Origin: Limnoperna fortunei
Lineage: Eukaryota; Mollusca; Bivalvia; Mytilida; Modiolidae
Direction of reading: 5' to 3'
Assembly (NCBI GenBank): GCA_944474755.1
Contig: OX104114.1
Coordinates: 24,761,220-24,825,219 of the forward strand
Length of the DNA stretch: 64,000 bases
The position numbers and the translations under genes were made by a program. This document shows, piece after piece, positions 1 to 64,000 of the stretch. The notes beneath the pieces are model-generated. The model worked only from the letters and a program-made list of their open reading frames with translations. It was not told the origin of the DNA and made no database searches. Within the stretch, counting starts at the first letter, position 1. Every line of letters begins with the position of its first letter.

Positions 1-336
1 CTACTAGTACATTTGTGTACAGTAAAACACTGAATAGTAATTTTGGCCATATACAGAAATAAGCATATGATAGATAAATACAAATATATTTCAGGGCATT
101 ATTCTGCAATTGCCATATTTATTAAAAGACTCAATTTGGACTGCATAAACTGATAAAAGAACAAACTTGTAGGAAATTAACTCAGATATTTGTATGTACA
201 AATAGGTTCATTGGTACAATTGTCAAGAAGATCCAAGCAAGAAGGTTCATAATTTAGAGTACCAATGAAAATCTAATAAAAACAGTGGCCATTACCCATT
301 TGGGGAACACACAGGATCATCAAGATGAAGTCTCAC

Positions 337-412
337 CTGAGCCAATTCATGAGTATCTGTTCCATATGTTTTTCCAACTCGATACTTAATCTGTGGACAG
401 TAGCCTCTGTAC
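337..412 (-). CDS. CIMIP2/FAM166-like protein, internal exon (DUF2475-type motif)
   Basis: Read on the minus strand, this 76-base exon lies between an acceptor (..ttgcag) and a donor (gtgaga). Joined to the exon at 1135-1278 it reads ..THVPGYRGYCPQIKYRVGK and then TYGTDTHELAQ. The PGY-GYCPQ-KY--GKTYG pattern is what I know from FAM166A/B (CIMIP2A/B), proteins of the lumen of ciliary doublet microtubules. The phase fits: two bases from the previous exon plus 76 gives 26 codons, ending in phase 0. The rest of the gene runs off the left edge of the window. The family assignment is from motif memory only and a related DUF2475 protein is possible. Confidence 0.55.
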
Positions 413-618
413 CTGCAACCAAAAATAAGTCTCATCAGTTTTAAACAAAAATTACATTTTTAGAGCAACAGAGTACGGAAATGGGCATTGGGGTGGGGCT
501 TCTAGGGGTTACATTCTTCTTTGGACAATGCTTAACTTGCAACTGTAGTGTTGGATCATTTGCCTATTAATTCTATATTATAGGTTTTTTATGTTGTCTA
601 TCATTTGAATAGTCCAAG

Positions 619-833
619 AATCCTCTGCCGTCCAACGCTTTTTTAAATTTTTTTGCGTGGGACGTCAAAGAGCTCTCCATAAGCAAAACAGCGGATTTTG
701 CAACACCGGTCTGGGTCAGCACATTTCATCCTGTCAAATTTAATTAAACATTTTCATCCAGTTAATCTATATATAATTCGCTTCTGACGTCCCACGCAAA
801 AAAAAAGAAAAAACCGTTGGACGGCAGAGGATT
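619..833. mobile_element. Foldback MITE with ~50 bp terminal inverted repeats
   Basis: The left end starts AATCCTCTGCCGTCCAACG and continues through a T-run to GCGTGGGACGTCA. The right end is its reverse complement with few mismatches, so the two ~50 bp arms enclose about 110 bp. The internal part has no ORF. It lies in the intron between the two minus-strand exons. A related string (tcatttgaa) occurs on both sides but not flush with the left end, so the target-site duplication is uncertain. Superfamily unknown. Confidence 0.75.
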
Positions 834-1134
834 CATTTGAAATGAAAAGGAAGCAAAACATTTCACACAAATTGAAATATGATATAGTGTACAAAGTATA
901 TAACCCCCTACCTCTTTCCTGACTTGCTAAATATTTATATGATATATTCAGTGTATCTGGCTACGGAAATTAGCTATGAATATAAAATCATGTTACACTT
1001 TAGTGAAACTTTCTTTTAATATATTATTCCAATGACCAATTCCTATCAAAATACAGCAAAGTGCTGACAAACACCACACCATATTTATTGCTTTGATGTC
1101 TTTTTGTAACATCGATATAATTATATGAGCTTAC

Positions 1135-1278
1135 CCTGGCACGTGAGTACCATCTCTCAAGGCAGCAAAGCTCCGTCTTTGATCAAGACTTGGTCCACCA
1201 CCAAAGGCTACTGTGGTCATTGTTTTCGGAAAATGTTTGCCTGAGACAACTGTCACAAAAGGTCCGTATTTGTAATAC
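1135..1278 (-). CDS. CIMIP2/FAM166-like protein, upstream exon
   Basis: A minus-strand exon of 144 bases between acceptor ctacag and donor gtaagc. It encodes YYKYGPFVTVVSGKHFPKTM, then a Gly-rich stretch (TTVAFGGGPSLDQRR), and ends with THVPG, which joins in phase 2 to the next exon. No stop occurs in this frame and both splice sites are consensus. I do not recognise a separate domain in the first 40 residues. A tiny first exon (ATG at 1479 down to 1460, donor gttagt) would join in phase and give MRNVYFR before YYKYG. That start is plausible but unproven. The gene is divergent from the TRPV gene that starts about 80-280 bases away. Confidence 0.5.
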
Positions 1279-1558
1279 CTGTAGAAAGTTTATAATCCAC
1301 AGAAAAGGCCCTAATTATTGCTAGAATATAGATCGGTCGTGTGTTGTCTAGGGCGCTTTAAGTTGCTAAGGTGCTCTGCACTCGAGTAATCAACCAATAA
1401 AATCATCGGTTTATACGAACTACACGCACTACTGCATCCATCGATGACATTTAACTAACCGGAAGTAAACGTTTCGCATGCGTACAGGTAAAATCAAAGA
1501 TGGAGGTTGTTTACACTTGATACGGGACGTTTCCCAGTGGATTTTCAATAATATTGCC
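1279..1558. promoter_or_regulatory. Likely bidirectional promoter between CIMIP2-like and TRPV genes
   Basis: The channel start codon at 1559 (+) and the first recognised CIMIP2-like exon (-, ending 1278) point away from each other. At most 280 bases separate them. The segment is less AT-rich than its surroundings and contains CpGs (for example around 1330-1360 and 1420-1480). GTTGCTAAGG at 1362-1371 resembles one half of an RFX X-box, but the second half is not convincing. A short upstream ORF (ATG at 1500, six codons) precedes the channel start. No TATA box was seen. The promoter role is inferred from gene layout. Confidence 0.4.
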
Positions 1559-1922
1559 ATGGGGAATACAACAGTTGTCGCATCTGGAGTTAAACAGCAA
1601 GCAGATTCTGGAGCAAAAGAGCTATATAATTTACTTGATTTGAAAGGAGGTGGCGAACTTGTTGAGTTAATGAAGAGAGCGAGATGGACCAAAGATTTTA
1701 AAGACATCGATCACAAAATTAAACATGAAGTAAAAAAATTCTTGTATGATGAGGGAAGGGGGAGAAAAATACCAATAGTTGATCTAATAATGATGAGAAG
1801 TCAAGAAAGGGAAAGTCGCAAGCCAAGAATTGGAAAAGATAAGCGGTTGAAAGAAAGAGATTTGGCATTGATCGATATGAATTTTCCAGATGCAGAGGCA
1901 AATTATTTACGAAATAAACCAG
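1559..1922 (+). CDS. TRPV exon 1: N-terminal cytoplasmic region
   Basis: Start chosen at 1559 because gccATGG is a strong initiation context and MGNTT fits the MGN starts I recall for invertebrate TRPVs, with Gly2 open to N-myristoylation. An in-frame ATG at 1478 would add 27 residues of unfamiliar sequence. The exon encodes 121 residues plus one base, is rich in Lys/Arg/Glu, and ends ..ANYLRNKP G|gtaaaa. The segment [20 protein letters not shown] looks helical. Translation runs on past the donor to a stop at 1952, so intron retention would give a short protein. Confidence 0.8.
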
Positions 1923-4900
1923 GTAAAAAAATCAATACAATGATTCGTCTATAGCTACTGTCATTAGGTTTTTATGTATAGAGGAGTGTGCAGCACACAT
2001 TTATAGATAAACAGCAGTTCACAAAACCTCTTCAAAAGTTGTATTCTGTTAAATAATCCATTAAACTGAATGAAAAAATTATCTATTATAAGGGTGCAAG
2101 TCAAATCAGCACCTTGTCTAATAAAATTTGCATCATCTTTGCAAAAATAGCGCCTGTTAAATTTTTTAATTTTGTGACATTAAAATGGTAAAAGGGTATT
2201 GCAAAATCTTTAATTTATAATATTATTTAGAATGGGGATTTCACATGTTTAACTTTAATTACCGGGTATGTTTGATGATTGCAGATATTATTGTTATGTA
2301 TAACAGTAATTAGATAATTAGATTTAAAATTTTTGTTAAAAATAATTACTAAATTAATTTTATGTTTTAGTTTTTTGTTTTAGTAATTAAATCATTCTTA
2401 AAGTGTTTTATAAAATAGTTATTGAAATATAATTTGTAAAATCTTGTTTTATTATACCAGTTGATGATTTGACCCAAGTTCCTATCTGACTAAAGTATTC
2501 TATTATAAACCTGTATGAATTGCAGTTTTAAACCATATAAGTTTAACCTGTTCATTTAGAAATTCAAATTGTCCTATGATTATATTATATATTATCATGA
2601 TTATATTATATATTTACAGTGTTCCTAAACCTTCAAATTGTTTTGGAAATAATTACTTTATTACATCATGAGCATAACACCAAATAATAGTATATTTGTA
2701 CTATTTCAAAACATCATCCTTAAGCTTGTCATTAAAATTTATAGGCAACAGATTAAAGTACCAGTTAAATGTATCAAATCATTTACTTTCCCTCTTTATT
2801 TACAATGTACTTTTACTAGTATATTTTCAATACAATGTACCTTTTTAAGGTTAATTCTCTTTTTAATTTTAGATATATACTTTTACAAGAATTTTAGAAA
2901 ATTTTTATTTAAGAAAATGTAATTGAAACAATTTAAAACCTCAAATTAAATATGCAGCTTTTATCATTAATGTAGATCTAATCTTGCACCACTTCTTCTT
3001 GTCTGCATTAGTGAAGTTTTCAAGTTTGATGTTTGTAGGAACTTATATTAAATGCCTGTGAAACAAAGCAACTACCTGATGGTTTCACTACCGCCTCTAG
3101 AGGCATTAAATTTTTTTAAAATAATTATCGACTCTTTGGGTTTACTTGATAAAGATGAATCCTATTTACAGTATTTGGATTTTTTTCCATCTGAAGCAGT
3201 TGAATTGTTTCTTTGTCTAACTGTTGTAATGTAGATGTATTCTGAAATGATTTTTGTGTTTTTAGCTGACACATGTTTGCCAGGTAAGATTTGTGTAGTC
3301 ACAAGCAATGCAAGCTGTCTGTCCTGTATATTTTCAACAATGACATTTTTGCACATTTCAATTTTTTAAACACTTGAAAGTGGACATTATCGAATTGTTT
3401 TAAACTTTGGACATTCATAATAAATAAGCCTTGTACAGTTCACATAGTACTTGCCTTGTAAGCACACAGTACACATGGCTGCCAGAAAACTGATTCGAAT
3501 TCTAACAACAGTGTAATAATGCTTTTTGGTCAATTAAACATGTAAATTGGTAATTGATGTAAACATCCAGTTACATGTAGGTACGTAGCCGTCACGAAAA
3601 TTCACACAGATTGATTATTTGCCATTTTGGTTGAACAAATAATTGTGACTATATACTGTTCAGGTTTCTTTGTTAAGGTGAATTTTTAGCTTTCATTAAT
3701 TACAAGTAGGGTGTGGGAAAAGACAATTTCTTTCATTTAGCCACCACTTTTGTAGTTTAATGATCTCTTACCATGCATTACTTTGCAACCTTGCATGGGG
3801 ATGTTGTGGATGGCAGCTTTTCATTCATCAGTCTAAGTGAAGAATGCTAATTAAATTTTCCTTTAATTTATTATCAAAATGCAATGACTCATTGTCAGGT
3901 ATTTTCCATCTATTGGTCAATAAATTCTGAAAGCACTATACAGAAAACTGCTTTAATATGTTTTCTTTACAACCTTTTATCAGTAATAGCTGCAGCTATT
4001 GCATAACTTGCTTACGTAAATAAACTTCCAACTTAGTTCAGCTGCTGTATACCCTAGTTTAGAAGTTTTATTTTACCTGAGTCATGCATGAGTAGCCACA
4101 ATTTAAATTGTTTGTTTGAATAATGTTTGACACCACTTTCAGGAATTTTTCAGCTTCATCATGGTGTCCAGTTTTTTTAAGGAGGAAGCTGGAATACCAG
4201 GAGAGAACCCCAACCTTCAGTAGGTTAAACTGGCAATCACTGACACAATTTAAATAGCTAGCTATTACTGATAAAGAGCTTCAATCAAGGAAAGCAGTTT
4301 TCTAAACAGCTGTTTTATGTACTTAGAATTGATTGTACGAAGGTCAAAATACCTGACAATGTCATTGTATTTTGACTATAATATTGCACTATTTTTAAGT
4401 GCACATTGACCACTAGTCAGTTCTGTATAAAAACTTAACATACATTAAAATTTATATAGACTTATGGTAAAAGTCATTAACATTATAATATTTTAATGAT
4501 TGTGGTTTTAAGAACTTATGTCAGTTTTAGAGAAAATGTTTTTTTGCACACATAATTTTACATACAATGTATATCAATTTCTCCTGCTTAGAATTTAAGA
4601 ACTTACACGTGAACAAATTTAATTGCTACATCTGAACCACTAGTCATACAGGTATCCCTAAAACAGTTAAAACTTTTATGGCATATATATATATATGAGT
4701 ATCAGTTTCTTCAGCATAGAATTCAAAGAAATAACTCGTCTACTTTATTACTATGTATACTACATGTACATGTAGTACATGTAGATGATGTACATGTACC
4801 AGTAAACATTACCAATTTTGATAATGAATGGTTGTCACTGATACAAAAAAATCAGAACACTACATTAAGGACCCATACTGGAATATGAGGTTAGTTTTCA

Positions 4901-7900
4901 TCTAAGCACTCCACAGGCATTACTATAGAACATGTATGTGGTAGGTTACCTGTAATCAAATGTAATTAATAGGTAGGTTAATTACATGTAACCTTTATAT
5001 ATGATTTGTGCCAACACATATATATTACATGTACCAACACTTATAAAAAACAAAACCAAAACTATGGGTATGCAACATTATACATATAAACATATACATA
5101 CATGTAACTTCTCCCTATTGTTTCATTCCCCTCTTCTCCCCGTTGCTCCCTTCCCCTGTTCTCATACTAGTACATGTACCATACTTGGAGGAATCTGGAT
5201 AGGGGGTTGTTGGGTTAGAACATGGAAAGTCTGACTATGGATCATAGTGGGCAACATGTTTGGAGATTGCCATGCTCCTTGTATAATAAAGAATCCTTTT
5301 TGTAGATTTCGAAAAGAGTAAAATAGTATACTGTAATTATTATTATAGCTACTAGTAACACAAAATGCTGAATACTCTGTCCCTATGGTCATACATGTAT
5401 AAACCCCTTATATACTTTTGTTGCACTGGCAGTCAAACTTTTGTTCTTAATTGGTCAATCCTTTTCCCCATTGATTTATTGTTTGTTAACTTATTATTAT
5501 CGATGTATTAGAAGCTGAAAAATTGCTTGGACATTGAACGAATATTTAAGCAATCAATCATTGAAGTTGCTAATAATGGACATGCAGATGAAAACCAATC
5601 TAAAATGGTTACAATATAATGGAGGGTTTTAAAATCGATGCAATATGACAAAAACTAATGCTGCATTAATTGTTAGTATAGATCAGAATACAGCACAGCG
5701 ACTTCTGTAGGGTTATTATTATATGCAGTAAAATTTTAGAAATTTTAACGTTGTTGTATACAGTACACCAAGTCACAACTTCATGGATTCTTTTCAAAAT
5801 AAGTCTTTTAGGAGTATTAACATACTTTAAAATAACAATACCATTACATTAGAAAAGAAAAAAATTAATATATATTGAATTTAAAAAAAAAGACATGACT
5901 TTTGCCTTACCAGTGTATTGCATGTACAATGTAGCTGTAGGTCATCCTTTCCATGTCCAAATATGGCTTGTTTGCTAATTACCAGAATATATTTGTAAAC
6001 AATTGCAATTTATAATAAATATTATGCAAAATAGGTACATGTAGGTGTAGGTATATATTTCAGAATAAACTTGTAAACTTGTATTGTAGTTTTTATTAGT
6101 GTATTGCATTTGTATGTTGTTGCTAGCTTTGTTGTTATAATATAATAACAATTTAAAAATTATACTATCATATTTGTATGGTACAGGTGAAATTCCAATA
6201 ATGCACTTTTATGTGTATTTTTATTTTAAGGCTAGCATGTTTTTCAATTTTTTCCCTGACTGTATTCAATATGCTATTCCATGCTTTTTTTTGTCTTCAA
6301 TGGTGCAGTGGAATAAAAAATTTAGACTGCTTTTGATACATGTATTTAAAGAAATATTCTTAGTTATGTTTCAAATTTATGCCTATTATTTTGTTTTCTA
6401 TTAATTACTATTAAAAGTTCCATGTTCACCTACTAGTACTAGTAATTTAGATTAAATATTTTTTATTTATGGCGAAGTGTTATCTTAAACTAAACTCGTC
6501 TAATGTAATATAATCTTCCACTGATGCTCCCTCTTTCTGAAATCTTTGCTGGCCATTTTCTTTGCATATATTTAGAATTTTATAGTGTTAAGCATCCTAA
6601 TATGTCAAGAAAACCGATCAAACAACAAGAGTCTATAAGGCCAAGGGGCAATTAATACAAATCTAGATTAAGACAAACATTTACTAGTACAACATGAAAC
6701 AAAAACAAACAATATAAAAACAGAAGCTGAGTAATTATAACCTGAACCCATATAGAGTAGACCAGGGGTGCACTAAGGTGCTCCATATGAGTAAGCATTG
6801 CCTGCCTCTACTAGTGATTAAATACTCACCATTTTCATATCTAGGTAAAAGTCAAATCCAGGAATAAGAAAGACTACTTATTGGTATACATGTAACTCGG
6901 GGAAAAATGTTGGATCATATTTGTGATATTGATTTACCATAACAATAAATTGTCATGGTGATGGACACAGAATTTCTGAAGGGTTAGGGGTAACACTTAT
7001 CTAGATACAGCCCACCCTGGTATAAGTTGCTTAGTAGTCAACAGCAGTTGATCATTTACATTTGTGTTGGTGATGCGTGATTCCATGTACTAGATAGACA
7101 GCATAATCAAAAGTTTACTTATTACAGTAATCTGATGTCAATAATTGATTGGAAAGTTCATAACAGTTCTGATTTATTTGAAACTATTAAATAATTCAAT
7201 TAACTGATCAATGATTGTAAATTTTAAAATTATAATAAACATTTACATGTAAATTTCTTCACAATAGTTCACCATTTTTCCTAAGTTTAAATTTTAGCTG
7301 ATGTCTTTTTAAGTTTTTTTTTCTCAATGTATTACTGAGTTGTATACTGTTACTGAAAATTAACACTCTACAGTCAATTTTCAGTTTTACAATGTTTACA
7401 TGTATTCAACGTGATATGGTTATTTTTTAGATCGCAAATACCGTGAGGTTTGCTGGGATATCAACAAGAGAGGTACTGTTGGGGAAAATATCCTGCACAT
7501 TTGTGTTCTCTTGTCAACAGCTATCCATGCAGACCTTGCCAAACGACTGATTAAAGAGTATCCAAAACTGATCAATGATATTTACTTATCTGATGAGTAT
7601 TATGGTATGTTCAATTACTGTCTGTTTATTTGAAATTAAGGACCAATAGATGAACCCTTGCTAATCACAAATTCTGAAATACTTGTGTTGAATTTAGTAA
7701 ATTTTTCTTATCTTTACTGCTATTTTTTGTCTCGCCTGCGACGAAAGTCGCTGGAGGCGAGACATATGTATGGGAATCCGGCGGCGGAGGCGGCGGCGTA
7801 AACACTTGACATCTTGCTTCATATATTTGTAAGCCCAAGCCCTAGGTCCATCAAATTTGGTCCAGAGGTAGCTTATGATGAGTACTTGCCAGTCAGTCAC

Positions 7901-10900
7901 CTGTCACCTGACCTTGACCTCAATTTCACGGTCCAGCGACTACGTTAAAGTTTTTGGGTTACGACAGTTCCTCTGTAACTATAAGCATGGTAGGATGACA
8001 ATATTTGGTGTATAGGTTGCTGATGACTAGTACATGACTGTCTTATAGGTGTCACCTGACCTTGACCTCAATTTCACGGTCCAGCGACTACGTTAAAGTT
8101 TTTGGGTTACGACAGTTCCTCTGTAACTACGCATGGTAGGATGACAATATTTGGTATACAGGTTGCTAATGACTAGTACTTGACTGTCTGGTAGGTGTCA
8201 CCTGACCTTGACCTCAATTTCATGGTCCAGCAACTACGTTAAAGTTTTTGGGTTACGACAGTTCCTCTGTAACTACGCATGGTAGGATGACAATATTTGG
8301 TGTATAGGTTGCTGATGACTAGTACATGACTGTCTGGTAGGTGTCACCTGACCTTGACCTCAATTTCACGGTCCAGTGACTACGTTAAAGTTTTTGGGTT
8401 ACGACAGTTCCTCTGTAACCACGCATGGTAGGATGACAATTTTTGGTGTACCGGTTGCTGATGACTAGTACTTGACTGTCTGGTAGGTGTCACCTGACCT
8501 TGACCTCAATTTCATGGTCCAGTGACTATGTTAAAGTTTTTGGTTTACGACAGTTCCTCTGTAACTACGCATGGTAGGATGACAATATTTGGTGTATAGG
8601 TTGCTGATGACTAGTACATGACTGTTTGGTAGGTGTCACCTGACCTTGACCTCAATTTCACGGTCCAGCGACTACGTTAAAGTTTTTGGGTTATGGCTGT
8701 TCCCCTGTAACTATGCATAGTATGGTGACAATATTTCGTATACAGGCCGCTGCTGATATTTAATGCTATTTACGTAATGCTTATGACGAAATTTATTTTC
8801 GTTACTGATGCGGAATGCAGGCGAGACCTTTTTCTGTGTCCACGGGGGCCTCGGTGGCCGAGTGGTCAAGGTAGTTCATTTACTATTGATCACGTGGTCT
8901 GTCAACACTGAGATTGCGGGTTCGATTCTCACTGCAGGCAGGGTGTACTCGACTCCAATCTTAATTGACAAGGATTGCCAGTTTTCCTACCGCAGGTCGG
9001 GGGTTCTCTCCGGGTACTCCGGCTTCCTCCCCCAATAAAAACTGGACGCCATGAAATAGCTGAAAAATTGCTGAAAGTGGCGTTAAAACACCATTCAAAC
9101 AAACAAAAACAAACAATCTGTGTCCACACTTGTCTTTGTTTGTTTGTGATTTTTTTTGGTTTTTGTCTCGCCTGCGATGAAAGAGTTGGAGGTGAGACAT
9201 ATGTATGGGAATCCAGCGTTGGCGGCGTAAACACTTGACATCTTGCTTCATATATTTGTAAGCCCAAGCCCTAGGTCCATCAAATTTGGTACAGAGGTAG
9301 CTTATGATGAGTACTTGCCAGTCAGTCACCTGTCACCTGACCTTGACCTCAATTTCACGGTCCAGCGACTACGTTTAAGTTTTTGGGTTACGGCAGTTCC
9401 TCCGTTACTACGCATAGTAGGATGACAATATTTGTTGTATAGGTTGCTGATGACTAGTACATGACTGTCTGGTAGGTGTCACCTGACCTTGACCTCAATT
9501 TAACGGTCCAGCGACTTCGTTAAAGTTTTTGGGTTACGACAGTTCCTCTGTAACCACGCAAGGTAGGATGACAATATTTGGTATATAGGTTGCCGATGAC
9601 TGGTACATGACTGTCTGGTAGGTGTCACCTGACCTTGACCTTAATTTCACGGTCCAGTGACTACGTTAAAGTTTTTGGGTTAGGACAGTTCCTCTGTTAC
9701 CATGCATGGTTGGATGACAATATTTGGTATATAGGTTGCTGATGACTAGTACATGACTGTCGGGTAGGTGTCACCTGACCTTGACCTCAATTTCACGGTC
9801 CAGTGACTACGTTAAAGTTTTTGGGTTACGGCAGTTCCTCTGTAACCACGCATGGTAGGATGACAATATTTGGTATATAAGTTGCTGATGACTAGTACAT
9901 GACTGTCTGGTAGGTGTCACCTGACCTTGACCTCAATTTCACGGTCCAGCGACTATGTTAAAGTTTTTGTGTTACTGCAGTTTCTCTGTAACTATGCATG
10001 GTAGGATGACAATTTTTTGTATATAGGTTGCTGATGAATAGTACATGTCTGTCTGGTCGGTGCCATTTGACCTTGACCTCAATTTCATGGTCCAGTGACT
10101 ACGTTAAAATGTTTAGGTTACTGCTGTTCCCCTGAAACCAACCATGGTAGGATGACAATATTTGGTATATAGGTTGCTGATAAATAGTAAATGATTGTCT
10201 GGTAGGTGTCACCTGACCTTGACCTCAATTTAACGGTTCAGCGACTATGTTAAAGTTTTTGTATTAGGACAGTTCCTCTGTAACTATGCATAGTATGGTG
10301 ACAATATTTGGTATACAGGCCGCTTCTCATAATTAATGCTAATTACGTAATGCTTATGACGAAATTTATTTTCGTTACTGATGCGGAATTCAGGCGAGAC
10401 GTTTTTCTGTGTCCACACTTGTTTGTATGTGTGCCATGTTTTTGTTTTCCATATTGATTTATATTGTAACGCTGCCCCTCGGGTGTTAGAGTCGAACACC
10501 CGAGATGACGGCGCCACACTTAACTACAACAGATTTCGTTAACCCTATGTCGCACGTAGACGGGTGTCTAGTTTTCGCCACCCGCCTTAGCACAACATAG
10601 AGAGCCAGTATATAGAATGTTAACCGTTGTAGTATGTAAAAAATGATAATTCTTTATTTTAGAAGTACAGTCAAACCTCGATAAGTCGAAGTTTGCGGGA
10701 CCGTAAAAAATATATCGAGTTATCCGAAGTTCGAGTCAACCGAGTTTAGGGTGTGACGTCATTTTCATTATGTGATTTTAAAAAAATCTAACGGTCGTTA
10801 TTTCATGTACATTGGTTTCGAACTTCGGCATCGCTTGTTTTGTCACGGTATTTGTAGCGTGCGATACATGTATATGAAGTATTTTAGCCATTCACATAAA

Positions 10901-13900
10901 TCGCAATAATTAATAAATAGTGTAATCATATTTTATAAACTTTATTACGAAATTATGGAAATACATACCAAGAAAACACTTATCAACTTACAGTTCGATA
11001 GAACTAATGAAACAATACAAATTGTTTTAAACGTAATTGACAACACACAGGTCAAAAAAATAACAGAATGTCTTTATTGAAACGAAACTCGACAACATAC
11101 ATCATTGATCAGATCAAAAGCAATTTTCAATAGCTATCATTTTTAATTAAACATGACAAAATAATTCGGACAGTAATTAGCGGATCATCAATTAACCTTA
11201 ATAATGCATGTCCTGCGCTTGGATTACCAGTTCGTTTTATTACATTGCCTATTCAAATTGTAATTGCCAATCAAAAATCGTCTTTGCTCCATGACAGGTG
11301 TTTAAGAAAAAACAGACGCGTATTAAGTAACAATACAAAATACAAATGAAATTGTTAGTTTTGACATCGATATCGAGAGAAAAATTAACTTCGAGACAAC
11401 GAGGTTTAAATTACACTAATTAATATTGTCCGGACTGCAAAAATCCATTGAGTTAAGCGAAATATCGAAACAACCAAGATCGACACATCCGAGGAAGAAA
11501 TGCATTGTTGATATGGAAAAAATGCCGGGACTTAAAAATTATATCGACACAACGGAGGTATCGAGTCAACCAAGTTCGAGACAACGAGGTTCGACTGTAC
11601 ATTTTACTTTATTGAATTAAGGATATAGACTGCCTTGTGCCGGACCTCGACTCCGTGGGTGGTCCCTAATTGTCCTAATCCTACAGATTAGTCCGACAAA
11701 TGACTTTAGAATTGTACAACAAACCGCTTTTTACCGCAAAAAGGCTAAGCGGGTATCAGCATACTCAACATATATCAATGATTCGAACATCCTTATCTAC
11801 AGTTTATTTTTTAAACAAATACTTGAATAGTAGTTCTTCTCTTAATTTATAAAAATTATAAATTCTTAAAAACTATAACTAATAATACACAAAATCCGGT
11901 GCAACACCGACACAACACCAAATCCGGTGTGACACCTCTAAACACCAAATCCGGTGCAACACCTTTAAACACCAAATCCGGTGTTACACCTTCACAACAC
12001 CAACACCGGCAACACCAGCAGAAACACAACTGTAAAACATTTTGAAATGTGATAAAATTGCCGTTTGAAAAATGGTGTGACTAGAAAAATATTGTAATAA
12101 ATATTAGATACTAACGCTAGGTATATCCGACATTCTTTAGGTATTTTCCAACTTTCTCCTCTCCAAACTTGTAAAAATGAATCGCCAACAATCTCAAAAC
12201 CCAAAATGCAGTCTCCGTGTCCGTCTTTGGGTGAAACGCTTAAATACCCCTGATGACGTAATATAACAGTTTTAAGCCAATCGCTACTGACGTTCCCGGA
12301 ACGGGAATCCCCGTAATGTCGACTGCCATAAGTAACAACAAAACGTTTATTGAGAATAAAAATTAAATCCCGACCCTAAACCGATAATAGAATAACAAGG
12401 ACGAAACATGCATGCTCTTGCCGACATCATGGATCATCAATGTAGGATTTCAATAAGGACACGTTTTCTAACAAAATCGTGAAAAGTTTACAATTCGGCG
12501 TTGGTTAAAATATTCCACTTGTTTGAATATTCGTCACTTGCTCGTTCTGGAATTATATTCAAAATTACTTTACTCATCTTCGGAATTAACAGAAACAACA
12601 AGTAAGATTATTTAAAATTCGTACTCTAGGTCAACAATTGAAATTACTGATCTTTAAACTACGTTTCAGTCATAGACATGCACGCTTGTCTCTTGGACAC
12701 GTTCTCCTTAGAAGATACTTCCTTCAGCAAAATTAGACTTCTCACAAACATAAATAAAGTAATATCCAACAATATTTAAACCAATAACACCGTAACATAT
12801 TTATTAAACAACAACAACCACCATTCATACTTCTTCGAGACTACAAAAATAAAGGGGGGGGGGGTAACCGTCGTGACAATATTATATATATGCCTATCAA
12901 TATCAGATGTACTAGTATTATACAAAATATACAATAGTATACACTGTATCTTGAGAATACCTCCACAGATTTTTCTTTTAACTGCATAGTTGTTTATAAT
13001 GTGTTAGCCTCATTTTCTGTATATTTTTTGGTAAATTTCTGATGTTTTGCTGTGGGAGTTCTAGTTTTATGGGACTATGTTCATGACAAAAGGGGCATTT
13101 TTTTTACTTTTAAGACTCAAAGTCCAAAACACTTTCATTAGTTTTCTTGAAATTATGGGGCATTGTTCATACTGATAGATGTGAAAAAATTATGAATCCA
13201 TAAGTGTATATAAAGCTCTTATCTGTATCTTCAATTCTGTCCACTCACTCCTCCCCCCTTTCTCTAGATAAAAATTAGCTGAATGTTTTTAGAAAAAAAT
13301 ATTATTTTTAGATATATAAAAATGTACCCATGGGTAATATACCTACATGTGTTCTGAAATTATTGTTTTACTTTTGTCAAAAAATTACCTTTATTAGTTA
13401 CATGTAAAGCCCAAAACTAGTAACCAGGCTCAATTTTAAACACTGTATTAAAAAAACGTGGTTTTGAAATACATATAAGGATTAAGATATGAACCACAAG
13501 TTAGTATATACCTACAACAGTAGGTATATCGTATAAATTATTGATTTCCAATGTTTTTTATTGAAGTTTTTCTTTTTTGGCATTCTTTTAATTAAATTTG
13601 GCTTATAGCATTTAAGACATGGTTTATTTTTCGGTACCAAATGGGTTTCTAATTGAAATTAATAAAACTGATAAAATTTGAACTTCCAAAACTTTCTGCC
13701 TTTTTTTCTTCAGGAAGCCTTATTAGTCAAAATTTTTATGTATTGCTTCATTCCTTAGGATTAGCATTCATTGTCAGATTAATGTTAAACTGGGTATGGT
13801 TTTAATTTTGTTAGGATTTTTATTTCACTTTTAAGAATTTTTTAGCCACATGTACATATATGTATATCAGGACATTAGGTCTAGTTTAACAAGTAATTGG

Positions 13901-16900
13901 GTAGGGGAGAATCCAGACCTTAGGCCTTTTCAATTGAGGTTTTTATACAATGAAATTTAAGGTAACACTTGATAGTATTTGCAACACAGAGAAAAGTCTA
14001 GATTTATGAACTCAAAATACATGTAATATTAAATGCTCCTATTTTGAAGGTGAAAGTGCCTTGCATTTTGCTATAGTTAATGAAGATCCATCCATGGTAA
14101 AGTTTTTGTTGGATCATGGGGCGGACTATCATCAACGAGCGACCGGAAACTTCTTCAATCCTGATGACCAAAAGGAATCCAGAACTGACTCTCTTGTACA
14201 TGAATGGGTGGACATTTGTGAAAAAACTAATTATAATGGGTATGGTTCGTCCAGTGTCCACAAAAAACTTCTCTAATTTGAAAAATTTGTCTCTGTTATA
14301 GGATTAAACACTGTGTTTTAGGAAATTATCAATGTATAAACTCTGGCAACTCACTTACAAACTAAATAAAGTGCAAAGGACTTAATGTCAAATGTGTGAG
14401 GGACGGTCGGAGTTCCCTCTCCCACAATACACTATAATAGGAGAACAACATTTTGTTTACATTGGATACTGTGAGTAGTCCGCTCAGAGGAAATATCAAA
14501 ACAATATAAATAAATTACAAAATAAATAGAATTATTAAAAATTAACCAGTCAAATTGTAAATATATACTTGTACATTTAAGGTTAAGCTCCATGATTTTA
14601 GAAAAATTTTGAGACGTTTTTAGCAGCTTGTATCACATTGAATATTGTACCTGTCAACTACAAAAGGTGGAGTTAACAAACTAGAAGTTTGGTCCAACGA
14701 ATAACCACACCCAGTGTGCACAGTTTGTTAAGTAAACATAAACTGTTATATACAAATAAATCATCTTAACTAAAGGAAAACAAAAATAAAACCAAAAAAA
14801 AAGATAATTATTATTAGGACCCTGACACTTAGTGGCGGATGACCTATAGTGATCAGTCTGTTTGTCCATACGTCAAAACTATACATGTTCAGGCTATAAC
14901 AATTTTTAAATTTTGAGGTATGGTTTTGATATTTGGTATGTGGGTAGGTAATATCAGAACCATAGTTGATTACCTTTGACCTTGAATGTTGACCTCAGTA
15001 TCGATACCATCTCTTTTATATTTAGTTAATAGTTGTAAAATCTTGCTATAAACAAAAACTTGAAATGTCCAAATGATTTCAGTTTTATAATAACTGTTTT
15101 TAGACATGTATATTTTGGAGAGTATCCATTGAGCTTTGCCGCCTGCCTTGGACAAGAAGAATGTGTCCGTCTGCTTCTAGCCAAGGGAGCTAACCCTAAC
15201 CTCCAGGATACCAATGGCAATACAGTAATGCATATGTTGGTTATTCATGATAAGAAGGTATAAATTCTAACTTTAAAATATTATAAATAGTATTATTTAT
15301 AGATAGAAATATGATACAAAATTATGATGTTTCTTAAAAACTTTCAGCTTTTCAATGCTTTCCAACTTTTAACTTTCCAACAAGACTCAATTACATGAGA
15401 ACTAAATAATTTTCTACATACATGTAACTCCCTTGTTCTAATATTTAACAATAACAATATCCTTAGAATTAACTTTCATTGTAGACAGATCTAAATTGAT
15501 GTCTAAAATTTACAGCTTACAAATTGTTAATTACATATAAAAAATGCATTAAACATACATGAACAAGTTTAGGTGTCTTTTATCTTATCTGACAAAGGAG
15601 AAGCAACTGGAAGGAAAGGTTTGAATTTTATATCTTGATGTTCATTCTTTAAAAAATGTATCTGCTTTCATAGAAGTTGGTCTTATGACTTAATGTCAAA
15701 GCCGTCACTCTTAAGATAAAACATAAAATGGAGAAGGGAAGTGGGAGGCATTTTTTTCAGGCATAAAAATATTCTAAAATATAAAATAAAAGATCTCAGT
15801 TTAGGATTGGTCAATATAACCTTTGATTTATAGGAATAAAATATTGCAAATATCATGCAAATATTTTATAAAATCACAGAATTTGGGACCTTAATTTATG
15901 GGACACCCATGTTTTGTTGCCATAAAGTTAATTTTTGTCATGTGTGTAACAGATTACACTTTGTTTACATATTATTGTATGATATCAAGTTTTGATCGCT
16001 TTTTCAATTTATATATGTTTGATTTGTAACATAAAAACCTTCGTCCAGGTTTCTTTTAACATTTGTAACATAAAAACCTTCATCCAGGTTTCTTTTAACA
16101 TTTGTAACATAAAAACCTTCATCCAGGTTTCTTTTAACATTTGTAACATAAAAACCTTCATCCAGGTTTCTTTTAACATTTGTAATATAAAATCCTTCAT
16201 CCAGGTTTCCTTTAACATTTGTAACATAAAAGCCTTCATCCAGGTTTCTTTTAACATTTGTAATATAAAAACCTTCATCCAGGTTTCTTTTAACATTTGT
16301 AACATATAAACCTTCATCCAGGTTTCTTTTAACATTTTTAATATAAAAACCTTCATCCAGGTTTCTTTTAACATTTGTAACATAAAAACCTCCTTTTTAC
16401 ATTTAGTAATGTCTGGATTGTTTAAAGATAAATTTAATTTATGTCCCATATTTTCTCTGTTAAAATTAACATTTGTAGAAAGGAAAATGAGGGTTTCAAA
16501 TTTGAAATATATTTAGATAATGTTTTGGAGATAGACTAAAAATTGTCTAGTGCCTTTTGAGGCATGTTGTTGATAATAACACTTCTTTTATTTTACAAAT
16601 TTTCTATTGTTTTTCTATTGTTTATCAAATCTTAACTGATATATAAAAGGAAGATTAAACAAAAACATAATTGCTATTTTGCAGTATTTTCCTTTGATCT
16701 TTATGTGAGGTATTATCCCATCTCATTCTACTAGTGTGAGATGGGCATATCTCACCTCGCTGACAAGATTACGTTATGTAAACACCATGACTTCACAATG
16801 TTACAAAACAGCGATAAACAGACTATTTGCGGTTATTAAACTTGATGCATTTTCTTGTCATTTATCTCATGCTTGTTGTCCTTGGATCAGATGGGAACGA

Positions 16901-19900
16901 AAAAATGCATCTCGTTTCAGAAAACATTACTAATCTATTATTATCCTCTGAAATCATGTTTTAATATGAATTAGAAGTAACCATGGTGGGCTATATCTCA
17001 GCAACATCACCAGAAGCAGATAAAAAAATATAAGTATTTACAAATTTTTCAGTGATACATTTACATAATTAAAGAGCTTAACATTAATTTTTTTTTCTAA
17101 ATTCTAGTTCTTTTATTAAGTAGTATTCTAGCTAAGGGTCGGGCAGTGGGAGACACATCAAAAATTTTGTTTTTAGCTTTTTTGGCTTAGATGCATTCAT
17201 TTTGATATAAAAACAAATTGTAACAAGATTTTACATTTGAAAAAGTGTCAATTGCCTAGATAATTTTTGACTGGTTACATAAAGAAAAATTTGGCGGGAA
17301 AATTTCCTGGCATTTTTCAGTGTACAATTCAACTAAATTTCAAATGATTATATCTTAAAAAGGCAAAATAAGTCAGAACTTTAATAAATTAGAATGTTGG
17401 TATATTGGATAGTTTTATCAAATTCCATGATCAAAAGTCTGCGTTTTTTTCCTTCATGTGCCATCACATGTATGCCTTTTGCCTGATTCTTACGTGGACT
17501 GATACTTAAAAGTTCACTAATTTACTTCCTAAAAATGGGTCAGAATGTACTTTTTTTGTTATCTAGTTGTAGTTTAAATTGTATTAACATAAAAGTTTGG
17601 TTGTAGTACCCGAATATGTCAGGTTTACTTTCTAAGAAAAGCTCTATCAAATATTAAATATTCATGGGAATAAAATAATTCTTAGAATAGAAGAGTAGAA
17701 AAGTGGTAGAATTACCTGGAAATTAATGGAAGGAAATTAATGGAATTACAAGAAAGTAAATGAGCGAGAAGGTTATACAACAAGTTTTAATAACTATACA
17801 GCTTAAGGAAACTAGATATGACAGGGTAGGGTAGGAGTGTAAATCGGGGCATATAGAAAGAGTGAGGACTTAACTACTCTGTTCCAGCCAGTAGTACAAA
17901 ATCAGCAGGTTTATTGACTGATTTACTGCATAAAGGGGGTTTAGCCTTTAGGATTTTAATGTTGATTGAATTCTGAAATTTCACCTTTTATATAATGACC
18001 ACAATTTAAATACAGTGTTATTTCTGTCATACTGATTATTTACAGCTTGTAGATGTCAGTGTTGTGTATAGTTACACAAGTGCTTTCTTTTTACTGTACA
18101 TTAACACATGTTATTTAACATTCACAGAACTCTGAATTATTTAATTAATTACAGTAGAGAATTAGTTTATTTTGTTAAATATTCTATGGATTTCTACGCT
18201 ATGACTTGGGTACATTTTGTTAAATATTCTACGGATTTCTACACTATGACCTGGGTACATTTTGTTAAATATTCTACGGATTTCTACACTATAACCTGGG
18301 TACATTTTGTTACATATTCTATGGATTTCTACACTATGACCTGGGTACATTTTGTTAAATATTCTATGGATTTCTACAGTATGACCTGGATACATTTTGT
18401 TAAATATTCTATGGATTTCTACACTATGACCTGGGTACATTTTTTTAAATATTCTATGGATTTCTACACTATGACCTGGGTACATTTTGTTAAATATTCT
18501 ATGGATTTCTACACTATGACCTGGGTACATTTTGTTAAATATTCTATGGATTTCTACACTATGACCTGGGTACATTTTGTTAAATATTCTACGGATTTCT
18601 ACACTATGACCTGGGTACATTTTGTTAAATATTCTATAGATTTCTACACTATGACCTGGGTACATTTTGTTAAATATTCTATGGATTTCTACACTATGAC
18701 CTGGGTACATTTTGTTAAATATTCTTTGGATTTCTACTCTATGACCTGGGTACATTTTGTTAAATATTCTATGGATTTCTACACTATGACCTGGGTACAT
18801 TTTGTTAAATATTCTATGGATTTCTACACTATGACCTGGGTACATTTTGTTAAATATTCTATGGATTTCTACTCTATGACCTGGGTACATTTTGTTAAAT
18901 ATTCTATGGATTTCTACACTATGACCTGGGAACATTTTGTTAAATATTCTATGGATTTCTACACTATGACCTGGGTACATTTTGTTAAATATTCTATGGA
19001 TTTCTACACTATGACCTGGGTACATTTTGTTAAATATTCTATGGATTTCTACACTATGACCTGGGTACATTTTGTTAAATATTCTATGGATTTCTACACT
19101 ATGACCTGGGTACATTTTGTTAAATATTCTATGGATTTCTACACTATGACCTGGGTACATTTTGTTACATATTCTATGGATTTCTACACTATGACCTGGG
19201 TACATTTTGTTAAATATTCTATGGATTTCTACACTATGACTTGGGTACATTTTGCTGCTTCCCCAGTCCACAGTGGAAGCCCATCAATGTGTACTTGTCT
19301 TTTGCTCATATTTTGTTAAAAGAAGGAACATAGATCCTTAGCTGCTTTGATTTATTGAATTGCACATGCAATTGATAAAGCTAAAGTACAGCATTTTAAA
19401 TCCTTAGACTCACCATTGTGTTTAAACCCACTGTGTACTCGTGGAAACATCAAAGTCCTCACTTGAGCTGTACTGTTACAGCTCAAGTACATGTTGTAAA
19501 ATAAGACATTTAAAACAATTATTATTAAGAATATTGGTTTTCTGTGTGCTTTTTGCTTGAATTTTATCATTAAAATAAGAAAAAAAAGTTGTGTTATTTT
19601 ATTATTCTGCATTAACTTTGTGAACTTTGTCATAAATTTGTGAAGTAGTTATATTGCTTGAATGTTTTCTGTGTTATAACTACAAAACTTAAACAATATG
19701 TGCATTTACTATAGTGTTATATACAGTTTTCTTATATAGCCTGAATTATGTCCGAGTCAGTCATATTGGGTAACGCTGATGGTCTATACAGCTGATTGGG
19801 ACCCAATAGGACTGTACAAAAAGATAATAAAGGCTTTATATTAAAATACCCTTTAAATTGTCATTAACCTATGGCAACCCATTAATCTGACTTGTTTAAC

Positions 19901-22900
19901 ATAATAAAAAATTTTATGGTTAATTTCAGTTTTGTGTTAAAGGCCAGGCTTCTCTCCAGTAAAACTAGAAGTCTTTTTGATGTTAAATTACTGAAACTGG
20001 CATAACACTTCCAACATGATAGCGAATAATAATACTCTTCCTTTTTGCTTAAAATTTATGTGTAACTTGTTATCTTTTGACCTAATGACAGACATTAAAT
20101 CCCACAGATATGCAAAAATAAGCTTAATAAATTCTGTAAGCACAGCTTACTGATGGAATTACTATCTGTAGAGAAAGTTGAGATTTGAAAAAACTTCACA
20201 GTTAGGAATTTCACACTGGAAACCACCTTCAAAAATTATTTGTAAATGGTGAAAGTAAAGAGGGCTGAATTTCTGTACATAAATATGTTGTATGTATTTA
20301 CATTGTACCTTGAAGTCATTTTTGTCCTGAAAAATTGATATTTTCTTATTTTTAACTTGCTTGGATTTACAGTATGCACAGAAAAAGGTTTGAACTTATT
20401 TAAACATATTATTACACTTATCAACAGATGTGTAGCAAACTTGTTTTTTAAAATTTAAGCTTAACTAGAAGAATAGCTTCAAAAGTCAGTACCATAAAAG
20501 TCAATTCAGTTGCTAAGCAGACGTTGACATGTGTTCTTTCTTTGCATTATTTGTTTGTGTGTTGTATATTGCTAGATAATGGGGATGCTGTGTCTTATCC
20601 TTCGGCATGATTTGTTGTCAGTGCTTGCAAAGTAAACTTTGAAAAAACATATAATAAGCATGAAGACTGCTATGAAATGTCTATGTTATTATTGAAAAAT
20701 ACATTCCTGAAATATTGCTGTCAATGTATTTAGACACATTTGTAATAGTACATTAATGTTTCGAGATAGGTGTATGAGGTTTACGAAGAGGGTTTCATAG
20801 TTCAGAAGTAAATAAAAGTTGAGTTTAAATCAGAAAATGTAAAATGACTCATATAGACAAAATTTTATGCCTAATATCATAAAGAGCAACAACAAACTCA
20901 TATAGACAAAATTTTATGCCTAATATCATGAAGAGCCACAACAAACATATTTTTTGTCATGTAATAATAACAATGTATAAATGCTTAAAACAAATTGCAA
21001 AAAAGTTAAGGGGCCTTGGTAGCCAAGTGGTTAAGGTAGTTAGTCTACTATTGATCACACGTCAACACTGAGATTGCGGTTTCCAGTCTCAATGCGGACG
21101 GGGTGCGCTCAACTCCAATCTTAATAGATAAGGATTGCCAGTTTTTGTCTCGCCTGCGACGAAAGTCGCTGGAGGCGAGACATATGTATGGGAATCCGGC
21201 GGCGGCAGTGGCGTAAACACTTGACATCTTGCTTCATATCTTTGTAAGCCCAAGCCCTAGGTCCATCAAATTTGGTCCAGAGGTAGCTTATGATGAGTAC
21301 TTGCCAGTCAGACACCTGTCACCTGACCTTGACCTCAGTTTCACGGTCCAGTGACTACGTTAAAGTTTTTGGGTTACGACAGTTCCTCTGTAACTACTCA
21401 TGGTAGGATGACAATATTTTGTGTATAGGTTGCTGATGACTAGTACATGACTGTCTGGTAGGTGTCACCTGACCTTGACCTCAATTTCACGGTCCAGCGA
21501 CTACGTTAAAGTTTTTGGGTTACGACAGTTCCTCTGTAACTACGCATGGTAGGATGACAATATTTGGTGTATAGGTTGCTGATGACTAGTACATGACTGT
21601 CTGGTAGGTGTCACCGGACCTTGACCTCAATTTCACGGTCCAGCAACTACGTTAAAGTTTGTGGGTTACGACAGTTCCTCTGTAACTATGCATGGTAGGA
21701 TGACAATATTTGGTGTATAGGTTGCTGATGACTAGTACATGACTGTCTGGTAGGTGTCACCTGACCTTGACCTCAATTTCACTGTCCAGCGACTACGTTA
21801 AAGTTTTGGGGTTACGACAGTTCCTCTGTAACTATGCATGGTAGGATGACAATATTTGATGTATAGGTTGCTGATGACTAGTACATGACTGTTTGGTAGG
21901 TGCCACCTGACCTTGACCTCAATTTCATGGTCCAGCGACTACGTTAAAGTTTTGGGGTTACGACAGTTCCTCTGTAACTATGCATGGTAGGATGACAATA
22001 TTTGGTGTATAGGTTGCTGATGACTAGTACATGACTGTCTGGTAGGTGTCACCTGACCTTGACCTCAATTTCATTGTCCAGCGACTACGTTAAAGTTTTG
22101 GGGTTACGACAGTTCCTCTGTAACTATGCATGGTAGGATGACAATATTTGGTGTATAGGTTGCTGATGACTAGTACATGACTGTCTGGTAGGTGTCACCT
22201 GACCTTGACCTCAATTTCACAGTCCAGAGACTACCGGTACGTTAAAGTTTTTGGGTTACGACAGTCCTCTGTAACTACACATGGTAGGATGACAATATTT
22301 GGTGTATAGGTTGCTGATGACTAGTACATGACGGTCTGGTAGGTGTCACCTGACCTTGACCTCAATTTCACAGTCCAGTGACTACGTTAAAGTTTTTGGG
22401 TTACGATAGTTCCTCTGTAACTACGCATGGTAGGATGACAATACTTGGTATATAGGTTGCTGATGAATAGTACATGACTGTCTGGTAGGTTCCACCTGAC
22501 CTTGACCTCAATTTCACGGTCCAGCGACTACGTTAAAGTTTTTGGGTTACGGCTGTTCCCCTGTAACTATGCAGGGTATGGTGACAATATTTTGTATACA
22601 GGCCACTTCTGATATTTAATGCTATTTATGTAATGCTTATGACGAAATTTATTTTCGTTACTGATGCGGAATGCAGATGAGATGTTTTTCTGTGTCCACA
22701 CTTGTCCTATATAGGTCTGGGATTTTCTCCAGGTTCCCCGGCTTCCTCCCCCAGTAAACACTGGATGCAATTATATAGCTGAAAAAATGTTGAAAGTGGC
22801 ACAAAACAACATTTAAACAAACAAACAAAAAAGTTATCCCACTCCAGACCAAATAGGCAAGGCAACTATGGCAAATGGCTGAATGCAGTCCGTTGTTGAC

Positions 22901-25900
22901 ATTTCGGCATCAATCTATTACTACAACAAATATTTGTTGACTGGCTTCACTAAAATGATTTTCAAACAGTAAAATGAGAGATTTATTTCTGCAACATGTC
23001 TGCAGATACAAAAGATTGGTAACTTCTTATTACTGTGTTACCTATTTGCAAAGGAAGTAGATTTTGATAACAATAAAACCAATTCTTTTTATTTGCATGT
23101 ATCTGAAAGTTTTTTAATTTTGTGTAAATTGCTTTTTAAACTTTATTGTTTATAAAATACATAAATATGCTAGCTTTGAGTTCTTGTTTACCTGTAGCTT
23201 TTGATATAAATATACATGTTTCTGTTGTAGCACTGCCTTTGAATTTTATTAAATGTTTAATTTTTTAGCTCACCTGGACCGAAGGTCCATGTGAGCTATT
23301 GCTATCACTTGGCGTCCGTCGTCCGTCGTCTGTCGTCCGTCGTAAACTTTTTCAAAAATCTTCTCCTCTGAAACCACTGGGCCAATTTTTTTCAAACTTG
23401 GCCACAATCATCCTTAGGGTTCCTAGTTTCAAGTTTGTACCCAGGGTGTTGATCAACAGACAAATATGGCCGCTGTTACTAAAAATAGAACATGGGGGTC
23501 AACACAGGTTTTTGATCATTATCTAAAAAACTATAATAGCTATAGAGAAAACCGTTACTTCAAATTGATCAGCACATTAAGGTCTACAATAGTTGCTATT
23601 AGTGCGAAGTTGTGTATTGGCTTCTTGTAGGAGTTATTGCCCTTTTTTGACGATTTTTGACAAAATTTTTGGTATTTACAATATAACCTGAAAAATATAC
23701 GAGGTAGAGTGAAACTGTAAATGGCAAAAATGATCAGCAATAAAAGCCCTACAATTCACTTGATTGGTCTGAAATTGTCAGATGACTCTTTATATGAGTT
23801 ATTGCCCTTAAATGGTAATTTTTGTCTCGCCTGCGACGAAAGTCGCTGGAGGCGAGACATATGTATGGGAATCCGGCTGCGGCGGCGGCGGCGTAAACAC
23901 TTGACATCTTGCTTCATATCTTTGTAAGCCCAAGCCCTAGGTCCATCAAATTCGGTCCAGAGGTAGCTTATGATGAGTACTTGCCAGTCAGTCACCTGTC
24001 ACCTGACCTTGACCTCAATTTCACGGTCCAGCGACTACGTTAAAGTTTTTGGGTTACGACAGTTCCTCTGTAACTACGCATGGTAGGATGACAATATTTG
24101 GTGTATAGGTTGCTGATGACTAGTACATGACTGTCTGGTTGGTGTCACCTGACCTTGACCTCAATTTCACGGTCCAGCGACTACGTTAAAGTTTTTGGGT
24201 TACGACAGTTCCTCTGTAACTACGCATGGTAGGATGACAATATTTGGTGTATAGGTTGCTGATGACTAGTACATGACTGTCTGGTAGGTGTCACCTGACC
24301 TTGACCTCAATTTCACGGTCCAGTGACTACGTTAGTGTTTTTGGGTTACGACAGTTCCTCTGTAACTACTCATGGTAGGATGACAATATTTGGTGTATAG
24401 GTTGCTGATGACTAGTACATGACTGTCTGGTAGGTGTCACCTGACCTTGACCTCAATTTCATGGTCCAGCGACTACGTTAAAGTTTTTGGGTTACGGCAG
24501 TTCCTCTGTAACTACGCATGGTAGGATGACAATATTTGGTGTATAGGTTGCTGATGACTAGAACATGACTGTCTGGTAGGTGTCACCTGACCTTGACCTC
24601 AATTTCACGGTCCAGCGACTATGTTAAAGTTTTTGGGTTACGACAGTTCCTCTGTAACTACACATGGTAGGATGACAATATTTGGTGTATAGGTTGCTGA
24701 TGACTAGTACTTGACTGTCTGGTAGGTGTCACCTGACCTTGACCTCAATTTCACGGTCCAGCGACTACGTTAAAGTTTTTGGGTTACGACAGTTCCTCTG
24801 TAACTACACATGGTAGGAAGACAATATTTGGTGTATTGGTTGCTGATGACTAGTACATGACTGTCTGGTAGGTGTCACCTGACCTTGACCTCAATTTCAT
24901 GGTCCAGCGACTACGTTAAAGTTTTTGGGTTACGATAGTTCCTCTGTAACTACGCATGGTAGGATGACAATATTTGGTATATAGGTTGCTGATGAATAGT
25001 ACATGACTGGTAGGTTCCACCTGACCTTGACCTCAATTTCACGGTCCAGCGACTACGTTAAAGTTTTTGGGTTACGGCTGTTCCCCTGTAACTATGCAGG
25101 GTATGGTGACAATATTTTGTATACAGGCCGCTGCTGATATTTAATGCTATTTACGTAATGCTTATGACGAAATTTATTTTCGTTACTGAAGCGGAATGCA
25201 GGCGAGACGTTTTTCTGTGTCCACACTTGTTTATGAAATTTTCCGTTTTTGTCCTGTTACTTTAAAACTATAACAGCTAGGGTAAAACTGTAAATAGCAA
25301 AAATGATCAACAATACAAGCCCTACAATTCACTGTATTAGTCTGAAATTGTCAGATGACTCCTTATAGGAGTTATTGCCCTTAAATGGCAATTTTTTATG
25401 AAATTTTCCATTTTTGTCCTGTAACTTGAAAACTATAGCAGCTAGATTGAAACTGTAAATTGCACAAATGATCAGCAATAAAGACCCTACAATTCACTTG
25501 ATTGGTCTGAAATTGTCAGATGACTCCTTATATGAGTTATTGCCCTTAAATTGTAATTTTTTATGAAATTTTCCGTTTTTGTCCTGTAACTTTAAAACTA
25601 TAACAGCTAGAGTAAAACTGTAAATAGCAAAAATGATCAACAATACAAGCCCTACAATTCACTGTATTAGTCTGAAATTGTCAGATGACACCTTATAGGA
25701 GTTATTGCCCTTAAATGGCAATTTTTTATGAAATTTTCCGTTTTTGTCCTGTAACTTGAAAACTATAGCAGCTAGATTGAAACTGTAAATTGCACAAATG
25801 ATCAGCAATAAAGACCCTACAATTCACTTGATTGGTCTGAAATTGTCAGATGACTCCTTATATGAGTTATTGCCCTTAAATGGTAATTTTTTATGAAATT

Positions 25901-28900
25901 TTCCGTTTTTGTCCTGTAACTTTAAAACTATAACAGCTAGAGTAAAACTGTAAATAGCAAAAATGATCAACAATACAAGCCCTACAATTCACTGTAGTAG
26001 TCTGAAATTGTCAGATGACTCCTTATAGGAGTTATTGCCCTTAAATGGCAATTTTTTATGAAATTTTCCGTTTTTGTCCTGTAACTTGAAAACTATAGCA
26101 GCTAGATTGAAACTGTAAATTGCACAAATGATCAGCAATAAAGACCCTACAATTCACTTGATTGGTCTGAAATTGTCAGATGACTCCTTATAGGAGTTAT
26201 TGCCCTTAAATTGCAATTTTTTATGAAATTTTCCGTTTTTGTCCTGTAACTTAAAAACCATAGCAGCTAGAGTGAAATAATAAATTGCAAAAATGATCAG
26301 CAAAAAAGCCCTACAATTCATTTAATTGGTCTGAAATTGTCAGATGACTCCTTATAGGGGTTATTGCCCTTAAATGACAATTTTGTTAAGAAATTTTCCA
26401 TTTTTGTCCTGTAACTTGAAAACTATAGTAGCTAGATTAAAACTGTAAATTGCACAAATGATCAGCAATAGAAGCCCTACAAATGATTGCTTAGTCCAAA
26501 AATTGCAAGATGACTCTTTATAGGAGTTATTGCCCTTTCATTATGAATTTGGACATATGAACAGTTTTTTAATTATAAATTAGTCTATAACACACCTATT
26601 AGTAGAGTAAAACTGTAAATTTCTAAAGTACCCTAAAGGACAATGCCTAAAAACCATTTAATTTTCAGAAATTGTGGATGGCACCTTATAGGAGTTATTG
26701 TATTTAACAAATTTTTTGAAGAAATGTTTAGTTTTTGCACAGTAACTTAAAAGCTATAAAAACTAGACTGAAACTGTTAATTTCAAAAATTTTAATATAG
26801 TTTAAGTCATTTGGATTCCAGGTGAGCGATTACAGGCTCCTGGGAGCCTCTAGTTTCATATAGAATTGAGACCAGTTATTATTGCAAGTTTTACACTTGG
26901 GGTAAAATCATAAAAAATAAAGGAAAGGTCTCCTTTTTTAAANNNNNNNNNNNNNNNNNNNNNNNNNNNNNNNNNNNNNNNNNNNNNNNNNNNNNNNNNN
27001 NNNNNNNNNNNNNNNNNNNNNNNNNNNNNNNNNNNNNNNNNNNNNNNNNNNNNNNNNNNNNNNNNNNNNNNNNNNNNNNNNNNNNNNNNNNNNNNNNNNN
27101 NNNNNNNNNNNNNNNNNNNNNNNNNNNNNNNNNNNNNNNNNNTGGATTATCCATAGTAAAAAAAATTGCACTGTTGTTTTATTCGTGAGCAATCCATTCT
27201 TTTTAATATCCTGAACCCATATAAAATGACAATAACAGACCACATGTTTTGTAGCTTGGTACAAATGATGTACATGTAGGTGGAGTCCACTATTGAGCAA
27301 CCCTTATTTCCGATTAGCTGAAATATAAATGACTTCTCTTATAAACTAATTCATTGTGACTGCCAGTTTCCGGTGTAATATTTCTTTTAAAGTTATTGTT
27401 AGTGCTTATGAAACTTTAAACAAGCTTGATTCCTTCATGATGTATTCTTGTTTTTTATTGTTAAACAGTTTAAAATTTGCTTCCACTGAAACTAAAGAGC
27501 TAAGTGGAGAGAAACATTAAAAGTTGCAGTAGGTCGTTTAGGAATTATCAAAATCTAGCTATTTTTGGTTTCACACCTTCAATGTAAAAACTAGATTAAA
27601 GGTTTGGAATAAATGTAGGGAATGCTGTGTTCAATATTAAATTTTATATGATTATCATTTATAGATGTATGAACACATCCTTGAAAAAGTCAGATCAGTT
27701 GTGTGGATATATGGTAATGTTACATGTGCTGGTTATCCTCTGAAATACATTGACACCATCTCAGAAACAGGGGAGATAAACAAAGATTCTGTGCTGAGTT
27801 TAGTTGTTTATGGGGTATGTATAACATAACAAAAATTTCAGTACACTGGATCAAAGGTAATCTATTCAGTATAAATTAAGTCAAAAAAAGGACTTGGAGT
27901 ATTTTACAATTAAGCAGTGTTCTAAGAATACAATATTTTTATTTTCATGTAAAACAATTCTTCAAATAGGGCCCCTATTAGATTGCCTTTCACAAATAAG
28001 CAGAAACTTTTTGGAAACAAATCTGATTCTTACAGTCAAGTATATACAAGGCTGTGAGTCAATTTGCAGATAATCATGAATTACAAAAAATATCAAAACA
28101 AATGAGGGTGAGGGGGAATATTGAGTTTTCTTTCTAAGTTTTCAAAGGTTTTTGTTCTATATTTATTTGCAGGAAGGAGAAAGTCATTTGAGTATGATGG
28201 ATGGACTTGTTGTGAATTTATTAAAAGAGAAGTGGGTAACCTTCGCTAGATTTAGGTATGTTTTGGAAAAAAATCATTATATTTGGTAACAAAAAAAATT
28301 GCCGAGCAGCAGATTCTGCAGTATAATCTTCCCAAGGACATTAATAATTCATGGGGCTTCAATGGCCGTATTTTTTTAGGTATTTAGTCATCTTCTATTC
28401 ATTTACCAGTATATCAGGTTGCCAGTTGCAGTCTGACTGCAGACAGTGTAGGCTCATCAATCCAAAAAGTACCTGACAAAAACATTTACCTTCATCAGAA
28501 AAACTATTACTATTTGTTCATGTGCATAGCATAGTTCCTTAACAATGAGTGTTCAATTTTCATTTCAGATTTTACAGGCGATTTTTTGCCTTTATGCTGT
28601 ATTATGTCATTTTTTTGGTGGCGTTTGCTCTGCGTCCAGGTGAAGACAGGTGTCCTGGAACTATAACAGTCTTCAACTTGTCTGGAAATGGATTGAACAA
28701 TACAACCAGTGCTGCAGATGATCCATGCTTCCTGTTGAAATTCTGTGATAGTGAAGACATAGTAATAAATCAATAATATTATATTGTAATAAGCTTTAAC
28801 TGCATAAGGCATAATTTCTCCTAGTACAGAGTTACTTTGGACCATGTGTTAAGTCTGTATTCTTCATACAAAACTGCATACAAAAAACTGTTATAAGGTG

Positions 28901-31900
28901 CCTTCTAAGAGTAAGGATGCCTTATTTGTTTAATGTATACATTGAGATATTTTTTGGAATATTCCAGTTAGGTTATATGAAAAATAATAATTAAGAAAGA
29001 TTATTTCAAAACAAATAATTTATAACATTTTCTATTTTTAAAAAATGGTAAGGAGTATATAAACATAAGCCCAGATTTATTTTTAAAAGGAATTCTTTAG
29101 CTTTTGCATTGATATTTTCACTTACTGGTAAGTTTAAGTTTCTGATGAAAAGATTCTGCCTGACTATGGATTGGAGAACTCCCAATATTTTTTAAAATTT
29201 TACAGAAGAAATTTACAGAAAACATAAAAAAATATCTCAAAGTCATATAACATTATTTTGTATTTCAGGTCCGATGGGTAATGGAAATCATTGTACTGAT
29301 AGTTTCAATAATTTATCTATTTCTGGCCATGAAAGAGATTTACCATCAAGGATTCAACATATTTTTCACAACGCTGGTATGTTTTTAGATATAATAATTT
29401 CAAATAAATTGGCAATCATTTAAAAAGTCAAAACATTTTCTTGTTTGCACATGATTACAATATGAGGCTCATAAATGCAAACATTTTTATGCCCCCGCGA
29501 CGACATGTCGGGGGGCATTAAGTTTTACTCATGTCCGTCCGTCCGTACGTACATACGTAGGTCCGAACAAATTTCCGTCGAGCTTTTCTCAGAAACCGTA
29601 CATGAGAACAATTTTAAATTTGACAGAGTGGTTCAGTATCACAAGTTGTACGTCCTAAGCGAATTTCAGACCTGTCGGTCAACTACTTCCTGTTTGGGAC
29701 TTCATTTGTACGTAAATATGTCTGTCTGTATGTACAAATTTCCGTCAAGCTTTTCTCAGAAACCGTACATTAGAACAATTTGAAATTTGGCAGTGTGGTT
29801 CAGTATCACAAGTTGTACGTCCTAAGCGACTTTCAGACCTGTGGGACAACTACTTCCTGTTTGTGACTGGGCCAATATGAAAATGTGTTAACATGAGTAT
29901 GAAAATTTCCATCAAGCTTTTCTCAGAAACCGTACATCAGAACAATTTGAAATTTGGCAGGGTGGTTCAGTATCACAAGTTGTACGTCCTAAGCGACTTT
30001 CAGACCTGTCGGACATCTACTTCCTGTTTGTGACTGGGCCGATATGAAAATGTGTTAACATGAGTATGAAAATTTCCGTCAAGCTTTTCTCAGAAACCGT
30101 ACATCAGCACAATTTGAAATTTGGCAGGGTGGTTCGGTATCACAAGTTGTACGTCCTAAGCGACTTTCAGACCTGTCAGACAACTACTTCCTGTTTGCGA
30201 CTGGGCCGATATGAAAATGTGTTAACATGAGTATGAAAATTTCTGTCAAGCTTTTCTCAGAAACCGTACATCAGAACAATTTGAAATTTGGCAGGGTGGT
30301 TCAGTATCACAAGTTGTACGTCCTAAGCGACTTTCAGACCTGTCGGACAACTACTTCCTGTTTGCGACTGGGCCGATATAAAAATGTGTTAACATGAGTA
30401 TGAAAATTTCCGTCAAGCTTTTCTCAGAAACCGTACATCAGAACAATTTGAAATTTGGCAGGGTGGTTCAGTATCACAAGTTGTACGTCCTAAGCGACTT
30501 TCAGACCTGTCGGACAACTACTTCCTGTTTGGGACTTCATTTAGCGGAGGCATCCATGTCCCATGGACACACTCTTCAATTTTTTTAAGTTTGAAATGTT
30601 TATTTTAGCTATTTCAGTATGAGGAATGCAATGCAAGCAATTAAAAATTTAACATGAACTGTTGTTGAAATACATGAACAATTTGCTATGATGTCACAAA
30701 TGAAATTTGTTGATTGATAATGACATTGGTAGTGAGTTGCTCATTAATAAGTATTTTTTATGCCCCCGCGACGACATGTCGGGGGGCATTAAGTTTTACT
30801 CATGTCCATCCGAACAAATTTCCGTCAAGCTTTTCTCAGAAACCATACATGAGAACAATTTTAAATTTGGCAGAGTGGTTCAGTATCACAAGTTGTACGT
30901 CCTAAGCGAATTTCAGACCTGTCGGACAACTACTTCCTGTTTGGGACTTCCATTTGTACGTAAATACGTCCGTCTGTATGTACAAATTTCCATCAAGCTT
31001 TTCTCAGAAACCGTACATTAGAACAATTTGAAATTTGGCAGTGTGGTTCAGTATCACAAGTTGTACGTCCTAAGCGACTTTCAGATCTGTCGGACAACTA
31101 CTTCCTGTTTGCGACTGGGCCGATATGAAAATGTGTTAACATGAGTATGAAAATTTCCGTCAAGCTTTTCTCAGAAACCGTACATCAGAACAATTTGAAA
31201 TTTGGCAGGGTGGTTCAGTATCACAAGTTGTACGTCCTAAGCGACTTTCAGACCTGTCACACAACTACTTCCTGTTTGCGACTGGGCCGATATGAAAATG
31301 TGTTAACATGAGTATGAAAATTTCCGTCAAGCTTTTCTCAGAAACCGTACATCAGAACAATTTGAAATTTGGCAGGGTGGTTCAGTATCACAAGTTGTAC
31401 GTCTTAAGCGACTTTCAGACCTGTCGGACAACTACTTCCTATTTGCGACTGGGCCAATATGAAAATGTGTTAACATGAGTATGAAAATTTCCGTCAAGCT
31501 TTTCTCAGAAACCGTACATCAGCACAATTTGAAATTTGGCAGGGTGGTTCAGTATCACAAGTTGTACGTCCTAAGAGACTTTCAGACCTGTCGGACAACT
31601 ACTTCCTGTTCGGGACTTCATTTAGCGGGGGCATCCGTGTCCCATGGACACACTCTTCAATTTTTTACCATGGTTGTGGTCAGTTTAAGCACATTATATT
31701 AGAACCTTTTTCTCTAATGATCTAATGCAACACCAAGTGCATTCTGGGGGAAAATTTCATCAAGTTGTGGTTTATCACATTAGTCTGAACCAGTTTTAAT
31801 AGTACATACATAACTGACAACATTAATTTTTTTGTCCCCCCCAACTAACAGTTGAGGAGGCATATTGTTTTTCCTCAGTCCATTTGTCACTCCATCCATC

Positions 31901-34900
31901 CTTGACCATCTGTCTGTAATTCTGTCTGTCCCTCTATCAGTCCATCAGGACTTTTTTGTAAACTTGCAGATATTTAGCTGATTGTTGGTATGTGAGTCTA
32001 CAGTGACAAGTTGCTGATCAAGTTTACGTTTCATTTCACTTTGCAGATTTGTACTGAAATTATGTCTCTTGGACATTGGAAATTTCATCTTCTTTATTCT
32101 AAATACTTGTAGATATTTAGCAGATTTTTGGTATGTTAATCTAAAGTGATGAGTTACAGATCGTTTACATTTTATTTGTATACAAAAATTACAGGCCTTG
32201 GACTTCAATATAATACTTATATTTGTACATTAATGTTTTGTTTTTGTTTGATGCTGTTTAATGCCACTTTCAGCAATTTTTCAGCTATATCATAGCGTCC
32301 AGTTTTTATGGGGGGGAAAGCCGGAGTACCCTGAGAAAACCCCCCATCCTGCAGTAGGAAAACTAGCAATCCTTGTCAATTAAAATTGGAGTCAAGTATA
32401 TCGTGACTGCAGTGAGAATTGAACCCACAATATCAGTGTTGACAGGCCATGTGGTCAATAGTAGATGAACAACCTTAACAATTGTGCCACTGAGTCCCCT
32501 AATTGTACATTAAGGCAACCACTTTATACTGCCATTAATTAAGAGACATTTGTTTCTTGCACACACATTTATAGTCTACCATTTGATACTACTCCAAACA
32601 CATTCAGGGGCATCATATGTGTCTCTTAGTCAAAATATCTTTTCCAAGGTTGTGCTATTTACACCCCCTGCAAACTTGTTTGGGGAGGGGGGTATATAGG
32701 AATCACCCTGTCTGTCTGTCCGTCTGTCTCTCTGTCCAACTGTCCACATCCCTTGTAAGCGCAACTCCTCCTAAACCGCTTAATGAAATTTAATGAATCT
32801 TAGCATAAAGGAAGTATATTATATGTGCATAAAGAATTTTTATTGACAAGGATTATCATTAAGGGGAGATAATTGGACTTGAAAGTGAAACAAGGGGTAT
32901 CGCTTTGTGAGCGTGCTCACAGTCCACATTTGTTTAATCATTTATAATACAGCTGTGTCAAATTAGTGAGGAGGCATTACTTTCTGTTTTTTTGTATATG
33001 AATGTATGTATAATATTGCTTTATGTTTTGTTTACTCCACAGGGGGGGGGGGGGGCCACCATCTAAAGCTCTCTTCCTTGTAACCTGTGTGTTTGTATGA
33101 TGTTTTAATTACTCCACAGGGGGGGGAGCCAAAGCTCTTGTCTTTTAGCCTGTGTGTTTGTATTATGTTGTATTTACTCTATGTTTGGGGGGGAGGGGGG
33201 AGCACCAGCCAAAGCTTTGTTCCTTTTAACCTGTGTGTTTTTGTATCATGTTTTATTTACTCCTCATGGAGGAGCACTAGCCAAAGCTCTGTTTGTGTGC
33301 TTGTAACATGTTTTATTTGCTGCTCAGTAGGCAGCACCAGCCAAAGTTCTGTTTGATTTAGCCTGTGTGTTTGTATCATGTTTTATTTACTCCTTAGGGG
33401 GCAGCACAATTCAAAGCTCTTCTTTAGCCTGTGTGTTTGTCATGTTTTTTTAATTACTCCACAGGGGGTGCACTAGCCATAGCTCTGTTTCTTTAGCCAT
33501 TATGTTTTATATCATGTTTTATTTACTCCAAAGAGAGGAGCACCAGCCAAAGCTCTGTTCCTTTTAGCCTGTGTGTTTGTAGTGCTGATGCTGCCAGGGA
33601 GAGCAACAAGGATTATCATTAAGGGGAGATAATTGGACTTGAAAGTGAAACAAGGGGGTATCGCTTTGTGAGCGTGCTCACAGTCCACATTTGTTTAATC
33701 ATTTATAATACAGCTGTGTCAAATTAGTGAGGAGGCATTACTTTCTGTTTTTTGTATATGAATGTATGTATAATATTGCTTTATGTTTTGTTTACTCCAC
33801 AGGGGTGGGGGGGGGGCACCATCTAAAGCTCTCTTCCTTGTAGCCTGTGTGTTTGTATGATGTTTTAATTACTCCACAGGGGGGGGGGGAGCCAAAGCTC
33901 TTGTCTTTTAGCCTGTGTGTTTGTATTATGTTGTATTTACTCTACGTTTGGGGGGGGAGGGGGGAGCACCAGCCAAAGCTTTGTTCCTTTTAACCTGTGT
34001 GTTTTTGTATCATGTTTTATTTACTCCTCATGGAGGAGCACTAGCCAAAGCTCTGTTTGTGTGCTTGTAACATGTTTTATTTGCTGCTCAGTAGGCAGCA
34101 CCAGCCAAAGTTCTGTTTGATTTAGCCTGTGTGTTTGTATCATGTTTTATTTACTCCTTAGGGGGGAGCACAATTCAAAGCTCTTCTTTAGCCTGTGTGT
34201 TTGTCATGTTTTTTTAATTACTCCACAGGGGGTGCACTAGCCATAGCTCTGTTTCTTTAGCCATTATGTTTTATATCATGTTTTATTTACTCCAAAGGGA
34301 GGAGCACCAGCCAAAGCTCTGTTCCTTTTAGCCTGTGTGTTTGTAGTGCTGATGCTGCCAGGGAGAGCAACAAGGATTATCATTAAGGGGAGATAATTGG
34401 ACTTGAAAGTGAAACAAGGGGGTATCGCTTTGTGAGCGTGCTCACAGTCCACATTTTGTTTAATCATTTATAATACAGCTGTGTCAAATTAGTGAGGAGG
34501 CATTACTTTCTGTTTTTTTTGTATATGAATGTATGTATAATATTGCTTTATGTTTTGTTTACTCCACAGGGGTGGGGGGGCACCATCTAAAGCTCTCTTC
34601 CTTGTAGCCTGTGTGTTTGTATGATGTTTTAATTACTCCACAGGGGGGGGGGGGAGCCAAAGCTCTTGTCTTTTAGCCTGTGTGTTTGTATTATGTTGTA
34701 TTTACTCTACGTTTTGGGGGGAGGGGGAGCACCAGCCAAAGCTTTGTTCCTTTTAACATGTGTGTTTTTGTATCATGTTTTATTTACTCCTCATGGAGGA
34801 GCACTAGCCAAAGCTCTGTTTGTGTGCTTGTAACATGTTTTATTTGCTGCTCAGTAGGCAGCACCAGCCAAAGTTCTGTTTGATTTAGCCTGTGTGTTTG

Positions 34901-37900
34901 TATCATGTTTTATTTACTCCTTAGGGGGGAGCACAATTCAAAGCTCTTCTTTAGCCTGTGTGTTTGTCATGTTTTTTTAATTACTCCACAGGGGGTGCAC
35001 TAGCCATAGCTCTGTTTCTTTAGCCATTATGTTTTATATCATGTTTTATTTACTCCAAAGGGAGGAGCACCAGCCAAAGCTCTGTTCCTTTTAGCCTGTG
35101 TGTTTGTAGTCCTGATGCTGCCAGGGAGAGCAACATGTTCCAACACATATGAAGATGTAATGGCTGTCTTTGCCATTTTGGGTACAGCTCCATACTTTCT
35201 GTTCTTCTGCAGGTATATATTCAGAATCAGAAATTGCTCTGCTGTCAAGGCGGAGATGGCCTCAGTAAGATTGGCATAACATTTTAAAAAATAGTGCAAT
35301 ACAGTAAGAAATTTCTATTATAATTATGCTTTTAACTGCTGTTTTTTTGTGCACATTTAAAGTTGTGGGGTTTTTTTGTAAAAGTAAAATTACATTCAAA
35401 TAATTGCATTTTGAAGGCCATTGCCTCTGGAGTTATTCAACATACATGTTAGCTAGCACTATTCTGTAATATTGCAGAGGTTTTAAAATCTTGGGGCCCT
35501 TCGTTGTGATGATCTATAAGATGATAAAAGGAGATCTTTTACGATTCGTCATTATATATGTTGTGTTCATCGTTGGATTCTCTCAGTGTAAGTATTAGTA
35601 ATTAGACAGATCGTACTTATCAGAATACTAATATTTGTTACAGAACAATGATTTAAATTTGGAGGTGTTTAAGGATTGTGTGTGCATGCGGCATTTGAAA
35701 CTAGAAAATTCTACAACTATGAATGCAGTCGTTACAACTATAATTTAACTTAACTTTAAAAGTTTACAGGTCTTGATGATGAATAAAGGCATACATGAGC
35801 AACATATATGTTAAAATAATAATTGCCCTTTATGGTTCCTCTCCCTTAAATCTACTGGTAAAATTATTACAAATAAAGAAAAATAGGGAAAGATACATAT
35901 TTATCCTTCAAAGATGCCTTGATATAAATTTTTTTTCTTGAACATCAGTATAATAAAAAAGTTAGGAATATGTACTGCAAATAACACAAAAAATATTAAT
36001 ATATATATCATAGAAATTATTAAAATAAAATTCCTGCAATGTTTAAGTAGTAAAAGGAGTCAGTTCACACAGGACTATTTATGGCATGAAAATTCCAAGA
36101 AAAATACATTTTGTAATCATAACAGTATAAACTCTCCAAACTTGATAGAAATTTTGAATTTGGATAAAGAAAAAAAAGATTTTTTTGCCATTTTTGCTGG
36201 TAATTTTAAACAATTTTGCTACAGGAATTATTGGACACCTGCAAGGATCTTTCATTTGGTTTTAATTATTTCCGGTCTCTTTAAAGTGCAAAATTGTTTT
36301 CCTAAATTAACAAACATTGTATTAGTAAAGTAGGGGCCATTTGGAATCAGTAAAAGAATTGTGTTGAAAAGACAAAGTGTATTATTAAATTTTGAACTTA
36401 GCTTCCCTTCCATCAAATAAGAATATATTTGGTCCTGATTGTGTATATATGGAAAACTCTTGGAGGATTTTTTGATGTGATAAAACATCCTGGAATTTTT
36501 AGAGCCATAATATATACCTCATGGACATACTCCTTTATTTGGTCAGATTTGGAATATCAGCGAAATGAGAAATGTAGTCTTATTAATAAGAAGCTTTATT
36601 TACAGCGATGTACATTGTTTTTCTGAATTCTTCTGACAATCCCTTTGTGAACGCTGCCGAAGCTATAATGGGAATGTTTATGATGTCCTTGGGTGAATTC
36701 AGTGATTATGTCGATAGCTTTGAGCAGACCGATCATCCGATTTTAAGCAAAGTAAATTTTGATATCTATATGTTTTTTTAGCTATAGATTTCTACTTTAA
36801 ATGTCACAGCAGAGAAGGTGTTGTCAAGTCTAGCATGATTTGTGCTTCCCCTCTCCATTCACAGGGTTCTCAAAATATGAGAAAACACAGTGATTGGCAA
36901 TTTCATCTTTCTTTTGACAACATTGTAAAAAATAGGACAAGTGTTCAGTAAAATTACATCTGAAAACTGTCATCTGCTGTTGAGTTTGTGCTTAAATCTT
37001 TTTGAGAACCCTGATTTAATTGTTTTCTTCGTATGTAAATTTGAATCATAGTACTACAAAATAAGTTGATCAAAAGTGTGGTAAGTAATATGTTTTCTAT
37101 GTAACATTTGTTGTGTAAACAAGGATGTGTGGGATTTTTGACAGTTTAATTGCAGTTAGGTTCATGCATCTATTTTACAGCTATGTTCATCATTTTTCAA
37201 AAGATAACTGACAGCCCTTTTATACATCCTGCTGAAGCTGTTATGGGGATGTTCATGATGTCCCTTGGGGAATTTAGTGATTTTATTGAAAACTTTGAGG
37301 AGACTGATCATCCATATTTGAGCAAAGTAAATTTAGTATTGTAATTTTTTTTTATCTATTTTTGTTAGTAATTTTGGTGAGATTTTTAGAGATGAGTGCA
37401 CTTAGTTGAAGTTGCACCGGCATCAGTTGCAGATATGATGGTTGCAAAGATTTTACTGGTAACGAACCTGTGCCACAAAGTGGATATTTGTGACCATCAA
37501 ATCCCAGTTGACGTCAGCCATTCTTAAAACACAGTAATGTTGTCATTATTCTAATGCAATACATGTAAAATGTTCAAAATGAACCCTTTGAAATAGTAGA
37601 AACATGTTGGCCATGATTAAGCAAGGTTGTCAATTACTCAGACCATCACCTGTGAAATTGACACAAGACATCATCTAATCTAAAGTGGTGTTATATATAA
37701 TTGCATTAGGATTGGACAGACATATGTCACATGACAAATTTTGTAATCAGTTTGTTACATGTAGATACTGTGTTGTATATTTTATTGTTGTAGTGTGTGT
37801 CTCATTATTTGTGTTGTTTTTGTGTATTTCTGCCTTAGTTTGATTTTGTTTTTAGACTTAAAGGTGTGTTAAGTTTTCTGTTTTAGAGGTTTTTAAATGA

Positions 37901-40900
37901 TTTCTTATCAAAGTTTATTGTCATCAAAACAATAACATTTACATTGTTGACACAACAAAAGTAAATGAAAATTTGATAGATTATGAAACTATTTGAAATA
38001 TAAATTAATGTCAACAAAATGCCCAAAATTGTATCTAAGTGAGTAATAATTGTAATAATATTATAGATTATAAATGTGTTGTTAACATGCATGTTTATCT
38101 TTTGTTGGTCTTAAATTAATGTCAGGAGATAGTTGTATGTGTATATTTTAGTTTAGCGTATGGGTCATACCAGTTACAGTGTATCAGAAAATACTGGATC
38201 ATACATCTTCAGTATTTCTGTAGAGGATTTGATTGAAAATGACGATTTCATGTGTTGATGCTAATTCATGTTTTCAGCGATGTACATCATTCACCTGAAC
38301 AATTCATGGAGTCCGTTCAGTGACCCAATGGAAGCAATTATGGCAATGTTTTTGATGTCACTGGGTGATTTTGGAGACTATTTTGCTCAGTTTAAATCAA
38401 CGGACCATCCTTATCTTTCTCAAGTATTTAGTTTACTATGGTTTTGTTCCTGCACCTTTAAACTTAATTCCTATTCTTTATATTTAATTACATTCATTAT
38501 TTATATGAAATCGATTATAAAAACAATTACACAAAAATCAGATTTAAGCATTATACTATACACTTTCTTTTCCATCTAATTGTTTAATTTATTTAGATTT
38601 TAAGATCACAGATATAGTTTTTCATATGTATATACATGTTCATATTTCATTGAAAATGTTTAAATTATAAAGACAAAGGAATTAAGTTATATAAAAAGAG
38701 TACTTGCAGAAATAAATTGTTAAGATATGTTAAAATTAAATTGGATTTTATTCAAACTGTTTCTGGAAATTGATATGTTTATTTATCATCAAATTGTGTA
38801 CACTTTTATTAAATTTTTTAAGAGGTATATAACATGAAAAAACAAATCACATGGAAATAGTTAGTCTACTTTCTCTAAGTTTTACATAATATTCAAACCA
38901 GTGTGAAAAATCTATTTCTGGTTACTAGTTGTAAATATGTGATTAACATTTGTTGATTGGTTTTAAATAATATTGTCATAAACAAAAATAATGATTTCAT
39001 AAACGAAACAACTTCCATTTATCAACCTTTTAAGTCGTGACACTAAAATTGGGGTTTAAATAATATGTATTCTTTTCCCAAATTTACAACTTTTTAAAAT
39101 TAGGGAAGCCAAGGCTTAGGCTTTAAAATTTCCATAATTTATCTATCTCGACTGGAGAAATCTGATAATCCACTCGTACCAGTGTACGATTTATAGGATA
39201 ATTAATTGGACCGAGTGAATATCCAAAATATGATCACGAGTGCCGCATAACGCATCTGATTTAACCAGTGCACGAGTTCAATCTGATGCTTTATGCGGCA
39301 CGAGTGATCATATTTTGGATATTCACGATGCCCAATGGATTATCCTATGTATTATATAGATCAAATTGTTTTCGTAAAATTTTAATGCTTTATCCTAAAT
39401 TTTATGAACGCCGGATGAATATCTATATAGTACAAAACCAACTGCAACTTTGGCGGGAAAAAACCCGATAAATGATAATTTTCACATGTGATTTCTATCA
39501 CTCGGAAAATTCAATATTTCATCTCTATCTATATAATAAATTAGATTTCAACATTCAATGTAACTGTATCAAAATGATAGTTGCTAATATAAATCACAGA
39601 GGAATTGGCAACAGGTACAGATATGCAAAAAATTTAGAAGTAAATAAAATAAAAATGGCTTTCAGTAAACATCTACCTATAAAAGAGTCCATTCATAGTA
39701 TTGATAGCTATTACTGTTAGCTTGAATTAGTTATAGAAGGGAATATAAGAATTTGTTTCTGCAAGAACTTGAGTATTTTCCTTTACTGAGTATTTTCCCC
39801 TTAATACTAGTTTTTGTACAGCTAATCATTCAGATGTTTGATATTTAACAGTTTTGTTGATGATTTTATGGATTTTAACAATTTGTTGATGCTATTTTGC
39901 CTTTTTTAGTGTGATTACAAATATTTTTGTTAAACAATGTGCAACTCGATTCATTAAGTGCAAAATTTGACACAATTTTTATTCATCAATTTTTTAAACT
40001 TCAATATTAATTTTTAGAAGATTTGCAGTGTTAAGAAAGATATATTTACATGCCAAGAAAATTGTTTGTATCTCATTGAAAATTATATATGTATATATAT
40101 TTATTATATTATCTATACAAGAACAATTGAACTAAAATCCAGATGATGTTTTCTGCTTTAATTTCACTAGAATTTAAAATATATCACAGTAGGATCCATC
40201 TTGACCTTTTTAGAAGTTTCGGTCCCTGTTCATATTTTGCACTGCATGAGTAGAGTACTTAATTAGAGACTATCATTTTGTGTGTATTTTAATTATGTTA
40301 ATGTTTTCAGCGATGTACATTATACATCTGAACACACTTTTGGATTCCTTCAGACACCCAGTAGAAGCGATTATGGGAATGTTTCTGATGTCATTAGGAC
40401 ATTTTGGAGATTACGTTGACGAATTTAGTTCAACGGACCACCCGATTCTTGCAAATGTAATATGCTTCTATTTCTGCACGTCAAATGTAAAATTCCTTTT
40501 TTTAAATTTTGGATTAACTGTAATTTACTAATCAATAGATTGTCTTGTCTTTATACATGTATGTGAAATTGTTGTCAATCCTAACACTGATACGGTACCC
40601 TTTTTATATGTTTTATTATGATGAGATCACATAATATATCAATTCGGTATTTTCTGGAATAAAAGTCACATCAAAGTATAAGTTGCAGGACATATTTGAA
40701 AATGTTTAAAGATTTATTTATATTCTAGTTATGCTAGCTTCAATAATGTAGCTATGGTTATGCCTGTGAATTTGTTGCTACAGAATTTACAATATGTTGT
40801 GTGAATGTCAAAACATACATTTTATTTTCAATGAAAATTTTAAAAGGTGATATAAATTTTAAGATGCCCTTACCAATTATTGGTTTAAAAGTGACATCTT

Positions 40901-43900
40901 TTTTCTATAAGTTTTTTGAACGTAGGTTAAATTGGAATTATCTTTATAGGCTTGTAATATAGGAAGTTCAATTTACAGTAGAAAAAGTTTTGATCTATAG
41001 TTTGAAATATAGTAAAATTATACTACCCATAAAATTTAAGTACACAAAATTAAATACAGAGACAAAAGTGTTCAACAACAATAGCTGTATTTCTTTGCCT
41101 CTTAGATTATTTTCACTTGTTAAGCTTAATTTAATAACAAATGAACTAATAAAAAAGAAAATTTATATTCATATTCCTTTAAAATAAAGTCAAGTAGCTT
41201 TTTTGAAGTGATTTATCGGGTATACAGGCTTTAAATGAAGAGTGGAGAAAAGTTTTTTCGTATACGAAAAATTTCGTCATAAAATTCATTGTTTAATTTC
41301 ATTGTTGAAGCGTGAGTTTGTAACTTTCGTTTGATAAATAACCAAACTTACTCTATGATATTAATGTCTGGTGACTGCTGGCCAACTCAATCTCAGTCAA
41401 AATATTTTGAGTAGTCCCAACCCTGTGTACCAGAGCAATAAGAAAATATCCATTCATTGAGAAGTGACAATAATAGGGCACAAATTATTGTCAAGAAAGT
41501 GATAACATTAGTTCTTTGTACCCACACTAAAGTACATCTGCAATCCTAAATTTGTTACTACAATTCTGGAATTCAATGTACTTTTTAAACCATTTCTTAA
41601 TTTATACACGTACACATTAAAGACCATTTTTTGTCTCGCCTGCTACGAAAGTCGCTGGAGGCGAGACATATGAATGGGAATTCCGGCGGCGGCGTAAACA
41701 CTTGACATCTTGCTTCATATCTTTGTAAGCCCAAGCCCTAGGTCCATCAAATTTGGTCCAGAGGTAGCTTATGATTAGTACTTGCCAGTCAGTCACCTGT
41801 CACCTGACCTTGACCTCAATTTCACGGTCCAGCGACTACGTTAAAGTTTTTGGGTTACGACAGTTCCTCTGTAACTACGCATGGTAGGATGACAATATTT
41901 GGTGTATAGGTTGCTGATGACTAGTACATGACTGTCTGGTAGGTGTCACCTTACCTTGACCTCAATTTCACGGTCCAGCGACTACGTTAAAGTTTTTGGG
42001 TTACGACAGTTCCTCTGTAACTACTCATGGTAGGATGACAATATTTGGTGTATAGGTTGCTGATGACTAGTACATGACTGTCTGGTAGGTGTCACCTGAC
42101 CTTGACCTCAATTTCAAGGTCCAGCGACTACGTTAAAGTTTTTGGGTTACGACAGTTCCTCTGTAACTACTCATGGTAGGATGACAATATTTTGTGTATA
42201 TGTTGCTGATGACTAGTACATGACTGTCTGGTAGGTGTCACCTGACCTTGACCTCAATTTCACGGTCCAGCGACTACGTTAAAGTTTTTGGGTTACCACA
42301 GTTCCTCTGTAACTACGCATGGTAGGATGACAATATTTGGTGTATAGGTTGCTGATGACTAGTACATGACTGTCTGGTAGGTGTCACCTTACCTTGACCT
42401 CAATTTCACGGTCCAGCGACTACGTTAAAGTTTTTGGGTTACGACAGTTCCTCTGTAACTACTCATGGTAGGATGACAATATTTGGTGTATAGGTTGCTG
42501 ATGACTAGTACATGACTGTCTGGTAGGTGTCACCTGACCTTGACCTCAATTTCACGGTCCAGCGACTACGTTAAAGTTTTTGGGTTACGACAGTTCCTCT
42601 GTAACTACTCATGGTAGGATGACAATATTTTGTGTATATGTTGCTGATGACTAGTACATGACTGTCTGGTAGGTGTCACCTGACCTTGACCTCAATTTCA
42701 CGGTCCAGCGACTACGTTAAAGTTTTTGGGTTACCACAGTTCCTCTGTAACTACGCATGGTAGGATGACAATATTTGGTGGATAGGTTGCTGATGACTAG
42801 AACATGACTGTCTGGTAGGTGTCTCCTGACCTTGACCTCAATTTCACGGTCCAGCGACTACATTAAAGTTTTAGGGTTATGACAGTTCCTCTGTAACTAC
42901 ACATGGTAGGATGACAATATTTGTTGTATAGGTTGCTGATGACTATTACATGACTGTCTGGAAGGTGTCACCTGACCTTGACCTCAATTTCACGGTTCAG
43001 CGACTACGTTAAAGTTTTTGGGTTACGACAGTTCCTCTGTAACTACACATGGTAGGAAGACAATATTTTGTGTATAGGTTGCTGATGACTAGTACATGAC
43101 TGTCTGGTAGGTGTCACCTGACCTTTACCTCAATTTCATGGTCCAGCGACTACGTTAAAGTTTTTGGGTTACGACAGTTCCTCTGTAACTACGCATGGTA
43201 GGATGACAATATTTGGTATATAGGTTGCTGATGAATAGTACATGACTGTCTGGTAGGTTCCACCTGACCTTGACCTCAATTTCACGGTCCAGCGACTACG
43301 TTAAAGTTTTTGGGTTACGGCTGTTCCCCTGTAACTATGCAGGGTATGGTGACAATATTTTGTATACAGGCCGCTGCTGATATTTAATGCTATTTATGTA
43401 ATGCTTATGACGAAATTTATTTTCGTTACTGATGCGGAATGCAGGCGAGACGTTTTTCTGTGTCCACACTTGTTTTAGTGTTGGCATAAGTTCTGATAGA
43501 ATCAGATATATTTGAATCAATTTAATCCTACAAGACCTCGATTTATTTTTCCATTGCTTTAATTCTAGATAATTTTTTTATATTACGATTTCTGTTAATA
43601 CTAAAGATGTTTGTTAACAGTTTTATAAATATTGTTCCTGATGTTAATAGTATTAGCATGTTTTGGTTTTGTTTAACATGTTTATATTGCTTTCTTCTTA
43701 AAGTGCAGAAGCTTTTTTTCCAATTTTTGGAATTATTTAAAAATATGTATTAATTAAAAACTTTCAATAGATAATACATGTATTGAGTGAAAGAAACAGT
43801 TTTTGCACTTTAAGCATATTGTTGATGTTATAAAATGTTGGTTTGGTACTTGTTAAAACCTTATAACAAAATTTTATTTTGGTCCTTTTAACTTATTTTT

Positions 43901-46900
43901 TATTCTCAAATATTTTTTGTTGTCTAAATATTGCAGAAAATTGCATTGGAAAATTACCCAGTTAAATATCTTGAATGAGCAGAATATTTTGAATAAAATT
44001 GAATATGTATGAATAAAGTACCATGCTTAGCTTTGTGTTTTAAACTGCATCATTAGCATAACTCTTAACATTTGAACATCAGCTGCAGTATAGGAAAAGT
44101 GGATGTGGCTCTTCCCACCTGTCTGAGATGTAAAGTAAATTATGACTTCATAATTTGATTATGAAACGTTTTATTTCACATTTACAATTTTAAGTTGCTA
44201 CATGTATATTTAACGATGGTTTAGTAATGTTTTATATTAGCTACTGGTGCAGTTATTTTGGTACCAGTAATACCTGATTTAAAAGATCACCCTTTATTGG
44301 AAAACCACTTACAAATGTCTTTGATCCATGCTATCTACTGAATTAAGATCTTAAAACACACCTGCATGACTACATTTTTGGTTGGTTCTTGATGCACAAT
44401 ATCATTCAATGATCCTTTATTTTACATTTTTGTTTTTGCACCTTCTTTTTTACATTGCTTACTGTGAACAAAAATGTAATCAATTTCATTTTAAATTTTG
44501 ATTTTTGCAATGATTTTTGGCCACTAAGTGCAAACCCTGGTTATAGTATGGTGAAGTCGGGCATACAGCTTTTCAAGAACATTTGCAGAAGATGGTACCT
44601 ATTTTGTATAATCAACTCCACCTACACTTTTCAACCCAGATCTCTTAAACTTCACAGAAAGATTGCACATGTATTGCTATTATGGAATTGTTCAAGGATT
44701 TTTATGCCCTGCGACGACATGTCGGAGGGCATTAAGTTTTACTCATATCCGTCTGTCCGTGACGTCTGTTCGTATGTCTGAACAAATTTCGGTCAAGCTT
44801 TTCTTAGAAACCATACATGAGAACAATTTGAAATTTTGCAGGGTGGTTCAGATTCACATGTTGTACATCTTAAGCAACTTTCAGACCTGTGGGACATCTA
44901 CTTTCTGTTTGGGACTTCATTTAGCGGGGGCATCTGTGTCCCATGGACACATTCTTCGATTTTTTTTTCCTAATTTTCCAGACCTTAGAACTTGGTCATT
45001 TTTCAGAACATTTGCCTATTTTTTTTAATCAACTCCACAAAATTTTTTACACAAACCCAAAACCTTCCAACAAATTGTAATCCATTTCCTATTTATTAAG
45101 ACACAAGCCAGCCATTTCAGACTTTTGCTATTTTTTAGTTAAAAGTTGACAGAATATTTTTCTAACTGGAAAATTCTAAATTGCTTGTGTTTACAGTGGT
45201 ATAAAATAATCTTATTGGTTTACAGTAAAGTTATTTTAATGTAAATCTTAGATTTATGATCACAATTTACATGTAAACATATGTTGTACTTCTTAGTAAA
45301 AATTGTCAAAAAGTTTAGTTACACTTTGGTGTTATTTTTTGTTCACAGTGTGCAGATGTTTACCTTTTTAATTATTTAACATTTAATGTTGTTCTTCAGT
45401 GTTATATTTTAACTCCATTTCAGCATTTTACATTGCATTTATTAACTCTTCCTGTGATCCCACAACAGACCCCTGTGCCTTAAAACACCCCATTGACTCA
45501 GCTGTTGGAGTGTTTGCGATGAGTGTTGGGGCTTTTGAGGATATTTTTGATACATTTAGTTCTACTTCTTATTCAGCATTGTGCCAGGTAAGATTAGGTC
45601 ACAGTAACCTAATTCAGGTTCCTTTGATTTGAAATCAGAATCTGAATTTATTTCATTAAGCTTGTGAATTTGACATAATCAAGAATTTCAGCCAAAAACA
45701 TATACAGTAACAGTAGAAATTTTGGCATTTCAGTAATTTTCACTTTTTTTGGATCAGTGTATATGCCATTAAATTACCTTCACTAAAACATTTTTAGATC
45801 AATAATGTAACCCAGATATGTGTCTATGTTGCAAATATGACCTACATGTGAACAATTTTACAAGCAAATCCAGAAAATAACTTAGTGATATTACCGGTAA
45901 CCATGTTTCTTGAATCTACAGTTTTTAAATTTTATAATTACATGTTAAAATATTATGTAGAAAAACTTTTTCATGAAAGGCTTATTTATCTGATTAATTT
46001 TTATACACATAGTGGCAGGGTATTATGTTATACCCTCCATGGGGATTTGGGTGTCCTTCTGTCTGTCAGTACCTCTGTTGTTTCCTGATGATAACTTGAA
46101 AAGGCGTCAACAGATTTTATTTAAACTTTGCGCAGCTATTTAATACTATAAATTGAAGATCAAGTTCAATTTTCAGAACAATCCAATTTGTAGTTTTTAA
46201 CTTGGGCCAATTCAAGGTTGTTTTTTATTTTTTTTTTGCTCAATAATTGGTGGTTTCCAGATGATAACTTGAAAACATGTCAACAGATTTTGTTTTAAAT
46301 TTGCACAGCTGTTAATTTATAAGTTCTTTTAAATTTAAGATCAGGTTGAATTTTCAGCACAATCCACATTTGTAGTTTTTGAGTTGTGCCAATTTGAAAT
46401 AATTTTTATAGGCCCAGGGTCAAGGTAAAAATTGTCTTTCGAGGTTGACTGTTGTTATACTCAGCTGTTCCTGTAGGCTGATTTGTAATTTAGTAAAATG
46501 TACATGTTCATGAATATTAAAATAAATCTAATTAAAATACAATCTTTCACTTTCTCCCCTCTTTTTGCTATACAACACAGCAACCATAGCAAAAAGGGGG
46601 AGCAAGTGAAAGATTTAATTAAATTAGATTGTATTAAAATTAATGCAATGTCCCATTAAATGCCTTTTTTTTTTCTTTTGAAAAAAAACTTGATAAATTT
46701 AAAACTACATTGTAAGCATGTTCATTTTCTATACTGTGAAAATACTTAAATTCTTGGTTATTAATTTTCGTGGTTTTGTGAAATTTTACATGTTCGTGGG
46801 TTCTTAAATTCGTGGACTGACGGTTTCCGAAAATGCAAAAAGTGAGGAAGCGATCAAAATAAATGATTACAGCAGATCATTTTCGCTGCTGATAATAAAC

Positions 46901-49900
46901 ATCAACATATAAAGAAGACAAAACAGTTTCATTACATGATGTTTACGCACGTGGTAACGAATGTAAAATTAACAACACGGAAATCAAAAGCTAATTATAA
47001 ACAAGGTAATGTATTAATTAATTTATTAATTGCAATAAAAAGTACTTTGACTCTATTTAATTCTCTAATTGTTATCTATAGAAGCATTCCTAGCTGAAGG
47101 GCATTTGTCACTTCATGTGTTGAGTAGCAGTAAATACAAAGGTGTAATTTAATGTCATTTGTGCCACAATCGGTATTATCACAACATCCATTTGATATAG
47201 AGTGTCATTGATATGCACTAATAAAGATAAAGTATAGCTTATCTTTTAAATATTTTATTTGTTATTTTAATTTATGTTCAAAGGAGCAACCAAACTCATA
47301 ATTCCGATAATAATTTGTTACTTTTTAACATCGAAAATGAACACCTCATATATCCCCACCTTGACCGGAAGTCGATGTTTCTTCGTACGCTTTACAATTA
47401 AATAATACCTACATTTAATAAAAACACAATTCGAACATGAAACCTGTAACATAATCATTAAGATGGATTTTGGGCAGAACATTAGTAATGGATCTAACCA
47501 CAAAATCATATATTACATTTACAAATAAATGTCTGATCTAGGACATTTTCAGATCGTTCTTCCCAAGTTCCCATCTATTAATGAAGTTTTATTCTTCGTT
47601 GGATTTTTAATTTCGTGGTCCAAGGCCTCCATGAAATCCACGAAAATTGATACCCCACGAATAAAAAGTATTTCACAGTATTTCAAAATAAAAAAAGGAA
47701 ACAGTACTTAGAGTGCAGAGTTGAACAAACTGAAAAAAGTAATAAAACTAAATATATATTGAACTGTGAACTAGAATCAGTTATTTGAGGGAAATATTTT
47801 CCTGTTGTCATAATGCAAATCCAAATAAGGGCTATTTCATTAAACAGTAGATAAGTAGGATGGACGTTCAAGAATAGACCCACAAACCAGTATATTTATT
47901 ACCGTATCAAATGGGGTTTTCCTTTCTAACTAACCACATACTTTGTAATGGAATAGCCCTAGATAGCCCTATTATAGATGGATACCAAGAAGAATTTAGG
48001 TTTTAGTTAAACTGTAGAAATTTAAATACTGTTGAAATGAAAGTAATTTATGTTTCTAATCAAGTATGCTATAACATTTAATCATTGCTTCACAAGTCAA
48101 TGGAAAACTAACTATTTAGCTAGATAAACTGTCAAGTTATGAAGTTTTTACACAAATGACTGGGATTTGAATAACATGTCTTTTGAGACCGTAAGATACC
48201 TACCCTCAAGGGAGGTAAGTCTTGCATTTAGAAAAGAATAACTCTTCCTTATGATAATAGGAAACTCATGATTTAATGTATAATTTATATTCTTGAGAAT
48301 TCTGAAATCCATAGAACCATTGTCTAGTGCACCATGTTGAAAATGACATAAATTGGAAAAGAGTATTTAAGAAGTAAGACCAGGTCTCTTTCTTTTTTTC
48401 TGTAGCACTTGCTTTAATTGTTGTTAAATTTAAATGTTGTTATGTCATGAAAAATAGTCTTGTTTATTGTTCTCAATCTTCAGTTTTAGATTCTTTTTTT
48501 AATTTATTTTTAATTTTATGCTTTACACATCTGCTATTTTTTATAATAATTATATTTCATTATTTTAGCTTCTGTTTTTAAATAACATATCTGTGCAATG
48601 TAGATGTGTTTTAATAGATTTTTTTGGTCATAAATGATAATTGTTTGTTTTTTGTTTGAAAAGTGTTTAATTCCACTTTCAGCAATTTTTCAGCTATATC
48701 ATGGTGTCCAGTTTTTATTGGAGGAAGAAGCTAACTGGCATTCCTGTCAATTAAGATTAGAGTCGAGTAAGCCCTGCCCACAATAGGAATCAAACTCCCA
48801 ACCTCAGTGTTGACAAGACCACATGATCAGTTGTGGATGACTACCTTAACAACTCAGCCACAAAGGCCCCATAAATGATAATTGTCTTTGAGACCTAAAA
48901 TTATGTTGATATCAAGAATAGTATTGTTTTAAGTGTACAATTTTGACATTATTTTAGTCTGTCTAATAAATCCACATGTATAAAAAACACAATACAAGAT
49001 AATTTAATTTCTTTTTTTTTCAAATAATTGAATTAAAGTTTCAAATAAAACATTGTTACATGATGTAAAAACAAGTTGGTCTTCATAATATAAGATCATT
49101 ATAATTTTTAGGAAATACCTTATAATTTCTTTTTTTCATGACTTAATGATGTGAAGAGTTTTAGATTAATAGTAGACATAATTTATTGTTGTTATTGCAT
49201 CATGCTGATATTTACGATTTCTGTGGAGCCAGTTTGTAAAATACATTTCTGTTTTTAGGTCATGTTTGCCATCTACATGATTCTGGTAACCTTACTTCTA
49301 GTCAATATGTTAATTGCTATGATGGGAAACACATACCAGCTGGTGAATGAAACACAGAAGGAATGGTTCAGACAGGTAAGGAGAATTTATCCCCCTTGAT
49401 CTAACAAACATTTGTACCAAGTCAACCAATTATTAAATAAACAATCAGTTGATGCCATAGTCAGACCATATCACCCTTTATTTAATAACCAGTCAATAAC
49501 CGTGCTGTAGTCAAAAATAGTGCTTTATAGAAAAAAAAGGAGTGCAGTTTGCATAAAATTTGTAAAACAGTTTAAAATTAGATTTATGTGATGTAAAGTG
49601 AATCCAAAATTATTGATTTCAAGTAATCTTTGTATCAAACTGCAGACTAGCAAAGCACTTGTTTATATTCATCTGACAACTAAAACTATCTTTATCTGTG
49701 ACTTCATTTTGTGAACTTATTATACCCCCCGCAAACTAGTTTTTTTTTTGTTTTTTTTTGGGGGGGGTATATAGGAATCGCCCTGTCTGTCTGTCTGTCC
49801 ACATCCTTTGTAAGCCCCTCTCTTCCTAAACCACTTGACAGATTTTGATGAAACTTTACATGAAGGAAGTACATCATATGTAGATGTGCATGAAGAATTT

Positions 49901-52900
49901 TCGTCGCTGTCTGATATTATTCAGGGGAGATAATTGGACTTGAAGCAAAGTGGGGGGTATCCCTTTGTGAGCTTGCTCACAGTCCACACTTGTTAGACTT
50001 TAAACTTGGTTTGCCATTCAAGTATTCTTGAGTGACGACATTTTGAGAAAACAATGTTGTTCCTAATTTTAAGTGAACTTGTGGTAAATTCAATATTCAA
50101 GAAAATTTTTATAATGGTAATCAAATGTAAATCATTTAGTGAGGGTTAACTATAAAGCACCAACCTACAGGATCAAGGCAAGTCGGGAATATTTAAATGT
50201 CAGAAAATCCAATTTTGAATGCTCAAATATTCTATCTTTATTGCCATATACTTGTAGATGTACCATATTTATAGCCCTGCTTTAAAGAACCCTTGTTGTA
50301 CCCTTGCCTGTCCGTCCACTAATTTGTTTGTCTGTTTGTTCGCTTGTTTGTCCATCCGTAACACTAATTTCTGTCACAGTTTTCTAAGAAATTATAGGAT
50401 GCAGTAGCCTGATATTTTGCATATTGCTTTATCCTATAGTACCATATGGTGTATAGCAATTTTATGCTTCTTGGTCTTCTACTTCCTGTGTACCAATGAC
50501 TTTTTATTAAAGACGGGAATCACTATTGAGCATTAGCTCACAGATTTACCTTGTTACAATTGTTTGGAAAAAACCGTGTTGACTACTAGATAAAGACAAT
50601 TCTCTTTCTGTACAAACTATCCAACCTCCACCCAGTTAAAAACAAAGGCAAGTATTTGTATGTAAATGAGTGGGAAGTAGATTCTGGAATTTGTCTTCTA
50701 TCTCAAAACAAAATAATTGCTACTTGCCACATTTCTGTATGTATATTAAGTCGAAAATGTTAGTCACACACAAACCTCAGAATTAAAATTAATAACTTGT
50801 AGACAGGACAACGAATCACAAAAATTCTCTAACAACAAATAACAGAAAACACACAAATAGGGGCCTAAACTACTGACTTGGCATAGTCATACACATTTTG
50901 TTTGGGACCTCGGTAGCTGAGTGGTTAAGGTAGTCTGTCTACTATTGATCACATGGTCTTTCAACGATGCGGTTGCAGGTTGAAGTCTCACTTCTGGCAG
51001 GTTGTACTGGACTCCAATCTTAATTGACAAGGGTTGCCTGCTTTCCAACTTAAGGTGGTGGGTTTCTTCAGGTACTCAGTGGCATTAAACAGATTTCAAA
51101 CAAACAAACAAAGCACATTTTAAGTCCCAACTTAAAAAATACATAAAAATAAAGATATGCAGAATTGTATTGAGCAAACACTGAAAATGCATCATATACA
51201 TGTATATGTTGCAGAAAAAAGAACAAACCTCTACTGTATGAACTCTCATTTTATTTGTTTGTTAACCTCTGGCGTCAATAAAATTAGTATGCATTAGTGG
51301 TCTATATTGTTAATTTTGTAGTGGGCCAACATCATCCTTGTTATAGAGCAGAGTGTCACTACAGAAGAAAGAAGACAGCAGAGGATAAAATACTCCCAGC
51401 CCCTCCCTGATGGTGACAGGGCCCTAGTCATACGATGGCACCAGTCTGTAAGTTATCTTCAAAGTATCCATAATAAATAGTCTCAATGGACCACCTGTAT
51501 AAAGCAACAAATGTCTATATGATAAGGCTTAAACCAGTCTGATAGTTATCCTCAAAGTAGCCGTAATAAATAGTCTCAAGGGACCACCTGTAGAAAGCAA
51601 CAAATGTCTATATTATAGGGCTTAAACCAGTCTGATAGTTATCCTCAAAGTAGCCATAATAAATAGTCTCCATGGACCACCTGTATAAAGCAACAAATGT
51701 CTATATGATAGGGCTTAAACAAGTCTGATAGTTATCCTCAAAGTAGCTATATAAATAATAAATAGTCTCAATGGACCACCTGTATAAAGCAACAAATGTC
51801 TATATGATAGGGCTTAAACCAGTCTGATAGTTATCCTCAAAGTAGCCATAATAAATAGTCTCAATGGACCACCTGTATAAAGCAACAAATGTCTATATGA
51901 TAGGGCTTAAACCAGTCTGATAGTTATCCTCGAAGTAGCCGTAATAAATAGTCTCAATGGACCACCTGTATAAAGCAACAAATGTCTATATGATAAGGCT
52001 TAAACCAGTCTGATAGTTATCCTCAAAGTAGCCATAATAAATAGTCTCAAGGGACCACCTGTATAAAGCAACAAATGTCTATATGCAGGGGTAGAAATAG
52101 GAAAAGTAACTATGGGAGTTCAAAGGACTCCCTAATAAACCAGTCAAGGAGTCCTTAAAAATTGCAGGGAGTCCCATTCAACTGGCATAGTGGTCCTTAC
52201 GGCCGGGGGTATGGGGGCCACTTAAGGCCCCTAGAAGCTCTGGGGGTTTTGGTGCAAAAATATGCATTCTGGCAGTATTCTGAGGATACATTTCTATTCT
52301 GAAAAAATACTATTTTTTTGTCTGAATTTTTTGCAGTTTTGGTCTCAAACTGATCATTCATGAAGTTCTTGCATACATCATTATATTCCTAACAGTTTGT
52401 TATGAACATGCCATGTTTATATGAGCAAAATTTCTAAAGAAGATAGATAAAATAACATTACATTAAACCCAGAAATAATTCTGTTCAGCACACGTCCACT
52501 TGGACAAAGTTGTGCTGATTTAAATTGCTTCATTGGACACCCATCTACAGTACAGAACTGATCATGATGTTAATAATTATCCTTTATCTTTTTTCTTTCA
52601 AGTGCAGCTCATATATTTATGAAAGAAAATTGTTAAAATACAATACACTTTGAAAGAACTGAAGTTTGAAACAAATTGAAAAAAAAACATCTGTCAATAT
52701 TTAAATACTCTTTAAACCATCATATTTTAGAACAGGTCGATGAAAATCCCTATCTAGGCGTAATAATTAATGTAAATCTCAAATGGAGCACACATACAGT
52801 ATATCCAAAATCTGTAATCGAGCAAATAGCATCCTAGGCTATATTGGTAGAAATCTTAAATACAGTAGTGTATCGTTTAAAGAAACAGCATATACGTCGT

Positions 52901-53676
52901 TAGTTCGTTCGATACTAGAATACTCATGCACAGTATGGGACCCGTACCTTCAAAAAGATATCATTCTATTAGAAAGTGTGCAGCATCGGGCCGCCAGACT
53001 TGTCAAAAACAATTATAACAATAAAAGTAGTGTCACCGAAATGATGAACAGCCTAGGTTGGAAGCCGCTAGCTGAACGCCGTAGAGAATTACGTCTCACT
53101 CTGCTTTTTAAAATCTTGAACGACCTGGTAGTGCTACCCACTGACCCTCTGGACTTATATCTAAACCCACGTAAACAAAGGAAATCAAACTCAAAAGCAT
53201 TGAATTATATACATTGTAACACTGATACTTTTAAAAATTCATTTGTACCGAGAACAATTAAAGACTGGAACTCTTTGGCAGATCAGTGTGTAACAGCAAA
53301 ATCATTATCTCAATTTAAATCAGAACTATTAACTTTGAATCCTATATCTGCTCAGCGCAATTAACATCAGCGCAATCCCCCCCCAAACCCACAATTTTCA
53401 TTATGGGCTGTTGTACTTTACTTTTCTTCATTGTTCACTTCCGGTAATTAGTCACATCTGGTAAATAAACAAATGGCCCGTAATCCAGTTGAAAGAAGTA
53501 AATCCTTTGAAAAAATGCTAAATATGCATATTGTTTGCCATTTTTATTGGAATTACACATTTACTGATAAATTGGAAGTCTGTGTGAATTATTTGGACCA
53601 AATCATATGCAAGTATATCTATTGTGAACCATCCCATTCAAGTAATCTGAAGTTATGGACCCAATTCAAAGAAGAA

Positions 53677-53719
<43 letters not shown>

Positions 53720-56700
53720 TGATTGTTTAACGTCCAGCAAGCAATATTTCAGCTATATTCAGAACTTCAAAGAAGAAGAAGGGCGACTTTATGGAAATAA
53801 CAGCCAACAAGTGAGTTCGAGGCGCTGTAGCTGTAGACTTTGTCGCCCACTTCGCCCTGCTAAATTTTAAAGGAGCCCGACGGGCTCTTACAGTAAACAC
53901 ACTGGGAGTCTTTCCAAGTTTTAGGGAGTCACGGGCTGCTGGGCTACTGCTTATTTCGAGCCCTGATATGATAAGGCTTAAACCAGTCTGATAGTTATCC
54001 TCAAAGTAGCCATAATAAATAGTCTCAAGGGACCACCTGTATAAAGCAACAAATGTTTATATGATAAGGCTTAAACCAGTCTGATAGTTGTCCTCAAAGT
54101 AGCCGTAATAAATAGTCTCAATGGACCACCTGTATAAAGCAACAAATGTCTATATGATAAGGCTTAAACCAGTCTGATAGTTATCCTCAAAGTAGCTGTA
54201 ATAAATAGTCTCAAGGGACCACCTGTATAAAGCAACAAATGTCTATATGATAAGGCTTAAACCAGTCTGATAGTTATCCTCAAAGTAGCCATAATAAATA
54301 GTCTCAATGGACCACCTGTATAAAGCAACAAATGTCTATATGATAAGGCTTAAACCAGTCTGATAGTTATCTTCAAAGTAGCCATAATAAATAGTCTCAA
54401 GGGACCACCTGTAGAAAGCAACAAATGTCTATATGATAAGGCTTAAACCAGTCTGATAGTTATCCTCAAAGTAGCCATATAAATAATAAATAGTCTCAAG
54501 GGACCACCCGTAGAAAGCAACAAATGTCTATATGATAAGGCTTAAACCAGTCTGATAGTTATCCTCAAAGTAGCCGTAATAAATAGTCTCAATGGACCAC
54601 CTGTATAAAGCAACAAATGTCTATATGATAAGGCTTAAACCAGTCTGATAGTTATCCTCAAAGTAGCCATAATAAATAGTCTCAAGGGACCACCTGTATA
54701 AAGCAACAAATGTCTATATGATAAGGCTTAAACCAGTCTGATAGTTATCCTCAAAGTAGCCGTAATAAATAGTCTCAATGGACCACCTGTATAAAGCACC
54801 AAATGTTTATATGATAGGGCTTAAACCAGTCTGATAGTTTTCCTCAAACTAGCCGTAATAAATAGTCTCAATGGACCACCTGTATAAAGCAACAAATGTC
54901 TATATGATAAGGCTTAAACCAGTCTGATAGTTATCCTCAAAGTAGCCATAATAAATAGTCTCAAGAGACCACCTGTATAAAGCAACAAATGTCTATATGA
55001 TAAGGCTTAAACCAGTCTGATAGTTATCCTCAAAGTAGCCATAATAAATAGTCTCAATGGACCACCTGTATAAAGCAACAAATGTCTATCTGATAGGGCT
55101 TAAACCAGTCTGATAGTTATCCTCAAAGTAGCCGTAATAAATAGTCTCAATGGACCACCTGTATAAAGCAACAAATGTCTATATGATAAGGCTTAAACCA
55201 GTCTGATAGTTATCCTCAAAGTAGCCGTAATAAATAGTCTCAAGGGACCACCTGTATAAAGCAACAAATGTCTATATGATAAGGCTTAAACCAGTCTGAT
55301 AGTTATCCTCAAAGTAGCCATATAAATAATAAATAGTCTCAAGGGACCACCCGTAGAAAGCAACAAATGTCTATATGATAAGGCTTAAACCAGTCTGATA
55401 GTTATCCTCAAAGTAGCCATAATAAATAGTCTCAATGGACCACCTGTATAAAGCAACAAATGTCTATATGATAGGGCTTAAACCAGTCTGATAGTTATCC
55501 TCAAAGTAGCCGTAATAAATAGTCTCAATGGACCACTTGTATAAAGCAACACATGTCTATATGATAAGGCATAAACCAGTCTGATAGTTATCCTCAAAGT
55601 AGCCATAATAAATAGTCTCAATGGACCACCTGTATAAAGCAACAAATGTCTTTATGATAGGGCTTAAACCAGTCTGATAGTTATCCTCAAAGTAGCCGTA
55701 ATAAATAGTCTCAAGGGACCACCTGTATAAAGCAACAAATGTCTATATGATAAGGCTTAAACCAGTCTGATAGTTATCCTCAAAGTAGCCGTAATAAATA
55801 GTCTCAAGGGACCACCTGTATAAAGCAACAAATGTCTATATGATAAGGCTTAAACCAGTCTGATAGTTGTCCTCAAAGTAGCCATAATAAATAGTCTCAA
55901 GGGACCACCTGTATAAAGCAACAAATGTCTATATGATAAGGCTTAAACCAGTCTGATAGTTATTCTCAAAGTAGCCATAATAAATAGTCTCAATGGACCA
56001 CCTGTAAAAGCAACAAATGTCTATATGATAAGGCTTAAATCAGTCTGATAGTTATCCTCAAAGTAGCCATAATAAATAGTCTCAAGGGACCACCTGTATA
56101 AAGCAACAAATGTCTATATGATAAGGCTTAAACCAGTCTGACAGGTATCCTCAAAGTAGCCATAATAAATAGTCTCAATGGACCACCTGTATAAAGCAAC
56201 AAATGTCTACGGGTATATAAGGCTTAAACCAGTCTGATAGTTATCCTCAAAGTAGCCGTAATAAATAGTCTCAATGGACCACCTGTATAAAGCAACAAAT
56301 GTCTATATGATAAGGCTTAAACCAGTCTGATAGTTATCCTCAAAGTAGCCATAATAAATAGTCTCAATGGACCACCTGTATTAAGCAACAAATGTCTATA
56401 TGATAAGGCTTAAACAAGTCTGATAGTTATCCTCGAAGTAGCCGTAATAAATAGTCTCAATGGACCACCTGTATAAAGCAACAAATGTCTATATGATAAG
56501 GCTGAAACCTGTCTGATAGTTATCCTCAAAGTAGCCGTAATAAATAGTCTCAAGGGACCACCTGTATAAAGCAACAAATGTCTATATGATAAGGCTTAAA
56601 CCAGTCTGATAGTTATCCTCAAAGTAGCTGTAATAAATAGTCTCAATGGACCACCTGTAAAAAGCAAAAAATGTCTATATGATAGGGCTTAAACCAGTCT

Positions 56701-59697
56701 AATTGTTATCCTCAAAGTAGCCATAATAAATAGTCTCAAGGGACCACCTGTATAAAGCAACAAATGTCTATATGATAGGGCTTAAACCAGTCTGATAGTT
56801 ATCCCCAAAGTAGCCATAATAAATAGTCTCAATGGACCACCTGTATAAAGCAACAAATGTCTATATGATAAGGCTTAAACCAGTCGGATAGTTATCCTCA
56901 AAGTAGCCATATTTTCTTTCTTTCTTTCGTTGTTATCCCTCCATTAGCTGGAGCACCAATCAATAATAAGATTATTGATGTGTAGCAAAGCAACTATACG
57001 GTTAAGCAACTGTGTGCATGTGCAGGGTTTAAACGTAAAATTTCAATATTAATTAGAAGGTGCTAGATCCAGTATATACTCGGTTCCGTTCCAGACACAT
57101 AAGTTAAAAAGCCGAATACTGGAATGGAATGTCACATTATAATCCAACCCACCACCATATTAACATTGGATCACAAGGTCATTCCACTAAAAGATTAATA
57201 GGACAGCAAACACATGTGTACTACGTCTATGTTTATGTATCAACACACTACACCGCACAGCAAACCCACGTGTACTAGCGTCTATGTCAACACATCGACA
57301 CACTACACTGCATAGCGTCCATACGATATAAAAACATAGCACATCAGTGAATATATACATGTATATATAGTGTCAAGTTAAGATTACATTTATACATTAA
57401 TTTACTAAGCCCCTAATGCGCATACACCTGGGAAAATTAGTAGTATTAAAATAGCTGTCATCAATATGGCGATTTATTAATAATCACTGTAAGGGACCTA
57501 CATAAATAACCAATTAATAATGCTCATTGGAATTAAGATTATAATGGTTTTAAAAGAAGCTAAAAAATATTAAGGTTTACAATCTAAAAATAGTATTAGC
57601 TTATGCTTATATGAGGTTAATTTCCCTACACATAATGTTATTCTATACAGTCGAATGTAGCATATGATACTATAAATAAAACAGGTTTACTAGTTAAAAG
57701 CTAAAATCAATTAATCTTTAAAAAGTATACAAAAAGAGGCACTTAGATCACCGTTACTAAGCTGCTGCGTATATGGATATAAAACTACTTTAGAGGAATG
57801 TGGTAACCCTGATGGCAAGTATAAAAATAGAACCAATTGAACGAGGGATGAGCTTGTAATGGAGGCTTGAAATACTAATAACAAAATAACAAATATATCC
57901 ACCCATTCACATACAGGGTTAAGGCTATATTAGTAAACTGTCCACCCCCCTCACTGACTGACTTAATGTATTATCACTACATACTAAAAAGTCAATTTCA
58001 GTTGTTTGCATCTTTGCCATAATAAATAGTCTCAATGGACCACCTGTATAAAGCAACAAATGTCTATATGATAAGGGCTAACCATTGCAACAGAGACAAA
58101 TTGCTGATTGACTGGATCATGATTCAGATTGTGGAAATAAGGAAAGACTGTTGTAGTGTGTTATATAATAGTGAGGATGGTGAGAGAATATGAATGTTTC
58201 ATACTGATGTTAATAGAACAATTAAATGGCTGAAACTACCTTACTAAATGGGATTGAGTAACAAAATACATGTTTTTACATTAAGTATACAAAAGTATTA
58301 AAAATATTCCATTCTGGTGATTAGCAGCAATAATGGAAGTTAAATACAAAATAGAAAGGCTGTTTCATTATTAAAATCAGTGTTGGTGAAAGGATAATAA
58401 AACTGTTTGGTTGAAATAATTTGGTAATTAATATTTGTTTTTTGGTATGACTGAGTAGGGGGACCTATGATAAGTTTGATAAGGAGTATATCATGACACA
58501 TGTTTTGACATCCACATGAAATGGCATTAACTGCAAAACCCGGGAAAAAAATTGTTGTCAAGATAGTTTTCACTGTCATGAAGCTGAAAATAGGAAATAT
58601 AAATGTTATTGCTAATGCTACAACAGGTACCCTCCAGAGACACAATAGATATTAGTAGTTATGTCTGGTTATCTTTTAAATGTCACAGATTGGAGTAAAA
58701 AAAAACTCATGCTCTTCCACTTCTCTCTTCAGCAAGACTATTGGAATTCAGTCATGCAAATTGTAATTTCAGCATAAATATGCCAAATTAAGATAGATTT
58801 AATAATTCATGACCAATTTAAGGTACATCAGATTTATTTTGCTGCTAAGGCTAAACTAATTTTTGTCATTTTTATGCCCCCGCGACAACATGTCGGGGGG
58901 CATTAAGTTTTACTCATGTCCGTCCGTCCGTCTGTACGTCCGAACAAATTTCCGTCAAGCTTTTCTCAGAAACCGTACATGAGAACAATTTGAAATTTGG
59001 CAGGGTGGTTCAGTATCACAAGTTGTACGTCCTAAGCGACTTTCAGACCTGTCGGACAACTACTTCCTGTTTGGGACTTCATTTGTATGTAAATACGTCC
59101 GTCCGTATGTACGAATTTCCGTCAAGCTTTTCTCAGAAACCGTACATGAGAACAATTTGAAATTTGGCAGGGTGGTTCAGTATCATAAGTTGTATGTCCT
59201 AAGCAACTTTCAGACCTGTCGGACAACTACTTCCTGTTTGGGACTTCATTAAGCGGGGGCATCCGTGTCCCATGGACACATTCTTCGATTTTTTTGATGA
59301 CTGATATGGTAATGAAAGTTTTAACAAACTGTTAAAAGGTCAAGGTTACTTTTATACTAAAAGTAGATTTTGTTTGCAAATGTGTATTGTGTCAGTTAAA
59401 TAGTTTAGTCCATGCCTTCCTCAATGGGACCACATTTTTGTTACAAGTTTGAGAGCAGGCCATTTATAAAATTTATATACATTGGCATAATATTTCATCT
59501 CTACATATGTAACCATGTACTACTTTTTTTTGCAGGAAAAGGAGAGAGAAGATCTGAAGCGGATGAGAGAAGAACAAAGAATCAAACAAAAGCAAAAGAT
59601 TATGTCGGAGAGGAAGAAACTGATCCTTAAAAAGACAACCAATCTGGCCAGTATCATCAGTAGTAAGGATGCTAAGGAAGGCAAAATTAATGTATGA
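1559..59697 (+). CDS. nan: TRPV cation channel, Nanchung/OCR type (split gene, 14 exon positions found, one missing)
   Basis: A subunit of a Ca-permeable mechano/chemosensory channel of ciliated sensory cells in other invertebrates. Exons were placed by hand: 1559-1922, 7431-7604, 14050-14239, 15104-15257, [missing], 27665-27814, 28173-28255, 28569-28761, 29269-29376, 35061-35212, 35478-35587, one of five pore exons (36606-45587), 49259-49375, 51322-51447, 59536-59697. All junction phases agree. Placed exons give about 740 residues, against a little over 800 for insect Nanchung as I recall. Hallmarks are [60 protein letters not shown] (ankyrin), [19 protein letters not shown] (S3-S4), [16 protein letters not shown] (S6) and [10 protein letters not shown] (TRP helix). 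The ankyrin wording is closer to Nanchung than to Inactive/OSM-9. The symbol denotes family membership, not proven orthology. The only gap falls in the intron holding the assembly gap. Confidence 0.9.
4109..4244 (-). mobile_element. 5'-truncated SINE tail, minus strand
   Basis: On the minus strand it ends with the block shared by the other SINEs here (agctgaaaaattcctgaaagtgg.. then a caaac tail). The tRNA-like head is missing. It is flanked by an 11-base direct repeat acaatttaaat at 4098-4108 and 4245-4255, the expected LINE-type target-site duplication. Confidence 0.75.
4745..4800. repeat. Cluster of overlapping TACATGTA palindromes
   Basis: Within about 55 bases, tacatgta or its overlapping form catgtacatg occurs repeatedly (tactacatgtacatgtag, tacatgtagatgatgtacatg). 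The segment could fold back on itself. The same octamer is scattered through the whole window. Confidence 0.6.
7431..7604 (+). CDS. TRPV exon 2: ankyrin repeats
   Basis: Acceptor ttttttag, donor gtatgt. 174 bases, phase 1 to phase 1. It encodes [28 protein letters not shown] and [18 protein letters not shown]. The RG-VGE--LH-C signature of the first ankyrin repeats is nearly diagnostic of TRPV proteins, and [15 protein letters not shown] is very close to insect Nanchung as I remember it. Confidence 0.93.
7738..9133 (+). mobile_element. Family A hairpin-capped tandem-repeat element, copy 1
   Basis: It opens with a hairpin: outer stem TGTCTCGCC/GGCGAGACA, inner stem GCGAC-GAAA-GTCGC. A GGCGGCGG stretch follows, then a leader (taaacacttgacatcttgc..), then six units of about 146 bp (caatttcacggtccag at 7921, 8069, 8215, 8361, 8507, 8653), a closing block and the end ..GTGTCCACACTTG. 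No protein is encoded. The 3' end is interrupted by a SINE. The architecture resembles non-autonomous Helitron/Helentron elements of bivalves; that link is inferred. Confidence 0.8.
8844..9116 (+). mobile_element. tRNA-derived SINE inserted in family A copy 1
   Basis: The head is tRNA-like: A-box region tggccgagtgg at the start and B box ggttcgattc about 65 bases later, like a Leu/Ser-type tRNA. The body has gactccaatcttaattgac and ccgggtactccggcttcc, and the tail aaacaccattcaaacaaac. An 11-base duplication, tctgtgtccac, lies at 8833-8843 and 9117-9127, splitting the 3' end of the host element. The insertion is therefore younger than the family A copy. Confidence 0.9.
9164..10422 (+). mobile_element. 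Family A element, copy 2
   Basis: Same organisation as copy 1 with a degraded start hairpin (gcgatgaaagagttggaggtgagac). About seven ~146 bp units follow, then the closing block with atgcggaattcaggcgagac and the end ..gtccacacttgt. It lies 30 bases after copy 1 in the same orientation. Confidence 0.8.
10668..11597. mobile_element. Tigger/pogo-like non-autonomous element
   Basis: The ends are inverted repeats CAGTCAAACCTCGATAAGTC at the left and, on the minus strand at the right, CAGTCGAACCTCGTTGTC. Each end is flanked by TA (10666-10667 and 11598-11599). CAGTC-AACCTCG with a TA target duplication is typical of Tigger/pogo-class Tc1-mariner relatives. At 930 bases with no transposase it is non-autonomous. 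End-like strings recur inside (near 11391 and 11540-11590). Confidence 0.75.
11889..12020. repeat. Short minisatellite, unit ~30 bases built on caaatccggtg
   Basis: The phrase aacaccaaatccggtg is repeated four to five times with variable spacers (caacaccg, tgacacct, caacacct, ttacacct). It lies inside the TG..CA element and has no coding meaning that I can see. Confidence 0.7.
14050..14239 (+). CDS. TRPV exon 3: ankyrin repeats
   Basis: 190 bases, phase 1 in, phase 2 out, donor gtatgg. It encodes [54 protein letters not shown] and ICEKTNYNG. The acceptor is tttgaag, with a weak pyrimidine tract. GNFF-PDDQK-SRTDS--HEWVD is a TRPV-specific insertion between ankyrin repeats, well conserved in Nanchung-type proteins. 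Confidence 0.92.
15104..15257 (+). CDS. TRPV exon 4: ankyrin repeats
   Basis: Acceptor gtttttag, donor gtataa. 154 bases, phase 2 in, phase 0 out. It encodes [37 protein letters not shown] and [26 protein letters not shown] and [15 protein letters not shown] are classic TRPV ankyrin strings. The family normally continues with an M-MFD-A---GA segment, which is not found downstream before 27665. Confidence 0.93.
16026..16392. repeat. 39 bp minisatellite, ~9 copies, open on both strands
   Basis: Unit ttcatccaggtttctttta + acatttgtaacataaaaacc, about 39 bases and repeated over nine times with few changes. 39 is a multiple of three, so one frame on each strand stays open (+ [13 protein letters not shown], - [13 protein letters not shown]). 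It is inside an intron, and I read the open frames as a by-product of unit length. Confidence 0.92.
18178..19252. repeat. 45 bp minisatellite, ~24 copies, open on both strands
   Basis: Unit tattctatggatttctacac + tatgacctgggtacattttg + ttaaa, exactly 45 bases, repeated about 24 times with one to three changes per unit. One frame is open on each strand for over 360 codons (+ [15 protein letters not shown], - [15 protein letters not shown]). It lies in a TRPV intron with no start context or splice signals that I can support, so I do not call a gene. Confidence 0.93.
20839..20943. repeat. Two-copy direct repeat, ~52 bp unit
   Basis: The phrase actcatatagacaaaatttt + atgcctaatatcat occurs twice in tandem (about 20848 and 20897), each followed by (a/g)aagagc(a/c)acaacaaa. 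It is a local duplication. Confidence 0.8.
21009..22826 (+). mobile_element. SINE interrupted by family A copy 3
   Basis: The SINE head is at 21009-21145 (ggggccttggtagccaagtgg) and its tail at 22706-22826 (ctgggattttctccaggttc .. atttaaacaaacaaac). A 10-base duplication, aaaaaagtta, flanks the whole (20999-21008 and 22827-22836). The middle is the family A insertion. Comparison with the intact SINE at 60323 shows where the insertion occurred: after gattgccagtttt and before cct. Confidence 0.85.
21146..22705 (+). mobile_element. Family A element, copy 3 (inside a SINE)
   Basis: Complete copy: hairpin TGTCTCGCCTGCGAC-GAAA-GTCGC.., then (ggc)n, the leader, about eight ~146 bp units, the closing block, and the end cacacttgt at 22705. 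The flanking SINE shows no target duplication beyond an ambiguous T. Confidence 0.88.
23823..25230 (+). mobile_element. Family A element, copy 4 (inside family C)
   Basis: Near-intact hairpin start (tgtctcgcctgcgacgaaag), GGCGGCGGCGG, leader, about eight ~146 bp units, and the end cacacttgt. It interrupts a family C unit within the T-run of ggtaattttttatgaaa. Neighbouring intact units show six T there, and four plus two flank the element if it is taken as TGTCTC..CTTGT. Confidence 0.88.
25231..26530 (+). repeat. ~164 bp tandem units alternating as a dimeric higher-order repeat
   Basis: Two unit types alternate: one has aacagctagagtaaaactg with ttcactgtattag, the other agcagctagattgaaactg with ttcacttgattgg. 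Both end in gagttattgcccttaaatgg. The order A-B-A-B-A-B is kept for about six units, then it degrades. Confidence 0.8.
26943..27142. other. Assembly gap, 200 N
   Basis: Exactly 200 unknown bases, a round number that suggests a placeholder of unknown true size. It lies just after the family C element and within the intron where one TRPV exon is missing. Confidence 0.95.
27665..27814 (+). CDS. TRPV exon 5: linker between ankyrin domain and S1
   Basis: Acceptor tttatag, donor gtatgt, 150 bases, phase 0 to 0. It encodes [39 protein letters not shown] and [11 protein letters not shown]. The W-YG-VTC-GYPL--IDTI pattern matches the TRPV segment following the ankyrin repeats. Confidence 0.92.
28173..28255 (+). 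CDS. TRPV exon 6: pre-S1
   Basis: Acceptor atttgcag, donor gtatgt, 83 bases, phase 0 in, 2 out. It encodes [20 protein letters not shown] and WVTFARF(R), the helical stretch just before S1 (in the family, EHL-LM-G---LL--KW--F--). Confidence 0.9.
28569..28761 (+). CDS. TRPV exon 7: S1 and S1-S2 loop
   Basis: Acceptor tttcag, 193 bases, phase 2 in, 0 out. It encodes [20 protein letters not shown] (S1) and LRPGEDRC, then an extracellular loop with NLS and NNTTS sites for N-glycosylation and two further Cys. The donor I propose is gac-ata|gtaata, weaker than usual, chosen because it joins in phase to exon 8. The frame would otherwise stop 12 bases later. Confidence 0.85.
29269..29376 (+). CDS. 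TRPV exon 8: S2
   Basis: Acceptor tatttcag, donor gtatgt, 108 bases, phase 0 to 0. It encodes [20 protein letters not shown] (S2) and [16 protein letters not shown]. Together with exon 7 this gives the start of the voltage-sensor-like domain. Confidence 0.88.
29485..30586 (+). mobile_element. Family B hairpin-capped tandem-repeat element, copy 1
   Basis: It starts with hairpin ATGCCCCC-gcgacgacatgtcg-GGGGGCAT, then a (ccgtccgta)n stretch. About six ~167 bp units follow (ccgtcaagcttttctcagaaa, ggcagggtggttcagtatca, gacctgtcggacaactac). The end is gcggaggcat..GTGTCC(cat)GGACAC..cttcaattttttt. No protein; short frames across units are artefacts. Confidence 0.85.
30754..31666 (+). mobile_element. 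Family B element, copy 2
   Basis: Complete copy in the same orientation as copy 1, about 170 bases downstream, with the same hairpin start, about five units and the same end (catccgtgtcccatggacac..cttcaatttttt). Confidence 0.85.
31828..32222 (+). mobile_element. Degenerate hairpin-capped element
   Basis: It begins tttttttgtccccccc..ggaggcatattg (imperfect hairpin, stem tgcccccc-like), then tccatttgtcactccatcc and two imperfect copies of an agatatttagc-gatt-ttggtatgt block about 140 bases apart. It resembles families B and D but is too decayed to assign. Confidence 0.45.
32234..32502 (-). mobile_element. tRNA-derived SINE, minus strand
   Basis: On the minus strand it runs from the tRNA-like head (ggggactcagtggcac..) through gttgacctga-like B-box sequence to agctgaaaaattgctgaaag and a caaacaaaaac tail. 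An 11-base duplication, ttgtacattaa, lies at 32223-32233 and 32503-32513. Confidence 0.88.
32658..32934 (+). mobile_element. Family D hairpin-capped element, short copy
   Basis: It starts acaccccctgcaaac..ggggggtatatagg (imperfect hairpin), continues with (gtctgtcc)n, cttgtaagcgcaactcctcc, and ends gtatcgctttGTGAGCgtGCTCACagtccacatttg. The 3' third (from 32849) lies inside the ~760 bp block that was later triplicated. Confidence 0.7.
32849..33608 (+). repeat. ~760 bp tandem block, copy 1, ending in a truncated copy of TRPV exon 9
   Basis: It starts with the 3' part of a family D element (gattatcattaaggggagat), then about eight ~90 bp subunits, each with an intron-3'-end-like and exon-9-start-like part. 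It ends inside an exon 9 copy (ctgccagggagagcaaca). This exon copy has the acceptor but neither the rest of the exon nor a donor. Confidence 0.9.
33609..34372 (+). repeat. ~760 bp tandem block, copy 2
   Basis: Nearly identical to copy 1. It differs mainly in the lengths of G-runs (for example near 33801 and 33951) and a few substitutions, so the duplication is recent or homogenised. It ends with the same truncated exon 9 copy. Confidence 0.92.
34373..35135 (+). repeat. ~760 bp tandem block, copy 3, merging into the true exon 9
   Basis: Third copy, with the same eight subunits. Here the last subunit is the start of the functional exon 9 (35061 on) and continues into unique exon sequence after agcaaca at 35135. 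Confidence 0.92.
35061..35212 (+). CDS. TRPV exon 9: S3
   Basis: Acceptor ctccaaag, donor gtatat, 152 bases, phase 0 in, 2 out. It encodes [20 protein letters not shown] (start of S3), [13 protein letters not shown] and [17 protein letters not shown](R). The start is set by phase and by family wording (AP-K-LFLL-C). The exon's first ~75 bases are reiterated upstream, so other acceptors in the array compete, but only this copy continues into the rest of the exon. Confidence 0.88.
35478..35587 (+). CDS. TRPV exon 10: S4-S5
   Basis: Acceptor attgcag, donor gtaagt (strong), 110 bases, phase 2 in, 1 out. It encodes [20 protein letters not shown] and [36 protein letters not shown] is the TRPV S4-S5 linker string. 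Its one-base overhang (T) must be completed by a phase-1 pore exon. Confidence 0.93.
35588..36605 (+). other. TRPV intron 10
   Basis: 1 kb, AT-rich. It carries a 131-codon open frame (35938-36333) with Asn/Ile/Lys-rich, low-complexity composition and no recognised domain. I treat that frame as chance. Confidence 0.6.
36606..36751 (+). CDS. TRPV alternative pore exon 11a
   Basis: Acceptor tttacag, donor gtaaat, 146 bases, phase 1 in, 0 out. It encodes [20 protein letters not shown] and [18 protein letters not shown], then [10 protein letters not shown]: end of S5, turret with one NSS site, pore helix and filter region SLGEFSD. Most similar to 11b. Confidence 0.9.
37181..37326 (+). CDS. TRPV alternative pore exon 11b
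   Basis: Acceptor tattttacag, donor gtaaat, 146 bases, phase 1 to 0. It encodes [20 protein letters not shown] and [18 protein letters not shown], then [10 protein letters not shown]. The filter region SLGEFSD is as in 11a, and the turret lacks the NSS site. The shared donor sequence (agcaaagtaaattt) points to a duplication with 11a. Confidence 0.9.
38278..38423 (+). CDS. TRPV alternative pore exon 11c
   Basis: Acceptor tgttttcag, donor gtattt, 146 bases, phase 1 to 0. It encodes [20 protein letters not shown] and [18 protein letters not shown], then [10 protein letters not shown]. The filter region SLGDFGD is closest to insect Nanchung (SL-NFGDYY). A turret NNS site is present. The donor lacks the usual A/G-A-G-T context. 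Confidence 0.9.
39193..39348. mobile_element. Near-perfect foldback, ~70 bp arms
   Basis: Left arm ataggataattaattgg..gtgaatatccaaaatatga + tcacgagtgccgcat. The right arm is its reverse complement ending at ..ggattatcctat, with a short loop (about ttaaccagtgcacgagttc). The inner ~45 bases of each arm are almost perfect. It could be a MITE or a local inverted duplication. Confidence 0.8.
40311..40456 (+). CDS. TRPV alternative pore exon 11d
   Basis: Acceptor tgttttcag, donor gtaata, 146 bases, phase 1 to 0. It encodes [20 protein letters not shown] and [18 protein letters not shown], then [10 protein letters not shown]. The filter region reads SLGHFGD, with His where the others have Asp, Glu or Ala. 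The upstream intron end (atgttttcagcgatgtacat) is shared with 11c, so these two look like a duplicated pair. Confidence 0.9.
41632..43473 (+). mobile_element. Family A element, copy 5 (longest)
   Basis: The hairpin start has one stem mutation (gctacgaaagtcgc). A shortened GGCGGCGG stretch follows, then the leader, about ten ~146 bp units, the closing block and the end cacacttgt. Units around 41945-42345 and 42370-42770 repeat as a group of about 430 bases (same cacctta/ctactcatgg/ttgtgtatatg/ttaccacag variants), so part of the array was duplicated as a three-unit block. Confidence 0.85.
44699..44968 (+). mobile_element. Family B element, copy 3 (single unit)
   Basis: Hairpin start tttatgccctgcgacgacat, leader (gtctgtccgt), one unit (ggtcaagcttttcttagaaac..) and the usual end gcgggggcat..gtcccatggacac..cttcgatttttt. 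Confidence 0.82.
45424..45587 (+). CDS. TRPV alternative pore exon 11e (divergent, longer)
   Basis: Acceptor ccatttcag, donor gtaaga, 164 bases, phase 1 to 0. It encodes [39 protein letters not shown] and [15 protein letters not shown]. The turret is six residues longer with two Cys (possible disulfide) and an NSS site. The filter region is SVGAFED, with neutral Ala at the variable site. The TDHP motif shared by 11a-d is replaced by TSYS. It is the most diverged of the five but fully open with good splice sites. Confidence 0.88.
46010..46480 (+). mobile_element. Degenerate family D-like element
   Basis: It begins gttataccctccatggggat + ttgggtgtccttctgtctgtc, then two imperfect copies of gatgataacttgaaaa-gtcaacagatttt about 165 bases apart. 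The layout (start, (tctgtc)n, tandem units) follows family D, but the start hairpin is decayed. Confidence 0.4.
46517..46640. mobile_element. Foldback with ~55 bp arms
   Basis: Left arm has aatctttcactttctccc + ctctttttgctat. The right arm is its reverse complement (atagcaaaaagggggagcaa..gaaagatt) around a loop of about 14 bases. Outer AT-rich parts (aaatctaattaaaataca / gattgtattttaattaga-like) extend the pairing. No target duplication could be defined. Confidence 0.65.
46734..47678. mobile_element. TA-flanked MITE, probably Tc1/mariner class
   Basis: Ends CTGTGAAAATACTT and, on the minus strand, CTGTGAAATACTTTTT are inverted repeats. Each is flanked by TA (46732-46733 and 47679-47680). Sub-terminal taattttcgtgg / caattttcgtgg also pair. 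945 bases, no transposase, and several internal AT-rich frames only. Confidence 0.65.
48645..48870 (-). mobile_element. tRNA-derived SINE, minus strand
   Basis: On the minus strand it begins ggggcctttgtggctgagttg, passes the B-box-like gggagtttgattcctatt, and ends agctgaaaaattgctgaaagtgg with a caaacaaaaaacaaac tail. A 15-base duplication, ataaatgataattgt, is at 48630-48644 and 48871-48885. Confidence 0.92.
49259..49375 (+). CDS. TRPV exon 12: S6
   Basis: Acceptor tttttag, donor gtaagg, 117 bases, phase 0 to 0. It encodes [20 protein letters not shown] and [34 protein letters not shown] is the TRPV S6 gate helix and WFRQ leads into the TRP domain. Confidence 0.95.
49730..49994 (+). mobile_element. 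Family D element, short copy
   Basis: Start tatacccccc..ggggggtatataggaat (stem with T-rich loop), (gtctgtctgtcc), cttgacagattttgatgaaac, and the end tatccctttGTGAGCttGCTCACagtccacacttg. Confidence 0.8.
50270..50570 (+). mobile_element. Degenerate hairpin-type element
   Basis: atagccctgctttaaagaac, then tgtccgtccact and ttgtttgtccatccgtaac, ttctaagaaattataggatg, and an end like gaatcactattgagcattag + ctcacag. The order follows families B and D but the hairpins are lost. Confidence 0.4.
50904..51112 (+). mobile_element. tRNA-derived SINE, internally shortened
   Basis: Head gggacctcggtagctgagtgg ttaagg, B-box-like gcggttgcaggttgaagtctc, then gactccaatcttaattgac, and an abrupt jump to ggcattaaacagatttcaaa with a caaacaaacaaa tail. 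The usual aaactggacgcc..gctgaaaaattgc part is missing. The flanking repeat cacatttt is short. Confidence 0.75.
51322..51447 (+). CDS. TRPV exon 13: TRP helix
   Basis: Acceptor ttttgtag, donor gtaagt, 126 bases, phase 0 to 0. It encodes [32 protein letters not shown] and [15 protein letters not shown] is the TRP box region of TRPV channels. The last bases (accagtct) and the donor are the first occurrence of the 93 bp satellite unit. Confidence 0.92.
51438..52085 (+). repeat. 93 bp satellite, first segment (starts at the exon 13 donor)
   Basis: Unit ccagtctgatagttatcctc + aaagtagccataataaatag + tctcaatggaccacctgtat + aaagcaacaaatgtctatat + gataaggcttaaa, 93 bases. The first unit reads ccagtctgtaagttatcttc and contains the functional donor (gtaagt). 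Later units read gatagt there. Frequent variants are aatgg/aaggg, ccata/ccgta and gataag/gataggg. Confidence 0.95.
52736..53364 (+). pseudogene. 5'-truncated LINE (Jockey/CR1-like) C-terminal region, frameshifted
   Basis: From 52783 an open frame of 193 codons reads [74 protein letters not shown] and [12 protein letters not shown], the familiar region after the reverse transcriptase core of CR1/Jockey-type LINEs. Just upstream another frame has [18 protein letters not shown], the preceding motif, so a one-base shift near 52790 separates them. The endonuclease and catalytic core are absent. It is a dead fragment that also lacks a recognisable start. Confidence 0.88.
53473..53682 (+). other. 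Unassigned 69-codon open frame in the LINE 3' region
   Basis: ATG at 53473 opens [29 protein letters not shown] with no repeats and mixed composition. I do not recognise a domain. It lies between the LINE stop and a SINE tail and may be LINE 3' sequence or part of the hAT-like element. Confidence 0.25.
53678..53765 (-). mobile_element. SINE tail fragment with (AATC)n end, minus strand
   Basis: On the minus strand it reads ..agctgaaatattgcttgctg, gacgttaaac and then (aatc)n. It is flanked by a 13-base duplication, ttcaaagaagaag, at 53665-53677 and 53766-53778. The tail differs from the (AAAC)n of the other SINEs here, so it is a relative rather than the same subfamily. Confidence 0.75.
53966..56910 (+). 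repeat. 93 bp satellite, second segment
   Basis: About 31-32 units in continuous register with the first segment after subtracting the hAT-like insertion. Some units carry a ccatataaataataaatag expansion (54473, 55317; also 51748) and recur at non-adjacent places, a sign of multi-unit duplication. Confidence 0.95.
56911..58015 (-). mobile_element. 1.1 kb unclassified insertion in the satellite, likely a minus-strand retroposon
   Basis: It splits a satellite unit, with GCCAT duplicated at 56906-56910 and 58016-58020. The left end is attttctttctttctttcg, so on the minus strand it would end in (GAAA)n, as a retroposon tail would. Inside, acagcaaac(a/c)ca(c/t)gtgtacta occurs twice about 65 bases apart. 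No protein domain in a 63-codon minus frame (57711-57902). Confidence 0.5.
58016..58078 (+). repeat. 93 bp satellite, last partial unit
   Basis: gccataataaatagtctcaa..gtctatatgataagggct: the second half of the unit broken by the 1.1 kb insertion. The satellite ends here. Confidence 0.92.
58079..59535 (+). other. Remainder of TRPV intron 13
   Basis: AT-rich intron containing one family B element (58869-59295). A 101-codon minus-strand frame (58340-58645) has no recognised domain and is treated as chance. Confidence 0.6.
58869..59295 (+). mobile_element. Family B element, copy 4
   Basis: Hairpin start atgcccccgcgacaacatgt + cggggggcat, (gtccgtccgtc), two ~170 bp units, and the end gcgggggcatccgtgtccca + tggacac..cttcgattttttt. 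Confidence 0.87.
59536..59697 (+). CDS. TRPV exon 14: basic C-terminal tail with stop
   Basis: Acceptor ttttttttgcag, phase 0. It encodes [39 protein letters not shown] and [14 protein letters not shown], then TGA at 59695: a highly charged, likely helical tail. TRPV proteins of this type end in a variable charged region. A donor-like gtatga at 59692 would remove the stop and allow splicing in phase to a further exon, but I found no convincing one. Confidence 0.78.
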   Translation, partial: EKEREDLKRMREEQRIKQKQKIMSERKKLILKKTTNLASIISSKDAKEGKINV

Positions 59698-60290
59698 ATT
59701 ATCATTACTTTTTTTATAATCCTGTTTAGCCTTATTTAAATGATCTGCTTAATTACAGACATCATAATGCTATTGTTCATATAAAAATTTTAAGTTGTGA
59801 GTACTGTGTTCAGTTCACAGAGATAGCAGAATCTAAATTCAGTCACATGTAAATTAACCGTTTATTACCTGTGTATGTGTGTTACTGCTGAGATTTATTA
59901 TATTTTGTATAGTTACAAATAATCATGCACATATACCATATATTATTATTTTATGTATTTCTATGTTTGACGTCATTGTTAAGGCATATGATATTTATGT
60001 AAGAAAACTATTTTTTTAGAATATATTATATACTGCTGAATTTTAGTACTTGATATAATCCGTCCTTATAAAGTTTTGTAGTCATTTTTGTGTGTTACTG
60101 CTGAATTTTGACAACATTCCAGAAAATTTCTATAAGATTTTAATGTATATTTTGTTATATATTAGTTTTGTGTACAGTCGTATTGGCTAGGATTCCATAT
60201 GCTTTATTTTCATATTGAAGGCTTTTATTTCAGAACCGTTCATGTTTTTAAAACATTAGTCTGTGACTTATAATAAAACGTAAAGAAAAA
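59698..60290 (+). other. Probable TRPV 3' UTR and polyadenylation signal
   Basis: AT-rich non-coding sequence after the stop. AATAAA at 60272-60277 is followed by an A-rich tract. It is a candidate poly(A) site, about 580 bases after the stop. There is no independent evidence. Confidence 0.35.
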
Positions 60291-60322
60291 AAAATCATTT
60301 TCCACAGTTTATCTACTTATCA

Positions 60323-60587
60323 GGGGGCCTCGATGGTCGAGTGGTCTAGGTAGTTCGTCTACCATTGATCACGTGGTCTGTCAACACTGAGATTGCGGGT
60401 TCGATTCTCACTGCAGGCAGGGTGTACTCGACTCCAATCTTAATTGACAAGGATTGCCAGTTTTCCTACCGCAGGTCGGGGGTTCTGTCCGGGTACTCCG
60501 GCTTCCTCCCCCAATAAAAACTGGACGCCATGAATTAGCTGAAAAATTGCTGAAAGTGGCGTTAAAACACCATTCAAACAAAACAAA
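60323..60587 (+). mobile_element. Intact tRNA-derived SINE
   Basis: Head ggggcctcgatggtcgagtgg, B box gggttcgattctc, then gactccaatcttaattgac, ccgcaggtcgggggttctgt, gctgaaaaattgctgaaag and a ccattcaaacaaaac tail. A 12-base duplication, atctacttatca, lies at 60311-60322 and 60588-60599. This is the reference copy for the family in this window. Confidence 0.92.
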
Positions 60588-60599
60588 ATCTACTTATCA

Positions 60600-61799
60600 A
60601 GATACATTGCTGTTTGTTTGGAAGAATTAAATAAGTAATGCCAGTTTAACTATTTCCTTTGTTCAGTATTAAATGTGAAAAACTATGTTTTGCATAGCAG
60701 ATATATCAATAGTTCTAGATTAGTTCATGATATTGTTGAAATATTGCCATAGATAGTATTAAAGACCTGCAAATGAATCAGTAGTCTTCTTCATTGATTA
60801 CACATATTAAATAGAGAATAAGATAGCAGTACAATAGAAATGTCTTATTTATTTAGTTTTTTGTTAAATAATTTTAATCATTTAAAGAAATTCAGAGAAC
60901 TTTTCATAAAATTAGAAAAAAAATCAGTAAAATTTTTTTTAAATAATTTGAAAAAAATTCATATTTAATTTAAATTTTTTAGATACATCTAATCATTTTT
61001 TGTACAAAGAAGACACATGTTCTGATGAACATATGTTTTATGTGTACTAATTTACCAGTGCATTAATGAAAGTTTGATCTTTTTACAGAAAAAAATCAAC
61101 ACAAGTGTCCAAGGTAAAAATCACTGACTTTTTCATTATTATGAATTTAACAATTTTTTTTTTGCAGTAGAACAGCTTGTTGCTTATTAAATTAGAAAAT
61201 ATACTATTTACTGACAAGCTTTATAAACAGGTAGATATGGAAGGCTCTCCTGAACATTTCTTTTTCGCAGTGTGTATAAAAAATCTTTTTATTTTCTGAC
61301 AAAATGCAAATATTTTTTTTATTCTGCAACCCAAAATACATTTTATACCAATGATAAACAAGTGCTTGTCTCGCCTAATTCGGACTTGAATATTTTTTCC
61401 TGTTTCATATTCAATTGATAGCCTGACATCACAAATAAATATTGTATTTGACAGCATGTCATAAACTAGAACAAACTACTAAATATCGTTAGAAGTAAGG
61501 AAAAGACTAACAGGAACTGACGTCAATATTTACAAAGAAACTTTGCTTTATTCGTAGGGTCATATTTGTATAGTTGATGCAGTATTTGCAGAATAAAAAA
61601 TTCTACATTAAGAAATACAACATATGATGAATATCAGCCAAGCCACATTTGTATTATGAACTGTTTAACTGTTGAGAAATAATTGATTATCATATAAACC
61701 AAAACTGAAAAAGGTTGGAGCTTAGTTTGCTAAAAGTATATTAATTTTTATCATGATGATAAATCTTTTACCTAAACTGTCTTGTATTCATAAACATCA
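60600..61799 (+). other. Intergenic AT-rich sequence
   Basis: Nothing recognised. A 25-base piece at about 61089-61113 has an acceptor and a donor and reads KKINTSVQ, but I see no reason to call it an exon. Confidence 0.5.
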
Positions 61800-62024
61800 T
61801 TGACAACTTGTCAGTATAATCCAAGTATTATTGACAGTTTGTCAGTATTATCTAGGTATTATTGACAGTTTGTCAGTATTATCTGGGTATTATTGACAGT
61901 GTCAGTATTATCTAGGTATTATTGACAGTTTCTCAGTATTATCTAGGTATTGAAAGTTTGTTAGTATTATCTAGGTAGTATTGACAGTTTGTCAGTATTA
62001 TTTAAGTATTATTGACAGTTTCTA
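61800..62024. repeat. ~30 bp minisatellite, about seven copies
   Basis: Unit tattattgacagtttgtcag + tattatctagg, 26-31 bases, with small deletions between units. Non-coding. Confidence 0.85.
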
Positions 62025-62119
62025 AAGAAAACATTATGTCACACTGGTACAGAATGACAAAAAATAGATTGTTTTGTTTTTACGATCTCATTATCTCCTG
62101 CAAGTGGCTCGATAGATTA

Positions 62120-63577
62120 TTATACCCCCCGCTTGAAAAGCGGGGGGTATATAGTGTTCATGGTGTCCGTCCGTCCGTCGCGCCGTCCGTCCGTCCGTCC
62201 GTTACACTTTCTATTATTTGCAACTCCTCCTACACCACTGAAAGGAATTTGATGAAACTTACACAGAATCTTTGTCTCATAGTGCCATTGTGCAGGAGAT
62301 ATTTAACATTTTGATCGGAATGATATTTGGGGTTTCCCATAGAAAAACATGGACTTTGTCATTGACCTAAGGGGGTCCCTATCTCTTATGTGCAACTCCT
62401 CCTACACCACAGAATGGAATTTAATGAAACTTACACAGAATGCTTGTCACATAGTGCCATTGTGCAGGAGATATTAAACATTTTGATGGGATCGATATTT
62501 GGGGTTTCCCATAGAAAAACATGGACATTGTCATTGACCTAAGGGGGTCCTCATCTCTTATGTGCAACTCCTCCTACACCACTGAATGGAATTTAAAGAA
62601 ACTTACACAGCATCCTTGTCACATAGTGCCATTGTGCAGGAGATATTAAACATTTTGATCGGATCGATATTTGGGGTTTCCCATAGAAAAACATGGACAT
62701 TGTCATTGACCTAAGGGGGTCCTCATGTCTTATATGCAACTCCTCCTACACAACTGAATGGAATTTGTTGAAACTTACACAGAATCCTTGTCACATAGTG
62801 CCATTGTGCAGGAGATATTTATTATTTTGATCGGAATGATATTTGGGGTTTCCCATAGAACAACACGGACTGTCATTGACATAAGGGGATACCCATTTCT
62901 TATGTGCGACTCCTCCTACACCACTAAATGGAATTTGATGAAACTTACACAGAATGTTGTCACATATTGCCATTGTGCACTAGATATATAACATTTCGAT
63001 TGGAATGATATTTGGGGTTTCCCATAGAAAAACATGGACTTTGTCATGGACATAAGGGATACCCATCTCTTATGTGCAACTCATTCCTACATCACTGAAT
63101 GGAATTTGTTGAAACTTACACAGAATCCATGTCACATAGTGCCATTGTGCAGGAGATATTTAACATTTTGATCGGAATGATATTTGGGGTTTCCCATAGA
63201 AAAACATGGAGTTTGTAATGGACATAATGGGATACCCATCTTTTATTTGCAATTCCTCCTACACCACTGAATGGAATTTGTTGAAACTTATAAAGAATCT
63301 TGGTCACATATTGCCATTGTGCACTATATATTAAACATTTTGATCAGAATATTATTGGAGGTTTGCCATAGAAAAACATGGACTTTGTCATTGACATAGG
63401 GGATGCAATTCTTTGGGGGATTGGGGAGGGTTACATGTATTATCTGCAATTTCGCCTTCACGTTTAACTAGATAAAGTTTCAATTTCATAATTAAGAACA
63501 CCTGAATTTTCAAAGTAATTGTGAAGCAGGGGGTATCAATGGTGAGCATTGCTCACAGGTGTTTTTACTCTAGTTTC
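62120..63577 (+). mobile_element. Family D element, full copy with seven ~171 bp units
   Basis: Starts with a near-perfect hairpin TATACCCCCCGCTT-GA-AAAGCGGGGGGTATA, then (gtccgtccgtcgcgccgtcc). Seven units follow (caactcctcctacaccac at 62221, 62393, 62565, 62738, 62908, 63078, 63250), then a closing block and the end gtatcaatgGTGAGCattGCTCACaggtgtttttact + CTAG|TTT. The 3' hairpin followed by CTAG before T is Helitron-like. Short frames over the units are artefacts. Confidence 0.85.
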
Positions 63578-64000
63578 TATCTTGGAAATATAACAAACAA
63601 TAATCTTTATAAATCATAACATGTACAATGCACTAATACATTTGACTATGTTTATCTTTAGCTCAGATCTGCACACATATATAACTATTTAATTCAATAA
63701 TAATCCAAAATATTCTCATATCTTTGACATCTACTTAAGGTTTTCATGAAAACTGTGATGTGTACAGAAAGCAAATTATAATGTAGTTTATGACCACCAG
63801 AATTCATTTATATGAGCAGCTGTTTAGAAAAGAAATACATTTTTGCTAGCAAAGCCTATATCAAAAAAAGCTAGACCTACATGCATATTTCAAGCTGTAT
63901 TTTTATACATTTAATGTATGTAACTTTATAAGTTTTTTAGAATAAGGAATTAAAATCTTTGGATGTTATAATAAGCAGGTAGTACATTGTCAATTTTCTA
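63578..64000 (+). other. AT-rich sequence at window end
   Basis: No gene, repeat or signal recognised. Confidence 0.5.

Follow-up and report, generated by a model that had tools for sequence, protein, structure and literature searches.

Tandem pore exons, very likely mutually exclusive, in a Nanchung-type TRPV channel gene of Limnoperna fortunei

In the bivalve Limnoperna fortunei, the pore exon of a predicted Nanchung-type TRPV channel gene is present in five intact copies (36606-45587), which lie between the donor of exon 10 (35587) and the acceptor of the S6 exon (49259). We regard it as highly probable that the single pore exon of one such gene was duplicated in tandem to five copies and that one copy is spliced into each message, joining exon 10 on one side and the S6 exon on the other. 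Such exclusive use of alternative pore exons in a TRPV gene is very likely genuine and ancient, with the five copies in L. fortunei very likely a local expansion.

TRPV channels rank among the main sensors by which animals detect heat, touch, sound and chemicals, and the pore is usually regarded as a fixed property of the gene. A conserved splice switch that changes the pore and keeps the sensor and gate would be a natural domain-swap experiment, allowing a direct test of what share of TRPV selectivity, heat response or mechanical response resides in the outer pore.

Gene structure and the five pore exons

In the window (the whole stretch of 64,000 nucleotides analysed), the locus at approximately 1559-59697 is, as judged from its sequence, a single Nanchung-type TRPV channel gene. 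In the 647-residue p1 model, Pfam recognizes ankyrin repeats (Ank families) and, after them, a six-helix ion transport domain (Ion_trans). Searched against the PDB, the p1 pore plus S6 matched Nanchung best (9nvn and relatives, E 9.8e-23), followed by Inactive (9.9e-15), TRPC5 (4.5e-6) and TRPV3 (1.9e-5); in this comparison, which concerns pore and S6 rather than whole proteins, Nanchung is closer than Inactive or vertebrate TRPV. Among the full-length protein matches, a few are labelled nanchung or Nan (P0092, P0106, P0122) and the majority TRPV5-like or TRPV6-like. The constant exons were placed by splice sites and frame together with tblastn using Mytilus edulis isoforms (exons 13 and 14 by tblastn):

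1559-1922, + strand, e1, constant upstream exon
7431-7604, + strand, e2, constant upstream exon
14050-14239, + strand, e3, constant upstream exon
15104-15257, + strand, e4, constant upstream exon
27665-27814, + strand, e6, constant upstream exon
28173-28255, + strand, e7, constant upstream exon
28569-28761, + strand, e8, constant upstream exon
29269-29376, + strand, e9, constant upstream exon
35061-35212, + strand, e10a, last of the constant upstream exons
35478-35587, + strand, exon 10, S4-S5 linker and most of S5; exits in phase 1; donor AGT/GTAAGT
49259-49375, + strand, exon 12 (S6 exon), S6 and beyond; single copy; enters in phase 0
51322-51447, + strand, exon 13, C-terminal region
59536-59697, + strand, exon 14, C-terminus and stop codon

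Exons e1 to e10a (1559-35212, + strand) encode the N-terminus, the ankyrin repeats and S1 to S4 (Pfam Ank, Ion_trans). One ankyrin exon (approximately residues 300-346 of M. edulis P0003) was not found in its expected place, 15257-27665, and perhaps lies inside the N gap at 26943-27142. Fragments of e10a are also present, in which divergence sets in after about 75 bases. A 146-nt intron satellite was rejected as kin of the 146-nt pore exon, as one unit gave no blastn match to the five exons at E up to 1.

The five pore exons are as follows, the E-values being those of the best tblastn matches with M. edulis isoforms as queries:

36606-36751 (146 nt), + strand, p1, class A; filter SLGEFSD; E 1.0e-17 to P0003
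37181-37326 (146 nt), + strand, p2, class A, sister of p1; filter SLGEFSD; E 4.6e-14
38278-38423 (146 nt), + strand, p3, class A, second type, grouping with M. edulis P0006; filter SLGDFGD; E 1.5e-18
40311-40456 (146 nt), + strand, p4, class A, sister of p3; filter SLGHFGD; E 3.5e-12
45424-45587 (164 nt), + strand, p5, class B, six residues longer, with two turret cysteines; filter SVGAFED; E 3.9e-17

These E-values indicate that the five copies are not due to chance. The initial annotation had described five such exons in a row, and all are present as claimed, each with an AG acceptor, a GT donor and an open frame that begins in phase 1 and ends in phase 0. Its assignment of each copy to the end of S5, turret, pore helix and filter is likewise consistent with sequence alignments to the solved structures of Nanchung, TRPV1 and TRPV6. 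No sixth pore copy was found by tblastn with the M. edulis isoforms at E up to 1, a search in which exon 10 and the S6 exon were each matched once; among the exons of the gene, the pore exon alone has intact additional copies.

Reading frame and mutual exclusion

Because the two ends of each copy differ in phase (1 at entry, 0 at exit), skipping the pore exon or including more than one leads to an early stop. When all 32 inclusion patterns were translated as far as the end of the S6 exon, the five single-copy patterns were free of stops and the other 27 carried one, bearing out the earlier proposal that exactly one exon keeps the frame. With four copies together the frame is restored arithmetically, yet a stop is met earlier. 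Messages with an early stop would be lost to nonsense-mediated decay or would give no channel product. The equal length remainder of the copies is inherited through duplication and thus does not represent five independent coincidences, which calls for caution with the frame argument. Tandem homologous exons of equal phase between constant exons are the arrangement of a mutually exclusive cluster, and three lines of evidence favour the mutual exclusion proposed in the initial annotation: the asymmetric phase and, as described below, purifying selection on p1-p4 and cassette-swapping isoforms in other molluscs.

As to how exclusion might be enforced, Dscam offers a docking/selector mechanism, in which a single intronic docking site pairs with an element at every copy. 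A scan for such pairing in four arrangements, each compared with 15 shuffles, detected no signal, its power being low without the intron DNA of relatives: the weakest pairing was equalled or beaten by 13, 13, 2 and 10 of the 15 shuffles, and the mean pairing by 5, 9, 3 and 5. Neither steric exclusion nor a distant branch point is indicated, as the introns between copies measure 429-4967 nt and the AG-free stretches ahead of the five pore acceptors are not long (10-50 nt). Near the pore exons, U-runs and motifs that we take to be those of Fox, MBNL, Nova, PTB, CELF and STAR were counted; TGCATG occurs twice in 3000 nt there and once in 7200 nt near constant exons, numbers too few to weigh.

Cassette swapping in other molluscs

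The initial annotation had suggested looking for the same cassette in other bivalves, and same-species protein isoforms that swap exactly this cassette were found. In five species, database isoforms are identical outside exactly this cassette of 49-55 residues:

Mytilus trossulus: upstream 613 and downstream 134 residues identical; cassette 18/52
M. galloprovincialis: upstream 620 and downstream 134 identical; cassette 18/52
M. edulis (two class A types): upstream 611 and downstream 134 identical; cassette 29/49
Crassostrea virginica: upstream 598 and downstream 132 identical; cassette 19/49
Ostrea edulis: upstream 598 and downstream 132 identical; cassette 20/49

Pairs from Dreissena (upstream 588/588 aligned plus an 11-residue insertion, cassette 15/45, downstream 133/133) and Pomacea (upstream 504/512 with an 85-residue length difference, cassette 18/48, downstream 130/130) also swap the cassette, yet differ elsewhere upstream. 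Isoforms from these seven related species contain one cassette each, whereas the Biomphalaria model P0065 has parts of the A and B cassettes in frame within one protein, which may be an artefact of prediction or a genuine exception. In four database isoforms (P0036, P0056, P0060 and P0061), the protein ends soon after cassette A without S6, and a full channel is therefore not the invariable outcome. The isoforms of other species are mostly computed annotation. The contigs encoding two database proteins with class B pores measure 2766 bases (P0035, 781 residues) and 2978 bases (P0059, 772 residues), lengths that would fit spliced transcripts rather than an intron-rich gene.

Two cassette classes, A (p1-p4) and B (p5), are present in bivalves and gastropods. 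In a cassette tree of 65 rows, class B of both groups forms one side of a branch with support of 94/92, just under the starred level; this side comprises 24 rows, 22 from named molluscs (counting that of p5, from the window) and 2 unnamed. All 12 non-molluscan Nanchung-type rows sit on the class A side, and no swap was seen among these 12, the comparison covering cluster representatives only. With this moderate support, the tree suggests that classes A and B most likely predate the bivalve/gastropod split. The second class A type is common to L. fortunei and Mytilus, and p3/p4, perhaps p1/p2 too, would be later doublings.

Selection on the copies and alternative explanations

Copies p1-p4 are diverged but constrained, under purifying selection. 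Each of the six pairs of p1-p4 has a pN (0.17-0.32) well under its pS (0.62-0.98), and the two measurable pairs have dN/dS of 0.10 (p1-p2) and 0.17 (p3-p4), on which basis decay of unused class A copies was rejected; the count covers p1-p4. A rather unlikely alternative is that only some of the five copies are used and the rest are duplicates not yet lost that are open by chance; in its favour, the donors of p3 (CAA/GTATTT) and p4 (AAT/GTAATA) look poor against the consensus by eye and the filter residues H (p4) and A (p5) are absent from the 156 readable of 163 retrieved proteins. However, dS is high (approximately 2.0 for p1-p2 and 1.3 for p3-p4) against dN of 0.19 and 0.23, and frames and AG/GT borders are intact in all five copies despite this divergence, which speaks against long neutrality because it would have broken them.

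That the copies are remnants of tandem TRPV genes stripped of their other exons, rather than alternative exons of one gene, is very improbable. The unionids Potamilus and Sinanodonta lend it some colour, having A and B pores in separate proteins that differ throughout (upstream identity 528/590 and 327/440, respectively), so that the swap there may have become two genes. This explanation was rejected for L. fortunei because tblastn finds no second exon 10 or S6 exon within 35587-49259, and the exactly identical flanks of A/B (or two A) isoforms in the five species also stand against it.

Pore function

With one pore exon spliced per message, the five products would be alike in the sensor, in S1 through most of S5, in the S6 gate and in the tail, and would differ in the turret, pore helix, filter and outer mouth, so that permeation, block or gating most likely differ. 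The residue after the conserved filter glycine varies from p1 to p5 (E, E, D, H, A), suggesting that ion selectivity may differ among the isoforms; one gene can probably make channels passing ions differently. In the gapped alignment, the TRPV6 filter aspartate cannot be placed unambiguously against the mollusc filter, and no equivalence is claimed. A serious alternative, which we place not far below an even chance, is that the swap mainly affects gating or the response to drugs or stimuli, by way of the turret and outer pore, with selectivity little changed. Many of the variable residues in the alignment lie in the turret and beyond the filter, and a pore-loop splice change in TRPM3 (PMC7959729) alters steroid, heat and hypotonic responses besides selectivity; the varying residue after the filter glycine argues against it. 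The pore variants might also assemble with Inactive-type subunits into mixed tetramers, a possibility raised by solved entries that contain both Nanchung and Inactive chains.

More speculatively, and less likely than not, an old mollusc pore switch can be envisaged, in which a Nanchung gene has splice-swapped its permeation pathway since before the bivalve/gastropod split. With five pores here, including the H and A filters, one sensory cell type might shift its currents from calcium-favouring to non-selective or proton-sensitive, its stimulus sensor unchanged.

Comparison with known systems

Full-text literature searches returned no description of mutually exclusive pore exons for TRPV, in line with the initial claim that no such TRPV gene had been described; the claim is tempered in that swap isoforms already sit in public annotation, where the phenomenon is recorded though, as far as found, not described. 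A recent cephalopod TRP survey states that one isoform per locus was kept (PMC13402157), and surveys of this kind would miss such pore diversity.

The nearest known cases are exons 15a/15b of NALCN and exons 12a/12b of invertebrate Cav3. In NALCN, tandem mutually exclusive exons 15a/15b (and 31a/31b) span the re-entrant pore and selectivity filter, molluscs included, and the upstream and downstream copies differ at a key filter residue; the isoform currents were indistinguishable from background, so the selectivity change is unmeasured there (PMC3557258). The TRPV exons resemble 15a/15b in being tandem, very likely exclusive and molluscan, covering pore and filter and changing a filter residue. 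NALCN is a four-domain channel in which one domain has two alternatives, whereas the TRPV subunit has five, and a swap alters every copy of that subunit in the tetramer. Exons 12a/12b of invertebrate Cav3 T-type channels encode the S5-P turret, differ in length and cysteines, and are linked to sodium versus calcium selectivity (PMC4436565). Class B (p5), with its longer, cysteine-bearing turret, is similar, but 12a/12b are two alternatives for the turret of domain II only in a voltage-gated channel, whereas the TRPV exon spans turret and filter. TRPM3, whose pore-loop splice variants alter ion selectivity and stimulus sensitivity (PMC7959729), is likewise a TRP channel with a spliced pore loop; it alternates between a short and a long pore loop, whereas the TRPV gene of L. 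fortunei has a set of duplicated whole pore exons.

Organization of the pore-exon cluster

The TRPV gene lies on the + strand and is nearly complete within the window (start codon at 1559, stop codon at 59697), with ankyrin and Ion_trans domains in its model. Among solved channels, its pore and S6 region matched Nanchung best (E 9.8e-23), followed by weaker matches to Inactive (9.9e-15), TRPC5 (4.5e-6) and TRPV3 (1.9e-5). Among the matches listed, Mytilus proteins were 77-81% identical to the model where the alignment spanned the whole query, and full-query alignments of other bivalve proteins mostly gave 58-69%; these values point to a probable mytilid outside the listed Mytilus species. The ankyrin exon at about residues 300-346 of the M. 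edulis isoform P0003 had no tblastn match in the window; an assembly gap, a 200-N run at 26943-27142, falls in the interval expected for it.

Between exon 10, which ends at 35587 in phase 1, and the S6 exon, which begins at 49259 in phase 0, the five pore exons reported in the initial annotation were all recovered with proper borders and frames.

Pore exons of the TRPV gene (each with an AG acceptor, a GT donor and an open frame)
36606-36751, + strand, pore exon p1
37181-37326, + strand, pore exon p2
38278-38423, + strand, pore exon p3
40311-40456, + strand, pore exon p4
45424-45587, + strand, pore exon p5

When all 32 inclusion patterns were assembled and read through the S6 exon, the five single inclusions stayed open and the other 27 met a stop, so that, as had been claimed, only single inclusion preserves the frame, and the frame by itself renders every wrong pattern unproductive. 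Searching the window with three M. edulis isoforms (tblastn) placed one preceding exon, five pore copies and one following exon, and detected no intact extra copy of any non-pore exon.

The sole non-pore exon with repeated pieces in that search was the constant exon e10a (35061-35212), upstream of which lie two partial copies (33535-33610 and 34299-34374), about 764 bases apart. They comprise the exon start and its acceptor, matching closely for about 75 bases before diverging, and lack the donor half; they resemble decoy acceptors or fragments without function. The e10a acceptor region also recurs around them in shorter units of 70 bases.

As for how exclusion may work, introns between copies measure 429-4967 nt and AG-free stretches 10-50 nt, sizes that disfavour steric exclusion or a distant branch point, and a low-power scan of the cluster in four arrangements, with 15 shuffles each, found no docking/selector pairing signal. 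Given these results and the frame logic, the most likely scheme is that one pore exon would be chosen by regulation and frame-shifted messages then removed.

The same cassette in relatives

Three protein searches (the best 120 of 926, the best 120 of 271 and all 85 of 85) yielded 163 proteins, from which ten same-species pairs were picked and compared before, within and after the cassette. In five bivalve species the swap came with exactly identical flanks. Three further pairs combined the swap with upstream differences, and two, both unionid, diverged along the whole protein.

Same-species protein pairs compared around the pore cassette
M. trossulus: before, 613 identical; cassette, 18/52; after, 134 identical
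M. galloprovincialis: before, 620 identical; cassette, 18/52; after, 134 identical
M. edulis P0003 and P0006: before, 611 identical; cassette, 29/49; after, 134 identical
C. virginica: before, 598 identical; cassette, 19/49; after, 132 identical
O. edulis: before, 598 identical; cassette, 20/49; after, 132 identical
M. edulis P0003 and P0009: before, 594/599 aligned (lengths 611, 599); cassette, 18/52; after, 134/134
Dreissena: before, 588/588 aligned (lengths 588, 599); cassette, 15/45; after, 133/133
Pomacea: before, 504/512 aligned (lengths 597, 512); cassette, 18/48; after, 130/130
Potamilus P0020 and P0024: before, 528/590; cassette, 19/49; after, 117/133
Sinanodonta P0019 and P0125: before, 327/440; cassette, 23/49; after, 116/133

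Isoform annotation of this kind is generally based on RNA reads. The class B proteins P0035 and P0059 look like spliced messages, because their source sequences, just 2766 and 2978 bases, are too short for the introns of this gene. Together, the frame test and the identical-flank isoforms support the reading of the five exons as mutually exclusive.

In both unionids, the A-pore and B-pore proteins carry adjacent locus numbers; in these freshwater mussels the splicing choice looks to have been resolved into two nearby genes with one pore each. Further isoforms differ slightly outside the pore, near residues 120 and 300. Some proteins fit poorly: Biomphalaria P0065 holds portions of A and B cassettes together, P0069 terminates directly past exon 10, and Tegillarca P0076, removed from the tree, joins a class B cassette straight to the post-S6 stretch. 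Four others (Mizuhopecten P0036, Magallana gigas P0056, C. virginica P0060 and Mya P0061) have cassette A and then a short tail without S6; these bivalve isoforms may represent subunits whose pore is incomplete, or may result from premature polyadenylation.

Constraint and divergence of the pores

By Nei-Gojobori counts over the six pairs among p1-p4 (p5 was omitted because its length differs), dS, dN and their ratio were 1.98, 0.19 and 0.10 for p1-p2, and 1.30, 0.23 and 0.17 for p3-p4; these ratios are those of constrained coding sequence. Synonymous sites were saturated in the remaining four pairs (pN 0.27-0.32). Conservation of p5 rests on its match to Mytilus class B.

In the alignment, the copies vary in the turret, the filter and the stretch past it. 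The residue following the filter glycine, which aligns with the Met of the TRPV1 GMGD motif, is E, E, D, H and A in p1 to p5, respectively; among the 60 other rows of the tree, E occurs in 27, D in 14, Q in 14, T in 2, N in 2 and S in 1. It was readable in 156 of the 163 retrieved proteins, a set with many insects and many near-identical isoforms, as E in 51, N in 40, D in 23, S in 17, Q in 16 and T in 9, with H or A in none of the 156. p5 is six residues longer than p1-p4 and has two turret cysteines; each of the 13 bivalve class B rows carries at least two cysteines in its cassette. From the residue positions in the pore and the known cases of NALCN, Cav3 and TRPM3, we infer that the cassette changes would alter permeation.

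History of the two cassette classes

The unrooted tree contained 65 cassettes. Five came from the window, and 59 proteins, out of 60 chosen among the 163, supplied the other 60; 53 columns were retained, and the tool warned that the columns were few. With cluster representatives only, copy numbers outside the window are lower bounds. Class B (24 rows) separated from the other 41 rows, which include all 12 non-molluscan ones, with support of 94/92, slightly below the starred level. Within class B, a bivalve group (13 rows including p5) and a gastropod group (11 rows) were each starred. The simplest reading is that classes A and B are older than the bivalve-gastropod split; class B may instead have arisen separately in the two lineages.

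The interior of the A side is mostly without resolution, and we attach no meaning to the insects adjoining p1 and p2 there; the Physella row is long. p3, p4 and M. edulis P0006 formed one starred group (97/91); support was 92/80 for p3 with p4, 91/84 for p1 with p2 and 93/83 for p5 with M. trossulus class B. On the simplest reading, a second class A type would be older than the window-Mytilus split, p3 and p4 having divided later.

Repeats in the introns

A 93-base minisatellite forms two arrays (51440-52085, about 7 copies; 53966-56911, about 31 copies). The first starts within the final 8 bases of exon 13 (51322-51447). A later unit shows a 91% match to that exon's border across 81 bases, as though the array had expanded from an exon-intron border. 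The following intron also holds an open stretch of 197 codons (52771-53361) with no Pfam family, which we take to resemble the end of a non-LTR retrotransposon. Five arrays of a 146-base-unit satellite occupy different introns (7902-8746, 9331-10319, 21317-22592, 23997-25117 and 41798-43360), one of them between p4 and p5. The unit equals p1-p4 in length, but kinship was rejected, as blastn at E up to 1 matched it to none of the five pore exons.

Comparison with known systems

The initial annotation knew of no TRPV gene that swaps its pore, and a full-text literature search, judged by title and start of abstract and covering few subscription papers, agrees. Term searches found no 'TRP' in a paper on tandem duplicated exon swaps, which are enriched in human and fly ion channels (PMC9741552), and neither 'splic' nor 'mutually exclusive' in oyster, scallop and cephalopod TRP surveys (PMC8004665, PMC8539334, PMC13402157); the passages shown of a 2026 octopus paper treat TRP isoforms in general terms, without a pore swap (PMC12919962).

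Other channels offer close parallels. In NALCN of a snail and other invertebrates, tandem mutually exclusive exons 15a/15b cover the pore and filter and give an EEEE or EKEE filter, isoform currents being indistinguishable from background for its authors (PMC3557258). Exons 12a/12b of invertebrate Cav3 exchange the turret and shift sodium/calcium selectivity (PMC4436565), and pore-loop splicing of TRPM3 alters selectivity and stimulus responses (PMC7959729). Mutually exclusive pore exons are a known kind of arrangement and, as far as found, new for TRPV; the pore swap is apparently old within molluscs, and in the window its exons have expanded to five.
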